Shown: positions 1-64,000 of the stretch, in pieces
Position numbering within the stretch: position 1 is the stretch's first letter
Layout: each line of letters starts with the position of its first letter
NCBI GenBank assembly: GCA_003008705.1
Contig: PDUO01000006.1
Location: 753,295-817,294, forward strand
DNA from: Pezicula radicicola
Lineage: Eukaryota; Ascomycota; Leotiomycetes; Helotiales; Dermateaceae
Length of the DNA: 64,000 nucleotides
Direction of reading: 5' to 3'
Program-made: the position numbers and the translations under genes
The notes under the pieces: model-generated
The model's input: the letters and a program-made list of their open reading frames with translations, nothing else
Told to the model about the DNA's origin: nothing
Databases searched by the model: none

Positions 1-1980
1 TTCTTCGATTCCTACCAGGGAAAAGGAAAACTCACAGGCCCAATGATATTTGAAACGCAGTAAGCGATGAAGACCAAAGCATTTACTGTGACCTTCTTTG
101 TATGCCCAGCGGTGTTTGCACTGTTAAGTCCAAGGGAGACGATATATGGGCCAAGGTAGAAATATGCAAAGTAAAGTGCAACTAGTCGGCCATTGAGGTT
201 GGAAAGGGGAAGACAATAGACAAACACAGTAGAAATCAGGCCTATGATAAGCCCGACAATGATAATGATGCCGCGGAAATGGTGCTTTGGAAGATGCTTG
301 GCAAGAAGAAAGACTGCGCCGTTACAGGCGTATGAAGACAAGGTCTGGATAATTCCTGGTGGAATGCTCAATAGCACCGCTTTCTGTGAGGAGTATCCCA
401 AGCCTTTGATAATAAGGGGTGTGAACTAAAGCGAGAAATTAGCTGTCAATTCTTACACATGTTTGATATGTACTGTAAAATAAATGTTAAAACTCACATT
501 GGTCAATCCACCATTAGGTATTGAGCTCCAAATATTGAAGAAAAACATGAGCCAAGTCTTAGGATCCCGCATTGCTTCCCAGAACTGATCCCACTTCCAC
601 ACTCTGTTCTCGATACCAGTCTGATTTTCTCGAACTCTGTCGACTGCGATAGCTTTCTCTCGCTCAGTTATAAACTTCGCTGTGACTGGAGAATCCGGGA
701 GGAAGATTCCAACGACAAGACCCCAGAGGATTGTCATAGATCCAGTGACCCAGAAAAATAGTCGCCATGGATTGTACCATTGGCCATCAGCAAACCCAAC
801 ACTGAAAACCTATCAGCACGAACCTAGTCAGACTGACAGCCTGGTATTGACTTACGCATAGCCAATTGATCCAGTAAAAAGTGTAGCAAGACCAGTATAG
901 AAAAGGCCCATTCTGATTGGTTGCTCTTCTCTACGATGACCATCAAATCAGCTTCTAAAAAGTGTGGTCAAGATGCAGAACTTCTAGGCAATGACCTACC
1001 TGGTATACCACATGCTAACAACAAGGAAATTACCGGGCACAATCGGTGCTTCTAGTACCCCAAGAAGGATACGCAGGGCCATCAGAGCCGGGAAGTTATT
1101 TACAAAACCTGTTCCAATGAGAATAATGCCGAATATGAACCTGTATTATCAGAGTCAGTAAATACGGGGTGGATATAAGTGTGTAAAACTTGATTCACGA
1201 GCTTTGGTATATGTATTAATCCCTAGAGATAGGTCTCAAAGCTCGTAAGTCAACCTAGATAGGAAATATGGCTTAGAGAATGTCTTTACTCAGCTGATGC
1301 CATCGTCTTGGCAATACGGAATCTCTGTAAAATCCTGCCAGATGGAATTGAAGCAAACATATATCCGACTGCTCAGGATCTTTAGTATTAGCCTTGCTTT
1401 CTCTAAGAAGTTAGAGGAGGAAGGGATGAAGCAGGCTCACGAACAATAAAAGGCGCTTCCAACCCATGCGTATCGATCACCTATAACGAGAAAAAGCACA
1501 GTGTCAGGTCAGCCACTCTAAAATAAAGTGAGAAGTTTAGGAAGCATGTTTAGAGCATAGAGACAGCTCTCAAGTCCTAGATATGCCTCGACGGGGGAAA
1601 AATATTGCGAGAAACTTACCCGTGAGGTTGCAATCTGTTTTCATGCCGTAGCTGTAGAAGTTAGGCCAAGCACTTTTTAGGCTTCATGTAATGAGAACTT
1701 ACACAGCACCGGTAGATGTTGTTATCTTGTCCAGAGCACTAAGTGATACATTGAACCAAAGGATTGGCACTAATCGTAAGTCCAGTTTCCACCTTAGTCT
1801 CTTCTCTTCCTTTCGTGTATAGGCACTGTCGCCATCCAATAGATCAGCATATGCAGCTGCAACATCTAGCTTGCTGTCTACTTCTTGGATCTTAAGAATA
1901 GAGCCATTTTGTACGTCCGGGCTGGTCGAGATCCCGCTGGCCACAGCTTTCGCCTGGTCTTTCTGGTCGAGATCAGCCAT
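1..1980 (-). CDS. Dal5-like MFS permease (ACS family), 3' end cut by window edge
   Basis: Eight coding exons fit one frame on the minus strand: 1703-1980, 1620-1651, 1445-1480, 1290-1368, 1000-1140, 856-930, 498-801 and 1-425, the last running off the window. The ATG at 1978-1980 starts MADLDQKDQ. A hydrophilic N-terminus leads into membrane segments with features of the anion:cation symporter (allantoate/vitamin permease, Dal5/Tna1) family: an IPSGRILQRF loop, RILLGVLEAP, a YTREEQPIRMG loop, FLPDSPV and a late NIWSSIPNGGLTN segment. Such proteins import small organic anions such as allantoate, nicotinate or pantothenate across the plasma membrane; the substrate cannot be read here. Several donors and acceptors were chosen because only they keep the frame and the family motifs. 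The intron at 1141-1289 belongs to a repeated intron family. The family is clear, the substrate unknown. Confidence 0.85.
1141..1289 (-). mobile_element. Introner-like element, family A copy 1 (intron of the Dal5-like gene)
   Basis: This 149-nt phase-2 intron resembles the 153-nt intron at 19933-20085 from donor to acceptor. Shared blocks on the minus strand include TTCCTATCTAGG, AAAGCTCGTGAATC (AAAGCTTGTGAATC in the other copy), ATCCACCC and an ACT(A/G)ACTCTGA branch-site region. A near-perfect stem is visible: GACTTACGAGCTTTG pairs with CAAAGCTCGTGAATC about 30 nt away. The host genes belong to different transporter families, so common descent of the intron position does not explain the match. 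Long internal hairpins and near-identical unlinked introns are hallmarks of introner-like elements described in Dothideomycetes. Confidence 0.65.
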
Positions 1981-3826
1981 CGTATCCCCAACCTGAAAAT
2001 TTGGAATTGTATAATAAGGCTTTCGAAGAGCTACTTATGCTCCCACAATTGATAAATCAGACGTTCTTAATCGTTGGCAAATGGATTAAGCATTCTATCT
2101 TGAGGAGCTTTGCCCACGATTATCGAACGTGGTCTCCAAATCAGAATAATCTGAACAATCTCACTGGTTCTTCCCCTCATTGATTCGCTCAAATCCGATC
2201 GCTCTATCAGCTCTCTGTCTTTGACCCTTCGACCAGGTGCCGAAAGATGTCCTATCAATCGGAATTGTTGCCCGCAACCCACTTTACCCTTGAATACTGA
2301 TAGCAGGCCAGGTTCCTCGGCTATTTCCGCATACTTATCGCCTACTTCAGGCAGTTGAGACTGCTATCTGCTGGCATAGAGCTCTGGAATACTTATAGTT
2401 ATAGCGCCAGCCATCTCATCAACTTGTCTTTCTGACTTCCACTTTATTGTTTGTGCAATTCAATTTCATGAACATACGTAGACGGCCAAGTCTGCTTTTA
2501 AAATTATAGGGTAGCATAGTGATCGACACTCGTTCGTGGCCTCCAGTGCAGACGATCACGCTTTCATCGATCATAATAATAGCCCAAGAAGCAAGTTTGC
2601 TGAATGGGAATGGTCATATACCTCTATTCGCCCTGTTTGTTCTCGCTTAGCAATTACCCAAGCAGCTTATCGAGCTCTCTTTGCTATTTAGCAGAATACA
2701 ATACAACAGAGGTGCTACCACCAAATTGACCTTCTATTGCAGACTTCTTCGAAAGCTTTAGTCAACCGCAAAGTGCGGCCACGTAGTCTCTTGCGCTCAG
2801 TTCCGTGAGGATAGTTTGAGGTCCCCAGGTTAGACGAGTTACTTAATAAGTGAGTTGCTCAATAGGTGATTACTTAAGTAAAACAACTCCTACGTGGCTA
2901 TTCCTTTAGCTTCTGATATGCGGTCAGATAGCAGTGATTTAATTTTACGGAAGAAATTACAGCATAAGTGTAGAAGACTTCAAGGTGTACGATGGGTGTT
3001 TGAAGAAGTGAGAATTCTGTGAACTGTCCCCTGCCATTTGTTAAAAAGGAGGGAACGCCTGTGCTGTGTTAAAATGTTGAAGCGAGACAAAACCTCGAGT
3101 TCGATGAGCTGTTAGTTAATAACTCTTGCTTGCTTGTCTTAAGAAATAGTATGCTTGGTTGATGAGGGTAGTTAAGCAACTGTAACGGATCTATGGAACA
3201 TGTTCTTCAATGATTACACGCCGGTCATTTAGAAGTAGTGTTAGAAATGGTGCTTGCAAATAGGCTCTAGGCACCGGAATATTCGGAAAGTCTATTTAGT
3301 CTTATATGTGGTGTGGCAACCCCACATCTGAATAGCTTCATCAATTACATGAGTACCGACAATTCAACCCATTATTTCTGACAAGTAGAAAGTACGTAAT
3401 TTAGAACCTAATACCTCTCTCTACTTTCTCTATAGACGAGAATTTCAAGGAAGTATAGGTTTCTGTCCCTTCGCTCCACAGTAGAATTTCGTTTCTATAG
3501 GTACGATATTTTTAATCGGAAGATACTGCTCTGCATACACATCGGGTTGCAAACTGTTTCCTTTCTGCTTTGTCTCTAGAACTATCTATCTGGTTAGAAG
3601 GAAGCTTACATTGTCAAATAACTTAGCCTATATTATAGTAGTGCATTAAACTTTGCCTACTTCCAATCACCATCTAGCATTACGGCACAGCTAGCACGGC
3701 CTCCCCCTCCAAGAAGCTAGCTACTAAATAAATACCAACCCCGCAACTCCATCCCCACCATCAAGTTTCCTTCCCATCCCCAAAAAACCACAAAAAACCC
3801 CCAAATAATAAAACAATCAAACAAAT
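1981..3826. other. Intergenic, divergent promoter region
   Basis: No coding potential seen. This holds the upstream regions of the minus-strand permease and the plus-strand small membrane protein. Around 2841-2882 there are short A/T-rich motifs of the type AAGTGAGTTGCTCAA that recur near 36.5 kb, 58.0 kb and 58.5 kb, perhaps a decayed MITE fragment. The last 120 bases before 3827 are C-rich with CCAACCCC and CCCCACCATC runs, like a fungal core promoter. Confidence 0.5.
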
Positions 3827-4300
3827 ATGCCAATTATACTCGGAGACACCTCGCCGGCACCGAGATGGAATAAGGTCCTACTAATACTACTATGGCTATC
3901 ACAGTTCACAATGACAGCCTTGTCCGAATTCCAGCTTTTCATAGCCATAAGCTTCTTAGGCTATGCAGAGTCATTTGGGGTTTATTTCTTGTAATAATCT
4001 TCCTTTCCTGGGCAGTTTAATTTGTATACTAACCAAAGGATCACTGTTTGTACTAGTTTGCTCACCACGATATCAATTATAAACGTCCTACTCCTCGCCG
4101 TGATATGCTACGAAGCATATATATACGCAGTCGATCGTCTAACCGCGTCAACATACTACAGATTTCAAGTCGTTAAGAGCGGTTATATCGCGTTCCTCCT
4201 ATTAAGCTCTTTATTCTCGAGTTCAGGAATTATTTTCCCTATATTTACGAATATCTTGGGGCTTTTTGACGTGTTGTGGAGATTGAGCTTGTTTGTGTGA
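3827..4300 (+). CDS. Small multi-pass membrane protein, two exons, unknown function
   Basis: Exon 1 is 3827-3990 and exon 2 is 4057-4300. The 66-nt intron has a GTAATAAT donor, a perfect TACTAAC branch site and a TACTAG acceptor, and joins both frames in phase 2. The product is 135 aa, starting MPIILGDTSPAPRWNK. It has four hydrophobic stretches (about residues 17-33, 37-54, 56-77 and 93-125) with short polar loops and almost no tail. This resembles small tetraspan proteins of the MARVEL/SUR7 type in layout only; no family motif was recognised. A C-rich promoter-like stretch precedes the ATG. The splice signals, matching phases and continuous hydrophobic pattern argue for a real gene. Function is unknown. 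Confidence 0.55.
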
Positions 4301-4691
4301 GTATACACATAGTGTTAGGTAGTTGGAGAATATCGCTGATTATGCGTCACTGGTGTAGAGCTCCCTTTTGGTCGGCGTTGTGGTACGCTTATGTTGTGAG
4401 GAAAGATTCCCAGGTCGGGCTGGGTAGCACTTCTAGCATGGCATTGTGAGAAGTGAGTGCTTGAATTTGAGCAAGGAGACTTGTAGACTGAGATTGATCG
4501 AAATTAAGGTTGAGAAAAATTGTTGGATAGAGCCGTCATTTACCTTTTCTTTCCTGGTAGAGCTATCGGACCAAGATTGCACTCATATTGTGGGAAAGAC
4601 GCCGACGCAAATTTTTTAAAAGAAAAGGATGTTCGGGAAATGGAATGGAAAGGTATGTCTAGCGCTCATCATTCATTAGCCACTACCGTTT
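4301..4691. other. Intergenic, convergent 3' regions
   Basis: This lies between the ends of the small membrane protein gene and the truncated SAT4-family gene. No gene, repeat or RNA was recognised. A short open frame at 4520-4702 has no family features. Confidence 0.4.
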
Positions 4692-5498
4692 TTAAGAATT
4701 GATCGTGCCTGAGCCCAATCCGTCGCTTAAGCTCCCTAATTTCCTGTCTCGTTCCATTTTGATGTCTCTAGAATCGCCATCGTGCCATTTCTGACTCCAT
4801 CCCTGTGTAACAAATATTGCACCATCAGCTACAACCAAGTTCTGCTTACTCTCTCCATCCCGACTGCCCACTGCTGACTCCATCTCACTCAATAGCACAC
4901 TCTCGGTCATTGCACGCGACTTGGTCCCAGAGGAATACACATTCGATGAAGAATCTGGCTTGGAGTTATTGTAATTTGCATATCGTGAACGATGGACTTC
5001 TACTCGGCCGCGGACAAAAATTGCAAAAGCGGGCAGACAACCAACAAGGATAGCGACCATGCCTTCAATAGCAGCCCAGAGAATCAACCAAGATGTGCTA
5101 ACTTGTCCAGCACTAGTGCTGGAGTGGAGGGAGACGACGCGCACAATGACAAATGCCATGGTTATTATGCCGACCGTGAAGACGAGGCCGAGAGAAAACT
5201 TTTCCATAGTGGATATTTGAAGGTTCCATAGGAGCCGAAGAGGGATGAGCATGACTGTAAGAATTAGAACGTGCTTGGTAGCAAGGAAAGAGAAGCATAC
5301 TTAGCAGGTCTGTTATGAGATCCACAGCAAGAGCATACCACAGGCTTGTTGCTTTTGCTATAGCATCGTGGGGTGTTTCGCAAGCTCCTACAGCCAGTCA
5401 GTTGTCTTTCAATTGAAATACATTATAATCCCATTGTGTGGCATACCGGCTGTGAACCAAGAAGACATCAAATAATGAAACCTCATGTGAAGGTACAT
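4692..5498 (-). pseudogene. N-terminally truncated SAT4/rhodopsin-domain membrane protein
   Basis: Three exons join in frame: 5447-5498, 5301-5387 and 4692-5254. They give a 233-aa open product with an ATG at 5496-5498. The part from GACETPHDAI onward matches the second half of fungal SAT4 (rhodopsin-domain) integral membrane proteins: DLITDLLIMLIP and LLWNLQIS, two more membrane segments (about residues 66-90 and 96-117), then a polar Ser-rich tail of about 115 residues. The two complete family members here (12650-13935 and 32537-34004) are about 390 aa and have four more helices before this point; none is recognisable in the kilobase upstream. It is either a 5'-truncated relic with a fortuitous start or a gene with unrecognised upstream exons. 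The frame is still open, so decay would be recent. SAT4 proteins include a G-protein-coupled-receptor-like subset, but most have no known role. Confidence 0.6.
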
Positions 5499-6892
5499 GG
5501 GTACTCTGTACAAGAATGGCAGTTCAGGGGATAACCCCTGCCATTGAGAATATGAAATCTCTACTTCGTACATTCTATGGAGTATACATGGTATAGACTT
5601 TGTGTCTTGAAGAGCTGTGATAATTCTTTTTCAAACAAGTACCTCAGAGTCACTCTGATTGTAATATCGGCCTCTCAAGTCACTGAGCAATTGATGATCT
5701 GAGAACGTGAGAGATCGTCCAGCACTATGCTGGCGACGAGTATTCCAGGTCCCAGGGCTACGGAGGTGGTCCAAGATTGCGCTATCGTATGCATGTGAAC
5801 ATCAATTGTTAACACTGAACAGCGCACAGAATCTCCCAGGGCTTTAGCTCGTGGTGAAGCGCCGACCATGTATGTGGAAGACAAGACCTCCATAGAAACT
5901 TGATAAAGTTGCGCAAACCGGGTCGATTCCATGACTCCCTTGCTCAATGGTCCACTCCTCAATTTCGCCATCATCTTAGTCCTGGAAAAAAAGTCTTTGG
6001 AGCGTGGTCGTAAAGAGGCCAGCCATCTTCTATTGGAAACAAACAAATCATTTCAAGTTCATGTTCCTTAAATATCGGGCCGTTCCACAACACATCTGCA
6101 TCCAATGGTAGACACAACTTCGTGTTAGAGTACCAATGACAGTTGAAATGGGGAGAGGACCCCGAGACCAGACGAGCTTCGGAAATGATAAGCCACCAAG
6201 TCTTCTGTGCCTCTTTCCTGCCGTGTTGAATCCTGGAATTGGACTTCAGTTTACGATCCGATTGCTGGAAATAGAAGGTGGTACTACGCCATACTACACC
6301 ATAGCCGGCTAGCCGTTGAGCTCCAATGCAAGGGCATTATTTCCGTAGAGTATACACCACACCATCGTAGAAAGCAATTCTTGGCTGCAGTATATCAGGA
6401 TCAACCCAACCTCAAGTAAGAACTAGAGGAGGTTCACAGCTGATGTCGATGAAGCCACCATCTGGAAGGGTTAAGTTTTGATGCTGAGGTTGTGGTTGTG
6501 GATGGGATAAAGCAAAGCAAGAGGAGAGAAAGAGGATGAAAATCCCCCACAATCAGAGCTCTTGGCATCGCTCGCTAAAAAATATAGGTACGAATACTGC
6601 TAGCGCATGGACATGCTTCCAGAACGGCTCCTCCTCCTCTTACTGTAGATCCGATCTCCAAATATCTACGTAGGGACTCGACTTCCCCTCGCTTTTAGAT
6701 CCATGTAACATCAAAAAAGAGATTGTAGGCTCCTAGGAGCTACTTCGACATGTATCACTAAAGTAGGTAAGCTACCTGTAAGTTTTGATTTCTCTTTCTC
6801 CCTCTTCTCTCTGTTCCTGCCTGTGACACCATCCTCCCCCACAGGCTGCATTACTGCCACCCTCCTTCTCTGCAGAGTACGCATTTATCACC
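5499..6892. other. Intergenic, no supported gene
   Basis: This holds the upstream region of the truncated SAT4 gene and the promoter of the secreted FAD oxidoreductase. A minus-strand open frame at 5675-6046 (123 aa) has no membrane segments, no family motif and no splice support, so it is not called. The 300 bases before 6893 contain C/T-rich tracts typical of a fungal promoter. Confidence 0.4.
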
Positions 6893-8575
6893 ATGCGCTT
6901 CTCAAGCCTCGGCTTGCTTATTCTTGGCTTCGCAGGCCTCGAAGTAGTCGCGCAGAATGCCACACTCACCTTGGATGAAATTGACGCGCAAATATCAGCC
7001 TTCCTCCAAAGCTCACAGAACTCCACCTTGAGTAGCAGATCAGGAGCTTTATCTGGTTGTTCTCTCGCTGTAAAGCTCCTACTTCCCGTTTTGAGAGATA
7101 CTCTCTGACAAAATTCTAGTGCAGGTTCTTGCACTTCTTCCTTCCGGGTCAGGTTTCGTACCCTGAAAGCACGACCTACGAGTACGAAGAGTCTCGTTAT
7201 TGGGCAGTCCAACAAGCATCCAGTTCCCCAATCTGTCGACTCTCGCCTTCAAATGCTTTCTCGGTGTCTACTGGCGTTCTGACTGCGCGGGTAGTATCGT
7301 GCGAATTTGCGGTCAAGAGTGGTGGGCACGCAGCTTTTTACGGTGCGTCCAACATCAATGGGGGATTGACAATTGATCTGGTAAATTTGAACGAAGTTGT
7401 CGTTTCTGCGGATGAGACTCAGACCTCTGTTGGAGCTGGGAACAGGTGGTATGATGTCTACACAAAATTAGACCCATTGGGCCTTTCAGTAATTGGGGGG
7501 CGAGTTGCAGACATTGGAGTTGGTGGATTGACGCTTGGGGGAGGCATATCATTCTTCTCTGGGCGGTACGGCTGGGCTTGTGACAATGTGAATACATATG
7601 AAGTTCGTTCGCCCCTGGGTCTATTGAAGTCCAACTCTAACCATAACACAGGTCGTTTTCGCTGATGGCACTATTCACGAGGTCAGCTATGCCACCTACC
7701 CAGATCTCTACTATGCCCTTCGAGGAGGTGGTAATAACTTTGGTATCGTCACGCGCTTCGACCTCAATACGTTCTCCCAAGGCGACATGTGGGCTGGATC
7801 CGAGACTTTTATATATGATAACTCAACAGCAACAGCCCTCAATAACGCCTTCTACAATATGAATATCAACGCTCCTTCAGATCCTTATGCTGCAGTGATC
7901 CTCGCATACGCCTATGTGCAAGCCGAAGATATCTATGTCATAGCCTCAGATCTACAATATGGCAAACCTGTCATCAATCCACCAATCCTCCAAAATTTCA
8001 CCGCAGTCGCTGGCGTGATTGCAAGTACACTCCGCATAACCTCGCTCTCTAACCTTACAGTCGAATTCAACAACTCAAACCCAGGGGGGTATCGTCAGAC
8101 CTACTGGGCGCTCATGGTCAAGAACTCTCCAACTCTGATGTCCGAGATAACAGCAATCTTTATGAATGAAACCAATGCCATCAAAGATGCAGCCAACATC
8201 ACCTCATCCTGTGTCTACCAGCCCATAACCACAGACCAAATGTCACACTTTTCAAAGAACGGCGGCAACGCTCTCGGGCTATCTCCCGCCGACGGACCAT
8301 TAAACATCATAAACATCGATATCTCCTGGTCCTCTGAAGCAGACGACACTAGAGTACTAGCTGCAGCGAGGAATATCGTGAACCAAGCAAATGTAACAGC
8401 GTATGCACAAGGCCTAGGAAATATGTTCCTCTACCAGAACTATGCCGCACTAGAGCAACCCGTTTTCCCAAGTTATGGTGCTGCAAATCTAGAGAAACTG
8501 AGAGCTGTGAGTGCAAAGTATGACCCAAGTAAGGTGTGGCAGACCTTGCAGCCGGGTTACTTCAAGGTTGGCTGA
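6893..8575 (+). CDS. Secreted FAD-linked oxidoreductase, berberine-bridge-enzyme-like
   Basis: Exons 6893-7069, 7120-7602 and 7652-8575 join in phase 0 to give 527 aa. A signal peptide (MRFSSLGLLILGFAGLEVVAQ, cleaved near residue 20) is followed by the PCMH-type FAD-binding fold. The GCSLAC and LPGQVSYP segments precede FAVKSGGHA, whose His is the usual covalent FAD attachment site, then GAGNRWYDVY and GVGGLTLGGGISFFSGRYG. After the second intron come VVFADGT and LRGGGNNFGIVTRF. A BBE-type C-terminus (YQNYAAL near the end, then KVWQTLQPGYFK) closes the protein. Many Asn-X-Ser/Thr sites fit secretion. Relatives oxidise alcohols, sugars or alkaloid-like substrates with oxygen; some serve biosynthetic clusters. 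No cluster genes are adjacent, so a stand-alone extracellular oxidase is the simplest view. The substrate is unknown. Confidence 0.9.
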
Positions 8576-9013
8576 TAGGGGAAGAAGTGAGCCAAGGAGA
8601 TTGGGGGACAAAGACGGATAGAACGCTGTCTGCAGACTGTTTACTACTGCAAAACATATATACATATATACATAATACGTAATACGTAAAAGTTTGAATA
8701 CTGATGAAGTATATTTTTGAAAACGTAAAAGACTTATGAACGCCAAGTAGAATATAGTCTAATTTAAACCAGGGTATTTACAGTGTATATATACATAAGC
8801 CAACAACCGAGCGCCGTATCGTATCAAACAATAACAATCGGAAATATACATACAAGTGCAGGACATACTCTGGTATATAAATATATATGCCGATATATGT
8901 AATACCAATGCATCCATAGGTATACAGTAAAGCAAACGCACGAAACTTTTCGTACTCTAGTCTTATATCCCCCAGGCTATATGCGTGTGCTATATGTAAC
9001 AGCTATGTACTGC
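8576..9013. other. Convergent intergenic spacer
   Basis: Shared 3' region of the FAD oxidoreductase (+) and GT69 gene (-). It is rich in TATATA/ATACATA runs (8650-8900), suitable for polyadenylation of both transcripts. No gene was seen. Confidence 0.5.
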
Positions 9014-10492
9014 TCATTCTAGAGGAGGAACCTCGTAGCGCAGATTATCCCAATTGCCCTCTCCTTCTTCCAGCTTGCCCTCCTTGAGCACAAGCAATTG
9101 TCGAACACCACAATAACCACCTCTTGCGGCGGTTCTCTCAAAGTCTGTATAGTGTCCCCTGCTCTCCCAATTTCCCAACCCTCCTTCCTCACCAAGCGTC
9201 GCTCTACCCGATATCTTCTTGACATCTGTCTTAGAAAGCGAGGCAGGTTGGGAAACCCATAGTCGGTCCTTGATAATCTGACCTTCTTTCTCTGTTCTGC
9301 GGGCATTGTAACGTGGCATGTGGGCAAGAGGGTTGATGATTGCTTGGAGGAGGGCAAATAGTCGTTCAAAGCGTTTAGCTAATGCAATGCCCTTGAATGT
9401 TCCGGCGTCATATGCGACGCGCACAAAAGGGTTCATATAAATGCCTGGATCGCTGTCATCGAAGCTAGATTCCGTGGTGAGGTTAGAGAGAGACATGATG
9501 TCTGCATGTATCAGACAACATTCAGAGGAATCCCAAAAGGGTTCGGGTTCGGATCGGAAACGAAGGGGGAGGATCGGCAGTGTTGTGTCTTGTGGTACAG
9601 CAAGACCACCTTGCATGAAGTATTTCGCATCGAAGGCGACCATTCCACCCCAGCAGCTCTTGACTCGGACTGCGTCTTTACCAGCCAGGACATCATTCCT
9701 GCTTGCAGCATCCCCTTCATTCGCAAACCAAGGGAATATGGGTACTCCAATGCTGTATCCTTCCAAGTCCCTCGTCGCAAAGGTGTCGTAGTATTTCCAG
9801 GACGTCACAAAATCCGCTCCGCAGACGGCGTTGTATGTTGACTTTCCGTCCTTCACATTTGTTCCCCAGAGCAGGCGCGTCGCATCCTTAGCCTCGAAAA
9901 AGACATCGTTGATGAAGAGCACCTTGTCGAAGCGCGCCGGCGAGTTCTGTAGGGGCTGTAACGCCTTGTTCCGAACTTCTGCGAGATACGCAATCCGTTT
10001 TATCCTCTCTTCTCCAGTAGGTAGAAGAGTATGCGGGATGCTCTCCAACACAATAGGATCCTGTTCCTCAACGACCAGACTGCTATTACATGACAGCTTG
10101 GAGTCCAGTTCCTTCAACGCAGAACCAGGACCGCCATAGATGCTGACGAAGACTCTCTCCTTTCCAATCAAATCTACCAACTCTAATAAAGACTTACCCC
10201 AAGCGCCGGTTATCAGGTCCCCGTCGATGATGTTCGCTGCGATAAAAACAGTTTCGTCGGCGGGGATGGAAAAGGGCGGAGGGTTGGTGTAGGAGGCGTT
10301 GAATGTGGTTTGCCAGAAAAGGAAGACGATGACGCCGATAAAGATATAGAGGGGTCGGACGACTCTCCTACTCTTGCGCAATAGAGCGAAGATAGAGGGA
10401 AAACGACGAATCCGCGGCCGGTCCTTTTCAGCGTCTAGGGAGGACCGCGGAAGCAGGTCATACTGGGTCATAGCTGCAGTTCTGCGCAGCAT
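9014..10492 (-). CDS. GT69 family alpha-1,3-mannosyltransferase (CMT1/CAP59-like)
   Basis: A single uninterrupted exon encodes 492 aa. It has type II Golgi topology: a basic cytosolic N-terminus, one membrane anchor at about residues 46-62 (RPLYIFIGVIVFLFW), then a lumenal catalytic part. The sequence resembles the cryptococcal mannosyltransferase 1 family (Pfam CAP59_mtransfer): VFIAANIIDGDLI, VFVSIYGGPGS, RIAYLAEVRNKAL, FDKVLFINDVFF (acidic motif in the DxD position), CGADFVTSWKYYDTFATRD, WFANEGD and a KSCWGGMVAFDA block. Known members transfer mannose in alpha-1,3 linkage, using GDP-mannose, onto glycolipids or polysaccharides. A second Met at residue 8 could be the real start. The promoter is the 2.1-kb gap to the next gene. 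Family confident, acceptor unknown. Confidence 0.88.
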   Translation of the reverse strand: MLRRTAAMTQYDLLPRSSLDAEKDRPRIRRFPSIFALLRKSRRVVRPLYIFIGVIVFLFWQTTFNASYTNPPPFSIPADETVFIAANIIDGDLITGAWGKSLLELVDLIGKERVFVSIYGGPGSALKELDSKLSCNSSLVVEEQDPIVLESIPHTLLPTGEERIKRIAYLAEVRNKALQPLQNSPARFDKVLFINDVFFEAKDATRLLWGTNVKDGKSTYNAVCGADFVTSWKYYDTFATRDLEGYSIGVPIFPWFANEGDAASRNDVLAGKDAVRVKSCWGGMVAFDAKYFMQGGLAVPQDTTLPILPLRFRSEPEPFWDSSECCLIHADIMSLSNLTTESSFDDSDPGIYMNPFVRVAYDAGTFKGIALAKRFERLFALLQAIINPLAHMPRYNARRTEKEGQIIKDRLWVSQPASLSKTDVKKISGRATLGEEGGLGNWESRGHYTDFERTAARGGYCGVRQLLVLKEGKLEEGEGNWDNLRYEVPPLE

Positions 10493-12649
10493 ACGAAATT
10501 GGTTTTTTGCTCAGGCTGGGGATGGAATAATCATATTGCTTCGCAGATGTGGCTTCCCCAACGGAAGAGCATCTACGGATATTGGAGGTACGTAAAGGGA
10601 TTGATAGTATTGACGTGAACAGTGGTGATGGGCTCGGTATTCGTTGTCCCTTCTCGGGTTCGACAACTACTCGACAGGTTGCGATGGCCCCTATCAAAAT
10701 TCATGCGAGAGTGTACGTATCCATCACTCCCGTCTGCACTCGTGTGATGCGATGCTGCTGGTTGGCTCGGCGCTCGGGGTACTTCCAGGATCCTCCAAGG
10801 CTGCGATCACGTGGTTCCAATGTGGTCCTAGCCTTACGATCTTCCACATCTTGGGACTTGGGATCTTCCAGCAGCGAAGATCAAGCTGAATTCAATCTTT
10901 CGCCGGAGTGATGCCTCTTTCAACCTCATCCCTCTCGCTACAGTACCACCACCACCCATCTACTACATACATGTCCTAGTTCTATCATATCTGCCTCTGT
11001 ATCTGCCGTTCCCAACAACTTCGCTCAGCCAATCTCGCCTAGGCAGCTTACTGTATTATTATTTGTCTTCTTTGCTTTGCTTTGCATTGCATGATGAGTT
11101 TACCTGTATCTCCACTTTCTTCGACGACAACAGTGACAATTTTCCAACTTTTCCAACTTTCTTTACTGATGCTCAATACTCTCGGGGGCGGGATCGCTTT
11201 GGATATGCCGCGCCAGTCGGAGTCCTTTATTGTTTTGATTGCCTCTCGTTCTCTCACGCTACCACGCCGTAATAAAGTAAGGTACCGACCGGTAGGTACA
11301 AACTCGCGTGCTCAAACACCGTTGAAGTGAAGTTCTCAGCGGTAACCCGATGCGGTCCTTCCGCACCTTCGTCGCCATGCTTACGAGTTGCCAACTCACA
11401 GTTCCCAACACTTGTTGCATGCGTTGGTGCTTTTCGAGATCTTTGTCAGAGATAATATTCCTGTATTCCAGGGCCATGCGTTGCGGGCATGACTTTTCGA
11501 GCCGACATCCGACTCTCCATCCATCCCCTAATGTACGGAACCCAACGGCCAACCACGACCCTGGAATGAAAACCATTCAATCGCGTGTTCTCACGCAGGT
11601 ACAGGAGCTATGGTAGGCTTCTAGTAGCTAATCATGTTCCCCTTTGTACCCTTCCCTTCTTCCAGAAGTCTTCTAAACCGTAGGCGTATCAACATTAAGT
11701 TTTGATAGGTCGGCTGGGGGATGAATGAGTACTATTGTTCATGCCCTGGAAGATCTCCCAACATTGACTTTGACAAACTTATAGCGCCCGAACCCCTTTC
11801 CCCAGCCTACAGTAAATGGATACAGTACAGTAGTGGATTTTCAAAATCTGCCGTAGAGGTTCCCACACCGCTTTGATGACCATCTGGATCGGATCGTATC
11901 GTGGACTGAAAGAAAGATTTACATCGAGAGCGGGTACCTCCTATAGTGCAGTTATCTTACCTGAGCCGTTAATGGCCTCTTTCTCGGTCGCTGCTGCACC
12001 GGAATCGCACGAGAGTTCGAGTTTAACAAGAGACGAACACTTACACCAAATGGAAGCAAGTTGTGGCTGGCTGACCTTTTTCTATTGAAACTTCTGCTCT
12101 TTTAAAAAAAAGAGCATTGCATGATATGCCACCCCACCTGGATGGCCTGGATATCAACTTGTACCTTGGAAAGTCCAATGAAGCCTTGAGGATCTTCCGA
12201 ACCCTTCCTAATGTCCGACGCTATTTGTACTTTTTATCTTTTCCCCAATGGGAATGTTCTCACGCATGAAGTCCGGATTGCATGCTGGAGCGTGCGGCGA
12301 CAGTCTTGGACCTGTAAGAAACGCTCCGGCAGGACGACAACGTACGGAGGTACTCAGATCATCTCAAGAGCCCCACACTAAGCATTATCCCTGGAGTCAG
12401 GGGCTTACCTACTGTAGAAACGCGTTCTTGTTGCGTATAAAACTGATACTTGCAGTGATCCGGAGCGTCGCTTAGTTGACTTCCTAGCCCTATCAAATTA
12501 TCAATCGGCATATGTCTCCACCTACTCCCCAAAAAGCTTGTGGAGAGGGAGAACATGACTCCTAATACTTCGAACTATATTTGAGCTTCGTCCTCCTCTG
12601 TTTCTTTTACCTGATTTTTGGACTGGATCCTCAATTAGCTTCCTATGAT
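10493..12649. other. Intergenic, divergent upstream regions
   Basis: Upstream region of the GT69 gene (-) and the SAT4 gene (+). Several open frames of 60-120 aa overlap on both strands, but none has family motifs, hydrophobic structure or consistent splice signals. Pyrimidine-rich stretches at 10910-11160 could be promoter or leader sequence. No RNA gene was seen. Confidence 0.4.
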
Positions 12650-13935
12650 ATGGCTGAAAACCTCGCTGCAGGCTTATACGCTAGCGCCGCCATACTCCTC
12701 TTCTTAGCAATACTGACGACTGCTCTTCGCTGTTATGTTCGAATAGTAATTCTTAAGACGTTCGGAGTTGATGACTACCTAATGCTCCTCGCCCTGGCTT
12801 TTTATACTGTTTATATCTCGTGGGTCTTTTATGGAACGCATTTCAATGGAGGGCGCCATACAGTAGACATCCCATTGGATGCATACTCACCTTCGTTATT
12901 GGCCTTTTATATGGGCGAAGTATTTTAGTAAGTCTTCCATCCAAAGTAGCTGTATGATATACTAATCGCATGCAGTGTCATCACAGCATTTATCATCAAG
13001 CTTTCTATCGGCGCTTTCCTACTCCGTCTTTTTAAGTCTAAGGCGCAACGAGTGGTAGTCTACGTAACCTTGGGAGTAGTGACTATTTACAGTATCGCTT
13101 ATACCTTCATGACAATCTTTCAATGCTCGCCTGTAGACCATTATTGGCACCCTACCTCACCAGGAACTTGCTTCTCGACAAACTTCGTCCTTGCTGTCAC
13201 TTACACCCACACGGTCATACTATCTTTCTCCGATTTCTTATTTGCAGCAATGCCGATCTTCCTCGTTTGGAACTTACAGATGAATCTGTACATGAAGATT
13301 TCAGTTGCTGGATTGATGTCATTAGGAGCCATGTCTGTCCTCCCATTTCAAAATCAGTAGGCTTTATTCGTCGCTAACACATGTTGGTATACAGTGCGGG
13401 AGTAACAAGTATTATTCGAGTCGTCTACATCAAAGCTATATCTGCTCAAAATGACCTGTTCTTCGAGTCTTCCAAGCTTATCATCTGGACCAATCTAGAA
13501 CCTGGAATTGGGATAATCATTGGCAGTGCTGCGGCCCTGCGTCCACTGTTCAAGACTCTCCTTGGGAAAACGACCTTGTTCAGCTCCTCGAGATCAAGAA
13601 ATTACGGTGCATATGGTACAGGTTCACGACGTCATGTTGGAACAGGACCCTGGGCGTCAAGTCACGACGCGCATTTCCAGCTTGAGAGTTTGAAGGGCGA
13701 AGAGGACATAGGGTACAGCACCAAGGTCAATGGTGGTCCGAGCAGAACATTGAGCAAAAAAGGGATTATGGGAACAGGACTGGGACAAGGCGATAATGAT
13801 AGTTCGGAGCAGTTAAGGCCCGTAGTCCAGGAGGGAAATATTTTGAAACAGACGACTGTAGAGCGACATGTGGAAATATATGGTCACGATGTGAGCAGGG
13901 ATATTCCACCACGTCCGTCGCCAGGGAATTTCTAA
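12650..13935 (+). CDS. SAT4/rhodopsin-domain seven-helix membrane protein
   Basis: Exons 12650-12927, 12976-13332 and 13395-13935 give 391 aa; both introns are phase 2. Seven membrane segments are visible from LYASAAILLFLAILTTAL to the last helix before ALRPLFKTLL. Family signatures are present: LRCYVRIVILKTFGVDDYLML after helix 1, FYMGEVFYVITAFIIKLSIGAFLLRLF, a CSPVDHYW..PGTC loop after helix 4, MPIFLVWNLQMNLYMKISV, and an RVVYIKAIS..DLFFESSKLIIWTNLEPGIGI stretch. A Ser/Gly-rich cytosolic tail of about 110 residues follows, as usual. These proteins sit in the plasma or vacuolar membrane. A minority (Pth11-related, often with an N-terminal CFEM domain) act as surface receptors; this one has no CFEM or signal peptide. 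The start was chosen as the only ATG close before helix 1 in an open frame. Confidence 0.87.
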
Positions 13936-16274
13936 GGATAATACTCCTGTTAAAATCTGGGGAGATGGGGTCAGCACCAGGGAATGGTGCTACAGCCACG
14001 GAGAGGGTATCATCAGGATTAAAGGACTTGGGGGGCATTAAAAGGTGGAACGGAGTTCAGGAGAACCACTCTATGCGTACTATGGACAGCAGAGTGGGAA
14101 ATTCAGGGTGAATTCTACATGCATGCAATTGCGGTCATTGGCTTTCGGGGCCATTTTCATTGTATATCCAGGACCGGGATTACTCCGTATTACTATACGA
14201 CTACAGCCATATTAATACAGACATTTTATTTGTATCCCAGGCTATAGTTCTTCAAGAACCAGGGCTAGGATTTTTCTATTTCTTCGTATGTATTGAAAAG
14301 AAATCTCGTGGGAGCTCAAGGAGGTCAAGGAGCTGCTTCATAGACGTGTAAACCATCGATTCTTGCCAGTAACAGAGGAATTTGATTGCTCCTTGTATTT
14401 CTATAACACCCTCCCTGGTCAAAACCTCCTCACTACACGGCAGTTATAGTTATATCCCAGAAGAAGGCATACCAGCAACCAGCAACCATCACCACAACCT
14501 AGCCTAGCTCAGCCTCCAAAACCCGTCGCCCTCCTTCGCAACAGTATACCCAAAAGGTTCGCGACAACAATCGCAAGATTGGTTAAGCCGCTAGGATTCT
14601 CTAACTCAGGTGGGAAAGAAAACAGTAATGATCAGCCACTAGAAGAATGCCAGAAACCCAGAAAACCAGAAACCCAATTGTAATCATTGTAACCATTCAA
14701 GGTCTGGTGACAACCTTCATTACTGTATGTAACTTTTTGTATTTTGGAAAAACTCACAGACCTCGAAAGTTTCATCTCTTCTCATGACTTCCATATGGAG
14801 TAATAAACTTTTTTTTCTTGTGTCTGTATTCCTGTGCCCTGGGTCATGGGATACATTGTACTTCTTAGACTTACTGTAGAATGAAGGATTAAAGTTTTCT
14901 ATGCCGTTTATCTGATGCATCGGTACTATATTTTGTAAAGTTTCTTTCCTGAAGGCTTTACTCTGCACAGGGGAAGTGTTGCGGTGGTCGTACAGGTGGG
15001 ATAATAATCCTCCGTAGGATGACGAGATGGAAGAAGATGATGAGAAGGGGCTGACTAATTGAAGAAACGAAACAATGACATTGAAACGAAACGCGGTGCA
15101 AGCACACAGACTTATTCTTTACTGATAGTATGCCGGAGAGATCTCCTTTGGAATTCTGGTAACGGGAAAAGCACTGGTTGTTTTCATGAGCCGCGCTGTA
15201 CGGAGTAATAATATGGTACTTTGTGAGTTACGTAACGCAGGTACTGTACAGCCCACCGGCACCGGCTCATCCGCATTGCAGGAGTAGGTACTGTATTGAC
15301 TGATACGTCATACCACTGTTTTTGTATTGGTGGTCCTACCGAAAAAGACAAAGTCAACATATATCTTCAACCAACTTTCACAGCCCATGAAGAATCAACA
15401 AGAGAAGTGTACGAATAGTCTCTCGGACGATGTGAGGAACAGAAGAAGGCCAACTAAATAAGAAGTCGATGGGAGCATCATGTGATATAAGAAGAGCCAA
15501 GGGTCCAGACCAAAAGATCTGCACTCCGCCTCAAGATCTCACTCACAGAGGCACAGCATCTCCATCCATCTCAGACTCCAGTGCTCCAGTGCTCCACAGC
15601 ACAGCACACAAACAAGTCCTCTCGGCCAGGCTCGACCCTTCGAGACCTTTGATCTGCAGAAATTCAGACGTGCAACAAAGCCTCCGAAAAGCTCTCGGGC
15701 CTTGGACATCTGTGGAGTTTTGGGTCAGCAGAAAGGAACCAGACGGAGAGGAAATTGTGGCTGAAGGTCTGGAGTCGTGTGCATGGTTATTTTTGTGTCT
15801 TGAATGTTTCAGACGTCAGGTGCATTTTCCCTTCTTGATCCGGGTGTGGAAAGGAGGGAGACCGACCTACCAAAACAGGATGGGAGGGACTGAAACATCA
15901 CAAGAGATATTGAGAGATGTGGAAAAGAGAGTTTGGAATGTGGAATGTTCGATTTGCAACAAAAGATGGATTTTTTTTTGGCTTTTCTTTTGGACATCTT
16001 TCTGTTCTTCTTCGTGTTTACTCCGTACAGTACAGTTATTACTGTTTCTCTTTTGAGGTTCAGGGACCCCTGTGGGAACGTGGGGTATTTTCCGGTCGTT
16101 GGACAGCAACATGTTCTAGGCCTCTTCGTAACTGGCCACTGGCCTTAAGGCTGAGGGTTGCGTACATCTTTCGGACGATCCACATGCCCCCCTCCCCTCC
16201 CCCTTGAAGTTTTTGGAAGGATTGACGAAAATGCTGATGTGCAACAAAAAGCCCCCTTTGGTTTGGTTCTTCCT

Positions 16275-16335
16275 ACTTCCTTGCTTCCTTGCTTCCTACT
16301 TTCCTTGACTCCTAAACTCCTAAACTCCTAAAGTC
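16275..16335. repeat. Short tandem repeats CTTCCTTG and CTCCTAAA
   Basis: Consecutive copies of CTTCCTTG grade into CTCCTAAA repeats. The strand is pyrimidine-rich and non-coding. Confidence 0.7.
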
Positions 16336-19115
16336 CCTCACATGACATGTTTGTTGTCTTCGTTGGAATAATCGGATCCCGCATCCCGTGGATACGTACG
16401 GAGTATGTGTGGCTTGACACCAAGATTCCAGGGGTTCGGCTACCTCCCCCTGATGTGGCAGTTTAGGGTCTAGATCCCTAAAGACCAACCTGACGGACAG
16501 CCTGACAGGAGGCTGAATCCTCCTTCAGGGTCTACAGATCAGAAAAGACCTTTTGATCGGCAATGCGATATGCAACAAGATCTTGCCGCTCAATAATTCC
16601 GCCTCCTTCCATTCGTTATGAGCATTTCCCTTGAACATCTCCCTTGAATTACTTATGGGTCGGCATTACCACTCTAGGTTAGCGACGGGGGTTGAAATCA
16701 GGATCTCTGGGGTATTTTTGTAATGATCTGGATCAGGGATTCCCAGTATCACAACCAAGGCACCCAACCCAGCCTACCAAAACTGACTTTCTACTATATA
16801 CGGAAGATTTTAGCTTCGTAGGTACGGATCGACTATAGAAGGTTTCGATCGACATTTGTAGACGTGCAACAAAGAGTGCGAAATTGATGGTGGGGGCCAG
16901 TCAAAAGATAGGGGAGAAGGGCAAAGTTCGATCCTTCAATCGGTGCTTCGTCTCCGCTGTATTTCTACTCGGCAACCCGCCTCATCGAGGCCAAGATGAG
17001 CCGGCCGATATGCGACAGAGGAAGGTTCTTCGCTCATCGTTCTTCGTTCTTCGCTCTTCGGGAGAGCATAAACTCATGCTGATGCCATGTGTATTCTACC
17101 TTACTGTACCCAGTAGAAGCCTTTCTAGACTGGAATAAACTTTCATAGAAGTCGACTGCGATATTCAACATGCACTTCTTCAGACGGAACGATTACGAGC
17201 TTCTGTGGTTGGTAAAATAGTGGGCTGACGCCACGTGGGCAAAGTGCCGCTTGTGTGCTTCGCGACTTGATTCGGCCTTTCCAGATCAGAAGTGCGATTT
17301 TGCGATTGAGAAGTACGGTATATCCGGAAGACGACTGGCTATATGAGTAATAGCCGCTTTGTAACTGACTTGGATTGGTTCGAGAGACTCATGGACTCTT
17401 GATTTTCCTAAGCGAGATAGAGGATGAGTTCACTGGTTTGTTTACCTACAGCGTACTATCGGCAATCCAAATGTATATACCTATCAGGAAAAGCAGCACA
17501 ATACTCTTGTGTACAACCGTTTTTGGTTTTGTGTTTGTCTTCGCTACCAAGAAAAGTATGTATGGCTATTAGACCAAGGAACTCTCTCTTGTATAAAACA
17601 TTAACACAGTACTGACAGAACTGTAGGCTTAACTAGCTCGCAAGTCTTTATTAATAGTCTTCTTAGCCTTTATAGGTTACGTATAATATCAAAACATGTC
17701 TAACAATAGTCTTGCTTCGTGGCTTTGTTACAGTCTGCTTTTCCAGTGCACGGCACAACTTTTTATTCCACATCTTGTCTTGTATTAACATTAAAGAAAC
17801 ACTAGAAAATCTTATGCAAGTTTCGCAAGTAGTAGCTAGGTACCAGAGATTCCAAGACTGAGCATACTAACTTTTAAAAAATGAGCACAACTAAACCCAC
17901 GACTTTCAACTGCTTAACTCAAAAACAAGAAGGCACTATGACTCGAGAAACTACCAGAGTAAGTTAACTTGAATTATACTCATTGGGCATGATTGTACTG
18001 TTAGCTACAGAGGCTGCCCCTCTACTTATTCCAACCCTGAAACTTCTTCCACAAAAATACATGTCAGAAATGTTTTTTCTTGATGCCCAACTAGATATCG
18101 TTTAATTTATGTCGTTAAGCTGATCGTCTTACTAGCGGTTATGCCAATGACAACAGGAGCAAACTAGTAGCACCGGACCCGGTCGGATTCCCTTGGGTTC
18201 TAAGTCACTACTCTCATGGTTCTGCTGACTGTGTACCTGCGCATTTGCTAATCCTGCAGATTGTATAGTAAATACTATCTTATGAATATACTTCTCCCTC
18301 TTCTTCAAAATATCTAAAGAGCTCTATTTAACAGTAAAGTTACTGATCTCAATGTTCTAAGGATTAGTAACTAAGTTCGTAATTCTCTTAAACTAGTCTA
18401 TTAAATAGCATTGACTTTTTGTTTGGTAAAGTACTCTAAGATTGCCTCTATAGCTATAATTTGAAGTTAGTTGGTAGGTGTAGGAAGAGAAATTAGGTTT
18501 ATTGTGGACATATAATTTTAGATCAAATGAAGGAGGAATTCTATATTAACGATTTTACATTATGCTACTCTTCTAAGTTCAACATATTCAATTATACTTA
18601 CCCCTTAGGGATCTCTAACAAAAACATTAACAACAGAAAATAATACCTTACAAGTTAATTCCTTACTACAAGATAGGAGATAGTTCTAAAATTGAAAATG
18701 CCTTGTAAACTATCTGTAAGATTATATTGTATAAGTAGTTAGTTGCTAAGGAACTGTTTTCTCTAGCAAGAGCTTCTTAAACGGACCGTGTTTTCTTTTT
18801 AATGAATTGTCCTATAAATTAATTGCACTGTTTTAAGTCTAACTGTACTGTACTGTTAAGTCACTCAAATAGAGTAAGTCACTATGCCCTTTTGTGATAC
18901 CCTCATAACGTAGTCACATAGCAGTAGTGACTGCATCTGTAGAACAATTCTTAGTTTTCTATAGAAAAGAACATACTTAAACAGGTTTCCACACATAGGT
19001 TATTTACAATAATGTTACACAATATTATAATTTCTATTACAACAAACACCACAAACATCAAGCCCGTAAGTCTCATTACTCTTAATATATTCAGAATGGG
19101 GTAACTAACTCTTTA

Positions 19116-19186
19116 AAAGGTTTAGCACAGTGGTAATGCGTATCACTTGTAATGATAAGATCGCTCGTTCGATTCGGGCAATGGGC
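19116..19186 (+). tRNA. tRNA-Thr(TGT)-like sequence, probably a pseudogene or tRNA-derived repeat
   Basis: The anticodon arm is perfect: TATCA, loop CTTGTAA (anticodon TGT), TGATA. The T arm is GCTCG-TTCGATT-CGGGC with one G-U pair. The D arm TAGCACAGTGGTAATGCG matches the A-box pattern (TRGCNNAGTGG), and the B box is CGTTCGATTCG. The acceptor stem fails: 5' AAAGGTT against 3' AATGGGC pairs at few positions. A T6 run follows at 19191, as for Pol III termination. The location in AT-rich repeat debris also argues for a decayed tRNA gene or a tRNA-derived SINE head. Confidence 0.45.
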
Positions 19187-19418
19187 AAAAGTTTTTTCTT
19201 TTTTCTCTTTCTTTTTTGTTCTGTAAGGAAGCGAGAGTCTTCATCTCAATTTCTGCAATGAATTTCACGCGAAAAATCTTTATACTGTAAACAAATAGTT
19301 CCAACAAATTTGTATTAGATTATATAATAAATGTTCTCACCATACTTGCATCTTCAACCAGTTACAGTCAATAAACAGAATTTGTACACGCTTCTTGTCA
19401 AGCAAAACGACTACCAAC

Positions 19419-21689
19419 CTAAGTAGTGGTAGTCTTGTTATCTCCAACGTGATCAAGCCTCTGTGCACCGTCATTCTCGCGATGTTCGTGAATAAGGTCA
19501 CCCTTTCCTTGCAATACAGTCTCGACATCTGCTGCGCGCTGTTCGGCATTGACAGCACCGAAGAGAATATCCATGTCCTCGAGAGTTCGGCCCTTGGTCT
19601 CTTTAATAAAGAACCAGACAAAGACACCGTTGGCGACACAGAATATACCAAACATGAGGAAGGTTCTCCATCCAATGTGGTTCACAGCGTTTGGTGTGAC
19701 TTCAGTGATGACGAAGTTGAAAAGCCATTGGGTTGCGGCAGCCAATCCTACACCGTAAGATCGTAGGCGGGTTGGGAAGATCTCAGAAACATACACCCAT
19801 GGGATTGGGCCCCAAGACGCAGAGTATCCAATGACATAGAGATAGATCATGACAACCATAGCAATGGAGGCAGGAGAGACGACATTGACATTCGTCGGAG
19901 GGTGAGTGTTTAGAACGGCGCCGAGAATGAACCTGCGTTCTCAGAGTTAGTAATACTTCATTTGGGTGGATTTAAGGCCACAAGACACGATTCACAAGCT
20001 TTGACACATGTTCTAATCTCTAGACATGTTTCAAGGCTCGTGAGTCCGCCTAGATAGGAAAATATAGTTCAAAGAGTGTCCTTACATCATGGTCATCATC
20101 CATGCTGCACCGAACAGAAGAGACTTGCGTCGACCGAGTTTGTCAATTCCAATGATCAAGAACAAACCGGTTGTGAAGACCTTGACGGTACCATAAACAC
20201 CAGTAGCGAACAAAGAGGAGTTGGTCTTAGAGACACCGACTGTCTGGAAAATCTGGGGTGCGCTATTTAGGACTTCGGTATTAGCAGTGTTTCTTTTAGA
20301 AGGCGTTAGGAGAAGCAAGGCAAGATTTATAAGTAGGGAGGCATGTCTCGGGAGTGTAAAAATCTCGAGAAATGTTATAGCACTCAAGACGAGCAACAAT
20401 AGGGCAAAAATGAACTGGGTTTACGAACTAGTAACCGATACTGTTGGTTCCGCTGAACTGCTGGCACAACATCAAGAAGAAGGCGACGAAGATTCTGTAT
20501 CGGTTTTCAGGCCGAATACACTCCTTCCAGGTGACGCCCTCGGTTGCAGCTAGCTCCTCCTCGATTGAGGCACGAATTTCGGCAATTTCTTTAATGATCT
20601 CGGGGTCATCTACATCATCGCATCGCATGTAGGCAAGCGATCTGGTAGCTTCTTCGTAGCGAGCTTGCTTCATAAGCCATCGTGGAGACTATTAAGGACA
20701 ACATCATTAGTCTAATGTCTTAATGCACCGGAAAAAAACAACATTAAACAGCATTCAGGCTAAATTTTCAAATGCAGTTACTAGGAAGGTATGCTTTCAA
20801 AATACTAACCTCCTTCAAGAAAAACAGGCCGATAAGGAGTGCTCCACCTGGAATGAGTTGAATAGCTACGGGGATTCGCCATTGTCTCGTCGATGTGGGA
20901 ATATGAAGTGCAACTCCGTAGTCCAGCCAGTAGGCAAACGTTGAACCAATGACCAAGAATTCTTGGAAAAGCCCGGTGATGCGACCTCGAATAGCTGGTG
21001 GACAGTTTTCAGCAACGAAGACTGGCGTGATACTGGCTATTCAAAACAGGTAAGTCAGCATGTTTCAATATAGGTTGCTTTCGGAGCAGAGGAGTAAAAC
21101 CCAGTGTTTTAGGGAGTAAATGGAGCGAGAAGACAAAAACGGAACACGTACACATTCCTCCAATACCAAGACCAGCAATAACTCGACCAGCATAGATCTG
21201 GCCAATAGAGTGGTGTGCGGCAGTCTGAATGGCTGCCCCGATAAGGAAGATTAAGGCGAATCCCATTAAAGAAAATCGTCGGCCATAACGGTCGTTCAAG
21301 AAGGCGGCAGCAATAGCCCCGAAGAAACAACCAGCAGTGAGTAAGGAGACGACATTCGATGAGACATGAGCATTCTGCTTGTTAGCGAACCCCGAGCTGT
21401 CGGTGGGGAGTCCAAAGTCCTTTTTGAAACTCTTAAGAGCAAGAACGCTTCCCATTACCTATACTCAGAGACTCGGAGTTAGTTTACTTGGTCTAGATAG
21501 ATCAGGATTAAATCAATCATGAATTAGGAGTAATGCGTACACCAGTGTCATAGCCTTGTAACTAAGTATTAGCATGATCAAAATATAATATAAGTCGGAA
21601 GAATACACACCAAAGAGCAATGAGCCCATATAGGCAACACTTGTCAGAATATAAACTCTGTAGTTTTTGAAAAAGCCGGTCTTCCCCAT
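19419..21689 (-). CDS. qutD: Quinate-permease-like sugar-porter family MFS transporter
   Basis: Seven exons (21611-21689, 21541-21554, 21152-21458, 20810-21036, 20429-20688, 20086-20262, 19419-19932) give 525 aa with twelve predicted helices. Sugar-porter landmarks are present: SLLFGYDTGVMGS in helix 1, [97 protein letters not shown] and [15 protein letters not shown]. Overall wording closely follows fungal quinate permeases (QutD/Qa-y), which import quinate for catabolism; symbol by resemblance only, and a related substrate is possible. Exon 2 is a 14-nt microexon supplying YDTG, and its intron acceptor reads CAAG. Two introns (19933-20085, 21459-21540) belong to repeated intron families. 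No other quinate-pathway gene is adjacent. CreA-like sites lie upstream. Confidence 0.9.
19933..20085 (-). mobile_element. Introner-like element, family A copy 2 (intron in the quinate-permease-like gene)
   Basis: This 153-nt phase-2 intron has donor GTAAGG and acceptor ACGCAG. On the minus strand it can form a strong hairpin: GACTCACGAGCCTTGAAACA with its partner TGTGTCAAAGCTTGTGAATC around a short loop. It aligns along its whole length with the intron at 1141-1289. Both are followed by exon sequence GTTCAT, and both lie in phase 2. Confidence 0.65.
21459..21540 (-). mobile_element. Introner-like element, family B short copy (quinate-permease-like gene)
   Basis: This 82-nt intron matches the 3' two thirds of the intron at 48346-48472 without gaps, about four bases in five by hand count over 78 positions. 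Shared blocks are TTAATCC, TATCTAGA and CAAGTAAACTAAC, followed by a CTGA-TATAG acceptor. It appears to be a family B unit lacking the 5' part. Confidence 0.6.
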
Positions 21690-22565
21690 GATGAATAAAT
21701 TCTTGGTGGCAGGCTGGAATTTGGTAGGGGAGCTCAACGAGATGAGGTTGATAAAAAAAAAAAAGAGACCAACTTACCGATAGAGGGCCTTCTTCTGTTA
21801 TGTATGCATGGCACAGGCGAGGCTGTCAATGTTGGACCTGGGAAACCTGCAAAACTGGACGGTGATTGATGGAAACAGGGCTCTCCACACCCCAGAAGGA
21901 CGGCAAGATATTCCGCCAGTCATGTGGGGGATGGTGCGACTATTAGACCCAGCAATGGGACCATTGTAGGCTGGAGTTGGGAATTGATTGGTCGTGATAT
22001 CTGAGTGGCGCTCTGGGGACTGGGGGTGAATGCGCGGGGGAATGCTTTCGGAGATGGGGCACGTTCGAGATACAGGCCGATACCGAAAAACCTGCAGTCT
22101 TTGGCTTGCCGCGTATCCTGATGCAATGACTCTACCTTGTCGGTAATCCAACTCGAGACGCTTCAATATAATTCCTTGATCAGACTACTCTAGAGGTTCG
22201 AGGGGAATAATTGGGGATTACAGGAACCAGACTCGGTCAACGGTCATTGGGGAAACGGGCCAAGTAAACTGGTGAACTAAACCGACTTGCTCGGTAAGCC
22301 TTTTGACGCCGATTGGTCATGGTCGACATATTTCACCATGTCATTGGTGTGAAATCAGTGGCTCCCAAAAAAGATTAGTTCTAGTTGCGCCACGAAGCAG
22401 CGTTTGTGTGTACAACAAAGCTTGTCTAGACCTCAAGTGCTCAAAGGCTGCAACATGTATTCATAGAGGGCACGTTCGCCGTATACTCGGACTCCTAAGC
22501 TTTTCAACAAGACTGGTCCCGCAGATCTTTATATAGACTTCAAAGAGAAATGTTTCCTCAAAACT
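21690..22565. other. Intergenic, promoter of the quinate-permease-like gene
   Basis: A minus-strand open frame at 21798-22166 has no family features and is not called. An A-rich run (21752-21764) lies about 70 bases upstream of the permease ATG. GGGG-rich elements are listed separately. Confidence 0.45.
21924..22039. promoter_or_regulatory. Cluster of CreA-type SYGGGG sites
   Basis: GTGGGG (21924), CTGGGG (22013 and 22020) and GCGGGG (22034) fit the SYGGRG consensus of the fungal carbon-catabolite repressor CreA. They lie about 240-350 bases upstream of the quinate-permease-like start. Paired CreA sites are common at catabolic permease promoters; binding here is inference. Confidence 0.4.
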
Positions 22566-24163
22566 TCAATGCTCTAGCAACTTTGTCTGGAATTTGAATC
22601 CAGCATTGTCCAGCCGATCAATGAACTTCATCCCCAACATGGCAGGCGTATAGATGCCTCCGGTAAGCTCTTTGTGATCATCATGGAGAATCGAAATTGC
22701 TGCTTGAGAAATAGACAGTCCGGTGACTATACAACATTAGCCTGGGACGATCTTAGCGATATGATTACTCACACTCATACAGAGATCCCTCGTAAAATAC
22801 TCGAGTGTAAGCTCTTGGCGCATTTGGCGTGTCAACATCCGGTTTTGCGATCCCACGATATTCGACTCTGTCGTTCTTTGACTCGTCTTTCGTAGGTCCA
22901 TCACCAGGGGCATAGACAAATCTTCTCCCTAACTTCCTAAGGAATGGAACTGCAAGAAGCAGCGATCCCATAACCAAACTGAAATGAATCATTATAGCCA
23001 TCAAATAATTTCTCGCCTTCATGAGCTCAGCCACTTGAAAGTTCGGTCCGTAGTTTCCATGCAACCCCCAACTTCTTTGAACAATAGGGATGTCGGACAT
23101 GCCACCCAACGAAGTAGTTAGGATGCCCAGATCGCGGACACCACGGAACCCAAGGAGCTTTTGGGTCCAAGGAGAAGATACACGTGGTTTTGGTCCGGGC
23201 ACTGGAGAAAGGCCATAAGGAGCATGTGCTGCTCGTAATTGCTTCAGTGAAAACACGTCCATCAGAGTGAATACAGTGTTGAGGGTTCCTCCCGAAGGTC
23301 CACGATTAGCACTTATAGGATGTTAACAACAACCTGAATCTATGTCATAGAAGGAGCAGCAGGAAGGAGTATTATCTTACTTGATTTCATGAACAGAAAC
23401 TATGACCTCTCCTGTAGGTGCATTGAGTTTCTCGCGGATTGTGTTCACTAGAATGTACTAAGGGCTAAGTCAGCTAAGAAAACTTTCAGCCGAAACAGAT
23501 TCTATTACGGTGATAAGATCAGCAGGAGCAGAATCTATCCCAATCTGGGGGATCATGATGCTTCCATTGGCCTTTGCTGTTTTCTCATATTTCTTGATCA
23601 TCTCAGCCACCCAGGGTACCTATGAAGAGTTTGTGGAGTTAGGTCAGTTTTTCTAGATATCTCGGGAGCAATCCAAACATGTTTCAGGGTCAAAGAGTAA
23701 TATACTCGAAAGGCGTGGTCCTGCTCCAAGCAATCGAGTACGTACCTCTCCAGTCACATCCAGATAATGGGTTCCATTCTCAGCACAGGCTTTAAAGGCA
23801 TGCTCTCCATAAAGAGCGTAAGGCCCAACGGTGGAGATCAACAGCTTTGTCTTCTTGGCAAGTGTATCAAGCTCGGCATCATCGAGATTACAGATTTCGA
23901 TTGCTGTGCCGTCTGTCAGCCTCGTATCCTATTCGAGATACCACGGACAAGGCTGAATAAATTAAGTGCTTACCAGGCTGTATCCTATCAGGATTCAATG
24001 CCTTACACTCAGCGGCGACAGCCTCTAGCTTGCTGGCTGTCCGCCCCGCAAGCGCCCATTTCAGGTCAGATGGAAGCTTCAGTGTGATCTGTTCGGCGGT
24101 AAGCTTTCCGGTATAGCCTGAAGCGCCATACAGCACAATATCGTACTCTCGGCTAGACGACAT
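22566..24163 (-). CDS. Saccharopine dehydrogenase-like NAD(P)-binding oxidoreductase
   Basis: Six exons (23974-24163, 23746-23912, 23509-23619, 23381-23457, 22773-23311, 22566-22726) give 414 aa. The N-terminus IVLYGASGYTGKLTAEQI is the dinucleotide-binding loop of the Sacchrp_dh_NADP family, followed by WALAGRTASKLEAV, a TVGPYALYGEHAFKACAENGTHYLDVTGE block and IDSAPADLITY. A hydrophobic stretch near residues 300-320 (AIMIHFSLVMGSLLLAVPFL) suggests lipid-droplet or membrane association. This is the broad saccharopine-dehydrogenase-like oxidoreductase/trans-acting enoyl reductase group, not the lysine-pathway enzyme itself, which has a different C-terminus. The substrate is unknown. The third exon start follows the family B intron at 23620-23745. 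It shares a 373-bp divergent promoter with the L43 gene. Confidence 0.85.
23620..23745 (-). mobile_element. Introner-like element, family B copy 3 (saccharopine-dehydrogenase-like gene)
   Basis: This 126-nt phase-0 intron, nearly the length of the 127-nt intron at 48346-48472, shares with it a GGAGCA/TGCTCC inverted pair at similar positions, TCTAGAA in the centre-right, and a CTAAC branch region. The match is weaker than between the two other family B introns, so membership is probable but unproven. Confidence 0.45.
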
Positions 24164-24536
24164 GGTCTATTATGACAGATGGCTTGTAAATATAGTAACA
24201 GAAGAGTGTAAAGTTGCGAAAAGTACTGATGAAGAGTGATGGTAATAATGAGGGCAATGTCTTTTATGACTTTTCTTAAACACATGTGTTTTGAAATTTT
24301 GTATGGCGGTGTCCTTACAGCTTCCTCGGCGCGGATGTGTTGCTTGAAAGCGTTTAGCGTACATAGCTATGCTCAACGACTCACCGACTGTATCCCGTCC
24401 GACGTATTATATACCACGTGACCGCAGCATCGCTTAACGATTAGAGCGCACACATTTGAGAGACTCAATTTGGAGAACGTCTAGCAACGACAAATCTCCC
24501 ATAACACTTCGTTCATCACAACACACAACCGCAAAA
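24164..24536. other. Divergent promoter between the reductase and L43 genes
   Basis: A 373-bp shared upstream region. It carries a TATTATATA run at 24405-24413 followed directly by CACGTGAC. No gene was seen. Confidence 0.5.
24415..24422. promoter_or_regulatory. CACGTGAC E-box (Cbf1-type)
   Basis: A palindromic CACGTG with the flanking AC preferred by Cbf1-like bHLH factors, 120 bases upstream of the L43 start. Such boxes occur at fungal ribosomal-protein promoters; the assignment is by motif only. Confidence 0.35.
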
Positions 24537-25098
24537 ATGACGAAGCGTACAAAGAAGGTTGGCGTTACCGGTAAATATGGTACCAGGTATGCAGACAATT
24601 CCCTTGGACAGGCCGCACTCCTTGTGTGAGCGCGCTGCAAATTTCGATTTGCGCCCCTCTCCATCTCCAGCATCATCCGCACAATCGAAGGATGGCGAGC
24701 GCAGCATGAGTAGGCGCAGTGGGCTATGAAAGCAGGGTGCTGATTGTTTCTCTCCCCGCAGATACGGTGCCTCCCTCCGTAAGCAAGTCAAGAAGATGGA
24801 AATCACCCAGCACGCCAAGTACGTCTGCACGTTCTGCGGAAAGACCACCGTCAAGAGACACTCCGTCGGAATCTGGAACTGCAAGTCATGCCACAAGACT
24901 GTTGCTGGAGGAGCTTACACCGTCGCGTACGTCCACCCGAAGTCCTCTCTACGTCTGCTTCTACTTCGTGGATTATTACTCCCACGCAGGAATTATCCTC
25001 CATCTCAAGCTCACCACTAATATACCAATGATAGAACACCTGCTGCCGCCGCCATGCGATCAACACTTAGACGATTGAGGGAAATTGCTGAGGTTTAG
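24537..25098 (+). CDS. RPL43: 60S ribosomal protein L43 (eL43, L37Ae family)
   Basis: Exons 24537-24586, 24762-24926 and 25035-25098 give 92 aa, the usual length of this protein. The sequence [20 protein letters not shown] and [18 protein letters not shown], with CxxC...CxxC zinc-binding cysteines (CTFCGK and CKSCHK) and the GGAYTV turn, is diagnostic. The protein is a structural component of the large subunit near the E site. Both introns fall at conserved-looking positions, after Arg in KYGTR and within the Ala of TVA. The 5' leader is pyrimidine/A-rich. An upstream E-box and shared promoter are noted separately. Confidence 0.98.
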
Positions 25099-26489
25099 AT
25101 GGAGCTGTTGGGTTATTTGTGATTACATTTGGCTGGAGCATGGGATCGGTCTTCACGGGTTCGGTCTTCGACATCGCTTTCGATGATGACTGAAAAAAAA
25201 TAAAGCACTTCAAACAAACGCCTTGTCCATACCTGCCTACGAGCGCTTTGTTGCTCTTCCTTGGCAAGAACTCGTAATACATGTGATGTTGTGCGTGAGT
25301 GAAGATACGTTGGGAGAAACTGATTTCAACTTCTAGGCAGTAGCGCTATGCGTCAGTCGGAAGGCACAAGGTCCACAAGTCAAGGCTTCTTTCGGTGGTC
25401 AAGGACATCAAGGTCGTTATAGTGTGAGACCTGACAGTTCATCGAATCCAATAGGGTCCTCTTCCAATGAAGGCAGTTACACGCGAGGGAAGTGTGCCTA
25501 GATAATTAAAAGAGGAATTCCAACGAGAAAGCAAAAGCCTTGAGCTCCTGTCGAGTTTCGAAGAGGGTAGATATGTGGTCTTCCAGCCTTGCGTCGACTC
25601 GATTTCAGGGCAAAAGTTCAGAGAGTGATGAGTGACACCAAATCCCGTCCGCTTATTCCAAGCGACGTCTTTGATGACTCGGTAATGGGCGTTTGAAGTT
25701 GGCCAATTCTTGAAAAATGAGGCGCATGTTTGCCTTTGCGTTGCCTTCTTATCATTAATTAAAGAACTGGTCAGTCTTCTCTGACTATTAACTTTAGAGC
25801 TGCTCTTCTGACTCATTCTTCTATTGCCGCAGTCGCTTCTTGCCCCAAACACATTCACTTGTCTCTGGGGGGTCACCACCCAGAAGTGTCATTCTTATTT
25901 CACATGACTGTTGTCACAGTGTCCGTGTCTCACCATCCATAGGTACCAAACGGAGAATAATCCGTCGACGTACATTAAAGTACACTGTATCATCAGCAGA
26001 AGCAGGATAATCATAATCTGACAATCGTAGAACCACTCCTTTCAGGAACGTGGCTTGGAGGGGAGAGGCTAACGCGGCAGATAGCCTGCGACGAACTACG
26101 CTTTGCAGCACAGCTTTGGTCATCACAATCCGCCCGAAGCTGCACCCTGCCAGGGCTTACTGTATGCCTAAACGCATTCAATCATCTTCTATTTATTGCC
26201 AGGGCAAAAATCCACTTTTACGCCAACAAATGCATTGAAAAGTCCGAGTAGCTGCTTTGTGGTTACAGTGCTCCTTTGACCGCCTTGTCGCTGGACCCGC
26301 ACTAGCGCGAGTCTGGTCTAGCGAGCGCTATCCCCAAATCTCGTAGCCATCCAGTGGCTCTTCCTTCTTCATACCCGTACCTCCTCTAACTCACCCATTT
26401 CTCGAATTCTCGAATCCTCGAATTCCACCCCTCAACCACACAACCAAAAACCTTTTTCATGACTTCCTCCTTCCCAAAATACGAACACT
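25099..26489. other. Intergenic, no supported gene
   Basis: 3' region of L43 and promoter of the RING-PHD gene. Frames at 25439-25879 and 25914-26126 lack any family motif. A run of TCGAATTCTCGAATCCTCGAATTCC-like tandem 9-mers at 26401-26427 and a C/A-rich leader directly precede the 26490 start. Confidence 0.4.
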
Positions 26490-28547
26490 ATGGCAAATAC
26501 TTACGACAACAAGGCTGACCAATGCATCGTGTGTTTGGACGAGCTGGACGCCGTCCCTGCAATTCACGATGATCATCTTGAAGTGGCGGTTGCGAACACA
26601 GACGTGCCGACAACACTTCCTGGAAAGAACGGAAACGAGCAATCTATTGCTCAGATTAAACCCTGCGGTCATGTTCTTCATGACATGTGTTTGAGAGAAT
26701 GGTCTCAAAAGGCAAATAGCTGCCCTATTTGTCGTCAAACGTTTAATCTAGTGGAAGTTCTAAATAAAGTCGGTGGTAAGTCCAAAACCCCCCCACCAAA
26801 GTCGCGCATCTTCACCCATGCCTCTTCTGCGATTACCTCTTTTTGGAGATGCTGTTGGCCGGGACACTTGTGTTTCAGTGCCTCGGTGCGCCACTCCGCA
26901 AACCAACTGCATCATCGGGGGCCGACTGTAATACTTGAATACATTAGAGTTACTAACTATTATTCAGGCACAGTGCTATCGGAATATCTTGTCGAAGATA
27001 AGAAACAAGTTGCAGAATTTGACCCGAATCAATGGATCGAGGATGAGTTTGAAGAGGAAGAAAGTGATCCTTGCCCAATATGCGGAAAGTCTGACGATGA
27101 GGATGTACTTCTCCTTTGCGACGAATGCAATGCTCCCTACCATACACACTGTATTGGTCTAGATGGAATTCCTCGGGGCAATTGGTTCTGTATGGAATGT
27201 GCCGACAATGGTGCCTATCTTGCATACAGATCTAGTGAACAAAGCGAACAGTCACAAGCCTCCCCTTCAGGTAGGAGGGTATTTCGGTCCATTTCGGGAC
27301 GTCACCAGCCTAGGACTCTTGCCTCTGTCCGCCAGAGCCGCCAGAGGATGAGAAATGATCCCTGGACCGGTGCGTGGAATCAGTTTAGCGGCAGAGTATT
27401 GGACATGGTGGGATTGGACCTCGACTTCTATGACGACGACCAGCCTGCCCCATTCAGACGGCACCAGCGACGAACAGCAGACGAACGGCGAGAGTTTCAG
27501 CAGTGGCAACAACGTTTAGCCATTGCCGGTCGTCAGGGAGCTCGGAACGTATTTCGTGCTGCAGCGCCGCCAAGAATACGAAATCAACTACCTCAGACAC
27601 CGGTAGAAACCGTTGAAGAAAAGCAAGCTTGGGGAGCGTTGGAGAAAGCAAAAGAGATGGATGGCGCTAGCCCCAGACCTCGAAAGCGAAAGTCTAGATC
27701 TGTAACTGCCTCTCCAGCCGAGCGCGAAACTCCAAAAGAACCAGAACGCAAACTCAAGCGACCACGTACTCGTCCAGTTCTGGACAGGCCGGGATCATCT
27801 TCAGCGTCTGCCTTTCCTGCATCATCAAGCCGACCTCCTCCAAGTACGAGCAGCATTGCTGATCCCACTCGACATCAGCCTGATACTGAAGGCGCGCCGT
27901 CCTTCCTCTCGTCGCTCTTAAAAGAAGTAGAAATGGCTCCAACATCAGATGACGATACATCAAGATCCGCCTTCTCCAATACAACCAACATTCCCAACAG
28001 GGCGAACAGCCCTTTCGCTGAATACTCATCACCAGCAACTTCGCCCTCGCCATCATCCTCATCTTACCCCACACCTCGGGCCATGTCTATGACTCCCCCT
28101 CCGCATATTTTAAAACGACCGGGATCACCTCTACCACTCACTTCGCGCGTAGAGCCGAACTATCAACCAGCAGACTACTCTCCAAACCGTTCGCCTCCAG
28201 ATAACGACGCAACTGAACAAAATGGACATCTGGGTTCGCCTGTTGAGTTACGACAACCACGGCCTAGGAGGCAGAAACTAGTGGCGTTACCTCGTTCACA
28301 AGAAACCTCGCCTGTCCGGGCACCTATGTCAATCGAAGCCAAAGAAGGCATCAGCAAGATTGTTAAATCAGCCCTCGCTCCTCATTGGAAGTCTTGTGAA
28401 ATAACTAAAGAACAATATGCAAACATCAACCGCGATGTATCGAGAAAGCTGTACGAAATTGCGGATCCCAACTCGACGGACAAATCAGAGTGGGAGAAGA
28501 TTGCAACCAGTGAAGTGACGAAGGCAGTTGAGGGATTGACTGCTTGA
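26490..28547 (+). CDS. RING finger plus PHD finger protein (PHRF1-like)
   Basis: Exons 26490-26775 and 26968-28547 give 621 aa. A RING-type finger at about residues 12-80 has CIVCLDE, then KPCGHVLHDMCL and CPICRQ. A PHD finger at about residues 131-175 has CPICGKSDDEDVLLLCDEC, NAPYHTHC and GNWFCMEC. A long disordered Ser/Pro/Arg-rich middle follows, with basic RPRKRKS-type signals. The C-terminus (IEAKEGISKIVKSALAPHWK...ISREQ-like EITKEQYANINRDVSRKLYE) matches the conserved end of PHD-and-RING proteins related to human PHRF1, a nuclear E3 ligase whose SRI-like end binds RNA polymerase II. Here a nuclear ubiquitin ligase acting on chromatin is inferred. The 192-nt intron has a TACTAAC branch site but no in-frame stop, so it reads through as coding; splicing is preferred because it directly joins conserved segments. 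Confidence 0.88.
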   Translation: MANTYDNKADQCIVCLDELDAVPAIHDDHLEVAVANTDVPTTLPGKNGNEQSIAQIKPCGHVLHDMCLREWSQKANSCPICRQTFNLVEVLNKVGGKSKTPPPKSRIFTHASSAITSFWRCCWPGHLCFSASVRHSANQLHHRGPTVILEYIRVTNYYSGTVLSEYLVEDKKQVAEFDPNQWIEDEFEEEESDPCPICGKSDDEDVLLLCDECNAPYHTHCIGLDGIPRGNWFCMECADNGAYLAYRSSEQSEQSQASPSGRRVFRSISGRHQPRTLASVRQSRQRMRNDPWTGAWNQFSGRVLDMVGLDLDFYDDDQPAPFRRHQRRTADERREFQQWQQRLAIAGRQGARNVFRAAAPPRIRNQLPQTPVETVEEKQAWGALEKAKEMDGASPRPRKRKSRSVTASPAERETPKEPERKLKRPRTRPVLDRPGSSSASAFPASSSRPPPSTSSIADPTRHQPDTEGAPSFLSSLLKEVEMAPTSDDDTSRSAFSNTTNIPNRANSPFAEYSSPATSPSPSSSSYPTPRAMSMTPPPHILKRPGSPLPLTSRVEPNYQPADYSPNRSPPDNDATEQNGHLGSPVELRQPRPRRQKLVALPRSQETSPVRAPMSIEAKEGISKIVKSALAPHWKSCEITKEQYANINRDVSRKLYEIADPNSTDKSEWEKIATSEVTKAVEGLTA

Positions 28548-29439
28548 AGATAACGAAACGAGAGAATTATGACGGCGTATTTAGGCATGGGCGGAATGGG
28601 ATTATTCAGGCGCAATCCTTCTTCGAGATACCCGGCATAATCATTGTGATGTCACACGGTGTTTTGGAGATCTTGTATGTATTTAGAGATAAGACTCAGA
28701 CACAAAGGTGGCTTTATTGGACCAATCTGGGAGTATGCGCGCAGGTTCACTATCGGAGGAGAGCCCTCTGCAGGAGTTACAATAGCTTTCGTACGCTGAA
28801 CATTAGAGAATGAATAAATGCACCAACTTTTACACTACATTATGAGTGTCACGTGCCTGTCGCTGGCTTCAATGGATCTTTTGGCTTCCTGTAGAAAAAT
28901 AGAGGAAATCGCATGGTGCCACTTGAGACAAGAGGTCGCTCTCAAAAGATATGGCATCAGAGCATCAGAGCATCAGAGCAACAGAGCATCAATGCCACTA
29001 CTGGCATATTACTACTCTAATACGGCGATCTTCTACCAAGATGCTCACTTAATTTTCTTCAGCCGCCAACGCAGAGCAGTTCAAGGACAATGATAATAGC
29101 ATGGTATGTTTACAGTCACAATCTAAGAAAAAAACCTGTAGGGATGAAGGTTGCTCTTAGCGAAAATTGCCTGTGATTCACTCTAGGCACCAGTAATGAT
29201 CAGGACGTTCTGGGATGAAAACAGGTCTTGATGATAAGGAGATCGGTGCCATGGATTGAAGAAAGAAAAGAAGAGGATTTCGCCTGCTGAAGATTTTCTT
29301 TTGAGGTTGTGAATTCGCGCTAAGCTTTAGCTTGATGACTAAGCGAGCCCAAAACTTTTGGGCGGAGCTCGTGGAGACATCGCGATTGTAAGGGGATTGA
29401 TTGTTGGCATTTCGAGGGAATCCTGACAACGACAAAGAT
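28548..29439. other. Intergenic with short tandem repeat
   Basis: 3' region of the RING-PHD gene and promoter of the mL46 gene. No gene was recognised. A minus-strand frame at 29178-29435 has no features. Confidence 0.4.
28954..28992. repeat. 8-bp tandem repeat GCATCAGA
   Basis: Five consecutive units with the fourth altered to GCAACAGA and the fifth to GCATCAAT. Confidence 0.8.
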
Positions 29440-30608
29440 ATGACAGCTAGTAGTAGAGGTAGCAGGGCTGTGGCCTCGCTGATACGTATGTGCTCAAGGC
29501 ATTGGATCGGCTAGACTAGACAGCAGGATGTTGAAGCTGACCTCGATCGACGCAACAGGATCATCACGACACCCACGAGTCTGCTCAGACTGCATCTCGA
29601 AATCTGCTCCCTCGCGAAGATCATATTCTGCGGCAGCCGCAGCGCTAAAGACCAGCGATGCAACCGTTCCTCCTCCATCGGTGCTCAAGCACATCCCTCC
29701 TGTCACCTCTACCACGTCCGAATACACAACGCAAGCAGGCATCATTCTCTCACGACCACCAATCTTAACACGGCCTCAGACCAAATTCGAAGAGGCTTTC
29801 TTTTTCTACCAGAAACGCCTCAATGAACGGCTTGCTATGCCCTTTACGCGCTACTTCTACTTTAAGAAGGATACACCCGCCGATATTGACTGGAAGCTAA
29901 AGGCCAAGGACCGTGGTGGTGTCGCTGCGAAGGATATCGGTGACTATAGAGCGTATGGTGATGAGGGGTGGAATGATGAGATATTGATGGGTGACACGAG
30001 GAGTAGCGTAAAAGAGTTGCGGGATGCATTGGTCAAGGATGCTGAGATGAGAACTATTGAAGGTCAGAAGCCTAGTGAGGTTGTAGAGGGTATGAAGGTG
30101 GAGAAGCCTCTAGAGCGTCTTACTGAGGCAGACATCAAGAAGGATTTTAAAAGGCTTGATAGAAGGTTAGCGCGTACGCTGTATTTGACTGTTAAGAAGG
30201 AGAATGGGCTCTGGAGGTTTCCCGAGGGGCCCTTAATTGGGAAGGAGAACTTACATCAGGTTTGTTTTATTTCATTCATTCTTGCCTTTTACTTTTGCTA
30301 ATAGGGTCGAAAAGGCTGCGGAACGTATTCTGGTTCAATCCGGCGGTCTTAACATGAACACCTGGGTCGTAGGCCACGCGCCAATCGCCCATTACATTGG
30401 CAAACCACGCCTCGCACAAGACTCCTCTATCGAAAGACCGGGCGAAAAAACTTTCTTCATGAAGGGCAGAATGATGGCTGGACAGGCGGATCTAAAGGGG
30501 AATCTGTTTGGGCTGACTGATTACAAGTGGTTGACGAAGCAGGAATTGGCCAAGGTTATGAAGCCATCTTATTTCAGCTGGGTTAAGAATTCATTACAGG
30601 ATCTGTAG
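29440..30608 (+). CDS. MRPL17: Mitochondrial large-subunit ribosomal protein mL46 (MRPL17)
   Basis: Exons 29440-29485, 29559-30259 and 30315-30608 give 346 aa. The short first exon (MTASSRGSRAVASLI) was found by splicing: a GTATGT donor at 29486 and ACAG acceptor at 29558 join it in phase 1 to RSSRHPRVCSDC. This gives a proper Arg/Ser/Ala-rich mitochondrial targeting peptide that the in-intron ATG at 29528 would lack. The mature part has the MRPL46 N-terminal feature (GIILSRPPILTRPQTKFEEAFF and YQKRL) and a Nudix-like C-terminal half (GLWRFPEGPL, AAERIL, NTWVVGHAPIAHY, FFMKGRMMAGQ, DYKWLTKQEL). The second intron uses a weak acceptor AAAAG; TAATAG ten bases earlier would break the frame. It acts in the mitoribosome. 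Confidence 0.9.
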
Positions 30609-32536
30609 GAGAGTGTAATTCATGTATGATTTGGAAAGGGATGTGTAAAATAGGTTGGCATGCTTGCATGGCGAGGAGTCAGTGTATCATACCTACCTTT
30701 TGTAGATTTATATTATGGGATGACGATTCAACCCTTGGACGTCGTCATCTTTAAAAAATAAGTCCGTATCACCAGTTACACCTTGAAATTTCACACATCT
30801 TCACATCGAGCACCAACCTCTCATATCATGAGTGTTTCATTCTGTAAGCACTGAAAGTGACAACAAAAGCCCTTTTCTTTTCTTCTCCCCCCCCCTTTCT
30901 TACCGTTTTCAAGGGCCGAACTAAAGAAACAGAAAAAAGATCTCTGGAGAGTCTAAAAAAGTCAGGCTCATTAAGATACCTACTTAAGATGGCCTCCGGT
31001 TAAGCAGGACCTGATTCTCTTTCCTTGCCTATAGCTTTAGATTTACTAGATTACAAAAACCCTCTCATCACTTTAACTTAAACCGTTATTACGTTCTTAT
31101 TTCACTGTGTTTTAATAACTTTACTAATAAATCATCTATGCCTTATAGAACCTTACCTATAATTAGCTTATCCTATACCTTACTAAAATTATTTAATATC
31201 TATATATCTAATAGGGTATTAATACTTGCTATTGAACTAGTACTTTAAGTAGGAGTACTGGTAATAGTAGAGTTATACTATGTAGGTACTATGATTACGT
31301 TTGGATTCGCTGTTATTCTGTTTATATTATTGGAAGTTTAGAACAATGCAGATATTGTGTTAGAGGATTTATATTAGGAGTAGTTGTCTTGTGGTTTTGC
31401 TTGTTGTGTTTGCTAGCTTGAATATCTGAGAGACATGAGAGACCTGAGAGGCCTGTGAGATCTTAGAGATCCAGCAGATCTGAGAGGTCTTGGAGATCTA
31501 GGAAACCTGAGATACTAGGGTGAAGTTTCTACTGTAGTCTTAATAGACATTAAGTTTAAACATAGTTTTTCTATTAGGTAACATAGTGGTTATCTCTAAC
31601 ATTAGTAATTTATGCTAGATAATCGATCGAGTATTTCTTTCAAGTCTTTGTTTTCCTTCCTTATGCCCAAGAAACCAATATCCTTAATTCCAGAAACAAG
31701 TTTTCTTATAGGATTATCTATAAAGAATATCTCGCTATTTATACTCTCAGATTAGCTTTAAGTAGTGAGAATGTGTATAGGCCTGGGAAATTGAGAAGTT
31801 AAGCGAGTACTGGTAAGTACCTAACATTAACTTGCTACTGCGTCTAGTGTTCTGCCTGTAAATAAACCATTTCCTAAAGTTGATAGGCTACCTCTATGTA
31901 TTGTATTTAATATGGCCTATGGGTTAGGGCATGCAATAATATTATTTTGCTCCAAATTGAAAGGTTGCGGCTTTTCTGTAGGTGTACGTTAGGTTCTATT
32001 AATGTGTATCACCTTTCTTCAACGTTATAGTTGGCGTATATTGACTTTTATACACCAAACTTCGTAGTGGTTGACTTAGGGAGTGGACGGTTTATTTAAT
32101 GAATGGTAGAATATAAGATGGGAGAGATGGATGAAAGGGGGGTGCTGTTGTTAGGTGGGAGGTTCTTACCAGTGAGGTTATTAGAAGAAGAAGATATGCC
32201 GCATGAATTCTGTTGGGGCTCTCTTCTTGCACTGGATGTCTTAGGGATAGTTGTGGCACCGATATCACTGGCTTCCATCTGTGTTTAGACCCTACTCGAT
32301 AAAGGCATTCGGTAACTCATATCTGAATATGGACCAGTGCTGGGGTGTTGTGTTCCCATTTGTTGGGTTTGACATCTTCGGTGAGACAATTAGAATCCAA
32401 GTATACATACCCAGCACATTAGTAACAAGACTCGCCAGATTTGCGCTGGGTATTCGGTTACTGTGCGAGAAAGGTAGTTGTGGTATCACTGCTAAAGAAT
32501 TTACAACAAAAAGTAAAGAAATGATCCCTACGGATT
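30609..32536. other. AT-rich intergenic block
   Basis: Between the mL46 gene and the SAT4 gene end. From about 31000 to 32100 the sequence is AT-rich with frequent stops and TTATTA/TATATA runs, consistent with RIP-altered repeat remains. A degenerate GAGA-rich tandem array lies at 31425-31515. The plus-strand frame at 32251-32571 has no family features. Confidence 0.45.
31425..31515. repeat. Degenerate tandem array of GAGA(C/T)CTGA-like units
   Basis: About nine imperfect copies of a 9-11 base unit (for example GAGAGACCTGAGAGGCCTGT, AGATCTGAGAGGTCTTGG) in the middle of an AT-rich block. The units also pair with each other through AGATCT. Confidence 0.6.
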
Positions 32537-34004
32537 TTAACGATCGGCTTCCATTCCACTCTCACGAGTAATCTCAATCGACTTACTAACATGAATACCA
32601 CCTTTCCCAAACTCAAGGCTTCCATCCCTCTCAACGTCAAGTTCATTCCTCCCTGTTTTCCCAGATCCAGTCGCCATAGATTGCAGAGCAATACCATCTT
32701 TAAAATGTTCCTGGCTCCCAGTACCCTTCAAAGGCCACCCTTTACCCTCACCTCGAAAGCCCCTCGAGACTCGAGATGCTGCGTTGGCCAGAACAGAAGT
32801 CACAGTACCAGTCCCATTATTATTTGCCGATTTGTTATTCGACAAAGGAAGTCTGTTTGAAGAATATCCCCCAAAAGATGTTTTCTCGCTGAGGGCGCTG
32901 AAGAGAGGACGGAATGTTGAGGCTGCTACGCAGCAGATGCTGATTGCAGGCTCTATCATAGACCAGATTGAGATGTTGGCTGTAGCGAATAGGAAGTCTT
33001 CGGTGAGATTGACTAGCTGGAGATATCTTATTCGGATGGCGACGGTTAACCCACCACTACAAACGATAATCAGTTACTAATACGTATACAAGTATAAACC
33101 ACAGTTCAAGGGCCGGAGATTGTAAACTTACAGCATGCCTAGAGTGAGTAAGATCCCGACAACAACCTTTGCCTTTGGATTCATTTTCAGATTCCATATC
33201 ACAAAGATTGGGAGTATGCCGAGGATCAAATCTGTTACGCAAAGCATAGCGGCATAGGCAATAGTAAGTGTCTCCACTTGTGCCGGGGGCATACAGCTGC
33301 CTGAAATTCCTGAGAACTGTAACCAAAAGTAATCTGTAGGGTTGCTGAAGTTGTTTAGTAAATTAGCAAATGCCTCTCAGCAAATTCGTTAGAGCATAAA
33401 GTGAAGCCGCCCAAGACAAAAAAAAAAGGTTTGCCGAGTATCCTTACCATTGGAATATGAGGAAAAAGAAGTAAAGAAAGGTTATGAGACTCATTATCAT
33501 CATTGTAGCCTTAATGGTCCAGACATGTACTTTCTTCACACAAATATGAAGAAGGAAGAACCCAAAAGATAGGCGTATAAGTATAACTGTAAATGCATAG
33601 ATAATCTCCCCAATAAATAAATACTAGAATGAGTTAACAAAGTGGCTTCTAACATTTCGAATGTAACCCCGTACCTGCATAGCGAGGGGAATGTCTGCGA
33701 GTTTAATATCTGCTAAGTGCTGGCCGTTTCCATGAAATGCTGCGAGAAGAGAGATGGTTGCTAGTACCGTAAATGACAACTGTTTAACTTAGCGCAGTTT
33801 ACCAGAACCTACAATCTCTATTTCGAAGTAGATTTTGGTTAGACATACCTGACTTGTCAAGAAGAACCAGTCTTCGAGAGCCCATTGCTTTAGCATAAAC
33901 CATCTGACGTAAAATCGTACAGAAGAAAATATCCAAGTGATCACGAGCGTTGCAATGCTGTTTGCAAGCAGAGCCGGTCCATGGCCTTCATGAATGTAGG
34001 CCAT
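32537..34004 (-). CDS. SAT4/rhodopsin-domain seven-helix membrane protein
   Basis: Exons 33849-34004, 33675-33779, 33448-33623, 33132-33344 and 32537-33056 give 389 aa. The protein starts MAYIHEGHGPALLAN and has seven hydrophobic segments with family signatures: RFYVRWFMLKQWALEDWFFL after helix 1, FIGEIIYAFTVILIRLSFGFFLL, FQCNPTDYFW and GSCMPP around the extracellular loop, VTDLILGILPIFVIWNLKMNPKAKV, RIRYLQLVNLTEDFLFATANISIWSMIEPAISI and STFRPLF before the tail. The tail (about 110 residues) is Ser/Gly-rich. All four introns were placed by phase agreement and family continuity. It is the second complete SAT4 member in the window but is divergent in sequence from the one at 12650, so not a recent duplicate. 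No CFEM domain. Ligand and role unknown. Confidence 0.87.
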
Positions 34005-37000
34005 CTTTGGACCAATCTGATAGGGCTGTGTTGCTAGGTCGGTAGAGCAACCAGAGTAGGAAATCCTTCACGGGGAAAAGAGCGATCATAACCTATTATA
34101 TGCACCCTCTCGCGACTCAGTGCTCAAAAGAATCCAGGCGCTCTCAGCTTACTGCTATTAAGTGGCACCGGAGTGATGAGTTAAAGTGCGTGCATCTACG
34201 GAGTATGATACATAAAACCCAAGACCTAGAATGTTTGATACCAGGGTTACGGCATTTATTTGGTGCCTCTGCCGCGATTCCTGTCTTAAAATGTGGAACT
34301 GAATAACTGAAGCTGTACTTCCTACACCCGGCATTCCTTCTAGAACCCCCGACCTAGGACCAGGCCTAAAGTTTCACAAGGATAAAATCAATAAGACCCG
34401 CACACCAGATCCGGAAATGCCTAAAATGCAGTCACTAGACCAACTGTCTCCGCCTCTATACCTGAATTTTTGCATTACGTTTCAAGCTTTCTATATCAGA
34501 TCCGATCTCCGATGCCACGGTATCTAAACCTAGTTAGACCTTAACGATGCTATCACTAACCCAGCGATTAACCTCCGAAAGTTTCTTTATCGATAGGAGT
34601 AAATATCCACAAAGTGGCTCAAATAGTGGAGAGCCACGAGGTCGCTTCTCTCTCGGGCCGTCATCGGTGCCTCCTTTCTCGGTTTATGAAATTCGAAAGC
34701 CGGTTGAATACCTTTTAGCGAAGCACTTAAGTACAGCCTTATGCTTACGAGGCGTATTCTGCAGGCCCCATAGCAGCGGACCTGCAAGTTCTTCGCAGCT
34801 GTGATAATGCAGTCGACACAGGAATGTCAACGTTCTATAACATTAGGAAAGCTTCCGATAATCTTCCATACTAAGGGCAGTTGACTCGTGGATTCTAATG
34901 TTGAAGACATGGGTATTTCGAGTTTCCCCGGAAGGTGGTTGTACGCCTCAGTAACACCACAGTGAGAATTCTCGGCTCACTTTAACTAATAGAGCTGTTT
35001 TTCGTCAAGAGTTTATGAGGGTAAGAGGACGTAGTACTGATACTCCGAACTCCGAACGGCATCGAAGGTTTCATAGTGCGCCACCCCTCCCAAAGTACAG
35101 AATTAGCCGACGACAATATGTACAGGAAAGTCCCGCTGTCGGCCAGCAATCATTTAAGCGACCCGCAGTCATGTCACGGACTCACTGACACATACGGATC
35201 CTTAATCTAAGGTACACTTCCACGTTTATGTCTATCACTCACGTGGAATTAATGCGCAGCCATGATCAGCGTTTGGAACGTGGCGATGTTGCGCAGATAC
35301 GATTTTGAGGAGAAGGAAGCTGAGTGAAGTTGGGATTGAGCGACGCAAAATACCCTGCTTGGTATGAAATAAGTTCCGAGACTAATCATCGGTCTAAAGC
35401 TTAAATGGTAAATTGGCATCCTTGGTACAGATTAGACTCTTTATTGATTCTACAATAGGCGATCACTATTGTCAGACCACTCGCCTGATCTCCCTAATTT
35501 ATTGCTCGTTTCTCATCACTCATTTCGTTCCATCTAAGATTACATTTACGGTGAAACTTTCTCCGATTACGTCCGTTTTTAACCTACTGCGAGTTATGAT
35601 AATGAGCCATAATATGTTATAGAGCCTCAATAAGACGGGTACTCGTGATGACAAAGGATATTTTGCTTGGGTACGCGAATTTTCTCGAGGCTGCTAAGCT
35701 GGATAGTTGAAGATCGAGGAATGCTCGGGTAGCTATGCGCTTTTCTAAATGAAGAGATGGTTGTAATTGTGATGAATAAGAATACCACAACTGAGGTAAT
35801 GTCTCTACTTGAACCAAACAGCGGCTCGTGATACTTTGATAGCTAAGTTTTCTACCTTAGATAACTTTGTATTCTCTATGTTATACACCCCCTTATTGCA
35901 AGTGGTTTTAATGACATGACCGCTAACGGTTCTTGTTGACTTGCTGTGTTAAACGCAGTTCCTGAGGTAGTTTTTAACTTGAATTTACTAACCCTATTTT
36001 AAAGACAAAGATTCGTAATTATAAATGCTAGCTCCTGTCCTCCTTAATCCTTAATATTTCCAAATACTAGAACAGAGAATACCAGAAATTGTCTTGACAA
36101 AAGCAGAGTTTATTATAGTTATTATAGCTATATACGTTGTTCTTCTTTATAAAGATCTATTTTGAATTTTACTAAAATGCCATCTATTCATTTCATAGCA
36201 GAAATTCTTGCTATACCTATAATAAGGAATAGGATGTTATAGTACTTCCATACTAACTACCCCTCTCTTCGGGGCAGAAATAAGTGGCCGATTTGAGACA
36301 TAGGCCACACTACTACATCTACATCTAATACTTTGTTATTTTGCCCTCCTGCCCTCCTAAAATAATATACGCTTTTTGTATGGCTATTTTATTATTAAAA
36401 ATCTATGTAAATAATATATATATAGTATAAATTGCTTTATAAGATACCTTATTCTTTTGAATCGTTATCTATTAAGATATAAGAAATAGATTCGAATAAC
36501 TCACTTGATTTGAGTCACTTACTTAATTTGAGCAATTTACTTTATATATAGCTCCAATCAAAATGATATCTTATAAAGCAATTTGTACGGTAATGTAATT
36601 TTTTAGTGTGTGGTCTGTTAATTTCGGCCACCTTTTTCTGCCCTGAAGAGCCCTCCCATTTTCTTCGCTAGAATCACCTGACGTAAGCGAACCTTTAGGG
36701 GTTCGACGCAACCTTTTACTATTGTAAGAGGTCTCTACTTTAATCTTTAAGATCATTAAGGAGATAAGATGAAATAGAAATAGAAAATATGGTGATAGTA
36801 GTGGGAATGCGAGAGAAAGACTGTTACTGATATTGTACTATCTTTATAGCTAGCTAGCAAGTAGAAAGTATATACTCTTGCTAATATTCGTTATTGCGCA
36901 GATTGTAGAATTTAATGGCAACTTAGAAGCTTTCCTTAAGGATACTATATGTCATTCCCTTTCTCTTGTTAAGGGGACTTAATAAATGGTAGTAGACACA

Positions 37001-37311
37001 TGCGGATTAAACTTCAAGCTTTCGATACAAATGTGTTTATTTAAGTTTGTATCAAAGCAAGATGTGAATAATTACATAGAAAGCATTCCCCAGCATCTCA
37101 TAGCTGACATAAAAGAGCATTGCTTTATTTACATGAACTATCCCCCCATAAATACATTCCTACCTCCACCCCCAACCCCACTTCAAAAAAAGAAAATCCC
37201 TAACGTAATATCGCGCCAACATCCCAATAAGCATTTATTCCTAAATATTCCATTTAATACCTCATTCCACTCCTTCCAAAGGTGTTCGCCTTCAACGAAC
37301 TGTTGATGTTA
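34005..37311. other. Gene-empty interval, AT-rich in its second half
   Basis: No supported gene over 3.3 kb. Roughly 34000-35400 has ordinary composition and may hold the SAT4 promoter. From about 35800 to 37300 it is AT-rich with scattered stops. It contains the MITE-like inverted-repeat element at 36429-36584. Frame 36986-37306 (106 aa) opens beside the next gene's end but has no features. Confidence 0.45.
36429..36584. mobile_element. MITE-like element with 18-bp perfect terminal inverted repeats
   Basis: AAATTGCTTTATAAGATA at 36429-36446 is exactly inverted at 36567-36584. The 120-bp interior has repeated ACTCACTT-GATTTGAG and ACTTACTT-AATTTGAG units and no coding capacity. Similar interior plus right-end sequence occurs near 58459-58520. 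Size, inverted ends and a non-coding interior fit a miniature inverted-repeat element; a target-site duplication was not resolved. Confidence 0.55.
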
Positions 37312-38385
37312 TTAATAGGCTGCGAAGCCCTTCTGTCCGTAGTTCGATATCCAAGAAGTCCCATCGCTTATGTATGATTGCGGGGGGGTGTATTGTCCAA
37401 AGTTGCTCTCTATTTGTAGCTGTTGGGCGTATGCTGGATTAATAACTGGAGTATATGGAGTATCCTCTATCCAAGATCCAGAGGATGGGGCACCAGACTT
37501 TTGAGGGTATGCAGACTCAGTTGAGGATGCGTAGATCCATGAGTTTCTTGAATGTTGGTAAGTGAGTCCAGGAGGTGGGAACCGGGAAGCCAACCCAGGT
37601 GGATAGCCGGCTCTTGGTGGGTAAGAGCCTGCATTAAGCGGCTCCTTGGGACCGTAAGTTGCTTGAATACAATTTCGATTGCCGCAAATACAACTCTTTT
37701 CCTCGGTAGGTCTTGGAAAATTGGCGGGTTGGTTGGCAGCGAGAGTTGCGAGTTGTTGATATTGAGGGCCAATTAGAAGAGGCTGTCCGAAACCCAAAAT
37801 TGTTTGGCCGGGTTGATTGGTATTGGTGACAGAAGCTGTTGAAGTGCAATTTGGATTACCACAAAAGCAAATATTTTGCTTGGTGGGTTGCGGATAATTG
37901 GCTGGTTGGATCGTATTGGTGGTATTGAGAGCAGCACGTTGTTGTTGATTTGAAGTCCCGGTTGCTTGTGGTTGATTTCGGGCAGCTTGTGAATCCTTGA
38001 TTAGAGCGAAGGATTTGCTGAGGCTGTTTGCTGTCTGAATGCCGCAACCCTCCCATTTTGGAAATTCGACGATTGGGAGTTTATTGTAGTCAATCTCCCA
38101 TTGGGGATTTTTCATTGCTTTGAGTTCATTTTCAGATAGCCACTCTACGTATTTATGATTGACAGTGGTGTCAGCGTTGTCTATATCCCAGACGTAAGTT
38201 CCAAGGAATTTTTCGGCCGAGCCTTGGAGTTTTCCCTTTCTCTTTGGCTTTGGCTGTACGATAGGAACCACCGGGCTGTTCTTTTTTGTTTCGAGTATTA
38301 GCTCTGTTTCCTTTGACGAGGTTATATGGCTGTAGCTTACAACTAAGTAATTGATATTCATCTTTGAAGACATTTCTGAAGACAT
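37312..38385 (-). CDS. Orphan protein with two CxCGNxNC cysteine repeats
   Basis: A single exon of 357 aa, not recognised as any known family. The N-terminal 110 residues are mixed and could fold (KFLGTYVWDIDNADTTVNHKYVEWLSENELKAMKNP). The rest is Gln/Asn/Pro/Tyr-rich and disordered, with a duplicated module: QPANYPQPTKQNICFCGNPNC and, about 60 residues later, QPANFPRPTEEKSCICGNRNC. The CxCGNxNC spacing suggests a small metal-binding knuckle. The start carries a nearly duplicated MSSEMSSKM from a 15-bp direct repeat in the DNA. It sits alone between two AT-rich blocks, a setting typical of lineage-specific or effector-like genes, though no signal peptide is present. A 1-kb open frame in such surroundings argues for selection. 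Confidence 0.65.
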   Translation of the reverse strand: MSSEMSSKMNINYLVVSYSHITSSKETELILETKKNSPVVPIVQPKPKRKGKLQGSAEKFLGTYVWDIDNADTTVNHKYVEWLSENELKAMKNPQWEIDYNKLPIVEFPKWEGCGIQTANSLSKSFALIKDSQAARNQPQATGTSNQQQRAALNTTNTIQPANYPQPTKQNICFCGNPNCTSTASVTNTNQPGQTILGFGQPLLIGPQYQQLATLAANQPANFPRPTEEKSCICGNRNCIQATYGPKEPLNAGSYPPRAGYPPGLASRFPPPGLTYQHSRNSWIYASSTESAYPQKSGAPSSGSWIEDTPYTPVINPAYAQQLQIESNFGQYTPPQSYISDGTSWISNYGQKGFAAY

Positions 38386-40138
38386 TTCTGAAGATAGTTT
38401 GAGCTTCGTTGATGGGTTGATGATGGATCAAGTATTCTGTATATGATGGTTAACGGTTGAAGCTTGAGGGTATTGGATTGAAAGACTTAAATAGATAGAA
38501 AGCTATGAGTCTATTTCACAATACACTAAGATAGTGACTTACTTAGTCTACGTACCAGTTGCAACTAGCATCCCCACGTGATAAAACTACAATTATAGAC
38601 AAGTGCCAGCCTAGACTAGAGGACACTTAATGTATAATAGATTAATTAATAAATGCTAGTTCTATTACTACATGGCACTACTTTTTATATTATGAAGAGT
38701 AATACTACAAAGACTATACTAATTTGGCATTACTATAACACCTAACTAAGCAAGAATCAACAGGGTAATGGTTTTCAAAAGCTTCGTTCAAAGCCTTAAA
38801 AGATTTTTCAGTGACTTCAAAATCACGCTGGCTATAGCTAACTTACTAAGGATTCTTGTGCCAAGACCGAGGTCGTAGTACTCAGAGCAAAGCTCCTAGA
38901 GGACAAAAATGTATTCTAGTCAAAATGAGTCAGTGCTAGGGTAATTCGGCTTTAGTACAGTACATTAAATATTTTCAACTTCCGTTAGCTAGTACAGGAA
39001 ACGAACCTTTGAAAAGCACTCGAATTGAAAAGATCATAACCCCTAGAGGAAATAAAGTATAAATAATTCCTAAAATAAAACTAAGGATATTTTAATTTTA
39101 TTTAAGCACCTTAATTTGATACGTTATATTTGTATCCATTGACAGCACAATTACTACTAGTAATATCAACATTGAGTAATTCTTTCCTTTTCCTTTTCCT
39201 TTCCCTTAGATAACTTTATTCTTTCTTTAGAGTGTTACTACAGGTGTGTTTGATTTCAGGAGATCAAATACCACATTGAAGGCACTTATTATTTAGAAGA
39301 GAAATTTAAGATCAATCTACTATTCTCACAAATAGAGATAAGCGTTTGGTACATTAGTAGTATAATGTGGTTTTATCAATAGGCATATAGTTTCTTTGTA
39401 TGCTTTCGTTAGAGCTCTCCAAATTCTAGAATGTTGTCGCTTCTTCCTCCGTGAATCTGCTTTCTTTGTATAGTTGACTTCCTTTAGGGGTCGGGGATTT
39501 AGGGTCGAGCTGACTATTGAGAAGGTGAATATGTAATATTAAGGCTTAGGAAGATAGATTGCTTAACAGGAAGGCACACATCATCACCTAAGACATACAT
39601 TCCTCTATAGTACTAGCTAAGACCCCCTTAAATTCCAAGCAAATGTATCCCGTATTCGCTTCACAATTTAATACCCCTGAATTCCTCTCTTTATCTTAAA
39701 CATTGCTGCTTTTATGCTTGCTTGACAAGAAAGCGGACTAAGGGAAAGTCGAGCTGCGGAAGTTGAAGGTGGAAATTTCATAACTATTTCAAGATATGGA
39801 AAGCAGGCATAAATTCCTCAATCCAAGCTGAGTTCCCCTTATGATCTGCAGAGATTAGCAGCACCTAAAACAAATTCCAAAGTTTTCGCTCTCCGAAGTA
39901 GCCACCATAATAGATTATGTCGTCACTGGGACCATTCTGTTCGTCCTCAAAAGAGAAGTCTTATTGTCATTTCTGTATCTTATGTATCTTTGATCATGAT
40001 TGTATGATCGCTTGCCCATTCGTGATAGATATCGACCATGAAGCTCACCGAAAACAAGCATGAAAGAGGTCAGTCCTTAACGCAGTCCCCCGATCCATAA
40101 CACCAATATTCGCCGCCAATATGCAATTCCAGGGTATC
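38386..40138. other. AT-rich intergenic block
   Basis: Upstream of the Cys-repeat gene and downstream of the nuclease gene. AT-rich with stops in all frames from about 38500 to 39700; no gene, array or clear repeat border was seen. Confidence 0.4.
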
Positions 40139-42243
40139 TCAAAAGTCATCCTCGCAGATCAAGCTCAATCGACACACGCCTCCCTCAATACTGTTAACAC
40201 GCAGAATGTTGATGAAAGCATCCCAGAATTTGTTCTCCATGGTAGGAAGCCATTGTTGGACGACTCCCGTTCCAGCACCATAGCCGTTACTGGCAGTTCC
40301 ATTGAGCTCTGAACCAGGCGCTGGGTTAAGTTGAATCGCATGCCACATTGGAGGAAGTTTGTCGACCATTGATGCCTTTCCATTGGTATCAGGTGGGTTC
40401 TTGGGCAGTGCAACGCCGCCGCCAGGAAGACTGCCTGGCAGATTATCTTCTTCAAACCACTCTTCGGACCAATCGGAGACATCTGATGCAGCATCATCAG
40501 TGGTCAAGTCTTCACCGCCAGACGTGGAGTTTTCAATGGCAGAGGTAGGTTGGAAGGTAGGAGAAGGTTCTGGGGGTGGAGTAGTATTTCTACCTTCAGA
40601 ATAGAGCTTGGCAGAGATCTTGATAAACAAATCGGCGGTCATCCAACCTAGAGAAACTGTCAGTATTGTAACAAAGAATGGGGCAATGTGCATACTGTCG
40701 AATCCTGCTTCATGATCTTTGCCGTATGATGCGCCATAAGCCATGTGCTGCTCCTCCAGAACAACGAATGGCATATGGACGTTCTTGTATGGGTCCCAAA
40801 GTTGCTTGAGACCTTCTCTTGGATTCATGTCATCTGCCTTGTAAGTTGCGAGATACTTGGTATCAATGACGATAGGGAATAGGGCGTGAATGCGTTTCTG
40901 GAAGTCTCTGGAATGACGAGGAAGGGGGCCAACAAAGGTCTTATATAAGAATATGAGATCGGTGAACATGTTGTGTCCAACCAGAACTGCCTTCTTCACC
41001 TTCAATGCCATCGCCACCTTTCTAAGGTCATCCTCTATTTCATTCTTCATGTCGGTTTTGCTCTTGCTGTCTGGCCCGTAGCAGAACCACCAAGGGTCAA
41101 TTCCGCTTAAGTCGCCACCACACAAGGCTTCAAAGATCCATCGTAAACCTGCGAAGTATTCAGTAGTGAAATGTTCTCGCTCCAAGGAGTACTTACCGGT
41201 CTGCTTGGCAATCATTCCATCGAAATCAAGTAGCTTCTTGCGTTGAAACTGTGTTGCGTTAGCTTGATTAATTCACTTTTTACGATGGGAGGATCGGGGG
41301 AGATGGGATTGCAAGGCGTGTAGTAGTTAAATAATAGAGTTGAAATATCTAGAGTGAATACGGCACATCCGCAGAAAAGCAAGAGCAAAGCTCGCCCTTG
41401 AAAAAATGGATTGATTTGTTGGAATGAATATCAGACTTACTTCAGCCTCCTTCTGGTGGTCGATCTTTTCGATTTGCATGAAGGACTTCTCATTTCGAGC
41501 AAAGGTCCTATAATCAGGGAATTCGTTTGTAACAAGTTGGTGGATCAAGCGACGTTGATAGCCATTCAAAGGGCCTTCACTGCTACCAATGTTGACAAAG
41601 TCTTGTCTAGACTTAGATTTGTCGTTGATCCAGTCTTTGATAGTCTTGCGGGCCTTGCGGACGAATTCGAGGGTTTCGTGTTCATTGGGGGAGATGAGAA
41701 TATCCTCGCGTTCTTGTGGACCAAGTCTCTTGGCAATTCGCGCTCTTGATTGCACTTCCTCTTCTCTCGATAGGTACGGGACACCCTTTTCGAAGACGGC
41801 GCCAAAGTTAAAGCCATTCTTAACCAGAAAGTCGCAAGCGGAACTTGAGAAGGTGAACTTGCGTTCAACATCTAGTCTGTCTCCATGGAGAAACAAAGGG
41901 CTCAAGTTGAAGTTGTATGGTCTCGCAACATACATTCCTGCAGGCATGTTAATAGTAGATTCACTATGCAGGACTCTTCCAGCGTACCTCGCTCGTGGTC
42001 TTCCTCGACGATAGTAATACCAACTTGCAGGACTTGATACATATCTGCAGCTTCCTTGGTCTCTAGATATTGCTCTTGGAGAGAAGGCTTGTTTGTGCTT
42101 CGAAGAGGCTTAGTCTTTCCGAATTTGTATTGACCAGCCATAATGCCGCTCATCTCAAGATCGAAGGTGACGAACTTAGCATTTGCAATTTGCTTCAAGA
42201 TCGTGAGCAATTGCTGAGGGTATTTCGCCTTGTCGACCTCCAT
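40139..42243 (-). CDS. CAF1/PARN-family 3'-5' exoribonuclease (Triman-like)
   Basis: Exons 41988-42243, 41441-41937, 40696-41248 and 40139-40647 give 604 aa. The DEDD nuclease signatures are in order: FVTFDLEMSGI (Asp and Glu of Exo I) at about residue 25, AVLVGHNMFTDLIFLY (Exo II Asp) in the third exon, and HEAGFDSWMTADLF (Exo III His and Asp) across the last intron. FKFG/KPLRSTNKPS and the LYLYPHG-like YNFNLSPLF region match the PARN-like subset of the CAF1 family (Pfam CAF1). In fission yeast the comparable protein Triman trims Argonaute-bound small RNAs; human PARN removes poly(A). Which role applies is inference. The last intron (48 nt) lacks a stop and divides the Exo III motif. A disordered acidic/Pro-rich tail follows. 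The divergent promoter is shared with the Pex26-like gene. Confidence 0.88.
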
Positions 42244-42976
42244 ATTGAAATGCAATGAAGTGAAGGCAAGTGGTTGTGGTTGAATTGGCTTCGGGCGAAG
42301 CTGCGTGGTTGTGGTTGGAGTTGTAAGAAAGAAGGAAAGAAGATGTGAACTGGTAGGTAGCCTCCGCTGTTGAATATCGACGCACCACCACCACCGCACT
42401 AGCACTCCAAACGAATGTCAAAGATAACTTTCACCCACCATTAGACCTGGATCAATGGGAAAAGGTACCGAATAGCACAATAGGCGGACCGCAACTGCAA
42501 GACAATATCAAGCGCGATGCATACTTGCAAGTTTCTCAACTGAACCATCCAAAAGAGAAAGAGTTGAAAGAAGAACCCACCCAATTTGAGGCAACACGTT
42601 CAGACACAGCCTTCTCAAAGTTTGTATCTCATGTTTTCCTGCTTGTAGTTTTGTGTTTTGTGTTTTGTGGAGAGTAAGGTAGGTAGACCTGAAGTGAAGC
42701 TTGCCTTGCTGTCACGTGTAGCTTGTTCTCTCACCCGCCTAGTCCGCATTAGGCTAACCCACGCCCGTTTACTTTGGCCGAAATTCCAGATGAACCTCGG
42801 CCCATCAGATGCTTCACCAGACACGCAGCTGAGAGGTGTCTGTTGATAATTCGCTATGATCCAACTTGTACAGCTACTTACATTCTTGAGCCTCTCATCC
42901 GCTCACGTAAACATCAACATCACCGCCACGTAGAGGAGAGTCTTCACGACGCCGTGTCTCTCAGATCAACGCCAAT
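42244..42976. other. Divergent promoter, nuclease gene and Pex26-like gene
   Basis: A 733-bp shared upstream region with GT/CA-rich leader sequence next to the nuclease start and C/A-rich sequence before 42977. No gene was seen. Confidence 0.5.
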
Positions 42977-44390
42977 ATGGCTTCGAATGGCTCCATTGCG
43001 ACAACTCTCACACCGACTAGGGAAACACTCTCTTCATCACAACTCCTCTCCTCATCCGTTTCCTCCCTGTCCAATTCCTCTCGTGGTACCTCGTCACAAA
43101 TAACAAAAACATATCGCCAATCCTCTACTCTCTTCTTAACGCGTCGTCTGCCCGAATCTCTCTCGACAATCCTCCCAGTCATCACTCCGTCGCCGGAAGC
43201 TCCACAAGAGCCGGCACCGGTCGCCAAAGCCTCCCGGACACAGCGCATAAAAGTTTGGAGTTTGTATTTGACAATCCTGAATGCAGTAGTCGAGTTGGAT
43301 CCAGACGAGGGGAAACAGGCCTTTGGAAGCCAGGAATGGAGAGCACTGTGTACCAAGGTACGCGATGGGGAAGTTTGGGAGGAGGTCGTGAGAAATGGTT
43401 ATGGAGGGGTAGAGGGAGATGTTGATTCTGATGTTGTAATAAACCTGTTTGTAACACCTCCCAGCAATACAAACCTTCTGCTCACTAACAAATCTCAGCG
43501 CAACTCTACTACTTGCCCATGCCCGTACCCAAATCCTCAACCAACAACGTCTAGAAGCTTATCTTGCCGCCTCCACAACGCCAAATCTTGACATTGCCGA
43601 CCGTTTACAGAATACCAACGACCCTAGACGCCGTGCTATGAGTCCTAGCAAATCGCATGGCACTGACACTCCCCGAGATCTAAATGCTCGAGTGAAGATC
43701 CTGGAACTCTATACTCTACACGTTCTCCTCAGAAACAACGAGTGGGACTATGCCCGAGAGTTTATCAGCATCAGTTCAGTGCTCGACGAGGAACGTCGAG
43801 ACGCATTCCTCCAGGCCCTACAATCGCTTCGGGACGAGCAGAACGAAGCCGAGAACCGTGAACGGGAAGAGAGACGGTATCAGGAAGAGCAGCTGCAGAA
43901 GGATATTGAAGACGCAAGGAAGAGACGAGCAGAAAACGAGGAGAGAGAACGGAGGAAAAGGGAAGAGGACACAGAGAAAACCCCAAAGGTGAAGAGAGCA
44001 AGTAGTGAGACGGATTATGGAATTGAGCCTGTAAATCCAAGTAGTAGTGGGTCCAACAAAGCTCGCTCAGCGAAAGGCAGCTCTTCCAAAGGCTCAACCG
44101 GCAGGCCAGCAACATCATCATCACCTACAGCACGACCTTCAGTCCCTCGACAAACACAACCACCTACACTCATCGCTCGTGCAGGCACCATCATTGCCAA
44201 TCTCCAAAAAATCCTTGAGAGCATGGCAGATTCCTTTAAAACAAACCCGATGATGCTGCTACGGTTCCTAGCATTCATAGTAGGCCTGTTGGTTGTGCTG
44301 AGCCGAAGGGATGTAAAGGAGGTGATCAGGAAGATGTGGGCAAAAGTTAAAGCTACGGCTGGGATGGGAGTTAAAGTTAGCTATATCTAA
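42977..44390 (+). CDS. Tail-anchored protein resembling filamentous-fungal peroxin Pex26
   Basis: Exons 42977-43446 and 43499-44390 give 453 aa. The N-terminal half is helical ([74 protein letters not shown]). A highly charged coiled coil follows at about residues 245-305 (Glu/Arg-rich), then a Ser/Pro/Lys linker and one membrane segment at about residues 414-432 ([15 protein letters not shown]) with a short basic tail. A single C-terminal membrane anchor after a helical domain is the layout of Pex15/Pex26, which docks the Pex1-Pex6 ATPase on peroxisomes. The repeat-like helical region fits the fungal Pex26 group, but recognition is by overall form and memory of the family, so the name is tentative. 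Confidence 0.6.
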
Positions 44391-47333
44391 TAATGATCAA
44401 TGATGCGTAGTGTAGATAATGTTTTGTATAATAGCATAGGGTTTAGCTGGCAGGGCAGGCAGGGCTCGCTCAGCGGGCGTTTAACAAGGTTGGCTATGAA
44501 TTATGTTCAAACGTTTGGAATCACTTGCAGTGATGATTCAATTTCGACGGCATAATACTCCTCGGCGTACAGCTTGTCTCTTTCCAGGGGATTGCACCCT
44601 TTGCAAAATATAATTTGGCATTGCTCCCCATTGCAACAACACCGAGAATCTAAGCGACGAAACAGTTCCAAGGGGCAAGGGACTGGCGATTGACAATGGA
44701 AATTGTGTTTTCCAGGTTTCTATCAAGTCACTCAACTCGCTGAGATATACATAGGCTCTACCGTTTTAAAATAGACAGTCGTCTATATGCCAATTTATGA
44801 TTTCTACCATGCTTGCTTACTATTAACTTCCCGCATTGATACATACTAATGTTCACTTATTGACTTTACTATAATCAATATAATCATAAGCCTCTAACCT
44901 TTACAACTTGCTCACATATCCCTCCTCTCTTGAGCAGACTGACATTGAAAACAGCAGCCCTACCTTTTTTTTTTTAAAAAAAGCAGACAGTCACTATACC
45001 TATTTAAGACTCTCCTTATGGTTGCTGCTATTAACTTCACTATCTTCGCTATTGAATCAGCACTCACCAACATTTAACTTAACTGCAACAGATCTTGCCA
45101 TAACTCTGTACCTATCACAACCACATCTACACATAGTGCCTCTCTTCCATAAACTTAACAGGGTTTGCTTCTGCCCTCCACGATATCCCTCTATGCTTGC
45201 TTGCATACGCCCAGTCTGCTACTGTATTAACAGATGCCAGTTTATAGTAAAAACTTCCTACTTATTAAAAACCACTTGAACGTTCTTCTCCTCAAAAGCA
45301 AACACAACACTTCTCCTAATCTTGCTTTATAAAAGACCTCACTGCAAGAAACAATATAGATTGATCTACCCTATACTCCCCTACCCTCTCTCAACTTCTA
45401 TGCTGCTGTCTCCTACCCCATTATCTCCCCTCCTTCAAATCACCTACCCACTTCCATAAAACCCCCTAACACTACAACATCTAAACAGCACGGACCAAGT
45501 CCGAACTCATTGATTCACTTTCCACAACAACACCACCAATCTCTCTATTCCGCTCTCCCAAAGCATCCTAGCCTACCCACAATCTCACTAAAACCTCCTC
45601 ATACCTCCCCATCACCGCACGTCTGACATCTCGTTAAAGCATCAAAACATAACCTTACTCCCAACAAACAACAAGCATAGCCAAGCTCTAAGACACGCTC
45701 CCCCATATAAACATGCCTACCGCCCTCCCCAACAACCCGACTAACAACTCCCCTAGACCTCGGTGATGCACAACAACCCCAAACCACCCACATCAGCACT
45801 CGCATGCAACCCGAAAAGAAACAACTTAAAAATCCCCCAAAAAACCACCAAAAAAATCACCATTGCTCGAAAAAATCGTTTGAAATACAATTCGATGTTA
45901 CATATGCACACCATAGCTACGGTAACAACTTGTCCGACGTCCTACGTTCAAAAGAAACTTATCATGGTTTCACAATATTCGATGCTACATATGTCCTCGG
46001 TTTCCCGACGACTACGGTACCGAGTGCCTTTAGAAGTTGTGGGGTGGTACTTGATTCGACGAGTTCGAGTCTCCTCTGTTGAATTCGTAAGTTGTGTTTC
46101 TTAACTTGCCTGTTTGAGAGCTTGGCTGCTCCATATTTTTTGCTGCGGGAGAGGTGGGTTTTTAAGCGCTTCCTTTTACAGGGACGTTTTACGTGGGTCT
46201 TTCTGTGTGAATGTTCTGCTTGTGTACTTAGTGAACGAGATACTCTGAATAGAGGACGCAAAGCACGGCAGAGAACTGTAGAGCGTGGTTTTCTTATGCA
46301 ATCAACTTGCTATGACTTAAGGTCAACATTTAACAGCCAACACTTAACACTATACTATAAATGTTCTAAAAGAAGGCGAAAGAACACGCATAGAAAAGAA
46401 TATTAGGCCTAGTATAGTTCTTAAATGATATTATTGTTTCTGTGTTTCTAATCTATATGTACTATAAATATAACACAACGTAGGAAGAAGATTAACCCTA
46501 ATTTAGTATTAAATGTAAGTAACGCTAAAATGTTAATTCTACGTTGCCTAGACACATAAGGCATCCTAATAAGTACTTATAACAAAGAGTTAATACCTTA
46601 ATAGACGATTTAACACGTGCTTTTGACGTTCTCTGGCGTCGACTTTATCTAGCGGTGAACTCTCTGGCGTGCTCTGGCGTTAACAAACGTCAAAAATCGT
46701 AGAAAAATCGTCACAGAACGTTAATATATATAGTGTAATTAATATTAGAGAACGTAATTTAACGTTTATTGATGATAAAGTAATGTTATATAGCTAATGC
46801 TGTATAGCTAACATTGTGAAGCTAACGTAGAGTATACTACACAGAAAACACTCCAACAAAACCTAAAGAGCTGCTAGATTAAAAATACTAGAAATTTACG
46901 TCAAGGTAGCAATATGTTCTTTACAGATAGAGATATGAGCAAGAGAGAGAAAGAAGGGTCATAAATTACTGTACAGCAAAAGCTACAAGTGTTTAAGTAT
47001 TTATTTCTGAAAAGAAGTTCAACTTTCATTTAGTACTTAATTGATCTTCTATTCTTGGGGCATGTTTCCTGGGGCCTGGGCATGTGGAATATATGTAGCG
47101 AGTAGTAGGGAATGTAAAATGCTAGACACTAGAATGAGCATTGGACATTTACGTAGGCATTGAGCACACTAAGCGAGCGTTTGAAAGAACATTTGAATTA
47201 TGGGGTTCTATCTTCTACTAGAATAGCATATTTCAACTAGACTCGTCTCTATTTCTTCAGTCATTCCTACGTCTAACGATCCTCTGACCAACATTTACTT
47301 TTAAGGTGCACTACTATGCACTCACTTCCTTAA
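44391..47333. other. AT-rich, strand-skewed gene-empty interval
   Basis: No supported gene over 2.9 kb. From about 44900 to 45900 the plus strand is strongly depleted in G and rich in C, A and T. From 46400 to 47300 it is AT-rich. An inverted-repeat element with CTCTGGCGT copies lies at 46621-46696. Frames at 44908-45279 and 45763-46104 are by-products of low G content. Confidence 0.45.
46621..46696. repeat. Short inverted repeat enclosing CTCTGGCGT copies
   Basis: TTTTGACGTT at 46621 is mirrored by AAACGTCAAAA at 46685. Between them lie three copies of CTCTGGCGT (one as GCTCTGGCGT), two of them adjacent. In an AT-rich block it may be the remnant of a small transposable element. Confidence 0.45.
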
Positions 47334-48949
47334 CTACCCTGGGACTCTCGGTCGTCCGCCCATGAACCAAAAGCTCAAACCGCCCACCACAGCACACAAT
47401 CCAGCAATGACAGCATTCATATTCCCATATCCAATACTATCCACCAAAGCCCCAGCAACAAGCGGACCCAAGGTTAACCCCAAACTAAACACCATAGAAC
47501 TGAGCGCATAAAGCTGAGCATATGGTCCCTCCTCCCCAAAAAACTCCCTATTGACCAAATGATACTTCTCAACCACAAAACTAGCCTCTACAATACTAGG
47601 CGCAGCAATAAATGCCAGACCAATCCCACAGAGAACTTCAAAAGCACAGAATTTGATTATCTCCGAAGTGCCACCTTGGTGTGGGATGCGGAGGAGGATA
47701 AGTGGTATGATTAGGTAGAATAGGCCTCCGGCTCCGGCGAGCTTGGGTCCGTATTTGTCAACGCCTTTTCCTACCAGAGGCCCGAGGAGTAGATATGGCA
47801 GAACCAGAGGAGCGAAGAGGAGGCCGGCATTCAAAGCGCTAAAGTGGAAGAGTTTTTGGGATTCGGTGGGGATTGTGGCGTCGAAGACGCCGAGAACAGT
47901 TGCTTGGGTGAATGCTAGAGCTTGAGCTGTTAGGAGGCGGGGGTTAGAGAGGCAGTAGAGGATTGGGAAGGCCCTTATGAGACGGGGTTGCTCTGTGCCG
48001 ATTTTCCATTGTTCGTCTTCATCTGGAGATTTTTTGTTGATGAGCAAGGGACTTTCCTCGCTTGCGTCTTCTCCAGCGACTTCAACATCATCGTCTTCAT
48101 TCTCTCCGTGATGGGTTGTTGGAGGGTCAGAGACACCGTATTTAATTGCTGTCTTCTTCTCGATAACGACAAGACGCATTAGAAAATCGATTGCTAGAAT
48201 CGCGAAGCCCATTCCGAAAACACCTCCATACCCAGCTTTATCATAAGCCACGCCCCCAAGGACTGGTGCCGCTAGTTCCCCAACACTGATAAAGGAAAAT
48301 ATACTTCCGATTGTGACACCAAGGTTCTCGCTACCAACGGTATCCCTATAGTCAGAAACTCGCGGTTAGTTTACTTGTTCTAGATATATCGGGATTAACC
48401 CAAACGTAATTTAGGAGCAATAAGGACTTTGAACCGGATGGGACAAATTTGCTCCGAGAACTTGAGACTTACATGACCATTGCAAGACCAATCGTCCATA
48501 CAACTGCTGCACTCATACCTTGCAAGACACGAGCTAGGACAAGAACAACAAGACTGCGCCCAAGGAACAGGAGGACTGTAGCGCCAAGAAGTGCCAGAAG
48601 ACCAACGAGAAAAGGGAGACGTCTCGCAGGTAACATATCTGCGATCACGCCTGCAGGCAGCGAGAAGAGCACCGAAGCGCCAGCATAGCAGGCCAGTAGG
48701 AGGGAAGTGTTGCTTTGGACTTGAGATGATGGAGTTTTGAGACGATCTTCCAGTATGAAAGGGAGGATTGGGACAATGAGGCCGTAGAGGAAGAGATCCT
48801 GGCTTGTGTTAGCATTGGCATTGGATAAGAGAGCCACAGCTGGGGATAGTATGTACAGTGAAGAGACCAATTCCAACAGTCGAGAGGATGAAGAACGTGT
48901 TGGAACGCCATTGGAGACCCCAGGGTCTCTTGCTCTTGTCGTCGCTCAT
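47334..48949 (-). CDS. DHA1-type MFS transporter
   Basis: Exons 48857-48949, 48473-48798 and 47334-48345 give 476 aa. It begins MSDDKSKRPWGLQWRSNTFF, then GIGLFTDLFLYGLIVPILPFIL (helix 1, Asp in the membrane as in drug:proton antiporters), SLPAGVIADMLPARRLPFL (motif A) and VLARVLQGMSAAVVWTIGLAMVMD (motif B). A large acidic cytosolic loop (Asp/Glu-rich, about residues 215-265) is followed by six more helices and a short end. This is the 12-helix drug:H+ antiporter family, which includes vesicular amine transporters. Substrate unknown; drug or polyamine efflux is typical. The first intron acceptor CCAG was chosen because it restores TDLFLYG. The second intron is a family B repeated intron. Confidence 0.88.
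48346..48472 (-). mobile_element. Introner-like element, family B copy 2 (DHA1 transporter gene)
   Basis: This 127-nt phase-2 intron has donor GTAAGT and acceptor ACTATAG. It carries a CTCGGAGCAA / TTGCTCC inverted pair. Its last 78 bases align without gaps to the whole of the intron at 21459-21540 apart from the first bases, including TATCTAGAACAAGTAAAC. Host genes are different transporter families. Confidence 0.6.
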
Positions 48950-49710
48950 GTTAGGTGGTGGGTGTATCTAATGTCAAGATTAAAGAAGCAACATAAAATG
49001 TTGTTTATTTTGAGTGGGTGGTAGTGTTGTGCATGTGTACCTGATTGCCATGATGTCGTCATAGAGACTAAGATTAAAGGTTACAGTAGTAAATTTACTA
49101 GTAGTGTACGAAAACAGTCCTACTGTATTGAATTTACCGCCCACCTGGCTTCCGGGCTTCTAAGACTATACCTATATCGCAAACCAAGCACGGTTCGTCC
49201 CATGAGCCAGGACAAGCAGGTCTCTGGTAAATGCGGGGAGTCCCTGCGTTTAGCTAGGCTTAGCTACTCACATATCTTGAGCGACTGAGGTACTTCAACG
49301 AAAACAAATATGTAATAAGTCAACAATCAATCCATTTCATCATCAATGCCGTGCTGTTGCAGAAGAGGAATCTAAGTCCTACATATCCATAATCTTTCTT
49401 CCTGCCTTCCTTCCATAGATCCTTTGCTTGGCTTTCCACTTCTCTTTCATAGCTCGCCGTCGTTAGATATGCTAACGTCGCAGCAAAAACATGTACGCAA
49501 ACACCACCATATAGCCATGAAGTATGTCCCGCAACACAGAAGAGAAAATGTATACAAGAACATATATTTCTCACTCTGCCCATACCAGATTGCAGTAGCG
49601 AAAAAGTGCTGCTTTCCAAAATCACTAAAAAAGGGTCGCCGAACTCCGGGTCCCCACCAAACCGCCCATTTTTTATTGCTAAAAAGGTCAAATGCCTTAG
49701 AATGGATTAT
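48950..49710. other. Intergenic, no supported gene
   Basis: Promoter of the DHA1 transporter and 3' region of the Pumilio gene. Overlapping opposite frames at 49320-49723 have no features. Confidence 0.45.
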
Positions 49711-52700
49711 TTATCGTTGCTAATGCGATATTAGTGCGATACCCTTAAGAATACCAAGGGAGAAAAACTTACACGTCCTCTACGTCCATTGACCTGTTCC
49801 TGCTGTTGCATGAACCCCATATTCTGCATGCCTCCGTATCCGTATCCATTCATACTCATACCACCGAAACCCGGTGGGCCAAATGAGTTCATGGGGCTGG
49901 AGCTCATTGGTGGAGGTTGAATAGCACCTGCATTGCGGTACCCTTCAATTGAAGGACTTCCACTGTTGAAACCCCCAGATTGCATCATATTTGGGTAGAA
50001 TCCGTTTGGAGTACGAGAAAGTAGCTGCTGCTGATACTGGAGTTGTTGCATGTTTATTGGAGGGATAGGAGAGGGGGTGAACATAGGGTTTGGCTGAATG
50101 CCGTAGTTAGAGAACTGCGGCATGTTATTCGAGTCAATGCTATCACTTCGTTGCATCCCCATTCCGTTCATGTCAAACTGAGGTTGAGGCATTTGGGGGT
50201 AAAATTGGTTGCCATATTGAGGTTGTGAAGGCATATGACCGTTGGCTTGGCTGTGTTGGGAACCAGGGCGAATACGGTCAACTGGGTTTGCAGAGTGTTC
50301 ACGAGGTCCGCTGCTGGCGTTGCGAGTAGAGAGTCCAACTTCGTCCATGAGTCGCTTGTAACCTTGTGCAGGTTGAGCCTTGAGTCTGAGTAGAACGTTT
50401 CGCACGTTCTCCACGACTTGGGAGCGGATGCTCTCATCGAAGAAGGGTGTCGTAAGGACCTTGAAAATGAGAGTTGCACCACAGGCGTGGTCACTAAGAA
50501 TAGCCTCAAGTGTCTCGTCCTTGGGAGAGAAGAACAAGGCCTGAAGGATAGCATCCCGGGCTTCTGGTTCAAGCTTCTGGTTGATCACTTTGAGAACAGT
50601 TAGGTAGGCAACTTTGTGTGTGCATAGGTGTACAAGATGTGGAACAAGCTGAGGAGCAAGAACTGTTCGTCGTTGAGGGAATGTGCAAGTATCCAGGAAC
50701 CAGGTAAGAAGCAAGGCACCGTTGGCATTCGTAGCCAACTGAACACTGTGTAAAGCAATGGCAGCAGCCAACATTCGTTGTTGCTCCTTGGTGGAGTGAT
50801 GGCTTTCAAGACAAGCTCTCATGGCTCTGGCACCATAGCGACCTTGAGCAATCTCCCACATTTGGCTAAGCATGGCCTCAAAGATAAAATCGTTGAATGG
50901 CGAGCCAAATTTCAAGCAGCATTGAAGAACATAGTTTCCATACTGGTCCAGGAACAAGGGCACGGTGTATGGTTGGAGGTTGTTGACAATCAGACCCATC
51001 TGTCTTGGTGTCTTGCAGACATCAATAATCTTCTGGGCGGCCCAAGTACCGTTCTTGTGGACTCCAATCTCTGCCATGTGTGGTGCAATCTCAGTCAACA
51101 TTGCATCTCTCATGTCGTCTGAACAATGCTCGAAAAGTTTCTGGACAACAGTGTTGCCGAGGTAGTCCGATGACAATTCCGCAACTTCTGGAAGCATATC
51201 CATTGCAATACCCTCGATTTCGGTAGCTGACCAGCTTTGATTGTCGATACGCTTTCGAATGTCTCGCAGCTTTGGGGCATCATGAATTCTGTTATGGGCA
51301 GGCTCTGGAATGGTTGGAATCTCTGGTTGGAATGCATCGTAGGAAATAGCTTTGTGAAGGCTCTGGCTGATTTTAAGCTGGTCCTCCTCAGTAGCGCCGA
51401 AGTTCTTCACAATTTCAAGAATCTCGGATCTCATGTCTCTCAGCTCAGGTACTTTCAAAGCAGCAGTTCCTGGTCGTGAGATGACGCCTGGTGTATTTCC
51501 ATTGGGCTCCAGTCCATTTGTACCATTTTCCTTGCTGAATGGATCGGGACTGGGCGATGGGAACTGTCCATTGTGGCCTGGTGTGCCAGATGGAGAGGTT
51601 GGCTTTGCAAAGTTGATTCGAACTGGTCCTGCACCCGGGAAGATCTCCTTTCCATTCATCATAGCCTTGGCAGAAATAGCACTTTCCAACCGTTCGAAGT
51701 TTACAAAACCACAATTCTTGTGTGTCAGTACGCGAGCTGTTTCAATAGGTCCATGTGACTTGAACATTTCCATCAAAGTCGAAACTGTGGTGGACGAAGG
51801 GATGCTACCAAGCCATAGAGATCTCGTAGGTCCTTCGAGGTTTAGCTCGTCTGGATTGAGATGCTCCCGACTGTTCGACCGGCCAAGGTTACCTAGGCTC
51901 ATGGCCTGGACTGCTTCCGGAAGACCATCATATTCTTGCGATTCTCTCAGATCAGCCGCGTTAATACTGTTGTCAAGTCTCGAGGCAGTAGGATAATAGT
52001 TCCGGAGCAGTCTAGAAGTTGGCGATTCAAGTACACCTGCAGTCCTAGCTCTGGGTCTGTTCGAAGAGGCTTGGTTGGCAAAAGCTTGGACAGCAAGGTT
52101 GTGCTGTTGAATGGCAGCATTTGTGGCAGCAAGTTGAACATGAAGCTGTGCCTGAACCTCGTATGGGGTCATCGTACCACTTCCATATTCCTCGTCTTCA
52201 TCTTCTGCGTATTTTTCCTTGGCATTGACGGAATATGAACGGAAACGGTTTGCTTGTTTGTTGAGATCTGCAAGATTCAGATTCGCAAGGAAGGGGTTTG
52301 GAGCTAATTGTGCTGGTCGTTGTTGCGGGGTATCCGCAAGTCCAAGATAGTCAAGCGTTCGCATTTGCATATCATTGTCGCCAGCCTCTCTAGAAAATGA
52401 TGATTGAGCTGGAGAGCTTGGCCCATTTGAGCCCTGGCTTGCGATGCTGGCGAGTGTTGATGTTCGCTCTCTGCCTGAGGCCCAGTTGGTGGAGAAAACA
52501 GAAGGACCAAATGGTCCTGAGGACGCATACTGGCTACGTTGTGGCATTGAGCCCGCACGGAGTCGGGACAATAAAGCAGCATTCGTATCACCAATTTCTC
52601 CAAGGCCTGGAGAGGGAGCCTTGAATGGACTTGGAGCGGGTGTAGGCCTAGAACTCTTCGCTACCATTGATGGCAGAGGGGCCAGTCCATTTGTTACACC

Positions 52701-53206
52701 GCCAGGAGAGAACCGAGAAGGGACAGTACCTGCACGCGCTCGGCGGCCTTGAGGGAGTGATTCTGGTGTGGGAAGTTGTGCGTAGTCAGGAAAGCCATCA
52801 GTGGGAGATTCGGGTATGTTTTCGCGGAGAGGAGTCGAATTGCCGCTGGTTGGAGGTCCCCATACATTGACAGGTAGTCCTTCTTGCGCCTGAATTTCTC
52901 GTGCTCTACAAAATTTTTAATTAGCTACAGCGCCGGCCAACGACAGCAGAAAAAAACCTACCTCTTGGAGAACAAGCGGCTGGCATTGCCACTGCCCAGT
53001 TCATGTGATGGAGAACCAGCCCCCGATCGCGTGCTTCCGGACATCTTTCCAGCAGAATTTAAACCCCCTGGAATATTGAAAGGAGATCTCAAGCTTCCGC
53101 TGACCGGTTCGGTGGGAGATGTGCTAGCAGTCGAAGATCCTGAACGACCCGCACCCGGCTGTGGTAGATAGCCCAACGTGAGATGTTCAGATCTCGAAGA
53201 TGACAT
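49711..53206 (-). CDS. RRM plus Pumilio-repeat RNA-binding protein (Jsn1/Puf1-Puf2-like)
   Basis: Exons 52962-53206, 49773-52905 and 49711-49719 give 1128 aa. A long disordered Ser/Pro/Gly N-terminus leads to an RRM at about residues 440-515 (RSLWLGSIPSSTTVSTLMEMF as RNP2 region, CGFVNFERLESA as RNP1). Pumilio repeats follow at about residues 620-920: YLGNTVVQKLFEHCSDDMR, HKNGTWAAQKIIDVCK, QYGNYVLQCCLKFG and GRYGARAMRACLESH are recognisable helical repeat cores. The C-terminus is Gln/Met/Pro/Gly-rich. RRM-PUF fusion is the hallmark of yeast Jsn1/Puf1 and Puf2, which bind mRNAs for membrane and mitochondrial proteins and affect localisation and decay. The last nine bases are proposed as a tiny terminal exon, giving an end ...NGRRGRQR; without splicing the frame continues 13 more residues. 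Confidence 0.9.
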
Positions 53207-55240
53207 TATAATTATCCGTCTGCCAAATTTCCCTCGTATCTAGCGAGAGAGGACAGGATAGTGAATTGTTCGTGTGAAAGTATCGTTGTGCCAATGCAAT
53301 CCCAGACTTTAAAACCCAAATATACTCGTCGTATCTGCAGTAGATCGTATAAAGAGTCTTGTGGAGGTGGTCCAAGTCTCGCGGTTGCGTTCTATGGAGG
53401 GATGCAAAAGGATTGTGGTGGCCCGTTGATAGCGAAGATTCTGATCTATTAAAACGTGGTTTGTGCAAGGTCAAGCCGATGACGATGCAATCGAATCTGC
53501 AAAAGATCTTTCTGATGAAGGAAGGTAGATTGAGCCGATAGGGTCGGTCGTCCGTGAAGCACAGAGTCCTGAATTGGATGCTGAGACGCAGAGTGCTTGG
53601 ATTATGAGGGAGGGAAAGGAGGCTGTTCTGTTCAATATACAGGAATTTCGTATGATCATTAATACAGAAGAAGATGATTGGTTGGGGTCAGAGATTGATG
53701 GCCTGAAGAAGGAGATGGACAGAGGATGACGAGGCGACGTCGTTGGGGGGGAGCAGAGAGAGGTAGAAGGGATGAAGGGATGAAGGAGGGAGTAGTCTGG
53801 AGTTGTAGTCTAAGGAAGGCGTCTGTAGCGTCGAGTGTTGAGCTTGCGGGACCAAAGCAAACCACGTCTTTGGTTTCGCGGATCGCAGTGTGCACTCTAA
53901 GCGATGTTTCAGCAGCTGGAAGTGGACTCCTGTGCAGTGTGCTTCCCTCGGGGCTTGCTTGGATGGCCCCTAAATGGGGTTCCTCGTTAGTTCCGCAGAC
54001 GAGTCAATTCACAGTACGGAGGCGGTAGTACGAGCGTTAGACCCGGTGTGCTGGTGGCATGCTTTTCTCTCCCTAAGGGTAGGTTATGAGCTAGGCAGGC
54101 TCTAGCATGACCCTATAGGTATCTATATGGCACAAAAAGGGGTGCGTTAAACCCGATAACGGGACAGCTACACTACTACTCTACTACAATAGGCGTACTG
54201 TACGGCGCTGCATTGTTGCCATGTCTTTGATCCTCGACCGCAGTGGCAGTCTATTTCTAGACGGACATCAACCAACCTCCATCCTCGACATCCTTCACAC
54301 CTCTGTCCCCCCGCAGGCTTGCATAATGCGCACAGCTTTTTGCTGTTCTTTTTGGGACGACCACGATACACCTGTCACCGATACGATGATACCCAGCAGG
54401 TGTCAAGTACATTTTATTCGACTCGTGCCTTTTTGCAAGAAGTTAAGTACTCCTAGTTCTCCTTGTATCCATTGTTCCCCCTTCTTCAACTTTAGAGCCC
54501 ATTGCTGTGCACTTTAGACAGGACTGTTTAATCTTCATGACAAGAATAAATAAACCTTTTCGTGATGCGAGAGAGTGATCCATGATTGCATAAACAAAGT
54601 CCACCGTCTCAACGGCCACAGCCCTCACAGCCCTCTTTAAGCATGACGTTGTGCCCCCTATTTAGAATCGGATAGTTCGTACCTAGCTGGATACCAGTAC
54701 GTCTTCCACTCGCCATGCTATAATTCTGGATGACTGAAATAAGAGCGCGCTTGACTGGCACTGGCATCTCGGAGGTCTGGTTATGGCATGGTATCCTCTG
54801 TGATCCTCGATTCCTCATCGATCATAGTTCCGATGTGCTAACTGGCCCCTGAGTGGTCTCACAGTGGTGATCGCGTTGTGATCCTCCAAGCTGAAACCGC
54901 CCAAGAAAGACACAGTGGCCACCAGGGCAACTCCAACCGCCACGAAATCTGCAGATCTTCGGCTCAGAAGTCAGGATTCAGGAAGGACGAACAAATCGAG
55001 ACGAATGTTTCTCTACCCCACAACCGTCGCTCAATAATAGAAGTATATGTGAAGACGCAAACAGCCCAAACTGGTACAACTGGTCGTCAGACTAGAGATG
55101 TTAAAAGTTATGGGTCGACAGAGTCGCAACAATAAATAGCATACACTGAGTTCTTGGCGCCGCGCGGATATCAGTGACAGAAGTGGTGGTCTTCGGTCTT
55201 TTCCCCTGGCGGGAGATCATTGATGAGGCTCAACTTCTCA

Positions 55241-55276
55241 GGTGTGAAAGGTGAAAGGTGAAAGGTCAAAGGTGAA
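55241..55276. repeat. 7-bp tandem repeat GGTGAAA
   Basis: Five consecutive, slightly varied units (GGTGTGAAA, GGTGAAA, GGTGAAA, GGTCAAA, GGTGAAC) upstream of the YL1 gene. Confidence 0.8.
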
Positions 55277-55528
55277 CCGTTAACCGTGATGGTGGCTGGG
55301 ATCACGACTATTCGAGAATTTTCATTTTGGTTTCTGAACCGGACCCTTCGGACTGCCACTTCATCTTCTAGAACAAGCAAATACCCTACTTGTGCCTACC
55401 GACTACCGGTAGATGTCGGTGTACGAGCGAGAGCAGTAAAAACATCTGGTCTGGTCTCATTATTATTTGTCCTGTCCCGATGTCCTGATCCTATTTCGTC
55501 CGTATGGTCCATACCTCGGTACCTGAAT

Positions 55529-55543
55529 CACGTGCATCACGTG
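55529..55543. promoter_or_regulatory. Paired CACGTG boxes
   Basis: Two CACGTG palindromes nine bases apart within TCACGTGCATCACGTGGGAT, about 300 bases upstream of the YL1 start. The spacing is close to one helical turn, suggesting a pair of bHLH sites. Binding is inference. Confidence 0.4.
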
Positions 55544-55845
55544 GGATTTGCGCCGTGGTGTTTTGGGTTCGCTTATCGCAACGATTAGAAGTCCCGTCCT
55601 GACCACATTTCTCTGCCTCGGGCGTCCTTGCAAGTATGATATTGACATTTGACAACCCCGATATCACAATGCAACGTTATTGACCACGATCGCATCGCAT
55701 CCAGTCTTTCGCCATTACCGCGCCCAGTAAATCTTGGCGCTTCAAAAACCCGTATGATCTTCCCCGCACTCTCCATCACGTCCACTGTTCTTCATCCCAA
55801 CCACGCGTCGTTCCTCAGCCTCACCAAACCCCTCGACTTGAAACA

Positions 55846-57763
55846 ATGGCAGACGACGAGGATACGCCCATGGCAGAAACTCCCATCCGAACCGAAGACA
55901 ACTCTTCAGACTCGGACAGCGAAAGTGACAGCGATGTGGCACAGGTTCAGCCCGTCCAATGGCTGGCTACAGGACGGGAGAAGCGCAAGACCGCTGGAAA
56001 TCGATTGAACTCCCTGCTACAGGCAGAAGAACCTGACGATGAATTGGAGTTGCTCTTTGCAGAGGATGAGGATGATGCAGGATTTGAAGATGAGGAGGCC
56101 GATTCAGACGTGCAGATGGACTCGTCTGATGACGATGAAGATCAGGGACCAACCGCAGGCGCAGATGATCTGGAAGGAGAAAAAGAATTACAACGGCAGA
56201 ATAAGGTCGAGGCAAAGGCAAAGAAGAAGAAAGCCAATCTAATACCCAAAATATTCAAGAAAAAGCTCAAATTTGATCCTACGGTGCCACAAGCACCTGC
56301 ACCTCGACCTAAGAAGAAATCGGAACGCGCATCATGGCTTCCTACCGTGGAGGATGCGCCAACGAGGGCGTCGGCACGAGAGGCAACACAAAGGAAGAAA
56401 ACGGAATTGATTGGGGACTTAGTAGAGCGTGAGGAAAGAAGGAAGAAACAGTTAGCCAGCATGGAGAAAGCTGCGAAGAAGAAAGAAGCAGCGAAAAAGC
56501 CTGCTATGACCCAGGAAGACAGGTTGAGGGAGGCGGCGCGAGTGGAGAAGCAAAATGCAAAGAGTTTAAGCAGGTGGGAGGAGGCTGAGCAGCTAAGAGA
56601 AGAGGAGCAAAGGGCAAAGTTGGCTGCGTTGACCAATCGACAGTTAAATGGCCCTGTTATTACGTGGTGGAGTGGGAAGGGCGAGTATCTTGGGGGCAAA
56701 TTGAAGAAAGTCGGGAAGGTTCTTGAGATAGAGGACCCAAAGGAGAAATCGGTTTCCAGGAAGCGGAAAGCTGCAGAAATGGAGGCAGACTCTGAGATAG
56801 AGAAGGCAAAGTCGCCAAAGCCTGCATTGCACCCTCCCATGGTGTTAGATCAGGCTGCGTATGATCGATTAGCCTCCACTCCAGCAACAGAGCCCAAATC
56901 GAGTGCAACACCTACACCAGTTTCTGCACCGACTCCTGCTCCAGCGCCTACCCCTACCCCTGCACCACCGAAGTCAACACCTCTAGCCCCTCCAAACTTC
57001 CAAATGCCGCTGCAGAGCGGCCCAGCTTATCAGTCTCCTCTCGCTCCTCCGCCATCATTCTTGGCACCTCCACCAGCGCTAGCATTTGATGGATCTCACC
57101 CACTGCCAGGCTTCCACCCACCTCTCCTCGCACCTCATTCACAACATCCCGCGGTGCCACCACAACCTCAGCCACGATTGGCCCCATACCAGTCAAACCC
57201 CTTTTCTGCCCCGCCAGCTCCAGCTCCTGCTCCCCCTCAACCTCCGCCCCCACCAGCCATTGAGCATACCGTTCGGAATTACCTCATCCTCTCTAACTTT
57301 GATGAAACCGCTATAAAAGACAAAAACGTTCAAACACAAATCCTGTTCGGTAGAAAGTTCACGAAAGTTCAAAGTATGTCCTTGTTTTTCCATCTGTTGA
57401 TCTTATTCTTCCTCCCTGTGCTATACCTTATATTATATTCTTTTTGCTAACACATAGATAGAAACGACACCTACACAATGTGTAATATTTTCCTACCCAG
57501 CCAAATTCAGAGATCCAGTAACAGGCTTGCCATACTGTAACACCTATGCCTACAAGGAGATTCAAAAATTGCGGAAAGGCGACTATAAGTGGAGTGGCCT
57601 TTTGGGTGCTTATGTTGGACAAGGAACATATGCTGCACGTGGTGTGCCACCGAGGTTTATGGGTGGTATCGTGAAAGCCAGTGGATTAGCTGCTCCCACT
57701 GATAATGGGAATGGGACTGTTAACGAGCAGGTAGATGGAGTAGCTGGAGCTAGCTCATCCTAG
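55846..57763 (+). CDS. VPS72: YL1/Vps72 subunit of the SWR1-type chromatin remodeller
   Basis: Exons 55846-57373 and 57462-57763 give 609 aa. The N-terminus is acidic (Asp/Glu/Ser runs, residues 1-115) with the YL1 signature ATGREKRKTAGNRLNSLL, the part that binds H2A.Z-H2B dimers. A Lys-rich basic segment (AKAKKKKANLIPKIFKKKLKFDP), a Glu/Lys/Arg coiled coil (EERRKKQLASMEKAAKKKE) and NGPVITWWSGKGEY follow. A very Pro-rich linker (residues about 350-480) precedes the YL1_C domain (RNYLILSNFDET, then CVIFSYPAKFRDPVTGLPYCNTYAYKEIQKL) split by the intron. YL1 hands H2A.Z to the SWR1 complex in the nucleus. Of two nearby TAG acceptors the second was chosen since only it gives QKTTPTQC in frame. 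Confidence 0.95.
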
Positions 57764-58924
57764 GCGGGTATGAATGAGGAGTGATGAATTATGACTGTGT
57801 AACTGTGTAAGATATGTAAAATGTAGCTAAGGGCATTTAGAAACTCATGACAGAATTCATGAGGCAATGTAAAGACTATTGGACGTATTGTTGGGCTAAT
57901 ATTTCAATGTGATAAATGATAGTATAGTTGTGAGCTTTGTAATACAAACTTTAATCAGGCTCAAATGTCTAATCATGTAAAAGTATGTAAAGTAAGTTTT
58001 ATACTATTTCGGGTTCTAAGTACACCAATGAGTTGCTCAAATTTAATCTAAGTTACTCAAATTAAGTGAATTATTACCCTCCTATATAACTCTAGTAACA
58101 GAATGCCAAACAGGCCAGGCCAACGCAGCGGATTGTGGTATTCATTCTGCACTTCATCTTCCAGAAGTCATACTCTATATTTTGTAAAAAGCTACGGAGT
58201 AGGAAGCTAGTGAAAAGGCTAGAGATTTGAATAGCTGCAAATGGTGAAAGCAGAGACGGGTTAGATGATTATTTCTATAGTTTACTGTTTAACACTTGAG
58301 TATTATAGAACATCTAACACTGGTTAGTGAGTTGAGTCTTATATTTTCTAGTGTCTGAACTAAGCAAACTGGCTTAAGTAGTATGAATCTATTGTATAGC
58401 TTATTTGGCCTTTGGATTCTGGAGGAATTTAGTTTTACTATAAGTAGAGTAATTAGAGATACGGTAACTCACTTAACTTAGGTAACTCACTTCCTCTAAT
58501 CGAAATTATATCTTATACGGTAGATTAAGTGATACAGACATACGTGCCTAGGTAGGATATTTAGTGGTAGTAATGCATTTGCCCCATTAAAGCCTAAGAC
58601 ATAGATCTCGGACTGAACGTGAGTTATGTATTCGAATTACTTGAAGTATAAATCAAAGACTAACAGAAATTTCAAAGCTTAAGATTAATTATCAAGTCTT
58701 TTCTGTTTCAAAATCCAACTTTTGTCTAGTTAAAGAAGAGACTAAAGATCTTTCTCCTTATTAGAGAAACTTCTGCACAAGATCAACGAAAATGAGTTTC
58801 ACCACTAATGCTAACGCATTAAACTTAAAGGGGGGGGGAAACAGATGGCTGAGTAAACAAAAATCTAAGATTTCTTTTAGTTTCTTCTCTATGTGTATTC
58901 TTCTAGATTAGTAATTATTCTTCC

Positions 58925-60455
58925 TGTTTGACAACATTCAAATACTTAATAGCGACATACTAATTTACCGTACGTAATCGTCCTTATACTATAAGTAGAC
59001 TTATTTCTACACACTAGATCTATACAGAAAACAACTCTATAACGCCTATATGTTACTCCTAAATAGCCTTGCTATTTAACATATAGGATACAGCATAAAT
59101 GGAGCTTCTATCCTAAAAGTAATCGTCTACAGATAGTTGTAATACTCGCTTAAGTAATAGAAATGAATATAGATAAGTAGGAAAAACATAGCTTAGACTT
59201 AATAACTTAATAGACTAATAGGTATTTATACTACTTTTACTCTGTTTAGACTGGATCTTGGGTTTAACGTACACTATGAGGTATGTATTTAAATTGCTTA
59301 AAGTACATATTAAAGGCGAACTAAAATTCTAAATATAAGTACAAATAGTAAGTTATTACTTTCCGACCTACCTAAACTTTGTTAGATAAGAGATTATGTC
59401 TCTTCTTAACCTTAAGACTTCTAATACAGATCTACTTTGTAACTACTTCTTAAAGACCCTATGTTTTCCTCTAACAAAAAACTCAAGAGAGGTTTACTAC
59501 CTGTCTACTATGTTACGCTCTAAAGGAGGAGATGGCTAAAGAAGATACCCGAAGATCCTTTATGATTCTTATATACCTTGCGACTAGATTAGCCTTTGAC
59601 AAATGGCCATTTTCTATGCTAGAGTCCCGCTATATTGCTTACAAACCTACTGCGGCTGACATTCTACCTAGTATTTACGTGCCTGGCAAGAATTTAGCGA
59701 TGCCTCCACCTTTACTCACATTAACACAAGAGTAGAATGATTATGATAAATGGGCGGACATAGCAGTTCAGTTAGATGAAGTGCTAGAACACTAGAGGAA
59801 AATTGGGCTGGGGACAGAAAGAGTCGCTGAAATTGCTAGAGTTAAGATACTTCTGTTTACAAACCATGAACCAAAGCTTACTTTTGAGTACATTTAGGAC
59901 AAACATGTTTCCTTCTTCGACATTATGAAAGCTATAGATGTAGAACCCTATGTTGAAGGCTCTATTGTGACCAATGTGTGGGTATTGTATTTGATTAACA
60001 GTTCAAAAATTACAAGAGTAATTACAACTCCTGATTGACAACAAACACATACTAAGCGACGTAATGATTCAGCGTTTCCTTTTGATTCGACGTGCACTAG
60101 GTGCTCTAACCTAATACAACTCTGGTAGCTGTCTTATAATAAATTTAAGTAATTTGAGTTTTACCTTGTGTGTGATAATCTCCAGATCTTCGTGAAAACC
60201 ACTATCTCAGGGACTATTTAGACAACTCTAAAAGATATTTCAAGGGAAGTAAGCTACATTCACTAGAACTAATTAGCAGGGGAAATTCTTACTTAGGGTT
60301 AGCTTCTATTAAATATATGGAATAGTCATGCGACTGCCACTATAAGTAGGCTCTTCTCACACACTTAGTTCTACACAGAATACAACTCCACTTATCACCT
60401 TACATGTTGCTTCCAAATAACCTTGCTATTCAACAGCTTCTATAAAAGTAAAGAT
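58925..60455. mobile_element. Decayed element flanked by LTR-like direct repeats
   Basis: Two direct repeats start TGTTTGACAACA (58925) and TGATTGACAACA (60032), followed by ATACT(T)AA and AGCGAC. Both later share CTATAAGTAG, CTACACAGAA/CTATACAGAA, ACAACTC and CCTTGCTATT, ending near 59125 and 60455. The right copy has about 200 extra bases in its middle. The 0.9 kb between them carries an interrupted open-frame series starting at 59533 (MAKEDTRRSF...) with several TAG/TAA stops and no recognised domain. Starting with TG and flanking direct repeats suggest a small LTR-type element or non-autonomous derivative, heavily mutated. Confidence 0.45.
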
Positions 60456-61822
60456 ATTCGCAGAACTATTATAATATAACTCTCCAAGAGGAAATCAAGT
60501 ACTGAGACAAAGAACACACAGCAAATAAGTGGGCGACGGGATTCAGAGCGAATATTCCATTTAACAGATTGTATAATGAACAAAAGATAGTGCACAACCG
60601 AAAAGAATCCAATGAATGTACTTCTAAGCACGCCTATCCAAACAGTTTTAACAACGACACTTAGAAGCCGTCCACTAATTCGAAGCTAGAAAGTTCAAGT
60701 CAAATCAAATCTCCACCCTCTGACTTACAATATTCCTTCTTCTAACATATAACTACAAAAGCCACAAACTCAAGAACGTTGATATCAACAAAGTAGAAAT
60801 TACTAAAATATAATAACAACAAGCTCGTATGTAACAACACAATCCCCTACTTGAATAAACTACAATCTAAATCAAATCTAAACACTTCAACTAAATACTA
60901 CATTTGCTACTCCTTGTAAACATTCTCCGCTTTGAACATTCGCCGGGGCCGTCTCAAGTCGGAGCACTCCTGACATAGGAACATCGAAGCTAAATCGAAT
61001 AGTTGATCGTATCTAGAAATGTTATAGGTTTTCTTCCTGTAAGTGATATTTCAACTCAAGCTCGAGCTCCGAGCCTTTGACCTGTAAAAGTGGCTTGATA
61101 TCGACGGTCGAGTAGGGTAGCTAAGACTTCGAGTTTACGTACAATTATCTTATATAACCTACTATACCTTAAAATAAACCAATTACAATAGAAACCTACG
61201 CTACAACAAACTAGATTTACATCCCCTATCCTCTTATCCATTAATCATTCTCTCTCTCTCTCACACACAAAAAACCCCCCAAAAAACTCAAAGAACCAAA
61301 CAAAAACAGCAGAGAAATAGAAATAAAACTTTTATAGTTAACATTATTACTTGCCACTCTTATTCTTCTTGTCAATATGCAGACGCTAATGACTATCAAC
61401 ACTCCACAAATAAACTTAAAGTATTAAAATACTTCTAGGTAGCTACAAGAAGAGGTTAGTCTACATATTAGATAACGCGCTTTCTATAGAGAGAAGTATC
61501 TTAGAAAAGGGGGTATACAGTTTGTGTGTAGGCTTGGTAAATTTTTTAGTTATAAGATACGATGCACATCGTTCTCTGGACTAAGTGAATAACTTTAGGT
61601 TTTACTTTTAAGAGTTTATGTGTTTTCTATAAAGTGAAAATGAAGAGGCTTAGTTATATAGATACAAGGTACGTAAGGCTAGGTCAGGAAGCAATTAAGA
61701 GAGTGCCTTAGTGCCTTACAAGTAAAAGAAGTATAGTACAAGAAGTCATTTTCATTTTTGTTTAAGGATAAGTTTTTTGTTAGAGAATCTCTCATGATAC
61801 TTCTTTTCTTATTTAGGCAAAC

Positions 61823-61823
<1 letters not shown>

Positions 61824-61853
<30 letters not shown>

Positions 61854-61883
61854 AAGAAGAAGAAGAAGAAGAAGAAGAAGAAG
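61824..61883. repeat. AAG microsatellite, 20 uninterrupted units
   Basis: Sixty bases of perfect AAG triplets in non-coding AT-rich DNA; likely length-polymorphic. Confidence 0.95.
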
Positions 61884-63155
61884 ATATAATCATTTGAAAT
61901 GACTACTTTACCCTCTCTCTCTACAGCTAATACTTTACCTTCTTAACCAGTTATACACTACACTCCCCCTGCATCAATAACAATAACCAATATCACAACC
62001 ATCATGGTACCGCCATACCCTTACTCTCAAGCAGCTTCGAAAAAAAGAGAGAAGAATTAAATCCCTTACTATTCCCCACCATCACCAACCCCCCAAAGAC
62101 AATCCAATCCCCCATCCCTTCCCATCACCCCTATTCAAACCCATTCGAAACCAGAACCAGAACCAGAACCAAAACCAAAAAATACACTACTTTTTTTATT
62201 TTCATAAAAAAAACTGTACAAGCCAAATAAGTCCTTTAACCTCCCCTCCCCTCTCAACCATGTCAGAATTACTCTTCACATAGTATTTTATATCAAATAT
62301 CATCAAGGACCAGCAAAGACCAGCAAGACCTGAAAAGTTTTGAACAGAATAACCATACCATGATTGGCTCGTCAACTTAGTCTGAATATTATCAGAAGAA
62401 GGAAGGACATATATAGCTCTCTGTTCTTTAGCAACCACACGTTTGTCGGGTCGACATGATAATCCATCTGGTGGGTGGGTGGATGGTTAATAAACTAAAA
62501 ATAGTGAGGTTACATTCCATTTACGGGCTTCAGTTACAAAACTAGAAAAGTGTAAAGTGTAAGTGTAAAGCGACCAGCCAGCCCCTCACTCATCCGAAAT
62601 ACCCGAGGAACATCACTCACCGCACCACATAAAAAGGACCGCTTCCCTCCCCCTCACTTCCAAACCTCACATCTCTCCTCTAGTTTCGACAGCAAAGATG
62701 AAAAAGACCGATGGTGAATTGAACGATTTAACGAACGGATATAGTATTTCTTTCTACATCGTATAATAACGACAAAGACAACCAAACAATCAAATAGTGG
62801 TATCTAACCCCATTTTCTATATATCTATTCATCTATTTATCAACCGATCCCTTTCTGATAAATCCCAATTTTTCCTGTTCTATATTGGTGTATCTCTCTA
62901 CAGAGTCTATACAATGGAACAAACCACCCACTCGAGTGGTGTAAAGGTATTTATGACAGAAAAAGTTCCTAGTATTTCTTTCTTTCTTTCCTGGGGATCT
63001 ATAATACTCTACAAAGTACTGTCCCTATTCCCATTTCTATACCCGCCAAAATCGCAAAATCGCGGATTGGAGATGGAACGCAAAAGATAAAACGCCGAAC
63101 ATATATGCAATGCATTATGGATATGCAAAAACGACAACCAAGACACTCGATGTCT

Positions 63156-64000
63156 TTACTCGGCCAGAAGAGGCAAGTTCGCACGGAGTTGCGCCGATTG
63201 TGAGAAGCGTCTCTTAGCACCTGATGCGGACATAGCAGTCGCCATGCTGCTGGAGACGAGCTTCTCAACCGCAGGCTTCTTCTCACCGTCGGCAAGCTTT
63301 AGAGGCTGTGTCTCACCAGCACGGTTGTACAAGTTGCGGAAGAAGAAAACACCGGATCCCTCGAGACCCTCGGTTTCCTCGACGAACCTGCAGGTACGCT
63401 GGTTGCGCCAGAAAGCAGTCCAGAAGGGAGTCTTGACATCGGCCTTGTAGTGTTGGCCCATGACCTTGCGGATGTGGATGGAGGCTTCACCGGCGTGGTA
63501 GAAGGGGATTGTGGAGACGAGGTGGTGGCAGACGTGTGTGCCGATGATGTCGTGGAAGAGATGGGTGTCGATGAAACCGAGATCACGATCGATGGTTGCG
63601 GTGGCCCCACGAGCGAAGGTCCAGGTCTTGGAGTTGTAGTGGGGCATGCTTGCGTCGGTGTGTTGGAGGAAGGTGATGGCAACTATTGCTTCAGGTCAGT
63701 TCTCACGCCACCTGCAGATTTAGCAGAAAGACTTACCGATCCAGTTGTTAACCCAGAGCCATGGAACACCCCAGAGAATGCACACGTTCCAGCTACCGAA
63801 CATCTGTCCAGCAACAACCAACGCAGCAATCATAGCACCGACACCAACATCAGAGAGCATGATGAGGGGAAGCTCGTGCTTCTTGAAGAAAACACTGTCC
63901 TCGCCGAAGTAGAAATGGCTGATCTTCGCACCGGTGGCTCCATCGTACTTTTGTCCAGTCAAGTTGAAGAGCAGGTATCCAGGCCATCCGAACAGTTGGT
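63156..64000 (-). CDS. Delta-12-type fatty acid desaturase, 5' part cut by window edge
   Basis: The window holds the C-terminal part: exon 63737-64000 (open at the edge) and exon 63156-63682, joined by a 54-nt phase-1 intron. Residues include FGWPGYLLFNLTGQKYDG, then LWVNNWIVAITFLQHTDASMPHY with the second-type histidine box HTDASMPHY, FARGATATIDRDLGFIDTHLFHDIIGTHVCHHLVSTIPFYHA with the HVCHH box, and VMGQHYKADV. These are the iron ligands of membrane acyl-lipid desaturases of the FAD2/FAD3 group, which act in the ER on phospholipid-bound oleate or linoleate. Whether it is Delta-12, omega-3 or bifunctional cannot be settled from this part. The C-terminal 90 residues after the last box are Lys/Ser/Ala-rich and longer than in many relatives. 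Confidence 0.92.

Follow-up and report, generated by a model that had tools for sequence, protein, structure and literature searches.

The window, that is, the whole 64,000-nucleotide stretch of Pezicula radicicola contig PDUO01000006.1 analyzed here, holds MFS transporter genes with introns of several repeated families (Table 1). Additionally, a tRNA match (Rfam) lies at 19121–19181, just downstream of gene b. A 144-bp repeat at 3240–3383, which starts with TGTTAGAAAT, ends with ATTTCTGACA and carries AGTAG on both flanks (by eye), resembles a solo long terminal repeat, and 40 other copies of it were scored out of 86 candidates. A 388-bp element at 36264–36651 has 27-nt inverted ends that are 89% complementary and many partial genome copies (39 scored of 134 candidates); it looks like a miniature inverted-repeat transposon. 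In an AT-rich region, positions 58988–59081 and 60339–60435 are 78.6% identical over 98 columns.

Table 1. Genes and repeated introns in the window, with related introns elsewhere in the assembly
Feature	Position	Strand	Description
Family A introner-like copy	1141..1289	-	149 nt, phase 2; host is an MFS_1 transporter gene
Gene b	19419..21689	-	525-aa sugar/quinate permease-like transporter; six introns in the model
Family A introner-like copy	19933..20085	-	153 nt, phase 2; sixth intron of gene b
Family C introner-like copy	20263..20428	-	166 nt; gene b intron 5; from genome search
Family D intron	21037..21151	-	115 nt; gene b intron 3; from genome search
Family B introner-like copy, 82-nt form	21459..21540	-	gene b intron 2; from genome search
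Family B match, partial	23635..23698	-	E=4.8e-8
Family B introner-like copy, 127-nt form	48346..48472	-	second MFS gene (ORF 47334-48251)
Clustered family B introns	gene b 21459-21540; L064 (C93) ~945-1025; L077 (C71) ~1234-1300		sugar porters

The introns at 1141–1289 and 19933–20085 had been singled out in an earlier note on this DNA. Their coordinates, minus-strand orientation and shared phase were confirmed, with GT and AG at the element ends. As the note had proposed, the hosts belong to different MFS families: the piece around 1141–1289 matches PF07690, and the gene at 19419–21689 matches PF00083. The two introns align end to end over 151 columns (E=1.6e-17) with 72.8% identity; about 27% of the aligned sites differ, so that they are relatives rather than the near-identical pair first described. 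Of the two introns, the one at 1141 contains the proposed hairpin core, GAGCTTTG/CAAAGCTC, without any change, whereas the 19933 copy has GAGCCTTG/CAAAGCTT instead. The suggested leotiomycete host agrees with the homologues of the gene b product: among the best 120 of 3748, the closest come from two species of Helotiales (Leotiomycetes), Halenospora varia at 86% and Coleophoma crateriformis at 84%, followed by Lachnellula and Cudoniella. Collectively, the results support the note's interpretation of an introner-like family; the note named the kind of element correctly and overstated how alike the two introns are.

To place the pair in the genome, we searched the assembly that holds the window (61,044,626 bases, 152 contigs). 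The 19933 copy gave 17 matches, including itself and the other window copy, and every one of the 16 other loci is above chance (E<=1.1e-7). A family A consensus built from 14 aligned copies retrieved 30 loci. In 27 of these, located in different genes, the likeness runs up to both splice sites, with the element spanning GT to AG at its own ends. A lack of further copies, which the earlier note had named as the result that would count against it, is thus contradicted. The three loci outside this set are C76:1484280, C77:287851–288016 and C148. The C77 locus is a member of family C, and C76:1484280 (L043, ending at C76:1484335) is an in-frame 61-nt intron that corresponds to family A's 3' half alone. 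For L025, L029 and L034, which belong to the 27, the BLAST match starts only at consensus positions 27, 19 and 68, respectively; therefore, their 5' ends have changed. Because the copies are only 71–95% identical to the consensus, family A is not visibly active. Repeat-induced mutation is not supported as the main cause of this divergence, since C-to-T and G-to-A changes (229) barely exceed T-to-C and A-to-G changes (188).

The copies lie in coding exons in the sense orientation, and the reading frame clearly continues across the element in 25 of 27, by a test that took the best of three phases and is biased on its own. The remaining two, L025 and L034, have an eroded 5' end and an ambiguous donor position. 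With these two entered as phase 0, 13 copies are in phase 2, 10 in phase 0 and four in phase 1. We scanned 26 of the 27 spliced host products with Pfam, omitting L034, and 21 have a match at E<=0.001. A Pfam domain spans the splice junction in 18 of the 26, two of them by only 5–6 residues and one (L031) under Pfam's cut-off. The matches include ATG22-like, P450, GAF, rRNA dimethylase, DUF1989/deacetylase, catalase, NAD-glutamate dehydrogenase, GH18, alpha-amylase, SDR, Zn2-Cys6 and MFS; the hosts are mostly unrelated and not duplicates of one another.

Such likeness might also stem from gene duplication or from introns that host a conserved non-coding RNA, for example a snoRNA. Six of the 26 scanned hosts do belong to transporter families (ATG22, MFS_1, Sugar_tr), and in three related sugar porters, one of them gene b and the others on C93 and C71, the family B introns at the FGYDTG motif are at most about three codons apart (by eye). 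For family A, however, this explanation is contradicted by unrelated hosts (catalase, glutamate dehydrogenase, P450, rRNA dimethylase and others), and the copies occur in three different phases. Moreover, at gathering score Rfam finds nothing in the window but the tRNA, which lies outside the introns, and no covariation above shuffles was seen. We consider this origin scarcely credible. Ordinary repeats inserted within pre-existing introns are nearly as improbable. The window does hold repeats of similar size (3240–3383 and 36264–36651), but the element ends are the splice sites in 27 of 30 loci, and no older intron sequence lies outside them, which contradicts this view for family A. Family A is almost certainly a family of introner-like elements.

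Based on the 27 copies, the insertion sites of family A follow a rule. The downstream exon starts with GY in 23 of 27 copies, compared with 908 of 8046 positions (11.3%) in the flanking exons (p=2e-18), and AG ends the upstream exon in just three of 27. Splicing itself could be behind part of the G preference. No target duplication of 2–4 nt was found at the tested offsets, and none of the 27 complete elements is intergenic or antisense. At the gene b site, the seam is free of indels within 8 residues in all of the best 120 of 3748 homologues. Similarly, 58 of 59 paralogue matches from the same genome that span this site lack intron-sized extra DNA.

The family A consensus is ~157 nt long, with the donor GTAAGG, the branch site GCTAAC near the acceptor CAG and a central CTCTAGAG. 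It forms an imperfect palindrome over its whole length, which is decayed in individual copies: the alignment of the consensus with its own reverse complement scores 98, while 300 shuffles reach at most 52, and only 11 of 27 copies exceed all 100 of their own shuffles in self-complementarity. Near-terminal inverted repeats, GGACATTCTC and GAGAACGTCC, begin a few nucleotides inside the ends. Folding of the consensus gives −55.7 kcal/mol (z −5.0), and single copies have a mean z of −1.85, negative in 26 of 27; across the 27 copies, fold z and identity to the consensus show no significant correlation (rho −0.25, p 0.20). When the consensus hairpin is laid on 14 copies, 83.4% of the cells pair, compared with 29–45% when it is slid. 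RNAalifold, applied to these 14 copies, failed to return the long hairpin; its structure and the covariance model R1 were set aside because the structure was weak. In the 14 copies, covariation at the hairpin pairs is not above shuffles (320 of 500 do as well), which gives no support to maintenance of the hairpin by selection. The pairs look inherited and then independently lost rather than maintained. Collectively, the sequences indicate an ancestral full-length palindrome that decayed afterwards in the copies.

The near-terminal inverted repeats and the whole-length palindrome are also what might be expected of miniature DNA transposons with splice sites in their inverted ends, moved by a transposase encoded elsewhere in the genome, like the introners of algae. 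However, family A shows no target-site duplication at 2–4 nt and the tested offsets, the lengths to which the statistical test was limited. In addition, selection would purge exonic insertions in the antisense direction but spare intergenic ones, yet all 27 complete copies read as sense introns within genes. Transposase-driven movement is therefore unlikely, though clearly a stronger candidate than duplication or insertion into older introns. RNA-linked copying is favored over DNA transposition because insertion is restricted to the sense strand and to exons and leaves no duplication; together with element ends at splice sites, these features fit the reinsertion of excised intron RNA at transcribed genes.

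Gene b carries introns of four repeated families, A, B, C and D, and family A is one of at least four such families in this genome. With the query counted, the assembly searches gave 40 scored matches of 74 candidates for family B (all E<=7.2e-10), 38 of 38 for family C and eight of eight for family D, the other seven of which are partial; the element ends in these three families were checked on few copies only. Two further family C copies and 10 family B matches at E<=5e-8 were found within the retrieved sequence. A longer form of family B (127–130 nt) occurs at 48346–48472 and in L022, in frame at both. L022 (C1:1644218–1647374), an rRNA dimethylase-type gene, combines a family A copy with two family B matches. 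The clustered family B introns of the sugar porters, which are among those 10 matches, could have been gained in parallel at a hot spot or inherited from a common ancestor. Gene b intron 4 has no genome copies, and intron 1 (56 nt) is shorter than the search minimum. The 139-nt (1481–1619) and 76-nt (1369–1444, bounds set by eye) introns of the gene at 1–1980 also gave no genome copies. A search of 28000–47900 for other families was swamped by the 36264–36651 repeat and is uninformative on introns there.

Among 115 positions of these families (29 A, 40 B, 38 C and 8 D), a list that leaves out the family B matches known only from retrieved loci, 12 pairs fall within 4 kb, compared with 0.86 expected. 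Six of the close pairs involve gene b, which was the source of families B, C and D; the six outside it come from four loci, and all six are on one strand.

Sequence comparison of the families revealed that A and C have their 3' halves, the branch-site side, in common: the scores of three family C copies are attained by 0, 0 and 1 of 500 shuffles. In contrast, their 5' halves do not align (282, 419 and 299 of 500 shuffles). A relation between A and B was rejected as weak and inconsistent between the two family B copies compared (3 and 392 of 500 shuffles). In one of 28 comparisons, the copy-free intron 1481–1619 resembles the 5' half of family A (0 of 500 shuffles reach the score); this intron is perhaps a very old relative of family A, or the likeness is due to chance. 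Tentatively, these introners might be modular: new families would arise when a portable branch-site module acquires a different 5' half, and RNA copying would revisit the same genes. If so, this would explain both the presence of four families in one transporter gene and the family B introns at nearly the same codon in sugar porters. We regard the modular reading as possible rather than probable.

In the mechanism that we propose, a ~157-nt spliceosomal intron bearing its own splicing signals would be copied into coding exons. The copying would pass through the excised intron RNA, which may re-enter transcribed genes by reverse splicing or by RNA-templated repair. Reinsertion of excised intron RNA has been proposed for other ascomycete introners (PMC8469720, PMC9860276). 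Simple reverse splicing gives the palindrome no role; repair-linked models make use of it (PMC8469720). The family A copies are presumably spliced in the cell. Taken alone, an RNA-linked route of copying is somewhat better than an even bet. Our overall reading, to which we assign a probability of roughly 0.7, is that family A consists of introner-like elements with splicing signals of their own that were copied into coding exons of about 27–29 genes, in an RNA-linked rather than transposase-driven manner. Thus, new introns seem to have arisen in this fungus through the copying of old ones.

To relate family A to known systems, we compared it with published descriptions of introners. Introner-like elements of Dothideomycetes are described from Fulvia, Dothistroma and relatives (PMC4457414). 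As in family A, these are similar introns in unrelated genes, several families occur per genome, some genes carry two elements, and transporters are among the hosts (PMC4457414). A predicted hairpin is described for them as well (PMC4457414); family A shows one in its consensus and less clearly in single copies. An AG/GY site preference is attributed to Dothideomycete work of 2012 (PMC8469720). In contrast, family A occurs in another fungal class, GY follows the element while AG before the donor is rare (3/27), and, set against those published descriptions, the copies are older and include no near-identical set.

Family A is also similar to the symmetrical (stw)introns described in Hypoxylaceae and Xylariaceae (PMC8469720, PMC12403724). 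Like those introns, its consensus can pair with itself over its length around a central palindrome, which is CTCTAGAG in family A and WTTCTAGAAA in the (stw)introns. Both also number tens of copies, inserted seamlessly without target duplication and only on the coding strand; in both, symmetry fades with age, and shortened forms still act, or here at least read, as introns (PMC8469720, PMC12403724). However, the (stw)introns descend from nested (twin) introns and are bordered by exons without bias in these accounts (PMC8469720, PMC12403724), whereas the reading frames of family A agree with one canonical intron, and its downstream exons show a GY bias. The DNA-transposon introners of algae and protists likewise create new introns in exons through their copies, and many of those families have inverted ends (PMC9860276); they differ from family A, which lacks a target duplication of 2–4 nt and has no intergenic or antisense copy among 27. 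The same 2022 survey describes its ascomycete introner families as having neither inverted ends nor duplications (PMC9860276), unlike the family A consensus with its near-terminal inverted repeats. We found no report of introners in Leotiomycetes or Helotiales among the papers listed in literature searches. Family A is a known kind of element in an apparently new host lineage.

The origin of new introns is an old open question. Fungal introners have been described in Dothideomycetes and Xylariales (PMC4457414, PMC8469720, PMC12403724). This helotialean genome has at least four families of repeated introns, four of which meet in a single gene, and is a further case in which to test an RNA route and what the palindrome does. 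The insertion rule of family A is clear: the elements enter before GY, in the sense orientation and without duplication. Moreover, these results suggest that old introners make up many of the fungal introns that look ordinary.
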